Positions 1 through 64,000 of a stretch of DNA of 64,000 nt are shown one piece after another. Position 1 is the first letter of the stretch; each line of letters opens with the position of its first letter. The notes under the pieces are model-generated. The model had not been told where the DNA came from and ran no database searches. It saw only the letters and a program-made list of their open reading frames with translations. Origin of the DNA: Lumbricus rubellus (taxonomy: Eukaryota; Annelida; Clitellata; Crassiclitellata; Lumbricidae); contig OX243820.1 of the NCBI GenBank assembly GCA_945859605.1, positions 26,694,277-26,758,276 on the forward strand, read 5' to 3'. Made by a program: the position numbers and the translations under genes.

Positions 1-32
1 GTTCGGCTGAATATTCAGATTCACTTTTTTCG

Positions 33-776
33 TTGCGACGCCGAGAGATCCTCGATCTAAGGTATTCTTCTGCCGCCCGTGGTGCTATCAGATATGACAT
101 TCTGGGACAGCTCGCGTCAAATGGTTTGCTACACTACCGGGGTACACGAGGCGGTGTTAGACGCTGCCGTCGGGTGGAAGAGACGAACGCGCAGTTGCTG
201 ACGACATCACGTGGACATGCCCTAGGCCATTGCGAATGTGGTGATGCTGCCCCAGGTGGACTTATCCCCGTGGTGGTTGGCAGAGTAGCATGTAGCAATG
301 CAAGCAGGACGCCTAAGCGGATGCCAAAAGATCTTGTTTATCCACCGATCATTGTACTGTCTAATCTGAAGCCTGGGCTCAGCGTGTCATCGCCGTCGAG
401 GATTGAACTACATCCATCGATTTTCCTCATCAACCCGACGAGCCTGGCGAAGCCTCATGCCCTGGAACACCTGACGGCTGATGTTTTAGCTCATGATCCC
501 GATATGGTGGTTGTTGTCGAAAGCTGGTTTAAGAAACATCACACCGATTCTAAGATGGCCATCAACGGATATGATTTGTTTCGTAGGGACCGAGTGGGGC
601 GGAGAAGTGGTGGAGTTGCCATTTATTGTAAAACCCAGTTTCAGACTGATATTTTCCTGCCACAGGTAGAGGTCCCACCGGAGCTGGAGATCCTGTGGAT
701 CAAAAATGGTCATCAGAGGGAATTTGCATTACGTGGCGGACATCTACCACCCTCCGAAACCATTATACAATATTGA
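33..776 (+). pseudogene. N-terminal part of LINE ORF2 (endonuclease start), frameshifted from the rest
   Basis: This reading frame encodes the beginning of the LINE endonuclease domain. From about nt 415 it shows features typical of these proteins: a leucine/asparagine-rich start, an acidic 'VVVVESW' strand with the catalytic-type Glu, and 'GYDLFRRDR' followed by a Gly-rich 'GGVAIYC' strand. Similarity stops near nt 710, and the continuation (the 'YHPP' strand and the 'GDFNQLP' motif) is found one frame over in the ORF that starts at 706. A single indel near 706-715 explains this. The residues before about nt 390 are not recognisable and may be pre-endonuclease sequence. Confidence 0.7.
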
Positions 777-3009
777 ACTTTTTATAGCCAGCATAGAGAC
801 GACCCTTGATGAAATACTATCAATGAAAGAGGATTCTCATGTGATCCTTGCTGGAGACTTCAACCAATTACCATCAGCAAAAATTCTCGAGATGGGACTG
901 CGAGCGGAGTTTGAGGGACCGTCACACGAGGGACATCCCTTGGACCGCATTTACAGCTCCGGGAAATTTTATACTGCGTGCACAGCAATTAAGTCCATCA
1001 TTAAAACTAAACACTCCGCTGTGATTACATCATCCACTCCTATCTCTGTTGATGCATCAGTGCCGACGATCTCTGGAAGAAAAACCGGCCGGTTCCGTCT
1101 ACGAACTCCAGGTCAATTTGCGGGATGTCTGGCACATCTTGGGGAGCAGAGCTGGGACTTTATTACAACAGGCAACTCACCGGCGGAAGCCTTCACTGCC
1201 TTCTATACTTACATAACAGCAGTGCTCGATCTCTACTTTCCGCTTCGAAGCATGGTGATGAAAGATAAAGATCCACCTTATATGACTCCAGCTGTAAAAT
1301 ACATGATCCGCAAGCGAAACAAACTGCGCAGGAGGAATCAGACAGAGGCTGCTGACGCTCTTTCAGGCAAGATAAATATCCTCATCACACGGAGCAACGC
1401 CGCATCTTTTGAGAGTCTTGAGCGGGGATCGCGGAACTTATGGACTGAGGTAAATCGACTGAGGGGTGATGGCCGACGTGTAGCCCAGACACCGATGAGA
1501 GGAGTCACTGCCACCTCGTTAAATGAGCACTTCGCTGAAATATCATGGGACAAACAGTATACACCGCCACATTTAAAAGCAACGGTTGTGGACTCAACTA
1601 AGACGGTGATAGATTCTATAACAACTTGTAAGCTGCTTGAGTCAATCGGAAAAACAGCTGCGGGCCCCGACGGCCTACCATCATGGTTTCTTGTGCAGAT
1701 CGCTCCGATGATAGCCGAACCGGTGGCGTACCTTTTCAACACATCGGTCATCTTCTCTTACGTCCCTCCGCAGTGGAAAACCAGCATCATCACTCCGGTG
1801 CAGAAGGTCAAGCATCCGAAGGAGGCTAGTGACTACCGCCCTATCTCGGTGACGAGTATCTTATGTCGATTGTTGGAAAAATACATTGTACATCGATTCT
1901 TCCATCCAATTTTGATTGACCCCCAGCTTAACCAGGACTTCAAAGACCAATATGCATTTCGACCGTCCGGATCCACTACAGCCGCCCTAGTGTCACTAAC
2001 TACTAACATTACTGAGATGCTGAATGAGAGTCAGTATGTACATCTAATTGCACTGGATTTCAGCAAAGCGTTCGATACAGTGCGGCATTCTTACCTGGCG
2101 GAGCAACTGGCTGAGATGCCCATCCCGGACAACGTCTATAATTGGATTATTGCTTTCCTAGAAGATCGGAGTCATGCAACCAATTTTAATGGAAACATTT
2201 CCTTCACCATAAAAATAAACTGTAGCATTGTACAGGGTTCGGGGTTAGGACCAATTGACTTTATAATAACAATATCCAAGTTTAGGCCATGCCATTCAGG
2301 AAACAGAATACAAAAATATGCGGATGATACTTATCTGTTGATTCCAGCATCAAATAGTGCTACTATCCCAGCTGAACTGGATAATGTTACGCAATGGTCG
2401 GTTACATGTAACCTTAAGATAAACTGCAATAAGACATATGAAATGACTGTCAGAAGACCTAGGGGGTGTGCAGGGGGAGGGACCGATCCAACAGAAACAC
2501 CAGGTTTAACTAGGGTTCGAAACTTAAAGGTTCTTGGTGTGATGTTGTCTGATGATCTTAGTTTTGACATGCACATTGATAAGATATGTTGCAGGGCCAG
2601 GCAGTCTCTTTATGCCTTACGTGTGCTCGCTGCTCATGGTCTAGCTGGCCTTAAGCTCCATGATGTGGTACGGGCTACTACGCTGTCTCGTCTGCTTTAT
2701 GCAGCTCCTGCATGGTGGGGGTATGCTAGGCAGCATGAAAGGGGCAGGCTCCAAGCCATAATGAATAGACTTCTTCGCCAGCATTATATTTCGGGTGATA
2801 CTCCAACATTTGAAGAACTCTGTCGCCATGCTGATAACAGTTTGTTTTCGGCGGTTCTGACAAGACCAGGCCATGTCCTCCACGAGTTGCTTCCACCAGC
2901 GAAACAAACGGGTTATAACCTGCGCCCCAGACACCATGATCGGGTACTTCCACGAGCAGACAATCAAATGAGGAAGACATTTATAACTAGAATGTTATTT
3001 ACATATTAA
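706..3009 (+). CDS. LINE ORF2: endonuclease C-terminal half plus reverse transcriptase, 767 aa
   Basis: The ORF is open for 767 codons. It begins in the second half of the endonuclease ('YHPP', then 'GDFNQLP', an Asp/Asn catalytic-type motif). The reverse transcriptase follows: 'AAGPDGLP' near residue 318, 'DYRPISV' near residue 375, 'ALDFSKAFD' near residue 449 with the first catalytic Asp, and 'YADD' near residue 538 with the catalytic Asp pair. A thumb/C-terminal region ends with a 'YNLRPRHHD' block common in CR1-like LINEs. The protein copies the element's RNA into DNA at a nicked target. The annotated ATG is only the first in frame after the upstream frameshift; the native start is upstream. 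An intact catalytic core suggests recent activity. Confidence 0.88.
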   Translation: MVIRGNLHYVADIYHPPKPLYNIELFIASIETTLDEILSMKEDSHVILAGDFNQLPSAKILEMGLRAEFEGPSHEGHPLDRIYSSGKFYTACTAIKSIIKTKHSAVITSSTPISVDASVPTISGRKTGRFRLRTPGQFAGCLAHLGEQSWDFITTGNSPAEAFTAFYTYITAVLDLYFPLRSMVMKDKDPPYMTPAVKYMIRKRNKLRRRNQTEAADALSGKINILITRSNAASFESLERGSRNLWTEVNRLRGDGRRVAQTPMRGVTATSLNEHFAEISWDKQYTPPHLKATVVDSTKTVIDSITTCKLLESIGKTAAGPDGLPSWFLVQIAPMIAEPVAYLFNTSVIFSYVPPQWKTSIITPVQKVKHPKEASDYRPISVTSILCRLLEKYIVHRFFHPILIDPQLNQDFKDQYAFRPSGSTTAALVSLTTNITEMLNESQYVHLIALDFSKAFDTVRHSYLAEQLAEMPIPDNVYNWIIAFLEDRSHATNFNGNISFTIKINCSIVQGSGLGPIDFIITISKFRPCHSGNRIQKYADDTYLLIPASNSATIPAELDNVTQWSVTCNLKINCNKTYEMTVRRPRGCAGGGTDPTETPGLTRVRNLKVLGVMLSDDLSFDMHIDKICCRARQSLYALRVLAAHGLAGLKLHDVVRATTLSRLLYAAPAWWGYARQHERGRLQAIMNRLLRQHYISGDTPTFEELCRHADNSLFSAVLTRPGHVLHELLPPAKQTGYNLRPRHHDRVLPRADNQMRKTFITRMLFTY

Positions 3010-3588
3010 TTAATTAGTTTGTTTAGTTTTAATAATTTTTATGTTTTTATGTTAAATCTGTATGTGATACCTGTTCACCAGAGTGCTGTTTGGCAGCTGG
3101 TTAAGAAATAAAGAATATACTTACTTACTTAATAGCTTCCGTCATTCAGCACTATAATATAGAAGCAAATAAATATAAGAATTGTTTTCGTTGAATTAAT
3201 TCCGATAATATTTCTGACGCACGAGACTTAACGCCTGCTCCATTAGCTAAACGAGTTTCAGAAATCTGATGCCGCCTCAAAAATTCATCCATGTAGATCT
3301 AAGTTTTTTATTCTGAGATTTTGGACTTGAATCGCCAGAAAAGGCTGCATGATTATTTTGTGCTTGGCTGCAGGATTAGATAAAGCACGTAGACCTACTC
3401 CATGGTGTAAGATTTCCCCTTAAGGCTTAGAGATGTCTAGATTAAACACCGACTGCAATAGGAGCGCTTCTGAAAGGTTCTTGCTGAGAGTGGTGCTTCA
3501 TAAAATTTAATATATATAGGCCAATATATAACATATAATATTATATTCAGCAGAAAGCCATAGTCTATTATATACAATGCAGTAGGTC

Positions 3589-4389
3589 CAGTGTTTTAGT
3601 TGTCCAAAATTAACTGGGGGGGGTCAGTAATTTTGTACAGATTACCAAAGTACACAAATAGGCTAGGCCTACATGTCAAATCCCTGCCGTTACAGAAATT
3701 AAAAACGGTGAATTGTAAAAAATGTTACTGTAAAAGAGAAAGGTTTCGTTTTGTCTTTATCGTAAGCTGCCCCAGCGGGGTCTGGGGCGGAGCCCCAGCG
3801 ACCAGCGCATTTTTGGCTGTGTTGACCTCAAATGGAGCCATTTTTAGGCAGTCATGGCCGGTCGTCCGTAATTGCATGGACGCCGTGGTTGGCCTGGACT
3901 GCCTCGCTGGACATATCGGCACATCGAGACTTTTTATTAAAGTCTTTTTCTTCTTCGTCGCCACCATCGCCGACGATCTTTCGCTTGCTTTTCGCGAATC
4001 CAAACGCAAACAAACTCATTTCTCTGCAACTTTTCAAGAGAAACTGGACGATTTAACATGCAATCAGTAGCTGACAAACAGAAAAAGGAAATACGTTGAA
4101 GAACATGAACATTACTAATATTTATTTGAGAATGGCTCCCTACCCGCGTCATAAATTATAGGCTGGTGTCTGGTTCCCTACTCTCAGTCACGCATTGTAT
4201 CGAAAAGTATTGCAGCCAATTAATTTGAGACACGAATCAAGAATCATATGAATATGGACGAAGGGGCCAAGGAACTGGGGGGGTCAGAAGCTGACCCCCT
4301 CAACACATTTTTAGTCACTTAACTGAGGGGGTCAGCAAACGAACTGAGGGGGTCCAACCCCCCCAACCCCCCCGACAACTAAATCACTG
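3589..4389. mobile_element. Non-autonomous hAT-like DNA transposon with 8-bp target duplication
   Basis: The ends are inverted: CAGTGTTTTAGTTGTC on the left and the reverse complement of CAGTGATTTAGTTGTC on the right, with one mismatch in 16. They are flanked by identical 8-bp direct repeats AGTAGGTC (3581-3588 and 4390-4397). The CAGTG end and 8-bp duplication are typical of hAT elements. Subterminal G-tracts with 'ggggtcag' occur at both ends. I see no transposase; the 156-codon ORF inside resembles nothing I know. Confidence 0.85.
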
Positions 4390-4554
4390 AGTAGGTCTAT
4401 TCATCGCTGTAATTCATAAAAGCAAAGAACGAGTGACCATCTAATTAGCTACTCAATTACAACTTACCATAAATTTTAGGACCATCTTGTCTGATGCGTG
4501 TGTGCGCGTTTTGTTTTTTTTGTTTAGGCCCTATTTGTTTGTATGTGCACTTGT

Positions 4555-4757
4555 TATATCGCACCTTCAAGCTCTCTCTACTCAGAGGCGCTCCCGAATG
4601 CAGAGCGGACACTGCATCGGAGTTTCACGCCGAAGCGCTGAGCAATCGTGAGTGAAGGACTTGCCCAAGGTCCTGTATACGCGGCGACGTGGATTCGAAC
4701 CTCGAACCTCGAACCTTCCGGCTCCAAGGCAACGACGCCACCACTACACCACGCGTA
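4555..4757 (-). mobile_element. tRNA-derived SINE copy
   Basis: Read on the minus strand, this starts with a tRNA-like head (box A like 'gtggtgtagtggtggcg', then box B 'GGTTCGAATCC' near 4690). It continues through a conserved body ('gcgcttcggcgtgaaactcc') and ends in the tail 'gggagcgcctctgagtag'. The same order is found near 6425, 18045, 24647 and 25735. Confidence 0.82.
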
Positions 4758-6424
4758 GGCCCTATAAACTACAGTACCGTTCGGGACATACATGTATTTC
4801 TCGTAGGCTTATAGACGATATACCTAATTATTTTGTTCAGACCTGGTGTGGTTTCTATAGAACGAAAACTTGATAGGTTTAATTTTTATACGACACGTAA
4901 AACAATTAATTCTGACCCAATGTTGGTCAACATTAGGATCGGCTAATAATATCGAGAAACGTACACAACGCTTGGAAGTTCAATGGCGATTTCAGGATAT
5001 GAAACTACAGCCCTACACTATTATAGGCTAGGCCTAACCTGTGTAGTTTCTGTATCGCTTCAAGCAAGTCCATGCACTATAGCGTGGGTCAGTGGGTATA
5101 ACGGGAAGATTCACCTTGTCATTGACGTAAATTAATTAGAGGATAGGCTATTCAAAGTATTCATGCAGAGTAGATAATATGTCCAGAACTCCCGAAGACA
5201 GGCAATTTCTAAACTAGGTTTGGGAGATGGTATGATTGGTATCAATGCGTAGGCCCTGCTCCATTGATATTTCCCCCGTAAAATTCGCACGAATTGCATG
5301 GGACTTGTCCATGAAAAGTCTGGCAACGTTTTCTTTCACTCACCACGAGTATAGTGTTGTAGTTCGGGGCATAATAATTGTTAGGTGACACAACATTTAG
5401 TCACCGTAGAGTTACGGAGTGCAGAGTTAAGTCCTTATATTGTTAATGTAGGCTATTATGGTGCTTCAGTGTTTGCACGAGTGCTATAGCTGGTTATAGC
5501 GTAAACGTGACCAAAGCTACGAACTCAAACTTTTGTTCTGTGCATACACTGCATGGGCTGTTGGTTTCGTTGTCCACTTGTTACTACTGATGAGCAGTTT
5601 ATGGTCACTGAGTTGATTGAATTGTAGGCCTAACTGATACTGAACTTCACGCTATTATAAGCTATTGCTGAACGAAAATGAACTGTCCATGAAACAACTC
5701 TGAACTTCTCATGAAATTGTCTTTAAAAGTAAATAGATTATCGAAAGCGACCGTAAGCCTATACGTGCGTGCATGTGTGTTTGTGTGTGGGTGTGTGTGT
5801 GTTTGTGTATGTGTGTGTTTGTGTGTGTGTGTGGGTTTGTGCGATTATTGATGGTTGAATTCTTCAATAGACCTGTTGGTTAATGTGGGATAGTAAGCTT
5901 ATTAGGTGCAGGGGTGTCAGAGTTTTTGAACGAAACTTTGTCCAAGATAAATTGATAATTATTATAGCAACTCAGTTAGCCCACGTGGATTTTCCCACCT
6001 TAAGATTATGTATACGGGGTGGACGTCATTAAATATCATGCCGCAGAGTAACAACGACATCATGTAATCATATAAACAATTAAATACGTAATTAACCAAA
6101 AATTAAGTACGTAATTAACCAAATTATCCCCTGTAAATAAATTAACAAACGAACCAATAATTTATTGTCAAAATCAATTAATGTCAATTTTTAAAATAAT
6201 AATTTATTGCTGTATTGTTATAACTTCTGAAGCTCTGTAAGCATTGATAAGCAAAACAAAACCTTGTGAAAAATCACATAAGAAATGCAATGTAGGCCTG
6301 TAATTATATATATACCTTATTGCATTTGTAGAACATTGACTTAAGAAAAACATTACAAATTAAAATATCACTTTATAGGGCTAGGAATATCTTAAATTAA
6401 ATTATTTATTTATCGCATTCGCTA
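4758..6424. other. No gene seen; AT-rich intergenic DNA
   Basis: I see no coding exon here. The stretch holds a degenerate GT microsatellite at about 5765-5840, scattered 'taggccta' words, and repeated 'gtaattaaccaaa' strings near 6090-6125. The short ORFs have no recognisable protein features. Confidence 0.6.
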
Positions 6425-6620
6425 TAGCGCCCATAAAAAGCTCTACTCAGAGGCGCTCCAGACTACAGCGCAGACACTGCATCAGAGTTTCACCGCAAAG
6501 GGCACGAGCAATTGCAAGAGAAGGACTTGTTCAGGGTCCTATACGCGACGGCTTGAGGTGGATTTGAACCTGGAGCCCTCCGGCTCCATGGCACCGAACC
6601 CACCACCACACCATCGCGCC
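6425..6620 (-). mobile_element. tRNA-derived SINE copy
   Basis: This is the same family as the copy at 4555-4757 on the same strand. The tail 'ctactcagaggcgctcc' is at the left, the body 'gagcaattgc' in the middle, and the tRNA-like head with a diverged box B near 6570 at the right ('ccaccacaccatcgcgcc'). Confidence 0.8.
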
Positions 6621-6789
6621 TATCAAATATTATAGCCTATAAGTCACAATTGGTATGAGAACTGACATCTCGATCACACAAACGCGTGGGACGTACACTC
6701 CAACCGATGCAGCTGCGACCATAATCACACCAAGATAATTACATTCTCTGATGTGCAATCAGCGTCTTTGAATTATTTAATTGACTCAA

Positions 6790-7060
6790 TTGCACCCCTT
6801 GCTGGTAACCTCTATCCTTGCTGATTACTTCCATCCTTGCTGGTCAGTGGTCACCCTATCTTTGCTGGTCATCTCTATCCCTGCTGGTCACCTCCATTCT
6901 CGCTGGTCACCTCTATCCTTGCTGGTCAGTGTAATCACCTCCACACTTGCTGTCATCCACCATCATCTTTGCTGGTAACTTTATCCTTGCTGACCACCTC
7001 AATCCTTGCTGGTAACCTCCGTCTCTGCTGGTCACCTCTATATATCCTTCCTGGTAACCC
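6790..7060. repeat. Degenerate 18-bp minisatellite
   Basis: The repeated unit is close to 'tgctggtcacctctatcc', with about 14 imperfect copies. It contributes the first half of a chance 224-codon ORF. Confidence 0.85.
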
Positions 7061-7232
7061 ATGCACCATCACTTCAGACTCGTCTATCCATCAATACTCG
7101 GACTTTCCATTCAAAACTAAAGTCTCACCTCTTTATGACCTCTTAACCCCGACTCTCCTGATCTCCCACGTTACAATTTTCGACCTAAATGCCACCCATC
7201 CTGTAACAGCTGGAGATCCTCTGGTCATCGGG

Positions 7233-7500
7233 CTGTACGACCTCCTTCGGACTATAGGCCTACTCCTTCGGACTATAGACCTACTCCTTATGACTATAGA
7301 CCTACTCCTTCGGACTATATATAGGCCTACTCCTTCGGACTATAGGCCTACTCCTTCGGACTATAGGCCTACTTCTCTGGACAATAAGCCTACTCCTTCG
7401 GACTATAGACCTACTCCTTCGGACTATAGGCCTACTCCTTTGGACTATATACCTACTCCTACAGCTCCTTCGGACTATAGACCTACTCCTTTGGACCATC
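7233..7500. repeat. 21-bp minisatellite
   Basis: The unit 'cctactccttcggactatag' with one extra base is repeated about a dozen times with small changes. Because the period is divisible by three it stays open in frame ('PTPSDYR' repeats), which explains the long ORFs on both strands. Confidence 0.9.
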
Positions 7501-7749
7501 CTCCTGATTAGACACAGCGCTCGTGAACAAGCTGGTGTCTTACCGCTGGCTCTTGAGTGGCGCACTATAAATTTGGAGATTAGGATTACATTACACCATC
7601 GATCATTAAAAATGAGACTATACAAAAGTATGCATATAATAGCTCCCGCTTTTGATGGCCTCGTATTCTTGCAGCGACACTATTATGCAGAATTCGTGAC
7701 TACAATATTATAACTATGGGTGGTGCCAGGGTGTACCGTGTAGGTGCAT

Positions 7750-7855
7750 CTATTGACCGGATTGGGAGTGGGGTGTGGGTGGGGTGGGGGGTGGGGGGTG
7801 GGGTGGGGGTGTGGGGTGTGGGGTGGGGTGTGGGTAGAGGGTGGGTGGGGTCATC
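7750..7855 (+). repeat. G-rich tract with G-quadruplex potential
   Basis: About 100 bp consists of runs of 3-6 G separated by single T, TGT or A. More than ten GGG/GGGG runs lie close together on the plus strand. Confidence 0.85.
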
Positions 7856-7899
7856 GTGTCAATGGTATCAGAAGCCCACATGTTTTCAGTGGTTTTGAG

Positions 7900-9000
7900 A
7901 ATGGTTAACATTCGAAACTGGACTTCTATATTTATAAATCCGAGGTTATTATTAAAGGTGTCATCTGAACTTAAATAGCCAGGGTTGAAGATAAACTAAT
8001 ATCGAGACTAAAATTAATTTGCGTGGGTGCATGACCTGTAGGACAGGTGTATGTATATATTATGTGTATACGTATAGTGACTACAGTCTATATAATATTA
8101 TATATATATTACGTAGAAGACGGCCGAGTTGAACTATACGCAAGGCTTAATTATGATACTTATGTGACAGTGCTTCTTATCAGTCGATAAGCCTACCTAT
8201 TGGTGTTGACATTGTTGCTTTGTTTTTTGCGAGCGTTAAGCTATAATTAGATTTAGTCTATTTTGTTTTTCACTTTTGCTATTCATGACTGCCTCCTCCT
8301 CGTCACCGTTCGTCTCTCCTTGTGTCTGTTTGCATGGACCTGTCGGTATGCTTCACACCTCAACGGCGAATTTTGCTGACTCTATTTACCCATCATTCTT
8401 CGCACCTGTATTACAGCTTACCTGTAGGCTATTGGTCTATCTGCCACTTCAGTTAACTATCTGTTTGACGAGGAAGAAGCGTAGGCCTATCTATCTGTAT
8501 TAGACCCTTGAGCGTGCGCTGTCACCTCACAAAATCTAGGCATAAAGGTCCTTAAGCAGATACTTGCGCCTGTATTAGCCTATCTGTATAAGTCTAGGCC
8601 AATCTGTTTCTTCAGTAATCTATCTTTATGTCTGGGAGAATGTTTAGCTCTACTTACATGTACATGTACCGTATTTCTAGACACTTGAGCGGGCGATATG
8701 CCTGGGCATAATATAGATCATAAAGCAAATTTTTACAGGCCTACTTGCGAGGTGATGTGTGTATACATAGATTAAAAATCGTCGCGTGCTTCCAAAAATA
8801 GTTAGCTCGTGCTTTCACCTTCCGGCCTCTCGAGTAGCTGACCGAATTATACTGTGACGACAACAATGAGTAACGCAATCAGAATGATAGTCTCGTCTAC
8901 CTGTGGACTTACTTGCGGTTATATCGTGATAGCCTACTTATTATAACCAACCAATTCGAATACAAATCGTAATAGGCTGAAGCACTATATAGACTCCACC
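7900..9000. other. No gene seen
   Basis: This is AT-rich non-coding sequence with 'tataatattatatata' near 8090-8112 and scattered 'taggcct' words. The 75-codon ORF near 8276 has no recognisable feature. Confidence 0.5.
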
Positions 9001-9008
9001 TTTGTGGG

Positions 9009-9316
9009 CATGGGCGTCCGCAGCGGGGCGCAAGGGGGCGCACTTGTGCCCCCCTGGATTTTTCGCATAGCTGCACATAAACTTAGATTATTTGGTTGTG
9101 ATTGTTACAACGCGATTTTAAATGTGATTATCGATTCGTTCTACAAGTTGAACCTATATAATCTTTCTTTGGGCGCATAATGTATAGGTAGGCTATAGGA
9201 TTCTCTCGTATTAGGCTAATATGGAAATTCAAACTGCAGTCACCCATTAAATTTAGACCATGCGACAATTATTTAAAAGTTTGCACCCCCTAGAAAAATT
9301 CCTGCTGACGCCCATG
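9009..9316. mobile_element. Short inverted-repeat element (MITE), 8-bp near-perfect target duplication
   Basis: The left end is CATGGGCGTCCGCAG and the right end is the reverse complement of CATGGGCGTCAGCAG. Flanks are tttgtggg (9001-9008) and tttttggg (9317-9324), matching at 7 of 8 bases. C/G tracts lie just inside the ends. The ends resemble those of the element at 42405-42720. There is no coding capacity. Confidence 0.75.
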
Positions 9317-9888
9317 TTTTTGGGCATCAATAAGCTAAACATTTAGGCCTGTAGCCTAGTTGGCTAAAGCAGGCGTGATCAATCAGAGGCAACTGACTCA
9401 TATAATATGTCTAACGGTTAAGCGTTCGTTATCAGGCATCACGAAACTAGGGAGCACACGAGGACGACTTGCATGATACGAGTCGTTACGACTGTGCACA
9501 TGTATACATGTATACATACCTATTTGAAGGACCAATCCACTGGGAAAACCAGCCGTGACACTTACATCATTTGGCGACTGAAAGTATCCACTTTTCCATC
9601 TAATTGGTTTTGGAGTCAACTCTAAAAGCTCTCTAGTCCTACCTACCATCAATCGGGACCTATATAAGGCGCTCCGAAAAAGGTAAGAAAATATATAATT
9701 TTGAATTTCCGATAGACTTGGAACAAGTTATACGTTATTGAACTATTCTTTCTTATATTCTATATTATTTTTCTATTTAACGTTTGAATACTGTTATTGT
9801 CGAAATCCGCAATGCATCTATCAAGTAGGTGTTCAATTAAATCATTATTGGAATTCGCACGTAGCGGGATCTTCTGCTGCAAACTACT

Positions 9889-10232
9889 GAGTGGATGGAT
9901 GGATGCATGGTTGGATGGATGAATGGATAAATGGATGGATCGATGCATGGTGGATGGATAGATAGATGCTAGATGATGAAAGGATGGATGGATGGATAGA
10001 TAGATAGATAGATGATGGATGATGAAAGGATGAAAGGATGCATGCATGGATGACAGGATGGATGGTTCGGTGGATGGATGGTTCCATTCATCCATTCATC
10101 CATCTATTCATCCATCCATTCATCCATCCATTCATCCTTTCATTCATCCATCCATTTATCCGTCCATCCATCCATCCATTCATCCATTCATCCATCCATT
10201 TATCCGTCCATCCATCCATTCATTCGTGCATG
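9889..10232. repeat. Tetranucleotide array that switches strand at its centre
   Basis: From 9889 to about 10082 the plus strand is (GGAT)n-like. From about 10083 to 10232 it is the reverse complement, (ATCC)n-like with CATT variants. The whole block is a large imperfect palindrome and explains the 'HPSIHPSI' ORFs on both strands. Confidence 0.9.
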
Positions 10233-10589
10233 AATCCATCAGAGATGCGAATAACAGATGCAGTCGTTCAACACTCTTGAGCCTCTTGTCACAATATATA
10301 GTCTTATATGTCTCCTGCGGATCGTTGCACGGATCTCTGCTCCTCATCATATATTATCGTCGTTGTCTTTATTTCTCCTCCGCCACCAGACGGCGCTTCA
10401 TCCCTCGAGATAGCGCTATATAAATGATGTATTATTATATGCTCTGCTGCAGCAAAGTTGCTTTGCTTTTCAGCATCATTCTCCAGAACCAATGCCGTTC
10501 GTTTTTCTTTTCCAATGATCGGACATGGAAGTAAAAAAAACATGAGCTTAACAGACGACCATCGTAACGCACTTGTATGCAGATGACTG

Positions 10590-11570
10590 CAAGAAGAAAT
10601 GGGGAAAGAGCAAGAGAAGAGAGCGTATGCGGCAAGCTATGCGGTTAGATAGAGAGAGGGAGAGAGAGAGAGGGAGAGAGAAATGGTTAGATATATATAG
10701 AGAGAAATGGTTACAGAGGAAACGAAGGGAAGGGGAGAGAGATGGAAAGAAAAGAGAGCATATAGGATTTGGTGGTTTATAGGCATGGTGACGGAGAGAA
10801 TTTATTAGAGAAATGGAGAAAGTAATGGAAGTGGAGAAGTAGGAAAAGAGAACAAAAGAACGAGTGGGAAAGCACTGCTGGTTAGAGAATTTGTGAGCAA
10901 TCAGGAGAGAGAGGAGAGAAGGGTGAGAACAAAAGAGGAGAGACAGATATATAGGGGAGAAGAATGAAGCTAGAAGTGTGTGCAGCTAGGATGTGTGGTG
11001 GAGATTAAAGCGAAATTTAGGAGGTGATGGAGAGAGGCAGGTAGTTAAGGACGAAGCCTGTGACGGAGAGGGAGAGGGAAAGAGAGAGAAAGAGAGAGAG
11101 AGAGAGACAGACAAACAGACAGACAAAACAGAAGAAAGTGAGAGCAATGCTGTAGCGATAGACACATGGGGAGCGGATGTCTCTCCTAGGAGATGAGTCT
11201 TGCCACTGGAAAGCGAGACAATGACAAATGGGTTTCAATGAAATTGATGGCATAGAAGGGAGTTGACGATTTACGATCCGGTTGTGGAGGAGTTCTGAAA
11301 GCTTAATTCCCCGCGTGGACTCGCAACATTACAACGATTTCCGTTCCGTTCTTTCGCTACGGTCCACAGGCCGTTCCTTAAATCTGGAAAGCAGTGAATG
11401 AAGGAAGGAAGGAGGGAAGGAAGTACATGGATGCAGAAAGTTTGAAAGCCATGTAGCCAATGAGAGATGGGAAGAGTAAGGACACGAGCCAGGAAGGGAA
11501 AGGAGAAAGGAGAAGAAGAGGAGAAAAGGCGTGACGGAAGAAAATAAGGGATAAATTAAGGGAAGGAACA
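10590..11570 (+). repeat. Purine-rich (GA/AGG) tract
   Basis: Nearly one kilobase is dominated by A and G, with pure (GA)n at 10650-10685 and 11065-11110, and AGG/GGA runs at 11395-11420 and 11490-11530. The Arg/Glu/Lys-rich short ORFs here reflect composition only. Confidence 0.75.
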
Positions 11571-11728
11571 CATAATATTATATTACAGACATATACGAAG
11601 CTCCTCCCATTTCCTGTAATTAGGTCAACAAAGCGCCCTCTGGCGGTCCTGGGGTTAGAAAGCTAGCGTGGACAGCGTTATAGTCGCTGCCGCTGACCGT
11701 TTCTTTTGGTGTATCGTAATCGTAATCT

Positions 11729-11800
11729 ACAAATCTCTAAAGCGCCACTCGAAAAGCCAAGCACATTGCACCAGTTTATTCATGAGTGCTGTGTCTAGTC
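11729..11800. repeat. Dispersed short repeat (family B)
   Basis: The block runs from 'ctaaagcgccactcgaaaag' to 'gagtgctgtgtctagtcag'. Related copies are at 34160-34235, 45795-45870 and 48845-48905. The ends are partly inverted (gcgccactc and gagtgct). The class is unknown. Confidence 0.7.
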
Positions 11801-12008
11801 AGAAAGGTTGTCCGGTTAGCGCGATTACAAGAGGAACAGAGGTGGCAGAGTAGCAGCTGACCTGTGGGCGTTTGGTTTGTTCAGCCCTTATTAAACCTCA
11901 TCCCCTATTGTCTTGTCTTCAACCTTCCTCGATTCGAGGGTTGGTCGGTTCATGGACACGTCTTCGCCACCTTCTCCTGTCCTCCGACTCTTTTAGTCAT
12001 TCATTCGG

Positions 12009-12250
12009 ACATTTATATAGCGCCCCTTAAAATAAAAGAAACTACTTCACACAGGCGGTCATAACTGACCTTTTGCTTGGTGATTCTACTATCTATCTAT
12101 CTATCTATCTACCTATATATCTATCTATCTATCTATGTGACTTATATAGCGCCTCTTCAAGGGCCCTACTCAGAGGCGCTCCCGACCCAGGCCCGGTTGA
12201 AAAGAAAAGTCTTGAGCAAACTATAGAAAGTGCCAGACATGCTCCGAGGT
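12009..12250 (-). repeat. LINE/SINE 3'-tail copies next to a TATC microsatellite
   Basis: A fragment 'atttatatagcgcccctt' is at 12010-12027. A second copy, 'ttatatagcgcctcttcaag' followed by 'actcagaggcgctccc', is at 12143-12183. On the minus strand the second copy gives AGCGCCTCT and AGAGGCGCT, a perfect 9-bp stem. Between them is (TATC)n at 12091-12136. Confidence 0.75.
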
Positions 12251-12832
12251 TGGGAATGCAGGTTAGATTATTATAAAATGTGTTTAAATTCACGTGCGGC
12301 GATCAATAGCTCAATGTTTCCAACAGCCTACGGCGATAAATAGCCCAATGTTTCCGCGCAAGTAAGCACGTCAGAATAATATTTATTCATGTCATAATTA
12401 GAAGTAAATAATCAAAATTAATGTATTTAGAGACCTGAAATGGAATTGGGCTATAGATCGCCGGAGTTCAGACCGCTCTATTCTGCATCTATCTGTGGCC
12501 GCCATACTGTTTACGTTCTACCGAGCCGTCAGTAACAATAACCACGGAGACGCATACAAATGACGCCGGTTGATCAACTAATCTGTCGCCGTCTCACATA
12601 ATCACCTCACGGTGCAATAGTTCTTACCTCTCTGGATCCTTCGGAAATGTGAAAAAACTCAACTTCTTTTTTCCTTTCACATTATAATAAGTATTGTCAC
12701 AATAAACGACAGAACATCCCTTGCGATTAGACGCCATCTTTGTCTGTTTCGTTACATCGTCGGTAGATGGACTCATTGCAGAATTTTGCATGGGAAGTGG
12801 GAGGAGCTTCGTATATGTCTGTAATATAATAT

Positions 12833-12896
12833 ATGTGGGAAGGAAGGGAAGGAAGGGAAGAGAGGAATGGAGAATGGAAGAAAAGATGGAAGCGGA

Positions 12897-12941
<45 letters not shown>

Positions 12942-13262
12942 TAGGAACGAATTAAGGATAAAAGGAAAGCATATAGGAGTGGATACATGAATGAAGAAAA
13001 GGAATAACGAAGGTATTGATGGACAAGAGGAAAATAACTAGAGAGAAGAAGGAAGGAAAGAATTGAAAGAAGGAAGGATAAAGTAGTGGTGGAATGAAGA
13101 CATGGAAAAAATGTGGAAGGGGGAAATTGACGAAAAGGGTGGAATGGAATCAAGGACAAATGGAGGCAAGCGGAAGGGAGGGAGGGATAGATGGAGGGTG
13201 GGATGGAGGGATGGAGGGAGGGAGGCAGGGAGGCAGGGAGAAAAGGAGGGAGGGAGGTGGGA
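12833..13262 (+). repeat. Purine-rich tract with (GA)n and (GGGA)n
   Basis: This holds a pure (GA)n run at about 12898-12938 and GGAGGGAGG-type repeats at 13165-13262. The flanking 'gggaaggaagggaaggaag' is also purine-only. Confidence 0.85.
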
Positions 13263-13330
13263 CGAATGTCTAGAGAATAGACGATAATAAAAACACTGAC
13301 AACAACTACATTTTCTACTTTCTACATACC

Positions 13331-14215
13331 GTGCCCCTAGAATTATATAGTTCCATGTCCCCTTTTTGCGAAACTGAGAAAAACGAATTTTAAGATTTGG
13401 TGACGAAAATGTTTTTCCCTGTTTCATTGATGGCGATTAAATTTACATTTTCGGACAACACTGTTTTCCCCTAGTATGATCGTAATGTTTATTTTGATCA
13501 TAATTTAAATTTAATATGAGTAATTTATATATAATTATGGCAGGGGTGACAATTTTTTGGACATAGAGCAGTATAGCACGCGATTATGGACACAGAAAAC
13601 CATACGATTGCGTAGGCTACATGTACATTGTCTCCACTAGCAATTCTGTTATGCAACAATCTTGAAGCGACGTCGTACTGTCATATTTCCGTTTGGCTTG
13701 AACTTTTTCACAGAATACTATTATATTTCTTAAAAGCTATCCTTTTAATCTTAGATTCGCACTGCCGGTTAAAACAATCGTCTAAATTTCGCTTTTTTGC
13801 AAGTTTTCCTAAGCCACATCGACTGGGTTTTAAGCGTCACCATTATTTCTGTCAACAAGTCTGGGTCACGTGTTCTAATCTCTCACTGCTATTGGCTATG
13901 GACTTAACGCAGTATAGCAATAGCTCACGCATTCCTAAATCGCTGTGTATTTTTGAGGACATAGAACATTGTCACCTAAAATCACGTGACACAAATTACA
14001 CTTGCTATTGGTTGTGGACATGTGCCTTTATAGCTTTGAAAAACCTTAAAAATTTATGGACATAGAACTATTGTGCACTGGCATATGAGCTTTACAAAGC
14101 GTTTCCAGTTAAGCTAGACGGCTGAGGACATAGCCCAAGTCACCGCCATAACGGATATAGCGTTAGGTTGATTTTTCAAAAAAGTGGACATAGTACTATA
14201 TAATTCTAGGGGCAC
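13331..14215. mobile_element. Inverted-repeat DNA element with internal repeated GGACATAG motifs
   Basis: The left end is GTGCCCCTAGAATTATATAG and the right end carries its exact reverse complement; similarity continues to 'ATGTCC', about 30 bp in all. The string 'ggacata' recurs about six times between the ends (for example near 13558, 13958, 14058, 14124 and 14184), often before 'gaac' or 'gcag'. I cannot define a clear target duplication. The 145-codon ORF inside (13628-14065) is not recognisable. Confidence 0.75.
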
Positions 14216-15590
14216 GAATTTTGCTTAGCAGACGGCAGGGATTTAGTCAGCGACAAGAAGCAGACGGACGTGGAAATTCGGCGCTAAACGTCTCATGCAT
14301 ATTCATTATCTGTTTTTCTTATGAAGCGCCATTATATTTGCGAGACCCCAGTTGGGCATAAATGCTATGAACATTTATTATCTTACACGTTATAGCCTAT
14401 GTGATTTAATCGAGCGCGCAACTCGTCGGCCTAAGCCCATATATTTACTTTTTGCTCTGTGGAGTGAAAAATGTGTAGTAGACCCTATTGTAGGTTTATA
14501 AAATATAATATGTCCAGATTATACAGTCTATCTATCAACCTGTTAATTCGTCCACATAGCAGCCAAATGCATGGCTACCGTCAGGATAATGCTCTTCGAT
14601 CTATAGCCTACATGTATAATTTTATAGCCTAGGCCTTAATTATTGTATATTTTGGCCTATATTTTTGTGCGAGTGGCCGAGTGCGGTGTGCATGTCTGTT
14701 TGATTGTCTGCGTCTGTATAATATATACATAATAGGCCTACATGCATGTAGCCTATGTATGCACAGTTTGTCTGAGTGACTGTATATTTCTATTTCTGCG
14801 TACATAAAATGTAGTTCTACTTTCTACATACATGTAGGCCTATACGAACGCATGCAGTTTATTCAGAGGCGCTTACACAGAACGCATGGCCACCATGCAG
14901 TCCACTTGAAGATAATTATAAAAAAGTATGTAGGCCTAGGTGGGTTTTATAAAAGCAGTGCTTATTCGATGCAGTGTCCACGCTGTAGTCGGGAGCGACC
15001 CTGAGTAGTAATCTTAAAGGAGCGCTATAGAAATGGAAAAAATACATGTACGCATTTATGTCCGAATGTAGCCTATATTTTCATTAAATTTATCTAATTC
15101 CGATTTGTGTTTTCATCAAGCGGGTTTCACCTGCGAACAGTTGCTTTACTGTTGTAGAAACTATATATAGGATATATATATATATATATATATACATACA
15201 CATATTTATATATATGCCTATATATATACTGCAGCATGCCTTAATTGCTATTCATTCAGACATTTATTTCTGTTCTAATCCTTCTTACCTTATACGCAGC
15301 CGTCGATCTTCTGAGCCTAATCCCCGCTTTAAACGATTTCCTCTAAGTTCTGTCTTTCACTAATCCCTTCTCATTCTTCATCATCAGCTGATTCATCCCA
15401 ATGGTTTGCCTGCATCGTAGGCCTACATGTAGGCTACTTGTAAGTTATTCATTCACCATCCTTTTTTTTGGGGGGGGGTAATAAAAAATTTTGGGGAGGA
15501 CGAACGAGCGCCCCGAAAGCTGATCGCCGAGTTGCGCAGCGTCGGGCAGGGTGTGGGACTGTGGGTTTGGAGAAGGGGATATTACAAATG
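14216..15590. other. No gene seen; a LINE/SINE tail fragment and a TA run
   Basis: At 14971-15040 there is a tail copy ('cgctgtagtcgggagcg' to 'aggagcgctatagaaatgg'). A (TA)n run lies at 15168-15230. 'TAGGCCTA' words are frequent. No exon is supported. Confidence 0.55.
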
Positions 15591-15591
15591 G

Positions 15592-15599
15592 TATAAAAA
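15592..15599 (+). promoter_or_regulatory. Candidate TATA box upstream of the secreted-protein gene
   Basis: TATAAAAA lies about 30 bp before an initiator-like 'agtcaacagtc', and a good donor 'gta|gtaagc' follows at 15657/15658. This could mark a short 5' exon of the gene at 16355-18695. However, the only ATG before the donor (15653) meets a stop if joined to the next exon, so this exon would be non-coding or the match accidental. Confidence 0.35.
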
Positions 15600-16007
15600 C
15601 TATACAGACAAAGCAAGAAGGAGTCAACAGTCAGCCATCAAATTTGGAAGCCATGTAGTAAGCTTAGCTTAATCATCGACTTTGTTTTAGTAAATCTTCA
15701 ACTAATAAGACATTTTGAAAGTTGGAAAATAACCTTGGGAGAAGCAATTAAGTTGCACAAATATTGAATTGACAGAAGATTATACTCGCAAGCCTAATAG
15801 TGTGATAGTAGGCCTATCATAATTTATAATGGCAAATAATAATCATCATCATTACTGCCGATTGATAAAATGATAGTAGACATTATCATAATATATTAGG
15901 CCTAGAAAAGTTCAAATAAAGTGCCTATAATGTGAACAGCAGCTCAAAACTACTATTCATTTTATCAACTTTCTGGTGAAGAGTAAATTCTAGGGAAACA
16001 TTCTCCG

Positions 16008-16296
16008 CAGTGGCGGATCCAAAACTGTTCGAAAGGGAAGGGCCAAAATCTTTGGTCTTGGGGAGAGAAAGGGAACATTTTCGTCATTGGTCGCCCAAAA
16101 AAGTTGATGGTTTTTTTTTAGTCCTCCGGCCAAAAACCAAATGGGGGGCCACGTCCCTGCAATTTTTTCAATGGAGGTCCCATATGCTATGACACCCCTA
16201 TTCATATTGCTAATTTTAAACCGAATGGGAGGCACGTCCCATGGCATTTTTAAATGGGGGAGGCATGGCCGGATTGGCCCCCTGGATCCGCCCCTG
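16008..16296. mobile_element. Inverted-repeat MITE with CAG-GGCGGATCC ends
   Basis: The left end is CAGTGGCGGATCCA and the right end is the reverse complement of CAGGGGCGGATCCA. Two internal blocks ('ggccacgtccc' and 'ggcacgtccc') suggest internal duplication. I cannot see a clear target-site duplication. The ends resemble hAT-type termini. Confidence 0.72.
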
Positions 16297-16354
16297 CCCA
16301 GAGGTGCCTAGATTAAACCCTGACCATTAACGGAATTCTACTTTCCTTTTGCAG

Positions 16355-18695
16355 ATATCATCATCGTGGTCATCATCGTAGCGTCGGTTGCCAACTCTGC
16401 TCCGTCAAAACCTAACCTCAAGCCAACAAAAGCGACGGGCAGACGTGTCAACGCTTCCGAGCCTCTGGTGAAACCAGCCGCTGCCAAAAAGTCGACAGCG
16501 TTGCCGAAACCAGTCAGTCAAGAAGGTTCCGATCAACCGGAATCCAAGGGAATCCCATCCAAGGGTACTCGCAGATTTAGAAACACCACCACCACGATCA
16601 TCAATGACAACCGGACCGTTGTTAGCAGTAGCAGCAGCAGCAGCAGCGATGTTTCTTACAGCAGCAGGTGTGATCTCTGTTCCCTTCAAACTCAGGCGGG
16701 AAAGCAACGCAAGAACGACGTCAACAAGGTCCTGAAAAAGGCGCTCGCGCCAACACTGAAACTAGCGAGACAGTTGCTGAAGGAAAGCCAGGAAGTAAGT
16801 CGACATTATCTCTTATCCTCTTATATCGAAGAGTTAAGCTTACTTTACGTTACGTTAGGAAGTTATACTCTCATCTTGCTATAAATGTGTGTGTGTGTGT
16901 GTGTGAAGGAGAGAGAGAGACAGACAGACAGACAGACATACAGACAGACATACAGACAGACAGACAGACATACAGACAGACATACAGACAGACAGACACA
17001 CACACAGACAGACAGATATATAGACAGACGAAAACCGTGTCTAACATCTAGGCTATTATAATAGGCTAAAATGCTAAATGATGTTATTTTGTATTTCAGA
17101 AGAATCTCACGGTCAACGCTGAAACCTACTCACTTCTTCTGCCTTCACGTTTCAGAGAAAATGTAAGTCTCCACGATCGTAGGCCTAATAGTTATTCTGA
17201 GATTTAACAGCGCCCTTGGAGATCTCAATTGCGGGAAGCAGTTTGCTTTCAGATGCTCAGTGAAGCAAAATTCGCAGGCAGCTAAAATTAGATCCAAGGC
17301 TCAACCAGACCGCTAGGTCGAATGTGAGAATTGTGGCAAAATAATGGGGGGGTTGGGGGGTTGGACAATGATCCACTTGGAATTGGAGCGTGAAAACACA
17401 CTTCACTATGAGGCACGTGTGAGAATTGTGGAAAAATTACGGCAATCTATGATCCACCTGGAATTGGGGTGTAAAAACAAACATACTTTACTATGGTGCT
17501 GTAAGAAAGGCTGGGGGTTAAAACCCCCAAACCTCCCAGCAATTTCAAGTCATATAGCCTAATGGCGTCTATAGTATGGAACCGTCAAACATCGTCCCAA
17601 TAGTGACCTGTACACCCCCCCATACTATTCTATAGGTGCGTGTTATGGACGGTCCCTATAAGAACGCATACGGTACCAGGGTAGCATTTTTCCGCGGAAA
17701 GCAGTGTTTCGATCGCTTATAGTCTGAGTGTATAAGCCTACGTGTTAGACCTATATAGACTCAGACTCAGTTGCCTCTGAGTTGAGTGTAATATGTGTTT
17801 CATAAAATAAAGTCTTCATCTAGGGCTACATTTTCTGTTCGCGCTACAATTCTGTCTGGCAGGCTCTCTTTTGCCTGTCTGGCTCTTTTCAAAAACCTGC
17901 TTCTTCCTCCGGGGCCTTGCGCACTGGGAGCGCTTCTGCACGGTTCACATTATTAGAGGCGTTTAAAAAATGATTGAATACAATACAATATCTCTTTACT
18001 CTATAATGTCCTAATAGATAGCGCTGCTGACATCCATGTCCATCTAGGGCGCGGTGGTGCATTGGTTACGTCGATGCCGTGGAGCCGGAGGTTCCAGGTT
18101 CGAATCCATCTCAAGCCGCCGCGTATGGACCTTGAGCAAGTCCTTCGCTCGCAATTGCTCGGGCGCTTCGGTGTGAGACTCCAATGCTGTGTCCGCGTTG
18201 TAGTCTGTAGTGCTTCTGAGTAGACAGTTTGAAGGGGCGCTAGAGAAATAAAGAAATAGATAAATATATAAATAAATAAAATCTGATTCATTTTAGGGAA
18301 CGGAGCTGACGCTGGCCGATTTCCGCGCTGCCCTCGTCGGTGTATCGGCCGGACTGGACCACATCAAATGCTGCAGCAACCAGGTGACGAAGGACGATCG
18401 AAAACGATGCGAACGGGTCAAGGTCCTGATGCGGAAGGTCAAGGCCAGCGGGACTTGCCGTCTCGTCGAGATCATCGACACCCATGCTGCCCCTCTTCAC
18501 CCAACAAAAGACAGGCAGTGCGACACAGAGGCACTCCAGGCGATCGACAGCCACTTTGTGGGGCACTGTGAGACGAAGAAGGCAGTGTCTGCAACGGCAG
18601 CTCAAGGCGTTTTCGAAGCTACGGAAGTGATACTCGAGAAACTTCAGCAGCTTCTCAATCCGAAGAAGAAGAGGGCAAACGGGAAAAAAGCATAA
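16355..18695 (+). CDS. Unrecognised secreted, Cys-containing, helix-rich protein (3 exons; first coding exon not found)
   Basis: Exons are 16355-16794, 17100-17162 and 18297-18695 (TAA), all with GT-AG borders and phase-0 junctions, giving 299 residues. The first seen exon follows a strong acceptor ('ctttccttttgcag') and opens with a hydrophobic stretch (IIIVVIIVASV, then ANSAPS), read as the core and cleavage site of a signal peptide. The start codon must lie in an upstream exon joined in phase 1. Next comes a Lys/Pro/Ser-rich linker with eight serines, then from about residue 115 long amphipathic helices and a basic tail (NPKKKRANGKK). There are eight cysteines (RCDLC, CC and four singles) and sequons such as NAS, NTT, NRT, NLT and NGT (the last across a splice junction). 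I do not recognise the family. One helical segment, a short loop exon, and three helices in the last exon would fit a four-helix cytokine; this is an inference. Confidence 0.72.
16887..17030. repeat. (TG)n and (CAGA)n microsatellite in intron
   Basis: A (TG)n run at 16887-16904 passes into GA and then a CAGA/CATA tetranucleotide array up to about 17025, inside the first intron of the secreted-protein gene. Confidence 0.9.
17320..17560 (+). repeat. Dispersed repeat, two tandem partial copies
   Basis: Two units each contain 'gtgagaattgtgg', then 'tgatccac', 'tggaattgg' and 'gtgaaaacac' or 'gtaaaaacaa', with G- or C-tracts. A third copy lies on the minus strand at 34975-35110. The family is unknown to me. 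It lies in the second intron of the secreted-protein gene. Confidence 0.7.
17870..17996 (+). mobile_element. LINE 3'-end fragment
   Basis: The tail 'ctgggagcgcttctgcacgg' to 'agaggcgtttaaaaaatg' is followed by 'aatacaatacaata', as in the copies at 18805 and 35885. Confidence 0.55.
18045..18285 (+). mobile_element. tRNA-derived SINE, full-length copy
   Basis: The head 'gcgcggtggtgcattggtta' carries box A, and box B 'GGTTCGAATCC' is at about 18097-18107. The body 'gagcaagtccttcgctcgca' and 'gggcgcttcggtgtgagact' follows, then the tail 'tgcttctgagtagacag' to 'gaaggggcgctagagaaat' and an A/T-rich end with (AAAT)n. It ends about a dozen bases before the acceptor of the last exon of the secreted-protein gene. 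Confidence 0.88.
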
Positions 18696-18804
18696 TACTT
18701 GATCTTACTGCACCCACATTCCGTAGATAGCTATTTATAATAGCCCACAATAAGTGGACCAAGTGCCACTTGGTCGCTGTCTCAAGACCACTTTCTCTCT
18801 CTCT

Positions 18805-18895
18805 CTCTTGGTCTCACGCTCTGGGAGCGCCTCTGATTAGTTTGCACTTCGAGAGGCGCTATATAAAAAATTTATTGATGCAATACAATGCAATA
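18805..18895 (+). repeat. LINE 3'-tail copy
   Basis: 'ctgggagcgcctctgatta' and 'gagaggcgctatataaaaaa' give a perfect 9-bp inverted pair (AGCGCCTCT / AGAGGCGCT), followed by 'gcaatacaatgcaat'. It lies just after the stop codon of the secreted-protein gene. Confidence 0.75.
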
Positions 18896-19189
18896 AGTGC
18901 CTTACAGAAGATGAAAATGTTATGTGAATGCTATTTATTTCCTTGTATGTCGGATTTTTTGTTTGGCATTAATCTCTATCATGTAGTCTAATTTACATTT
19001 TATTCGTGTTATTCAGCTATTTATTGTTTTATCGCATTAGATTAATTATTAATTGTTGCCATTATTGTTTATTCTGTCGTTTTCTTCGTAAATTTTATTG
19101 TTCTGCAAAATGACCAATATCTTTCCGTTCAACCCATTATCTGTTCATACCTCTACACTGTCTACAGACTGAGACCCTAGGTACAAAGA

Positions 19190-19478
19190 TATATGGTCTT
19201 TGTGTGTGTGTCTTATGTGTGTGTGTTTGTGTGTCCTGTGTGTGTGTGTGTTAGCTCATTTCAAGTAAAGGTGGACTTTGACACCTCCTCTTATTCACGG
19301 ACCTCCTAGCGAACGATTTATATACTACTTATCTACTTGACAGTGATAACTGCCAACTTCTTTGCTACACAGCACAATTGCAATTTCATAATGCTCTTCA
19401 TACTAAATTCTGAAAACATGAGCCAAAACTAAACTCGAAGAAGCTCTTATCTTGCTATAATAATAATAATAATAATTT

Positions 19479-19509
<31 letters not shown>

Positions 19510-19720
19510 TTAAAAAAATAATAAAATAAAAAATTAATAAAAAATTAATAATTATTATTATTGGTGCTGCTTTAATTGTGTTCTTGCCATTGTTGTTGTA
19601 GCCATTTTATTTTCCATTATTGTTGTAGCCATTTTATTTTCCATTATTGTTGTAGCCATTTTATTTTCCATTATTGTTGTAACCATTTTATTTTACATTG
19701 TTGTTGTAGCCATTTTATTT
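19190..19720. repeat. Simple repeats: (GT)n, (ATA)n and a 27-bp minisatellite
   Basis: (GT)n with short interruptions is at 19195-19252, (AAT)n at 19455-19560, and about five copies of a 27-bp unit ('ttgttgtagccattttattt' plus 'tccatta') at 19590-19720. Confidence 0.88.
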
Positions 19721-21109
19721 CGATTTGTTCTGCATGGAGAATTTGATGTTTGGTAACAAAGTCGTGACTAGTCCTGAATTCAAACAGTAATATGCCACAT
19801 TATAATGACTGAATGAATCTGTTGTCTGCTGCCAGACTAATTGTGCCACAATAACCTTCATCAGTAGGGCCTGCCATGTACACATGAATGATGACCACAT
19901 TACTTTTGCAAGTTGCTACCAGCCACATAACGTTAACATTGTGCACATCTCAAAACTTGATACACTACATTGCCTGCATGAAATGTAAAGTACGGTAATG
20001 TAAACGATTCTGGTTGCATATGGTAACATGTGATAATGTAGATCAGGTAATGCAGTAATGTAAATGATTTGAATTGCTCAATTGATGTAAATTGTAACAG
20101 AACATCTTTAGACTTACTTTATATTGTTTACGATAGTTATTTAACTTCATTTCAAAGAACTTTAACGTCAAAGCTTGTGATTTTTAGTTTCCTCGTGATT
20201 AACACTATGTACTTTTCCAATTAGTATCAAAACATTACAATTATGAGCCATTACAGAGCCATTATGTAACAGTATTATTATCATTAGAAACGTTAAACTG
20301 TTTGTAATTAACCGCGGTTACTATGTTGTGTTTCTTTAACAGAGTTTGCTAGTCATTTTTTTTAATTTTGCAATTGTAAGCATTTACATGCAATTAATTG
20401 TTAAGCTATTGAACTGTAACTTTTTGTATACAATGTAAGTCATACTGCGATTTCTGTACATGAAAATAGATCGTCGTAAAATGCAAAACGTTCAGTTTTT
20501 AATTCATCGGTGGCAGTTTTGACAAGTTACTGTTCAACAAACACTGTTAAAACAAATAAGCGTAGTGTAACCCTCCTCTTTTATTCAGCCTTGGGATGGG
20601 CATCCCACGAAAACAGCAGTACAATCCCATGTACATCGATCTGAACACCAGACAGACGTCTTAGAAAACCAACATCTTAACGAAAACCTTAAACTAAAGC
20701 GAAAACAATTTGTGCAAATTTCTCAAAGGTGGTGTCTTTAATACTGGTACAACAATGACAACCTTTAAGCAGCCGTATCACCTTCAAATGCGATTAAAGA
20801 ATGGCCGAACAATTAATCAAAGACTAAGAAAAGTCCTAAAATTTCCCTACTTGGTATGTGCCTTCATCACTTTTGAATATGTCAGTGGATGTGAAAAGGC
20901 GAACAGGGCCACATTAAGGCTAGTTGCAGGCGCAGGTGCGGTGATTACCTTCCAAAGTAACTCACTATCCACCGGTCCACCGCTCACACATTTGCAACTG
21001 CGGGACCCTCAAAACAGCAGGCCCAGTTGCTGCAGCACCTCAAGCACCAACCTAAATGTGCGCCTGAAGGTGCAGTACCATTCCATGAACAAGAGAATGT
21101 GCAATTGAC
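19721..21109. other. No recognisable gene
   Basis: The DNA is AT-rich with repeated 'gtaatgtaaa' strings near 19990-20100. An ORF of 132 codons (20710-21108) resembles no family I know, and lies just upstream of a LINE 3' end, so it may be LINE debris. Confidence 0.5.
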
Positions 21110-21275
21110 CTTGGAGGGCATAGATTGGCCGCCTCAGTGGACTCGTTTAAATCAAAACTTAAAACTTATCTATTTGCTAAGGCTTATTCTGCAGTTGGCT
21201 GTTTGTGAGGTGCCCTTGTAGCGGTATGGCCGCGTTACGGCGTCATATAAATTGTCGTTATTATTATTATTAGAT
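21110..21275 (+). mobile_element. LINE 3'-end fragment (C-terminus plus ATT tail)
   Basis: The plus strand encodes 'VDSFKSKLKTYLFAKAYS' near 21138-21192, the usual C-terminal helix of CR1-like LINE proteins, then 'catataaattgtcg' and (TTA)n at 21255-21271. Confidence 0.75.
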
Positions 21276-21887
21276 GCCTTGGGAAACTTGGCCTCAGCTC
21301 ATATGCACAAGCATCATCAACTCTTCCGTCTGGCATACAAACCTTAAAGGAAATAGGAATCTTAAGGACATGAAAATATGATACGATTTCTGCAATTTGG
21401 ATTCTTTACGTGTACGCCTTTCCCAAAACTTATGCACAATATTTCGATGCCTTCTTCCAGTGCATTTACACAGAAACTTTCTGACACAACTGAAAATGCT
21501 TAACGAGTAGGCCTAATTCCAAATATCTCATCAGGGAGACACAAATCCAACAGAAATCTCTTTCATCAAGTAATTCATTCGTCTTCACCTAATATTTACA
21601 TCAAGTCACCGCATGGGTGAAATTCGAGAATGCAAAAGCTAAGCATGCAGTGCACGTTTTCTAACGCAATCAACTTTACAAAAACAAACTTAGTACATAT
21701 TAAACCACTTCAGATACTATCATACTCGAATAAACTACTGAACCAACGACAAAGTCCAACAATACCACGTTCCTGTAGAAGTAAATGAAAAGATTAAGCA
21801 ATGCATGCTGGATAGCAAACGTAGAGCACAGACACATGTTAAAGATAAAGATAAAGAGAAAAAACACATAGCAGGCAACTGGTAGGT
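21276..21887. other. No gene seen
   Basis: This is AT-rich DNA without a clear exon or repeat signature. Confidence 0.4.
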
Positions 21888-22232
21888 CAGAGGTGTCAAA
21901 CCCTTTTAATGGTAGTCCAATGGTGACATTTGTCAGCAATTGGTGGACCATGGCACTCAAGGCGTCTGAGCAAAACAGGAAGGGATCTAGAAGGGACTTG
22001 ATTAACTCAATAGCAATTTTCGAAAACTAAATCTGAAATGTATAGTAAACAGTTAAGGAAGTCATACAAATTTTAATTTTGATCTTTATCCTCAGTCACG
22101 AATATCACATGAAACTCATTAAGCCTTAAAAATGAGAAACTTGAACATTTATTCTAAAAATGTGCAGTCTTTAGGAAGGATCCCAGACCAGAAAAACAGC
22201 TCTGGTGGGCCAGACAACCTTTGACACCACTG
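21888..22232. mobile_element. hAT-like MITE, 345 bp, CAGAGGTGTCAAACC ends
   Basis: The left end CAGAGGTGTCAAACC faces the reverse complement of CAGTGGTGTCAAAGG. Flanks are tggtaggt (21880-21887) and tggtgggt (22233-22240), 7 of 8 identical. The ends and inner text ('gagcaaaa', 'gatctagaaggg') match the outer transposon at 30328-34124, so both belong to one family. Confidence 0.85.
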
Positions 22233-22277
22233 TGGTGGGTGTAAACAAGATCCAATGGCTGAAAGACACATGCGAAG

Positions 22278-22988
22278 GGCACCCTGTCAAAAGAGCGCCC
22301 GACAAAAGAGCGCCGACACATTTGAGTGAATTTATTACGTGAAATGCATTGAAAAATATTTGGCTAATGATAATTTATAATAAAATAATAGCCTACCTCA
22401 AGCGATGTCTACAGGGCGAGCCAAATAAGACCCCCTATGATTTTTTCCAATATCTTGACCAAAAGTAAAAAGTTTTTTTTGCCCACCCTGTATAACTCAA
22501 CAGCGTATACTATGCATCAAGGTAAAATTGTAGTTGAGGTTGGTAAATTGTTTCTATGTAGTTTAGACTGGCAATAATTTTTACAGTAGGTGCAATCCAA
22601 ATTCTATTTAAGCAAAAAATTATTTTCAAATATCCATCGTCAATATGAGAAAAGAATTACTTTCGTCAATCTAACTTATATTTGAGCTAGAAATTATTTT
22701 AATCAATTCAATAGAGACCACGAATATGCATTCTAAATTATTCACATAATTTCTCAACCTGAAGCACATGTTTCTTATGATATAAAAAAATTTATCAACC
22801 TAAATCATGGTTTTCCCACCCAAGCGTAGCCTAGTATATACACTGCTGGTAGTAATTTATGCACACCATCAGAGGTATTATATTATTATAAACAATCTTT
22901 TGCAGAATATTTTCTCCGTGCATTTCATGTAAGAAATCGGCTCTTTGTCAGGTGCTGCTTTGCCGGGCGCTCTTTTGACGGGTCACCC
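22278..22988. mobile_element. Inverted-repeat element with GTCAAAAGAGCGCCCG ends
   Basis: 'GTCAAAAGAGCGCCCG' occurs just inside the left end and reverse-complemented just inside the right end; 'aaatgcattgaaaaatat' and 'gcatttcatgtaagaaat' extend the inverted similarity. Flanks atgcgaag (22270-22277) and atgtgaag (22989-22996) match at 7 of 8. A short stretch at 22414-22491 with TA-CAGGG ends may be a separate mariner-like insertion. Confidence 0.72.
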
Positions 22989-23242
22989 ATGTGAAGTGTT
23001 GATACGCAGTACGAAAACAAAGGTTTGGCAACTTGGTTTTACAAGATCACTTGGAAAACCAGATGGCCAACCGACTACATCAACAATAATGAACTAACTG
23101 GTCCTCAATTGATTTGATTGCAATTTGCATGGCTCATATCTGAGGCAAACTAACTCTACACCCACAGGCACAATGATGACGATGACGAAAATACGACGAT
23201 TTCTACAGCGCCGCAACACAGGCCATGCCATTACAAGGGTGT

Positions 23243-23320
23243 TTAACACATTGACGCCATGTTAAATGACTGGCTGTACTACGAGTTAACTCAACTCGTA
23301 GTAGGTGGTCAACGTGTTAA
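23243..23320. mobile_element. 78-bp TTAA-flanked palindromic MITE
   Basis: TTAA-CACATTGACGCC on the left faces CACGTTGACCACC (reverse strand) on the right, with TTAA at both borders. The centre holds a second palindrome (ctacgagttaactc with actcgtag). It has the same layout as 60339-60418, 62786-62858 and 62970-63052. TTAA targets are typical of piggyBac. Confidence 0.65.
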
Positions 23321-23475
23321 TAAACTCAGTGAGTCAGCACCTTAGCCAGGGCAAGCAATCTCGAAGTAACAAGTCTCGTCTTGAAAGTAGTTAACGAGTG
23401 TTCTGAATGTAGAATACTAGGCCTAACAGGTGTTGTCTCGTTTGTTTTGCGACAGCAGCATAAGCCTAACGAAAT

Positions 23476-25267
23476 CTACATCTTGTGTTCCCATAAGAGT
23501 ACCGGTATTCCCATTCCGACTTTTCAGATGAAATATTAGCACAACTGAGACTACAGGTCCAAAAGTGGAAACTTTCAAACCGCTGAAGCGTTGCAGGAAA
23601 AGCCTTTGCACGACGTCGCAAGTCACTTGAAAGAGTCGCAAGAGATTCAGTCGAATCCCTGCCAGTCGCTTCCCTCGGACTCTTCGTCAACGTCAATGCC
23701 GACGCAATGAATGCCGTGACGCAAGGCAGGGGTCCCTTTACCTTTACCTGCAGTCGAAAAACAACAGCAAAGAACGGTCACAACAAAATTTTGCCAAAAC
23801 AAGTAATCATTTTCATCTACAACTCTGTTGTAATGCAGAATGGAGTGTCTAACATAATCCCCAAAAGTTCATCCATTCATTCTGAGAATGTAAATAGCAC
23901 CTATTCAAGAGACCTACTCAGAGGTGCTCCAAGCCCGGCCACAAAAACAAGTTGATGCACATTGTCTGTCAACCTGAGTCTGGAGCTACACCCAATACTG
24001 AAGTTCACCATTTAAGGAGGAAAATTACTTTTAAAATAATTTAACCTGTTATTGTTATTAAAAGAAAACCTTGAAATCACAGTAGATCAGCATTGAGTTC
24101 ACTGCCATTTGCTCAAGTGCAAGAAAGAGCCCATTTTGACCCTCCCTCCCCCATTTAATCCAAAATCTTTGAACTACACAACTTGAAAATAGATGGGGAT
24201 GACATAACTATGATTATACACCATGAAACAGGTCTAGTTTTCACTTAAACATGTATACATTTTTTTTATTTTCTCAGGTTGGTCTACGAATTACATGCCC
24301 ATGATAATTTTTAATTCATGCTTATAGCCAAAACATCAAGGAATTCTTTAAACAATAAAAGCAACTATTCCTGCTTTACTGCACAGCATAGGCGCAAACA
24401 TGTCCTTTACAAAAGTGAAGTTTATTTAAATTAGCATTAATAAACAAAAGTTTACCTAAGACTCTGGCATGAAAGACGAGTAGAAGTTGATTGGCTTTCT
24501 GCTTGTCAAACAACGTCAGCTGTTCCTTCATAAGCTTCTCCTTTTGCGCTCTGAATTCGATCAACAGATTATGTCCTTCACCTTTCAAAACGACAATCAC
24601 ACAACTTTTACTACTTGCTGCTAAACACAAATCTCAACAGCAGTCATTGTGGGGCGCGGTGGTGGCATTGTTGCCTTGCAGCCGAAAGGTTCGAGGTTCG
24701 AATCCACCTCAAGTCGCCACGTAGGGACGTTGGGCAATGGGCAAGTCTTTCACTCACAATTGCTCAGCGCTTCGGCATGAAACTCCGATGCAAGTGTCAG
24801 CTCTGCATTCGGGAGCGCCTCTGAGTAGAAAGAGCTTGAAGGGGTGCTACAACAAGTGCACATACAAACAAACAAACATATCACATCTTCAAATGCAATT
24901 TCCAACTCCAATTCCTATTTAATTCTCCTGTATCTGTCCTACCAGCTAGACATACAGGGTGGGCTATAAAAAAGTATCCACACTTTTTATGGCCCACCCT
25001 GTATATTGCTCAATCACTCGGTCTGCTCACCATCGTCCGAGGGAGTCGCTTCAAGAACTCTGACGTTGAGGCTTTCGAGGGGATCGGACACGACGTCCTC
25101 ACCGAGCTTGTCCTTGATGCTGAACCGAATCTGGTAACGGTGTTGTATCTGGAGGAATCCAAGATGGACGCTCTGCTGACCCTCCTCGTCCGCCTGTACA
25201 ACGATCTCGGCATCGTGCTTCTGCAGCTGGTCGTCGGGAAAGTGGACCCGACCCGGTCCGTCGCTCC
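23476..25267 (-). CDS. ADISSP: C20orf27 / ADISSP-like protein (UPF0687), 3' exons
   Basis: Two exons are firm on the minus strand: 25267-25031 and 24581-24456, both GT-AG. They encode 'VHFPDDQL', a beta-rich block with 'VHLGFLQIQHRYQIRF', then a block ending 'LLLVFHARVL'. This order and wording match vertebrate C20orf27 ('VHFDEKL', 'KVGFLKILHRYEITF', then 'VTVQARVM'). A last exon is tentative at 23519-23476, giving GMGIPVLLWEHKM then stop, against GTPMLL in the human protein; its C-terminus would be shorter. The 5' coding exon (joined in phase 1) was not found between 25268 and 29.9 kb. C20orf27 has been described as a secreted adipose signal protein in mammals; in invertebrates its role is unknown. 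Introns carry SINE and LINE-tail copies. Confidence 0.72.
23885..23945 (-). repeat. LINE/SINE tail copy
   Basis: 'aatagcacctattcaagaga' then 'ctactcagaggtgctccaag' is the minus-strand form of the shared tail, with a weakened stem. Confidence 0.65.
24647..24860 (+). mobile_element. tRNA-derived SINE in the ADISSP-like gene intron
   Basis: Head 'ggcgcggtggtggcattgtt', box B 'GGTTCGAATCC' at about 24695, body 'tgctcagcgcttcggcatga', and tail 'gggagcgcctctgagtag' to 'cttgaaggggtgct', ending in (CAAA)n. It is opposite in direction to the host gene. Confidence 0.88.
24955..25001. mobile_element. 47-bp mariner-like minimal palindrome with TA target
   Basis: CAGGGTGGGCTATAAAAAAG faces CAGGGTGGGCCATAAAAAG on the other strand with a loop of about six bases. 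TA flanks both sides (24953-24954, 25002-25003). It sits about 30 bp from the donor of the ADISSP-like exon at 25031. Confidence 0.8.
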
Positions 25268-26279
25268 CTGCAATGACCACGACAGTAAGTCTAACTCAAC
25301 ATTATGTGAGACCACATGAAACAAATGCACCAACGCCCTACAGCACTTCTGTGACATATTTAAAGGAGCTGCATTATTTGCTTTGATACATGTATACGTA
25401 ACATATGTTCATAGCATGTAATAGAAGAAAGCATACTCCGTGAAATTTTTAAATAAGAGAATGTCGTCCCATCCCCTAAAAGATTCAACGACTCATTTCC
25501 TCAAAACAGAGCATTCAAAAGAATTTAAATAGCACACTTCCAAACATTTAAACAGCACTTACCAGGATTTAAAAAACACTTCTATACAGTCAAATAGCAC
25601 TTACTAGAATTTAAATAGCCAACAAAATCAAATTTCTAATCAAACCGATTGAAATCGATTCAGTGATGATTGATGAACACATTCATAATGTACAGTGTGC
25701 AATTAAAGGGAGGGTTCCAGGTTTGAATTAACCTCAATCTACCGGATAGGTAACAGTGTTGTATCTGGAGCAAGTCCTTCAATTGCAATTGCTTGCAATT
25801 GCTTGTGCGCTTTGGCGTGAAACTCCGATATAGTGTTCATGTTGTAGTCGGGAGTGCCTCTGAGTATTTTGCTTGAAGGGGCATTATAGCAAATGCGAGA
25901 AATAAATAATAGCCTATGATGTATCAAATAGAATTATGGGCAGACAGTCAGGTATGCACTGAGAATAGTTCAACAGCTACGATAAATGTAGTGTATTAAG
26001 CAAGGAAAATGTCGATCGACTCGTGAGCAATTTAACAGCGCTCGGCAAAAGAGACCTGAACAATTATGACAACAAAGTTGCCAGAAATTCAAGTCAAATA
26101 TTTACTAAAGTTCTATTAATATTTTAAATTAAAATTCTGTCCAACATTTGTGCAGCAATATATTTATCTTAAAAGTTCCATGTCTGCGATATGATGGCAG
26201 TAAAATGTAGCAGGGCTCAAGAATTCTCAAGTATCGATATAAAGTTATAAACTATATACCAAATGATACCTTCTATATA
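25268..26279. other. Intron or intergenic DNA with a partial SINE
   Basis: A SINE lacking its head lies at about 25735-25915 on the plus strand: body 'gcgctttggcgtgaaactcc', tail 'gggagtgcctctgagtattt' to 'cttgaaggggcattatag'. Repeated 'agcacttac' and 'atttaaatag' strings at 25500-25620 look like a decayed repeat. No exon is visible. Confidence 0.6.
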
Positions 26280-26420
26280 GATTATAGATATAAATAAACT
26301 ATGTGTATAAACTACATATATATAAACTGTATATATATATAAACTGTATATATATATAAACTATATATAAAAACATATATATATATAAACTATATATATA
26401 TATGTATATATATAAACTAT
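26280..26420. repeat. TATA-rich tandem repeat
   Basis: The unit 'tatatataaac' with variable TA length is repeated about eight times. Confidence 0.85.
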
Positions 26421-26782
26421 AGATCAATCGATCATGGTTCATGGTTTCTCCAGCAAGCATTATATGAGCAATAATCCTGATGGAGGTTAGAAGGCCACAT
26501 ATATCACTTTCATTGCCAACTTCAGCAAACAAAATATAGTTCTGCAAGGCACAGTGTACCTCGGTAATCCAATATCTAACAACCGTCTCCTTGAGTTTAA
26601 TGGCTTTAGCAGATAAATTTTCCATGAAGAATTGGACCACTTTTCCATGCTGCCATCTCCAGCACAAACCCTTATTTACAACAGACTGGTAATGTAGCAA
26701 GTCTTTCTGGCTAAAATTGTGTCATGGAAAGCTCTCTATGCCTGGGCCCTGTGGACTGCTATAAGGTGTAAAAAAAATTGTT

Positions 26783-27169
26783 GTGTTTCCGGTAACCCGA
26801 CAGAAACATTTTTACGGCCGCGACTCAAATATTTTTTTTTTTTAAAAATTTTTTAAATTTTTTTTAAACAAATATTTAAAAATTAAATTTAAATTTTTTC
26901 CCAAAAATATTTTTTAAACATTTGTATTGACATAACATAAGAGACGTCAACAAAATGAAATTAATAGGACTGTTTCTAGAGCAGTTTTAGGTGCAGACAG
27001 TCGGGAAATAGGCAGTTTATACTTGCTCAGAACTCGTACTTTGTTTCAGCATGCAAAAAAGACTAGTGGGGTATACTTTTTCGGATAGTCACTGCATAAA
27101 AATATTTTACCGAAATAAATATTTTCCGACCTACCTACCCAATTTTTTTAGCTCTGTTACCGGAAACAC
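26783..27169. mobile_element. MITE with GTGTTTCCGGTAAC inverted ends
   Basis: GTGTTTCCGGTAAC at 26783-26796 is repeated exactly inverted at 27156-27169. Poly-A/T stretches outside both ends extend the inversion. The inside is extremely T/A-rich (26826-26925). I cannot define a target duplication. Confidence 0.6.
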
Positions 27170-27429
27170 GACATTTTTTTTTAGGCCTAACTGGTGTAGC
27201 AGAAGTATTAGGCCAGACCAGAAAGACTATAGGTAGAAAACAAAATCTATGTGCACAAGAAAAGCATGTCATAGATCTCTATGATAAAAACCCACAACTA
27301 CGTCATTCACTATAGATATAAATCAACCCAGAAAAGAAGTCTTGGCAAAAATATATGTTTAAATGACTCTGCACAAGCCTTTCAGACACGTGGTCCTCAG
27401 GTTGGAGGACCCTTGGCTGAGTTTACAAA

Positions 27430-27915
27430 TACAGCCATTAGACACAAAGACAGCCATCTAAACCCACTGACAGAGGTATAAATACAACCATCCCAATGTA
27501 CTGATAGGCAGAAACAGTCATCTCAGTGTGCTGACAGGCACAAAAAACCATTTCAACATACTGACAGGCACAAAAACAACTATAGATGCCAATGTAGTGA
27601 CAGGAACAAACATGACCAGCTAAACATACTGACAGGCACAAACACAATCATCCAAACATACTGACAGGCACAAACACAACCATTCCAACATACTGGCAGG
27701 CACAAAAACAACTATGCCAATGTAGTGACAGGAACAAACATGACCAGCTAAACATACTGGCAGGCACAAACACAACCATAACAATGTACTGACAGGCACA
27801 AACACAACCATCCCACCATACTGGTAGGCACAGACACAAACATCCCAACGTACTGACAGGCACAAACACAACCAATCCAACATATTGATAGACCTGCACA
27901 CAGTGCACAAACACA
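27430..27915. repeat. 32-bp minisatellite with higher-order structure
   Basis: The unit is 'actgacaggcacaaacacaa' followed by 'ccatcccaacat', about 32 bp. A larger block with 'gtgacaggaacaaacatgac' recurs near 27596 and 27724, showing multi-unit duplication. The Cys/Val-rich minus-strand ORFs here are repeat translations. Confidence 0.88.
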
Positions 27916-29779
27916 AACCAATGTACAGTTTTTTTCAGTAACACACAATGCCCTGGTACTTATCCTCATTGACTGACCTGAAGTCAGACGGATTTCCACA
28001 GGACAGGGCAGTGCACGAATGGCCACTTATCCAAAGACCAACAGCACCCATGCAGCAGCCAAAATATTTAGACAGCCCCTTTTCATCAAACAGATTCTGC
28101 ATAATCTAAGCGCTAAACCAAGCAGTAAAACTTAATTTCGAAAACAACCAAAGTATAAATTTACTACTACGAAACTGCATCTTAATTGCTGAAATACACC
28201 TATAATGCTCAGAGAAACATCCGCTAGAAATGGAGAGCACACAGTCAATGCGTTGACAGTTGCTCAAGCGAGTCGATCCCCACTCTCACGTTGAGATATA
28301 TATATTTGAATTTTGATTCATGCGAGTCGATCCCCACTCTCACGTTGAGATATATATATATATTTGAATTTTGATTCATGGTCAATGCATACACAATTAC
28401 TCCAAAGTCCACAACAGATTGGTAGTTTACAAGCACTTGCTCTCTATGCTATTAAGAACTTCCTCATAGAAAGTCTAGGTCTATGTCATCACCCAGTGAA
28501 AGAACTAAGAAGGGCTTAAAGTGTGGCTGGACGGTTATGGATGGCGTCCATGCACTTCTCTTCATATTTGAGCACCGTCCTGCCACTCATTTCGTCAGAA
28601 CAGACTGGAAAGTTAAGGAGCATCCAGGCAATTCTTTTTTACACTTTAAGCACTGGAACTAAGTATTTTAGAATTGGGCCCAGGCCGGTGACAGAAATTC
28701 AGGGCCCCTTACGCAGAGCAATCATGGGCACCCAACTACCTAAGGCTTTATTAGAGAATTGACAGAAAACAAATTGAAATAATAAAAGTGTACGTGGGTA
28801 CGATTCATACGACCGTGCAATGTTATATCGTTACAATGCAACTATTGTTTTATTCAATTGTTAATTTTTAAATATACACATATTTAGAAAGGTATAAATC
28901 ACAAACTTTGAAGCTGGGTCCCAAAAAGTCACTATGCCCCAGGTGAGCATATGCTCATCTGCCCCTTTAGGTAGGCCTGCCTGGAGCAAGCGAGAGATTT
29001 ACTCCCCCCCCCCAAAAAAAAAATTCTCAATTCAATGAGAAAAGACAACTTAACGTTCATGTTGTTGAACGTTAACCAGTGATGCTACATAACGTGAATC
29101 CGACTCCAAAAAAACTTTTCTAGCTTTGACAGCTGCAAGTGCACTTAGTTTCAAGTTCGATATGTGCCGAACATGATTTGTACAATAAAGTAAATTCAAC
29201 AGAGATTCAATTTGAGAAATAAAAACCAAAGTGGCTCTTCAATTCCGGCAATTATGAAAAGTGATAAGAAATTAAAACCCTAATCGGGCATAAGGTATCT
29301 TCTCGTTTCGACAATTTGATTTTATTTCACCCAACATGGAAATGGAATGGTTCCTTACTGACTGATAAACACTCCTATTACCAACTTACAGCACCTTCTG
29401 CACAAGAAGCTTTAAAGCAATATGAATGTCTTGATAAAATGGCGATAAAGAGATTGTCGGGTAAAGAAAAGAGCCAGAGATGGCAACTAGCAGAGGTGAC
29501 CTATGCTTATAGTTTACATCCATATAATATCCAGTACAGTGGTGTTAGAGAAGGGGGCGATGGAGGGAGTGGGTCGGTCTAAATCAGAATTGAAACTTGA
29601 TACGCCTATACATAATGGATCCAGTCCGAAGTTTCTCATCGAGTCCAACGTTTCTCATTGGCACAAGGGCATTCAAATGGTCTTTTTTAAAATCTGATTA
29701 CCATCAAAATTGTGGTGTAGATAAAAATCTCCCAAAGTTCATTTTGTGGCCGTTTTGTCGCCCATTAAAGAATGCCGCC
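27916..29779. other. No firm exon; small tandem duplication
   Basis: A block of about 55 bp beginning 'gcgagtcgatccccactctc' is directly duplicated at 28268-28378. A minus-strand ORF end near 28515-28590 and the GC-rich repeat-like text at 28670-28740 and 28920-28990 are not recognisable. Confidence 0.5.
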
Positions 29780-29890
29780 CCGGGGTAGCCACACCATTCG
29801 CCCCGCCTAGCAACGCCTCTTCTCTCACCCACGCTTTGACCTCAACGTGACCTACTGTCCCAACGATCTTACGACCACAACTGGTATTCA
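29780..29890 (-). promoter_or_regulatory. Candidate GC-rich promoter of the ADISSP-like gene
   Basis: On the minus strand 'GTTGCTAGGCGGGGCG' (29806-29821) joins an RFX X-box-like half site to an Sp1-like GC box, in a local patch richer in CpG than its AT-rich surroundings. It lies about 4.5 kb upstream of the first firm minus-strand exon. Assignment to that gene is an inference. Confidence 0.35.
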
Positions 29891-30548
29891 ACATTAATAG
29901 AAAAGAAACTCAAAGGCAACACTTTAGCTGTCAAAGTGTCAATGTGGTAGCGTAATATTCACACAAACCTGCTTTGCACGTCGCCATCCGCAGAAAAACC
30001 CGGTTTGCGGTATACGCTGTGTGCTACAATAATAATACTGCTCTGGTTCGAATTATGATGACTCGAATAAATGGGTTGCGAAAGCTTTATAACAGAGCGG
30101 AAATTAAAACCTTTCAGCAGCACTAATCCAGATTTTTATCAATCATCTACATGTACGTGCACTTCCAGTTAAACTAATAGCCATTTAATGTGATAGTGTT
30201 GATAGCGAGATTATAATACTAAACTATGAATTCCGCGAACACTGCAGGGTCGTTTAATAACTGTGCTATGGAGCGCCGTTTGCTGAAACGTTCGAGAAAA
30301 CCTAGCGTTCAAAAACAAACACTAGCCCAGTGGTGTCAAACCTTTTCTAGTGGCGGGCCAGTTTGAACATATTTCAACAGGTGGCGGGCCAGGAAGTCGA
30401 AGCTGCTGAGCAAAATTGGGTAGTGATCTGAGAGGGAGCTCCGGACTTGTTCAGCCAATTCCAAGAATATTTTAAATAATATAAGTGTTTCGTAACTTTC
30501 ATAATTTTGTTAACAGACAACCAACCGGAAACCATACATTGTCTACAC

Positions 30549-33500
30549 CAGTGGTTCCCAACCTTTTTTGACTCGAGGGCTACTTATTCTAAGTTGGAGG
30601 ACACGAGGGCCACTTTTTCTTAGTTGAAGCATGGTGTAAGAAGGGATGGTGTGCGCACTTCCTATACTGGCCATACAACGTTTTTGGCTAGACGTATTTT
30701 AGTTCAGCAGGTGGCGCTACTGTCCCGATTTGCGCGGATGCAGCACAGGGAATATAGAGCAAGAAGTAAGGAACATTCGAAACATGGAACATAGGGACAA
30801 GGAGAGCGCAGGAACATAGCAGGGAACATCACTTGGAATATACTAGGGGCGATGAGGGTCAGGTAACATTGCAGGGAACATGGAACATCACACGGAACAC
30901 CAGGAAACATAGGCCTAAGCGAATATATAACAAAGAACGTGTAAGGTAAAGAACACGAATCACCACTGAGACTATCGTTCAGAGAATATGGGAATATAGG
31001 AAGAGGAACACGGAACATGCATGCATTCCGGAACATGCCACAAGGACTGTAGAACGTAAGGAACATGGAACATCAGAGGAAACATCAGAAACATTAAGGA
31101 ACATGGAACACGGAAAGTGCAACAAGGAAATGGAACACAATTGAAGAACATGGACCATCAGGTGGCATAAGGAACATGGAACAACAGAGAAAAATCAGAA
31201 TCAGTGATGAACAAGGAATGTGGAACATAGAGAACAGGGAACATCAGGGAACATAAGAAACATAAAACATCACATGGACCACTAAAGACATCAGAAAACA
31301 AAAGACGCGTAACAAGCAACAAGGACCGTGGAACATATGTAATATAAAGCAAGGACCATGGAACATAAGGAACCTGGAACATCACGGGAAAATCAGAAGT
31401 ATTAAAGAACACGGAATGTGGAACACGCAACAGGGTCCGTGGAACGTAAAGAACATGGAACATAAGAGGGAAGATCAGAACCATTAAAAAATTCGGAACA
31501 CGGAATGCGGAACAAAAAATGTGGAACACAAAGAACAGGTAACATCAAGGAACTTAAGGAACATGGATCATCACTGGAAAAACATAACACGGAATGTGGA
31601 ACACGCACGGAACAAGGAACATGAGAGGAAACACAAGAAACATTGAGGAACATGGAACATGGAATGTGCAACAAGGAATGAGGAACACAAGGAACATCAG
31701 GGAACATAAGAAACAAGGAACATCGCGGGAACTTCAGAGGCATTAAACGCGGAACACGCAACAAAGACCATGGAGCACAAGGAACATGGAACACCCGAGG
31801 GAACATCAGAAACATTAAGGAACAGGGAACGCGAAACACGCAACAAGGACCGTAGAACAGAAGGAACTCGAATCATTAGGATAAACATAAGAGATATTAA
31901 GGAACATGGAACGCGGAATATGTAACAAGGACTGTGGAACGTAAGAAACAGGGAACACCAGGGAACACAAGGAACATGGAACATCACACGGAACACCAGG
32001 AAACATAGGCCTAAGCGAATATAATTATAACAAAGAACGTGTAAGGTAAAGAACACGAATCACCACTGAGACTATCGTTCAGAGAATATGGGAATATAGG
32101 AAGAGGAACACGGAACATGCATGCATTCCGGAACATGCCACAAGGACTGTAGAACGTAAGGAACATGGAACATCAGAGGAAACATCAGAAACATTAAGGA
32201 ACATGGAACACGGAAAGTGCAACAAGGAAATGGAACACAATTGAAGAACATGGACCATCAGGTGGCATAAGGAACATGGAACAACAGAGAAAAATCAGAA
32301 TCAGTGATGAACAAGGAATGTGGAACATAGAGAACAGGGAACATCAGGGAACATAAGAAACATAAAACATCACATGGACCACTAGAGACATCAGAAAACA
32401 AAAGACGCGTAACAAGCAACAAGGACCGTGGAACATATGAAATATAAAGCAAGGACCATGGAACATAAACAACTTGGAACATCACAGGAAAATGAGAAAC
32501 ATTAAAGAACACGGAATGTGGAACACGCAACATGGTACGTGGAACGTAATGAACATGGAACATAAAAGGAAAGATCAGAACCATTAAGAAACATGTAACA
32601 CGGAATGTGGAACAAGGAATGTGGAACACAAGGAACAGGTGAACATCAGAGAACGTTCGCTGGAAAACGGAACACGGAATGTGGAACACGCAACAAGGTC
32701 CGTGGAACGCAAGGAACAAGGAACATAAGAGGGAACACAAGAAACATTAAGGAACATGGAACCAGGAATATGCAACAAGGACTACAAGGAACACAAGAAA
32801 CACAAGGTAACATAAGAAACAAGGAACATCGTAGGAACTTCAGAGGCAATAAAAAATACGGAACGCGGAACACGCAACAAAAACTGTGGAGCTTAATGAA
32901 CATGGAACACCAAAGGGAACATCAGAAACATTAAGGAACAAGGAACGCAAAACACGCAACAAGGGTCGTGGAACAAAAGGAACATGAATCATCAGGATAA
33001 ACATAAGAAATATTACCGGTAAGCAACGTGGAACGCGGAATATGTAACAACGACCGTGGAACATGAGAAACAGGGAACACCAAGGAACACCAGGAACATG
33101 GAACATCACATTCAACACCAGCGACATAAGAAAACAAAGGACGCGAAACAAACGACAAGGACCTTGGAACATAAGGAATATAAACAATTAAGGAGCATAT
33201 GGAACAAAAGGAACCTGGAATTTCACAGGGAACAAGGAACACGGAACATCAATTAACAGGGAACAGAGGGCACATCACAGAGAACAAGAGAACACGGAAC
33301 ATCGATATGAACATCAGGGTCAGAGGACATAGAAAACATTGGAACACAGGGAACACAATAACATCACATGGAACAGAGAACACGGAACACAAGAGAAAAG
33401 GAAACAAAAGCAGATAGAACAGAACATAGCAAAGATAATTTGTGTCGACCTCCTCCTTCGTCCAGACGTGAGACTGGCACTAAGGAACGGACATGCAGTG

Positions 33501-33918
33501 AAGGAGTTTAAGTATATATGCCATACAATATCATGAAATTCCATTAGGCTTATGGGCGAGGTCCGTCAACTGTTGCATGCTACGCCATCTAGCGACTTTA
33601 GCCACAAATTTCAGCCAAGTGCGCACACCATCCCTTCTTACACCATGGTTGAAGGACATTAGAAGGCCATGGCACAAGGTTAAAAAATTTATTAACTAAA
33701 AGCACATAAAATTGTCCTAATTGAATCAAAATAGAATGCTTGATTTTTTTATATTATAGATGTAAAAATAAAATAATTTGCAATATAAATTAATTGTGTT
33801 CTATCCTGTTCAAATTGTCACTTTTTCATCTATTTCTGTTGATTCTTTGAGATGAGGGCCATTTTTTAAGGTTTGGCGGGTCACTTTTGGCCCGCGGGCC
33901 ACAGGTTGGCAACCACTG
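30549..33918. mobile_element. Inner hAT-like element filled by a minisatellite
   Basis: The left end CAGTGGTTCCCAACC faces the reverse complement of CAGTGGTTGCCAACC, flanked by identical GTCTACAC (30541-30548 and 33919-33926). Subterminal inverted text 'catggtgtaagaaggga' with 'tggtgtgcgcactt' occurs at about 30629-30661 and inverted at about 33614-33646. It lies wholly within the element at 30328-34124 and has no transposase; most of its length is the tandem array. Confidence 0.93.
30715..33540. repeat. Minisatellite array built on 'ggaacatggaacataag', with 1.1-kb higher-order copies
   Basis: Short units such as 'ggaacatggaac', 'aacatcaga' and 'aacattaagg' alternate for about 2.8 kb. A block at 30881-31384 recurs at about 31977-32484 almost unchanged (offset 1096, then 1100 bp after a 4-bp insertion near 32025), and weaker similarity continues beyond. 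The many Met/Phe/Val/Pro-rich ORFs on the minus strand are translations of the array. Confidence 0.93.
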
Positions 33919-34159
33919 GTCTACACAGAGCTGTGTGGCTGAGCAAAAGCCACGTCAGTAAGAAAAAACCTCCGTGTTTTTTGGCGCTGACTGTAAAATA
34001 TAAAAATTTGAACTTTTATCCTCTAATTTTGTAATCTTTAGGGTAGGCTCCGCGGGCCAGAAAAAAATCGTTGGCGGGCCAGAAATGGCCCGCGGGCCAG
34101 CTCTTTGAGACTTTGACACCCCTGCACTAGCCCCTTTAAACAATAAAACGAAATTTTCT

Positions 34160-34235
34160 CCAAACTTCTCAAGCGCCGCTCAAAAGCTTAGCGCTGGGCA
34201 CCAGATTCTTCACGAGCGCTGTGTCTAGTCAGAGG
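34160..34235. repeat. Dispersed short repeat (family B)
   Basis: 'ctcaagcgccgctcaaaag' to 'gagcgctgtgtctagtcag' matches the copy at 11729-11800. Confidence 0.7.
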
Positions 34236-35719
34236 TGTTTCAAAATATGTAAGATATCACTAGCCTACAATAATAGCTCCAGCCTTCCATTTGTGAACTC
34301 TACATCATCCAGAAACCCCTCTCTGACTGATCATACCCTCAAAGTTTGCCTTTCTTGACCCTCGGGCACGTTGTAATACTCACCCCAAAATGGCCAACGA
34401 ATTTTCCGACAATGCACCGCGTCTCTAAAGTTCCAAACTATCTTCCCTCTGAATTCCGCAACTTCTCGATTCCTCCTCATCATTGCCGCTCGTCCACCTC
34501 AGGAGGCTCCTGTGCACTCCTTTATTTATCGCCCCTCCCCAGTTTTTCATCTGCAAGAATTCCTACCCCCAACTCACCCGATTCTCCATGCAGTGTTCAA
34601 TAGACCTAAAGGACACGTAGCCTATCTCAACAGCCACTCCGCCCATCTGGCATCCGAACTCTTTTTGACAACCCTTCAGACTCAATACAGCGCTTGTGAT
34701 TTACATTGTAACTGGTGCCATACGCTTGTTATGCACTATGCTTTTATGCAGGCACTTTGAATTCTTGGTCTGAATTCCGAGCAATAATAGATGAGTCATT
34801 GAGTTGGATAATTGGCAGCACTCAGGCACCAAGTCTGAGAAAGCAGGATCTTTAGCCGCTGTCCCTCAAGAGGCCGACCCAGTCTTTCAGTCGCTAGGAG
34901 GCGTTAGCAAAAGCAAAATGAGTAGCAAGACTCCGCAAGTGCTTCGTATGTATGTCAACTGCTCTGTAGGCAGGGTGAAAACTGCCGGGGGGTTGTGGGT
35001 TCTCCCCCCGTCTTTAATAAAGCCCCGTAGTAGTCTGTTTTTCACACCCCAATTCCAAGTGGATAATGGTCAAAACCCCCAGCTATTTTTCCACAATTCT
35101 TACACTGGCTGTAGGCCTAATGATTTGGAATAATTCAATCATACTGGGTGTTTCGTGTCAATTCAACCAAGTTTACAACCAAAATTGACATGATTGACTC
35201 ATATTTTCCACACATATTGATTGAATCACATGAGACAAGCGCAAACCGAAGAAAAAAATTGGGGGGGGGGGGGGAATGGCAATTACAGTTTACACTCCCA
35301 AGATTTGGGTCATAACTCATAACTAACCTTACTGTAACTTGCAATCATAAAGTAGTAAAATCATTATGTGACAGTTTGAATAATAAATAAAACCACGAAT
35401 ATGTGTAACACACGTACAGTAGGGGGCAGCATGCAGCCATCACCTACACCCTAAACTACGTATGGGCTTAATTCAGTTTTGTACTCAGTTAAAACATGAA
35501 AAAATACTGCAACAGAATGTAAAATGAAGTCTGGGCAATTTTATGCACCAAGAAGAGTAAAGCTATACCACTGAAAAGGGATGACCGAATGAACTCAGAG
35601 GCTACTTTACTATATTGCAATTTTCTGTGTAGCACACTTAGGATATTGACAATTTAAAAATTGGGAGGTGAACAATCACAAAATAATCATGCGATCTTAT
35701 GCTTCGTCCCATCTCCGCC
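34236..35719. other. No gene seen; one dispersed repeat copy
   Basis: At 34975-35110 there is a minus-strand copy of the family at 17320-17560 ('ccaattccaagtgga', 'ttccacaattcttacac', with G/C tracts). A run of about 14 G is at 35262-35275. The ORFs near 34346-35133 show no known domain. Confidence 0.55.
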
Positions 35720-35975
35720 ACTTAGCTGCGACATCTCTGTCCCTCACTTCAGGACTTCCATGGCTCAATCCAGATAATTTTCCAGCATAGCGCACTCTTT
35801 ATGGAATGGAATTCCACTATAGTTCGCTCCATCCTTCTCTCTGGTAGTCTACTCCTCGTCTTTCTTGCCTGAAATCCTGCCATTTCTCTAGGGTTGAGCA
35901 CACTGGGAATGCTTCTGAAAGGCCTTTGCTCAGAGCACTTCATAAATTGTCACATACAATAAAATGCAATACAAA
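35720..35975 (+). mobile_element. LINE 3'-end fragment
   Basis: A decayed C-terminal protein region with a 'LWNGIP'-like signature lies near 35800. The tail 'cactgggaatgcttctgaaa' to 'cagagcacttcataaattg' and 'cacatacaataaaatgcaat' follow. The layout is the same as at 17870 and 18805. Confidence 0.6.
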
Positions 35976-36400
35976 ACACAATCATTTTTGTATTTCTCAC
36001 TAGTTTCTGACAAAAAAAATAAGGCATCCATTATATTCTATCGCTTTCAATATGGCTGCTATTAAATTTTTTAAGTTTAGCTGTATCTTTTAGCAGCATG
36101 AATAACTGTAAGGAGTAACACAATTTAATTATTAAAACTGAAACAAATGCTGAAATTTAACAGACACAACATGGTCATAGTTTCCACCTGCAATTTCAAA
36201 ACTCAGAAGAAACAAAACGATATATCGATACTAGAAGGAATCATAATATTAACTAATACTGAACTGGTCCTAATCACACAAAAAATGCAACCGTTTTCCG
36301 TTTAAACTTGCAAAAGGTTGTCCATGGTCACTGCAGGTTTTTTTGCATGAATTGCAACTAATACTGCATAGGTCTGAACTCCGAATGTCACAGAGCACGA

Positions 36401-39067
36401 CTAATGTCTCTGTCCACGCAAAACTTTCTCAAGGTCTTGGACTTTGTTCTTCTTGGAAGTGAAATCTGCTATGTCTTCTTTGCAAATTGGCACTTCCTCC
36501 AAGTCCTCCGGTAGTGACACTGGAAGTCGGCCATACAGCTCCAGCACATCGTTCGCCGTTGCTCGCGTGAACTGAAAGTGCTTGAACCTTTCGAAAGTGT
36601 TAGCTCGAGAAGACTCTTCAAGGATATGTTTCGGTTTCCCATGTTGTACACGATAATCAGTAGTTTTGCAGCTGGCGAGCTCCAGCAAGTTTTGACATTC
36701 CTGCAGCGGCTGATATTGAATGTTAGAGGTGCTGAGAAGAGACTGCGCACACTTCTTTGTTTCAGTTTTCTGTAAACTTTTCTTATCTTGAGATGAATCA
36801 ATCTTTCCAGAAGACACCTGAGCTCTTGAATTGATGTTCTCCCCTTGTGTAACAAGTCTCACAACACTGGCTACATTTGGGTGCTTGAATACCGGTACAC
36901 TTTGATTTTGTGAAGTCTGGTCAAGTTTCACACGAGCATTTTCCTTTTGTGCTTCTTTAAGCAAATCGGATCCAATGCGCTTTGGCGGCTGGACATTATC
37001 AGAAAACGCAGTGCTGCCACTTTGTTGCTGAACACCAGAAGTAGACGAAGCAACGCCATTTTGTTGCTGTGTGATCTTTAAGGAATTTCCAGCATTGCTA
37101 GGAGTTTGTTGTATTTTGCTTAAAGTAGCAGAATTGCAGTTTTGCTGCACGTTCTCAGAAGTTGTAGCATAGCTGTTTCGCTGCGGTACATTTTTTGCAA
37201 CAGTTGTAGCATCACCAACTTTTTGTTCTTTGCTCTTAGAAGGATCCACAGCTTTGCTGCTCAGTTGAAGATTTGAAGAGAGATTTATAGCACTGTTACC
37301 TGATTGGCCCATTTTTTTCAAAGCAGTTTTTTGTTCTTTGTTTTCAGAAGCATGGGTAGCATTGATCCTATTTTGGACATGTGAAGGAGCTACATCAATG
37401 CGGTTTTCTTTCTGTGAATCCTTAGAAGCATTAGCAGATATGCTGGCATGTTGCACATTCCAAGAAGAGCTTGTGGTAATACTATTTTGTATGTTCTTCC
37501 TGGAATCATTACTGATGCCTAATGGCATGCTTTTCAAAGTATCTGTAGAACTGTAAGTTTTATGCTCTACATTGTTTGGTGCACTGGAACTCACATCTTT
37601 GGTCTTTTGCTGCTGTATGCCTTTAGAAACATTTACTTGTACGGCAGAGCTATTCTGCTGCATGTTTGCCACAGCATTAATAATTGCAATACTGCTAGTG
37701 GGTTGTGTATTCTTGGAAAGATTTGCATCACTGCCATTTTTTGAGAGCAGACTGTCTGCAGCATTCAAAGAACTACCACTATTATCACTGCAACTTGGTT
37801 CACATTCACCAGTAAATGGAATTGAGGCCGCATCAGCGGTAGCCACAGTTTCAATTGCAGCACTGGTAGTGGGTTGCGTATTCTTGGAAAGATTTGTAGC
37901 ACTGCCATTTTCAGAGAGTACACTTCCTGCAGCATTCAGAGCACTACCACTCGGCTGTTGCACAGTTCTAAAAAAATCAGCACCCATGCTGCAACTTGGT
38001 TCGCATTCACCCGACAGTGGAACTGTGGCCACTTCAGCGGCAGCTCCCGAAGATAAAATCTTACTTGCATCCTCATCTGACGCATGAAGTGACATGTTCT
38101 CAAAACAACATGACGTCTCAATCAACAAAGAATCATCGATAAGATCATCGTTTACCACTGAGCAATCGACATCTACACGTACCTCTGCCTGAAGTGACAT
38201 GTTCATAGGTTCATTGCTCTGGCAAGTATCTTTATCATCTGCAACAATTATTTGACTCTTTATCTCCAAATTCTTAGGGTTGCATGTTCTCATAGCACAG
38301 GCAGAAAGTTCAAGATTCAACTCAGCACTTTTACATCTGCTCAGCTGGTCGCTGGCTTTCGCCAAAACCTCTGCAACGCTTGTTGCGTCCAACTTCTCTT
38401 TTTTCATAACGTCAGCATGAGAATCTATACGAGGAGCAGATACGTGATCGGTTGATGTTTTATTTACACCAGAAGTCGTTCTCAGATGAGTATGACTGCT
38501 TAAGCTGGCACTGTATGGCACATGTCGTGACTTTGCAACATGCTTTCCTGAGGCTTTTCGTGAGACGAAAGCAGAACCAGTCTTCTGAAATTCATCTTGT
38601 TGATCGTCGCCAGAATCCACTGTCAAGTCAATAAAAGCCACATTGTCTGTCAAGTCAATAAAAGCCACATTGTCTGAAGTAGAAGAGACGCCTGTTTTTT
38701 TGCTTCCATTGTCAGTCTCAGTTGAATTTTTCTTGGCAAGTAAATGAGAGTCTGACATTTCAGAGTCAACCTTCTGGTCTTCCATCAGATTTTTGCTTAC
38801 TGTTTCTGCTGGCATGCTTGCTGCCTTGGAGACCTCAAGGTCTTCATTTCCCAACTCTGGTGAAAACGTGGATATTTGTATGTTCTGTGATTGCAATTCT
38901 GCAGCACTTCCTCCAGTCCGTGTATCAGAAACCAAGGAATTCTTAGTCTCTTTATTTCCCAAATCTGAGGAACTGGTTGAACTGCTGTCACTTAATTGGC
39001 ACTTTTCAATCACTGGAGCAGACAAAATGTTCAACACTTCCTGCTCGAATTCTTTGCCCTGGTCCAT
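36401..39067 (-). CDS. Unrecognised 888-aa Ser/Asn/Gln-rich protein with tandem SUMO-interaction-like motifs
   Basis: One large exon on the minus strand encodes 888 residues from ATG at 39067 to TAG at 36401. The ATG has a good context (GTGATGG). An acceptor ('ttggttttag') lies at 39080, so at least one upstream exon exists; the four codons between are open and could extend the protein. Most of the chain is low-complexity and probably disordered. At about residues 130-158 the nine-residue string DNVAFIDLT occurs twice in tandem and then continues to VDSGDD, resembling a SUMO-interacting motif (hydrophobic core IDLT followed by acids). About residues 340-465 contain a 57- to 66-residue internal duplication sharing GECEPSCS and NLSKNTQPT. 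The C-terminal 65 residues (from NTFERFKHF) look folded and charged. I do not recognise the family. Confidence 0.78.
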   Translation of the reverse strand: MDQGKEFEQEVLNILSAPVIEKCQLSDSSSTSSSDLGNKETKNSLVSDTRTGGSAAELQSQNIQISTFSPELGNEDLEVSKAASMPAETVSKNLMEDQKVDSEMSDSHLLAKKNSTETDNGSKKTGVSSTSDNVAFIDLTDNVAFIDLTVDSGDDQQDEFQKTGSAFVSRKASGKHVAKSRHVPYSASLSSHTHLRTTSGVNKTSTDHVSAPRIDSHADVMKKEKLDATSVAEVLAKASDQLSRCKSAELNLELSACAMRTCNPKNLEIKSQIIVADDKDTCQSNEPMNMSLQAEVRVDVDCSVVNDDLIDDSLLIETSCCFENMSLHASDEDASKILSSGAAAEVATVPLSGECEPSCSMGADFFRTVQQPSGSALNAAGSVLSENGSATNLSKNTQPTTSAAIETVATADAASIPFTGECEPSCSDNSGSSLNAADSLLSKNGSDANLSKNTQPTSSIAIINAVANMQQNSSAVQVNVSKGIQQQKTKDVSSSAPNNVEHKTYSSTDTLKSMPLGISNDSRKNIQNSITTSSSWNVQHASISANASKDSQKENRIDVAPSHVQNRINATHASENKEQKTALKKMGQSGNSAINLSSNLQLSSKAVDPSKSKEQKVGDATTVAKNVPQRNSYATTSENVQQNCNSATLSKIQQTPSNAGNSLKITQQQNGVASSTSGVQQQSGSTAFSDNVQPPKRIGSDLLKEAQKENARVKLDQTSQNQSVPVFKHPNVASVVRLVTQGENINSRAQVSSGKIDSSQDKKSLQKTETKKCAQSLLSTSNIQYQPLQECQNLLELASCKTTDYRVQHGKPKHILEESSRANTFERFKHFQFTRATANDVLELYGRLPVSLPEDLEEVPICKEDIADFTSKKNKVQDLEKVLRGQRH

Positions 39068-39644
39068 CACTGATATCTTCTAAAACCAAATCAAAACAGT
39101 CTCAGAATTTCAGCAGAATTTGCCTAAATTTATTACAAGTGGCTTTACATTTTACACCTAAGCACAAAACAACCAGGGCAACAGTACTGTATCACAGCAT
39201 GGCCCTGTAGCTTTTTGTATGCTAGTCGACAGTTCGATAAGGACTACAGAATGCCTTCGAATAAGTGATACTCTGATAACTACAGATCTATTCGATCCAA
39301 CAGAGTCGTGTTTGGGGAATCTATCATTTTAGCACTCCATTTCATGTGCCCAATGCAGCATTATTTTTTTCTCAATCCAAGCAGCAGCATTCTTTCTCAG
39401 TCTGACTTCAACTTTGGCATGAATCCGTTTAGTCAAACCAGCTCTATTTAGGCAAGAATTTTTTGGATCAATCCAGCCTGTTTTTGAGTAATAATTATTT
39501 CTTCATCGATCCGACTTCTATTTAAATAACAATTATCTTTCATTAATCCAGCTCCAAATTAAGCAAGAATCTTTTCATTGATCACACTTCGGTCATCAAT
39601 CATTTTAACAATTTTAATTATTCGCCATTCATGGGTTTGTGCGA

Positions 39645-39925
39645 CCTGGTGGCGGACCGGTAACGCGTCGGCTCACGGAGCGTGGGGTTGCGGGTTCGAC
39701 TCCGGGTAACGACCTTGGGCAAGTTGTTTACGCACACGTGCCTCTGTCACCAAGCAGTATAATTTGGTACCGGCGTAAGCTGGGAAGTAAACAGCAAGTC
39801 CTGCGATACGCTGGCCTTGTGTTCAGGACCTTGGGATTCGTCCATTGCTGGCTCAGGGCCATTGAAAAGATGAGCGCCTCCCTATGTTCCTCATGGAATG
39901 GGATAGGACTTTTTACTTATTCATG
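39645..39925 (+). mobile_element. tRNA-derived SINE of a second family
   Basis: The head 'ctggtggcggaccggtaacg' resembles a tRNA 5' half with box A, and 'GGGTTCGACTCC' at about 39692-39703 is box B. The body 'gaccttgggcaagttgttta' resembles that of other SINEs here, but the rest differs and the GCGCTATATAA tail is absent ('gagcgcctccctatg'). Confidence 0.75.
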
Positions 39926-40535
39926 GGTTTTAGCATTGGCCACATACACGTTGGACTGACGAAAATAATTATAGAAACTAAAATGATGGAAATAATATTT
40001 ATTTTACAAAAAAATAAATGGTATCGATGAGAAGAGTCCAACTTAAATTGGAGCAGAATTGATTAAAAATATAACTATTTAAGCAATATATTTGATTGAT
40101 TAAAAAGTATTCCCTTCCATTTTTCCTTTTGGAATTTGAAGAAAAAATGGAAGGTAAAAGAACAAGAGGAAGACGACGACAGATGATGTTGGACTCAATG
40201 ATGAAGAAAAGTGGATACCAAAGACTGCAGGAGAAGGCCCAGCCAAGGGAGGAGTGGCGACATTGGACATTCGGACCTGCCTAGGGGCAAAGAACCAGAA
40301 GACAAAAAAGTATTGCTTGCATAGAAGATGGATTGATGAAATGAACGCCTGTCAAATGGAAGCTGGGTTGTTGAATAGGATTCCTGCCAAAATAGAAACC
40401 GGATTGATGAAAAATAAGGATGCATCGGGCAAATAAATTAGAACGCAAAAACGATAGATTACATCATGTTGGTATGTGCAGGTGTGCATTGGTTGTTGCT
40501 GGAAGTTCGAAATACCGAAGCTCTATTCATTCATT

Positions 40536-40740
40536 TCAAGAATTTATATAGCGCCTCTTCAGGGAGCCCACTAGAGACTCTCCCCGTCCAACCATGATAC
40601 AAACAACCTGTTTAAAGAACCTGCACAACACTAATGAATCAACCCTTGGCAACAGGCGTATCTCCAACGGGAGGCTATTCCATACAGATGAGCATAAAAT
40701 TTTGCAAACGTCAAAACTCAAAACACTTGAATGTATGTAT
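40536..40740 (-). mobile_element. LINE 3'-end fragment
   Basis: On the minus strand a C-terminal LINE peptide with 'SVWNSLPLEIRLLP' is followed by the tail 'gaagaggcgctatataaatt'. The direction is opposite to the plus-strand copies. Confidence 0.75.
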
Positions 40741-41089
40741 GCAGGTGAACATTTATTTTTGCGCCTTACAATAACCTCACGAAGGCGCTTAACTTAGCTA
40801 CCAGACAATTCTAACTAATAATATAGAAACGCGTTGCCAGCTTTGCAAGGTACATGAAATTGCAATACCTACAACCTAAATTATCAATAATATTATTACC
40901 AATTAAATCGAGAGTAAAAGTTCTGTCTCCCTCTCCGCTGCACTTGATATGATTCGAGCGGATCAGCGGTCACCAGTGCAGTCTTCTTTATAACTGTATA
41001 TTTTTGGAATACTTTAATGTGCAGACCACAGTTAGTGCACTCGACATTATATTAAATGAACTTTAGGTCAACGCAAGAAACTTTTATCA

Positions 41090-41265
41090 AAAAAAACTTT
41101 CCGCGCAGTTGCTTTGCACACACAAACCCTGTCCCTGGATTTGACTTCCGCGCCGAACGTGCGCAATGATTCGCGGAAGAATTAAGCCCAAAAGTAGCCC
41201 AAGTGCCCAAATGCACAGAGATAAGTAAGATGACACATTTATGTGTCAAAAACGTTTACAGAACC
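41090..41265 (-). promoter_or_regulatory. Candidate promoter of the 888-aa protein gene
   Basis: This patch has more CpG than its surroundings ('ccgcgccgaacgtgcgcaat') and a minus-strand 'GCGGAAGTC', an ETS-like site. It lies 2.0 kb upstream of the large exon on the same strand. No 5' exon could be defined. Confidence 0.35.
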
Positions 41266-42157
41266 GTCTAGTACTCTAGTTGACCACTAAATCAAGTAAA
41301 GGTGAGACGGTTGATTAAGGGGGGTTCAACCCCGTAATCTTTCTTAGGACGTCATAGTCGAGTCTTCATTGCAAACCAAATCTTCACTTGTTGAGAATGC
41401 AGAGCAGAGGACAGAAAGCCTTGAGGAGCTTCCAATTTGACAGGATGGGAAAATTACACATATAATTGAATCACAAATTGCCACTTGCGCCGTAATGTAT
41501 ACTACAATGAGCCAGCGATTCGTTAGGCCTACGTCTCAACTAAAGTTTCAAGTAGGCCTGTAATTTCGGTGTCATCAGATCAACATCATTGATTGTCAAA
41601 CGGTTAATGACGTCATCTTGCAAAACAAACGACACCAGGTCTTATGACTTTTCCATGGTAACCGATTAACGTGAATCTGAGAATACAAAGTTTATCTTAA
41701 GATTTCTACTAAAATGTACGCTTAAATATTCGATTTCATATTTGTTTTCGACGCATATTTTGGTAATGTGACAAGTTCACAGGCTAGAAGATAAATTATC
41801 AGGCCTACAAAGTATATCAATGAATCTGCAAACCGTTATCGAAATATACGAAGGATCCTTCGGGACGGTGAGAATAACTGATTAACCTATTATACGCCTA
41901 CGCCTATTGATTCTCTATGATTCTCAAGAGTCAAGACTCAAGAGACAGATATTCGACTACCATAATTCATAAATGAGGATTTAACATCCTATAGGCCCTA
42001 CGACCCTACAAAATCATCATCATCATCATCGTCTTCATCATCTGGCGGCGATTGCTAGCCTACGAATAAATAACCTCCAATGTCCGTCTTTTGTTAAGTC
42101 CATTGCTCCCTTAGTGTCAGCACATGTGATGCCATGTCCACATTCGAATACGAACAG
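41266..42157. other. No gene seen
   Basis: Non-coding, with (ATC)n at 42010-42030 and a few 'taggcct' words. No exon or transposon end is visible. Confidence 0.45.
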
Positions 42158-42404
42158 CAAGGTATGAGAAAGTCACCAGAGGAATTATAGATCAGTCATG
42201 GATTTATACACTCACAGAGGATTATTAACAGCAGGGTAAGAGAAAGTCACCTGATGGATTATAGATCAGTCATGGATTTATACACTCACAGTGGATTATT
42301 AACAGCAAGGTAAGAGAAAGTCACCTGAGGGATTATAGATCATCTTGCAAGGTAAGAGGTCACAGTTGTATCATAGATCAGTCATGGATTTATACACTCA
42401 CAGA

Positions 42405-42720
42405 CATAGGCGTAGGGGACATTTGAGCGTTGGGGGGGCAAAAATGAGACTTTTGCCCGAAAATTTTTTTTTCATCCGGCCGAAATCTTAAGAAAAATTC
42501 CCGTTACGTTTGCCCGAAAATTCTGACGACCTTTTTTAGTCAACCGACCTTTTTTGTTCGGGCAAGTCTGATTTTTCGGGCAAAAAGACCCGGAAAAAAT
42601 GGAAAAAAGTAAATTTTGTTAAAACTTTTTTTTTTCGGGTCTTCTTGCCCGAAAAATCAGACTTGCCCGAAATTTGGGGGGGCATTTGCCCCCCCTGGAC
42701 CCCCGTCTCCTACGCCTATG
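42405..42720. mobile_element. 316-bp inverted-repeat element inside the satellite, perfect 8-bp target duplication
   Basis: Ends are CATAGGCGTAGGGGAC and the reverse complement of CATAGGCGTAGGAGAC. Flanks are CTCACAGA at 42397-42404 and 42721-42728. Inside, 'cttgcccgaaaa' and 'ttttcgggcaag' form a large hairpin. The ends resemble 9009-9316. Confidence 0.92.
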
Positions 42721-43027
42721 CTCACAGAGGATTGTTAATGTTCAGCAAGGTAAGAGAAAGTCACTTGAGCGATTATAGATCAGTCATGGATTTATACATT
42801 CACAGTGGAATATAAACTGCAAGGTAAGAGAAGGTCACTAGTTGGATTATAGATAAGTCATAAATTTATACACCCACAGTGGAATATTAACAGCAAGGTA
42901 AGAGAAGGTTACCCGAGGGATTATAGATCAGTCTTGGATTTATACACTCACAGTGGATTGTTAACAGCAAGGTAAGAGAAAGTCACCTGAGGGATTATAG
43001 ATCAGTCATGGATTTATACACTCACAG

Positions 43028-43065
43028 CAAAGATATTAGAGTCGTCTACGACTCTAATATCTTTG
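43028..43065. mobile_element. 38-bp perfect palindrome inserted in the satellite
   Basis: Two 18-bp arms (CAAAGATATTAGAGTCGT and its reverse complement) surround a 2-base spacer. CTCACAG flanks both sides (43021-43027 and 43066-43072). It looks like two transposon ends with the interior lost. The target is the same satellite position as that of the element at 42405. Confidence 0.8.
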
Positions 43066-43745
43066 CTCACAGTGGATTGTTAACAGCAAGGTAAGAGAAA
43101 GTCACCTGAGGGATTATGGGTCAGTCATGGATTTATACACTCACAGTGGATTGTTAACAGCAAGGTAAAAACGTCACCTGAGGGATTATAGATCAGTCAT
43201 GGATTTATACACTCACAGTGGATTGTTAACAGCAAGGTAAGAGAAAGTCACCTGAGAGATTATAGATCAGTCTTGGATTTATACACTCACAGTGGATTAT
43301 TAACAGCAAGGTAAGAGAAAGTCACCTGAGAGATTATAGATCAGTCTTGGATTTATACACTCACAGTGGATTGTTAACAGCAAGGTAAGAGAAAGTCACC
43401 TGAGAGATTATAGATCAGTCTTGGATTTATACACTCACAGTGGATTGTTAACAGCAAGGTAAGTAAGAACGTCACCACAAGAATTATAGATCAGTCATGG
43501 ATTCATACACTCACAGTGGAATAGTAACTGCAAGGTAAGAACATGTCAGCAGAAAGATTATACACAAGATTACACAGTCGTGGATTTATACACTCACATA
43601 TGGCACCATCATCAAGGTAAAAAGTAATCAGATGGATTTGATAAGCAATGGATTAATTTATAATTTTATATGCCTTTGAGAACTAGCAACAAGGTAAGAA
43701 AGACTAAGATACGGATTCGATCAGCCATAGACTTAAATAATCCTA

Positions 43746-44859
43746 GAACTCTACAGATTCAGCATTCCTCAAACTAGTTGCCCCGCAAATTGATGCATCC
43801 ATTTTATTCATTCACATACACCATGACATCTCTGGTTAATCTGCTAGGCGCACACACAAGCACCTGTAAGATGACTATTTCCCCATCAATGGTTGTTTGT
43901 TTTTTTGTTCTGGGATTACTCTCAGCATTGTCAGATATGTAATTGTGAAGGAGAATGCCTTTGTACATGTGAGTGGCTGTCCAGGTTTGTTTGTTTACAT
44001 TTGTTTCATATATAAACTGTGGGACTCGCAAGTGGAATGCCTCGAAGGGCATACATCAAATTCACCACTGATCTGACCATCCAATATATATCTGGGAGTC
44101 ATGGCCAAACTCTGAATGACCACATGACCAATAAAACGATGAAATAACAAACCAGACAAAAAACAAGTCGGCTCGCACGACGCCCTGATTACCAAGGTCC
44201 GCGCATACAGTCAGAGGAGCTGGATGTGCAAAGTTACCTACCAGAACATCACCAACACCAACATCATTATAACCACAAACAACAGCAGACATGATGAAGG
44301 TGATGACAACAATAGAAGTAACAACAACCAAGGCAACTACAAACTCAACAACAACCGATGTGGACAACATCACAAGGTAATCGAAATTTGACAGGATAGA
44401 GATTGGAACGTAAGGATTTTGTCATACACTGGAACACTAGCCATTTCATTCAATGAAAGAATAAGAAACATACAGATGGGCCTTTGTAGGTGTGTAAAGG
44501 GAGAATTCTACCATGATCAGTACAAAGTTCTAACATCCGAAAGAGAAGAAAAATCAAAAATAAAGAACTACCGGTAAATGTATATTATACAATTTGAATA
44601 GTACAAATTTCATAACAGTTCATTCTTTCCTTTTACAACACAAAGTTCTTATATGCTTTCCATCTTCCCTACTTTGTTCCTGAGAGAGGGGGACAGTCTA
44701 TAAGAGTTACATCTGGGACACTAAACACACTCTGCAATAAGGACTAGTACACTTCAATTGTCCATCCTAACACATGGCACCAGCGCATTCAACAGAGCGT
44801 GACACTGGAACACATTCTAAGACAAAGCCACGGCAATCAATCAAAGGTATTTCTCGATG
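43746..44859. other. No gene seen downstream of PACRGL
   Basis: A hydrophobic 103-codon minus ORF (44062-44373) stems largely from 'aacaac' repeats. This stretch should contain the PACRGL 3' untranslated region, but no clear poly(A) signal was identified. Confidence 0.45.
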
Positions 44860-50122
<5,263 letters not shown>

Positions 50123-50459
50123 TCTATCGCAGATGACTACAAGAAATAAACAGTGAAACATCAAAAGCTGTGTCAGTATAATTATAGCATTCACGATTCA
50201 GAAGAGATGTCACTTTTCAGTTGCATCAGAAATCGAACTTCAGACGTTCAGCACTGCACATCTACTTGTGTGGTAAGTGCAACATTTGGGATAGGAACAT
50301 AGCTAGATGGTACGCATGCCCTAAAAATAGAAACGTTTAAAAAATACAATACGCGTATGGTACACACCATACACAACAATTTTATTTATGGTTTACTCTG
50401 GGACTTCGATATTAGTCCCAGGTTTACTTTTATTATTAAACTCAAAACTGTCCGTTTTG

Positions 50460-50575
50460 GCCGTGCTAGAGTGGGGAGCGATTCTGAGTAGTTCCCTTGA
50501 AGAAGCGCTATATACATTAAGGAATGAATGAATGAATTAATGAATGCATGAATGAATGAATGAATGAATATAATA
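50460..50575 (+). repeat. LINE/SINE tail with (GAAT)n end
   Basis: 'gtggggagcgattctgagta' and 'cttgaagaagcgctatata' are followed by (GAAT)n at 50520-50568. The same tail and microsatellite occur at 56120 and 60190. Confidence 0.75.
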
Positions 50576-50799
50576 GAAAGTGACTGCTAATTTCACTTGG
50601 CATGTTTTATTTACAACACAAGGTAGGACCATAAAAGACCTACCAACCGAGAATGCCTTTAGCTTAAAAGCAACCAGTGGAAATTCTCAATGTCTACGTT
50701 AACTGCTGTAATAAATCAATTTACGCAATCGAACTTTTACATCTAATAAGTAGGCTAGTTCTATTTTGCCAAACGCAGAAGCCGTTACTATGACATTTA

Positions 50800-51047
50800 A
50801 TGGGTCAACTAGTGCGCTATTTTTACTTCCGTGCTTTAACCGCGGGACTCCATGATTGACTTCCGGGTGATAAGTAAGTATGTAGCTTTAGCATTATATG
50901 CTCGAATTCTCGCAAAAAAACTTACAAATTAGAGGTGACCAGGGATTTAGTGGCAAATCAGAGGCACGCTAGACCTACAGTAACTGTTGTCCAGGTCTGT
51001 CGGCGGTTTTTTTCCCTAGGCCAATATAAAACGCCCATATTTGTGAG
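50800..51047. promoter_or_regulatory. Likely bidirectional PACRGL-ABCD4 promoter with ETS-type sites
   Basis: The two genes are divergent, with start codons at 50122 (minus) and 52700 (plus). Between them, 'acttccgt' (50825) and 'gacttccgggtg' (50858-50869) read as GGAAGT and CCGGAAGT on the minus strand, the classic ETS/GABP motif of housekeeping bidirectional promoters. 'ccgcggg' adds GC content. A good donor (GAG|GTGAGT at 51047/51048) could end a non-coding first exon of ABCD4, which must exist because the ATG exon starts at an acceptor (52666). Confidence 0.6.
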
Positions 51048-52699
51048 GTGAGTAGGCCTACGTGCTGCATACATACCCGCGTATGGGCCTACCCTACCTT
51101 TTTATATATTTTTAAATTGGTAACAATAGACACCGCTATCAGGTACAAAAAGTGGGGCCTATGCACAGGACTAGGCCTACTTTACTTTCATCATTTATAG
51201 AAAAGGCGATCGGTTGAACTTCGAACATGGATTCGAAGGTCGTGTTTTTACAGTGAGTTTATAAACTCCCCATGCCTAAAGCCACCATAATAGGCTTGAC
51301 AACAACTGATCACATCCGCTGGAAGTAGGCTAACATGCTCCAGACTAGGCCTAGGCCTAGGTCATACCGTCATAGGGTCTTGACAGTAATTCCCACATAA
51401 ACATTCTTTTACTCGAGAGTCGAAATGAAAGTGAGTAGGCCCTAAATAGGCTAAAAATGCAATATTAATATAATCTAGTTGCTATTATTCAATAGAAATG
51501 AACTAATTAAAAGCATAAGGTGCCATAAAATGTTAAACTAAACATCTAAAATAATTGATTTTACAGTAAACCTAGGCCTACTTGGATCAAAGGGCGCCGA
51601 TAAAATATTAGTGGTTGAATATAATTTATTATTGCCATTGTAGGATTGCGGATCGAACGGAACGACCTTGACAGGAAAGGGCGACACCGTAATGTCAAGG
51701 TTACTTTATCTTTATTATGTCAGGTTAATTTGATCACCTGTATGAGACTGAAATCGCACTTTAGTGAATGATAATTAATTAACAAAGTCTTTGTTTTGAA
51801 GTTTTGATCGCGCTCAGATGGTATGAGCGATAATTGAGATTAAAAGGGTTGCGCATGGGAGATACGCGCGTGCAATAACACCGGTTTGGGGCGTGACACT
51901 ATGAAGTTTGGATGCTTTCTTAAGAGATGTAAATATTTATTTAGTAATATTCTTTATTATTTCAAACCGACAAACGCATTATGATCACAAACAGTAAATA
52001 ACGGATGGTAAACGTGTATTTTAGTATCCTAAATTATTTTCGCTCTTATAATGGCATGATCGTATAGGGTTATGACAGGAGTCGAACTTAGCTATGTTTA
52101 TACGACAGCCAAAGGACATCTTGACGGCAGCCACACAAGGCGTTGTTACGTCCTAGGCCTACTACTCATTTTAATAAGGCAATCTATTCCGAGTAGACCT
52201 TTGGGAGGGTAGCTGGAATCGACCCCGCTTTTTGATGGTGTATCTCCTATTCCGACTTGCATAGCTACCGGTACTTAAAAGGAATTTCAAGATTTTATCT
52301 TTTTGGCATTACAAACACAACTGACTCACTTGTATTGGTCTAGAAGTTTAAAGTTGTGCACACAGGTCTGTTATTATAGTCAAGCTTAGACTTTTATGTT
52401 CACAGTTGTTTACGGAAAACAACATGACCTAGCTGGAGTTTAATGAACATTGAACTTAGATTGTTCATTCCTTTTGAGTTGGTTTTAGTTCGTGCTATGG
52501 CCTATTTTTATGCAGCAACCTACATTCATTGTAAATTTTCAAGTGTTTTGGAAGTCACTTTTCTTTGTTAAATAATGCCAATTATCAGAAGCGTGCCTTA
52601 TTTATCTAGTTGAATTTACCAAGTACTTAAAGAGCTTGCATATGAGATCTTTGAATTTTTTCCAGTGTGCTAGGACAGTTTTCTGAGCCGTACTGCAGC

Positions 52700-64000
<11,301 letters not shown>

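What the first reader, a model, noticed from the sequence alone, without database searches (positions are those of the whole stretch)
16355..18695. Candidate undescribed secreted helical protein with cytokine-like gene layout
Three exons joined in phase 0 encode a secretory N-terminus, a Ser/Pro/Lys linker with several N-glycosylation sequons, eight cysteines and four predicted amphipathic helices, then a basic tail. One helix lies at the end of the first seen exon, a 21-codon exon forms a loop, and three helices lie in the last exon. This recalls LIF/CLCF1-type class I cytokine genes, but no sequence match is recognised, so the link rests on layout only.
Basis: partly seen in the sequence, partly recalled or inferred. 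Interest (0 to 1): 0.75.

Follow-up and report, generated by a model that had tools for sequence, protein, structure and literature searches.

The report
Orphan secreted helical protein gene
An invertebrate, probably related to annelid worms, seems to carry a real gene for an unrecognised secreted and mostly helical protein whose gene layout resembles that of immune cytokines, but whether it is one could not be shown.

Summary
The exons are there as described: 16355-16794, 17100-17162 (21 codons) and 18297-18695, joined in phase 0. Such a chain is rare by chance: 0 of 1129 shuffled windows at thresholds set after seeing it, 4 of 1129 at looser ones. The 299-residue partial product has a leader core, a disordered Ser/Pro/Lys segment, eight cysteines, five sequons and a basic tail. 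AlphaFold2 on single sequences gives one confident long helix ending the first exon; the last exon is helical only at low confidence (mean pLDDT 47.8), with no meaningful fold match. No credible relative was found, though the database held a 97%-identical relative of the neighbouring ADISSP gene, which places the animal among spiralians, outside the mollusc group. Verdict: a probably real orphan secreted helical protein gene. A cytokine-like ligand is my leading mechanism (about 0.3); membership of any cytokine family is untested. The whole-genome search did not complete.

The parts
16355..16794 (+). second coding exon (first one seen): end of signal peptide, disordered Ser/Pro/Lys segment, helix A; upstream intron phase 1, downstream intron phase 0
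   Evidence: chance test; GC and codon usage
16360..16392 (+). hydrophobic leader core (residues 2-12), read as signal peptide core
   Evidence: AF2 helix 2-12; sequence shows IIVVIIVASVA before NSA; the underlying DNA is close to an ATC/GTC simple repeat
16402..16668 (+). residues 16-104: Ser/Pro/Thr/Lys-rich segment predicted disordered, three of five sequons, one minimal RxxR site (RRFR, residues 72-75)
16693..16788 (+). predicted long helix A (residues 113-144)
   Evidence: mean pLDDT 90 and 93 over residues 121-130 and 131-140; amphipathic, p 0.009
17100..17162 (+). 21-codon exon, phase 0 at both ends, one sequon; would be the loop after helix A
18297..18695 (+). last coding exon with stop: 132 residues, six Cys, five low-confidence helices
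   Evidence: GC by codon position p 7e-5
18591..18656 (+). candidate helix D (residues 266-287)
   Evidence: low confidence; amphipathic, p 0.018 for residues 263-288
18657..18692 (+). basic C-terminal tail NPKKKRANGKKA
17163..18296 (+). intron holding a dispersed repeat (about 18048-18245) with further copies elsewhere in the window
   Evidence: self matches of 72-80% identity at 6422-6620, 4557-4752, 24652-24849, 25765-25909

Best explanation
A single-copy (in this window), protein-coding gene of a spiralian animal makes a secreted, basic, probably N-glycosylated and disulfide-linked protein. A leader sends it to the secretory pathway; a disordered Ser/Pro/Lys segment, perhaps trimmed at an RxxR site, precedes a helical domain of about 190 residues; basic stretches may hold it on the cell surface or matrix. 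My leading mechanism is that the helical domain is a diffusible ligand that works like a four-helix cytokine: one long helix A, a loop exon, then helices in the last exon, binding a cell-surface receptor. Shown: exons, phases, composition, one confident helix. Inferred: signal peptide, glycosylation, cleavage, disulfides, bundle, receptor, signalling.
For: Only chain of its kind in the window at two of three settings and rare in shuffles. Phases 1-0-0 with helix A at the end of the leader exon. In print, helical cytokines are hard to find by sequence, and phase-0 introns (IL10 family, IL3, IL21, IFNL1) plus a very short first coding exon closed by a phase-1 intron (IFNL2/3) help to recognise them (PMC2654155, passages). 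Secreted-protein features and long helix. Helices between C and D in the weak model would fit the short CD-loop helix described for IL-6 (PMC7378365, passages). Jak-STAT signalling is reported for earthworm transcriptomes (PMC9756803, passages) while IL-6-type ligands are unknown in invertebrates (PMC13203501, passages).
Against: No bundle is shown: last exon mean pLDDT 47.8, pTM 0.37, best PDB fold match E 1.2. Helices B and C are not significantly amphipathic. No cytokine family match. The only PDB sequence matches below E 0.01 are to repeat proteins of the pentatricopeptide type. Phase-1 introns are generic in signal-peptide genes. First exon and transcript not seen. No receptor or pathway gene of this genome could be examined. 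Orphan secreted proteins are far commoner than cytokines (recalled).
Confidence: 0.3

Rival explanations
1. An orphan secreted structural or coat protein (mucus, tube, egg coat, cuticle or matrix): the Ser/Pro/Lys segment and basic tail bind polyanions, the helical Cys-rich part cross-links.
For: Strongly basic (pI 9.9), Ser/Thr/Pro/Lys-rich disordered segment, basic tail, eight Cys; no homologue at all, usual for fast-evolving coat proteins.
Against: A confident 32-residue helix and about 190 residues of mixed, non-repetitive sequence are more than such proteins usually need (inference).
Confidence: 0.2
2. A secreted defence effector: a basic, amphipathic, disulfide-linked helical protein that acts on microbes directly.
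For: pI 9.5 for the helical part, amphipathic basic helix A, eight Cys.
Against: Long for an antimicrobial peptide; no matching family in Pfam.
Confidence: 0.15
3. A true member of the vertebrate-type class I cytokine superfamily (homology, not only likeness), hence a spiralian counterpart of IL-6/LIF-type ligands or of insect Upd.
For: Inferred phase pattern 1-0-0, helix A position, size, secretion. Upd shows that protostomes have such ligands (PMC5385356, passages).
Against: No family match, no fold, and a survey that included annelids found IL-6 family cytokines only in vertebrates, although it used BLAST at 30% identity, which would miss such a protein.
Confidence: 0.1
4. A precursor cut at basic sites into smaller hormone-like peptides.
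For: RRFR at residues 72-75 and dibasic sites at 13 positions.
Against: Few sites are flanked as in amidated peptides and none repeats; most dibasic sites lie inside predicted helices (inference).
Confidence: 0.1
5. Not a working gene: a pseudogene or chance chain of open stretches.
For: No start exon found, no transcript, no homologue; leader core and Ser run rest on simple-repeat DNA; codon preference of the last exon hardly differs between two frames.
Against: Shuffle test, exon GC, codon-position signal in the last exon, no internal stop or frameshift.
Confidence: 0.1

Closest known systems
LIF/CLCF1 group of class I (IL-6 family) cytokines
   Same: Secretory leader, helix A at the end of the exon that also holds the leader, most helices in the last exon, phase-0 internal junctions; CLCF1 has three exons and a 225-residue product with a signal peptide (PMC8780587, passages; the phases of LIF and CLCF1 are recalled).
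   Different: No sequence or fold match; an extra 21-codon exon; a disordered segment of about 90 residues before helix A; eight Cys; an invertebrate host.
Class II helical cytokines (IL-10 family, lambda interferons)
   Same: Phase-0 introns; IFNL2/3 have a very short first coding exon closed by a phase-1 intron (PMC2654155, passages).
   Different: Those genes have five or six exons that cut between helices; here B to D would share one exon. No match in Pfam.
Insect Unpaired (Upd) ligands of Domeless
   Same: Secreted protostome ligands modelled as four-helix bundles without detectable homologues in other invertebrates (PMC5385356, passages).
   Different: No sequence of Upd was compared here; relation untested.
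Oyster interferon-like protein CgIFNLP
   Same: A spiralian secreted immune factor said to resemble class II helical cytokines in structure with low sequence identity (PMC9756803, passages).
   Different: Not compared by sequence or fold here; listed as not identified in annelids in that review.
Pentatricopeptide and other alpha-solenoid repeat proteins
   Same: Residues about 130-166 weakly resemble the designed and natural helix-pair repeats (E 1.3e-5 for the helical part; 0.0013 for the whole).
   Different: No single stretch passed on its own for the four solenoid rows, so the score is a sum over repeats; one helix pair only, behind a secretory leader; no Pfam match.

Membership tests
class I helical cytokine (IL-6/LIF type) | four-helix bundle, up-up-down-down | tested here: inconclusive
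   Exons could only be modelled apart: helix A confident, last exon pLDDT 47.8, no fold match.
class I helical cytokine (IL-6/LIF type) | sequence match to a family profile | tested here: not met
   Pfam at E up to 10: only SR-25 (0.48) and GNVR (0.13), both below cut-off. Weak evidence, since such cytokines often escape sequence search.
class I helical cytokine (IL-6/LIF type) | phase-0 introns after a short first coding exon with a phase-1 intron | tested here: inconclusive
   Phases 0, 0 seen and phase 1 upstream inferred; the first exon itself not found.
class I helical cytokine (IL-6/LIF type) | secretion by signal peptide | tested here: inconclusive
   Hydrophobic leader core and helix but start codon and n-region not seen.
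class I helical cytokine (IL-6/LIF type) | binds a cytokine receptor with CHR and signals through JAK/STAT | not testable with these tools
   needs protein and cells
class I helical cytokine (IL-6/LIF type) | cognate receptor gene in the same genome | not tested
   whole-genome search did not answer in 15 tries
pentatricopeptide repeat protein | tandem 35-residue helix-pair repeats | tested here: not met
   Pfam finds none; PDB matches cover one pair only, residues about 130-166.

The most novel reading that the evidence does not exclude
This is a spiralian four-helix cytokine, the missing ligand type for gp130/Domeless-like receptors in annelid-like animals, kept recognisable only by gene layout after its sequence diverged beyond detection.
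Probability: 0.15. Interest if true: 0.85.

Novelty: new member of a known kind. Interest (0 to 1): 0.4.

Why it matters
A 2026 survey reports IL6R-like receptors back to molluscs and JAK/STAT back to sponges but IL-6 family ligands only in vertebrates (PMC13203501, passages). A spiralian helical ligand would fill that gap and show that gene layout can find cytokines that sequence search misses. As it stands, the gene is one more orphan secreted protein, a kind that animal genomes hold in large numbers (recalled), with a layout that makes it worth a direct structural test.

Tried and rejected
Homologue searches: whole 299 residues, 2635 candidates, none at E up to 1; residues 100-299, 958 candidates, none at E up to 10. 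Control with the neighbouring ADISSP gene: 54 proteins among 72 candidates, the best 97% and 77% identical and unnamed, best named Capitella teleta 59%. So the database reaches close kin of this animal, but the candidate is absent; that is weak evidence against broad expression or conservation, since no identical species was shown. Viral contigs: 25 pattern matches, no relative.

Paralogues: none in the window by tblastn of the protein; exon DNA is unique here. First exon: ATGs with a phase-1 donor upstream gave only weak or odd candidates; a TATA-like site at 15592 is followed by an ATG near 15651 that meets a stop at once in the genomic frame, and splicing at the next GT gives the wrong phase. 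Rejected as the start. Rfam: 0 matches at gathering score; tRNA genes: 0.

AU-rich 3' elements as a cytokine hint: TATTTAT occurs 3 times in 18696-20560 and 24 times in 64 kb; about 0.7 expected, too weak to use. Saposin, stanniocalcin, phospholipase A2 and GFR-alpha-like cysteine patterns were considered by eye from recalled spacing and dropped; Pfam agrees. Fold search on the low-confidence model was run once (95 matches at E up to 10, 50 listed, none under 0.001; one prolactin chain at rank 42, E 5.9, not meaningful).

Literature: ten searches answered (one search found no paper). In them I saw no annelid four-helix ligand, but only listings and passages were seen and most subscription papers are not held.

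Full report
What is there. Both donors read GTAAGT. The two internal junctions are phase 0. The first exon seen opens with two bases that complete a codon, so the intron before it is phase 1 and the start codon lies in an unseen exon. The partial product has 299 residues, 8 Cys and 5 sequons.

Is it chance? A script looked for chains of acceptor, long open exon, GTRAGT donor, small middle exon, GTRAGT donor and long open last exon on both strands (first version, with 60 shuffles and no chain). The window gives this chain alone at 140/125 and 100/100 codons, and one more variant with a different last acceptor at 80/80. Of 1129 local shuffles, 0, 4 and 24 held any chain. The design was made after seeing the gene, so the looser figures are the fairer ones. 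Exon GC stands above the window. The codon-position signal is clear in the last exon and weak in the first. Codon preference, trained on three other stretches of the window, favours the stated frame, but in the last exon only slightly over another frame (0.157 against 0.142). I take the gene as real with about 0.9.

What protein. The first exon encodes a hydrophobic stretch IIIVVIIVASVANSA, then about 90 residues rich in Ser, Thr, Pro and Lys, then a long helix. AlphaFold2 on that exon alone gives helices 2-12 and 113-144, mean pLDDT 61.3 overall and 90 and 93 over residues 121-130 and 131-140. The last exon alone gives five helices at mean pLDDT 47.8 and pTM 0.37, so its fold is unknown; the best PDB fold match has E 1.2. 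Of my five chosen helix segments, A and D have a hydrophobic moment above shuffles (p 0.009, 0.018), while B, C and the short one do not (0.35, 0.39, 0.47). The protein is basic (pI 9.9 after the leader). Two doubts: the DNA under the leader is close to a simple repeat, and so is the Ser run.

Relatives. None credible. The protein database gave nothing for the whole or for residues 100-299. Pfam gave only sub-threshold chance matches, NCBIfam none. The PDB sequence search gave 3 rows for the whole (best a designed pentatricopeptide protein, E 0.0013) and 5 for the helical part (best the same, E 1.3e-5). In the four solenoid rows no single stretch passed on its own, so repeats add up the score of one helix pair around residues 130-166. 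I read this as likeness of a helix pair, not membership, but it is the only sequence signal there is and it does not point to cytokines.

Which animal. The neighbour on the minus strand is ADISSP (Pfam DUF4517, E 1.6e-18 for one exon; two further exons read by eye). The joined query found 54 proteins among 72 candidates: the two nearest, 97% and 77%, are unnamed, and the nearest named one is from Capitella teleta at 59%. A tree of 25 rows groups the window with those two (98/93) and leaves them outside the group that holds the molluscs; the tie to Capitella or Helobdella is unsupported. So the animal is a spiralian, annelid-like by elimination, not a vertebrate.

How it may work. The leader, sequons, paired Cys number and basic stretches fit a secreted glycoprotein. 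The layout fits helical cytokines: in print, phase-0 introns are shared by the IL10 family, IL3, IL21 and IFNL1, and IFNL2/3 add a four-residue first exon closed by a phase-1 intron (PMC2654155, passages). That LIF, IL-6 and growth hormone genes follow phases 1-0-0 is recalled, not looked up. Against this, phase-1 introns are the commonest class in signal-peptide genes (PMC1626468, passages), and the first paper says that even a dedicated fold-recognition score picked out known cytokines for only about 13% of the higher-scoring human proteins. I therefore put a cytokine-like ligand at 0.3 as the leading single mechanism, true superfamily membership at 0.1 as a rival in its own right, and share the rest among coat or matrix protein, defence effector, peptide precursor and non-gene.

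Known context. IL-6 family cytokines were reported only in vertebrates, with receptors traced to molluscs (PMC13203501, passages). Upd ligands of flies are modelled as four-helix bundles and escape BLAST elsewhere (PMC5385356, passages). An oyster protein is said to resemble class II helical cytokines, with none identified in annelids, and Jak-STAT components are reported in earthworms (PMC9756803, passages). An IL-6-like activity from a sea star appears only as a cited title (PMC8226699).

Limits. The genome search did not answer in 15 tries, so paralogues, receptors and the first exon could not be sought beyond the window. Structure prediction could not take the spliced protein under its rule, so the decisive fold test remains open.

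Noticed in passing
window 23647-25295, minus strand: ADISSP (C20orf27, DUF4517) gene, converging on the candidate gene; one exon matched by Pfam, two more read by eye, relatives and tree.
   Followed up: yes
window 670-3009, plus strand, with an endonuclease-like open stretch at 3-773: Non-LTR retrotransposon remains: reverse transcriptase (Pfam RVT_1 E 2.1e-28) and endonuclease.
   Followed up: partly
window 36401-39079, minus strand: 892-residue open stretch with the highest codon score in the window (it was also in the training set); Ser-rich, no Pfam match at E up to 10, one chance-level NCBIfam row.
   Followed up: partly
window 12627-13037, minus strand: Start of a THAP-type zinc finger, below Pfam's cut-off (E 0.0023, 19.1 against 23.9 bits); likely one exon.
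   Followed up: no
window 56276-56581, plus strand: Exon-like stretch matching ABC_membrane_2 (E 1.1e-7).
   Followed up: no
window 18048-18245, with copies at 4557-4752, 6422-6620, 24652-24849, 25765-25909: Dispersed repeat of about 200 bases, 72-80% identical, one copy inside the candidate's last intron; looks SINE-like by eye.
   Followed up: partly
window 42153-43562 and 27443-27888: Tandem arrays of 74-base and 32-base units.
   Followed up: no
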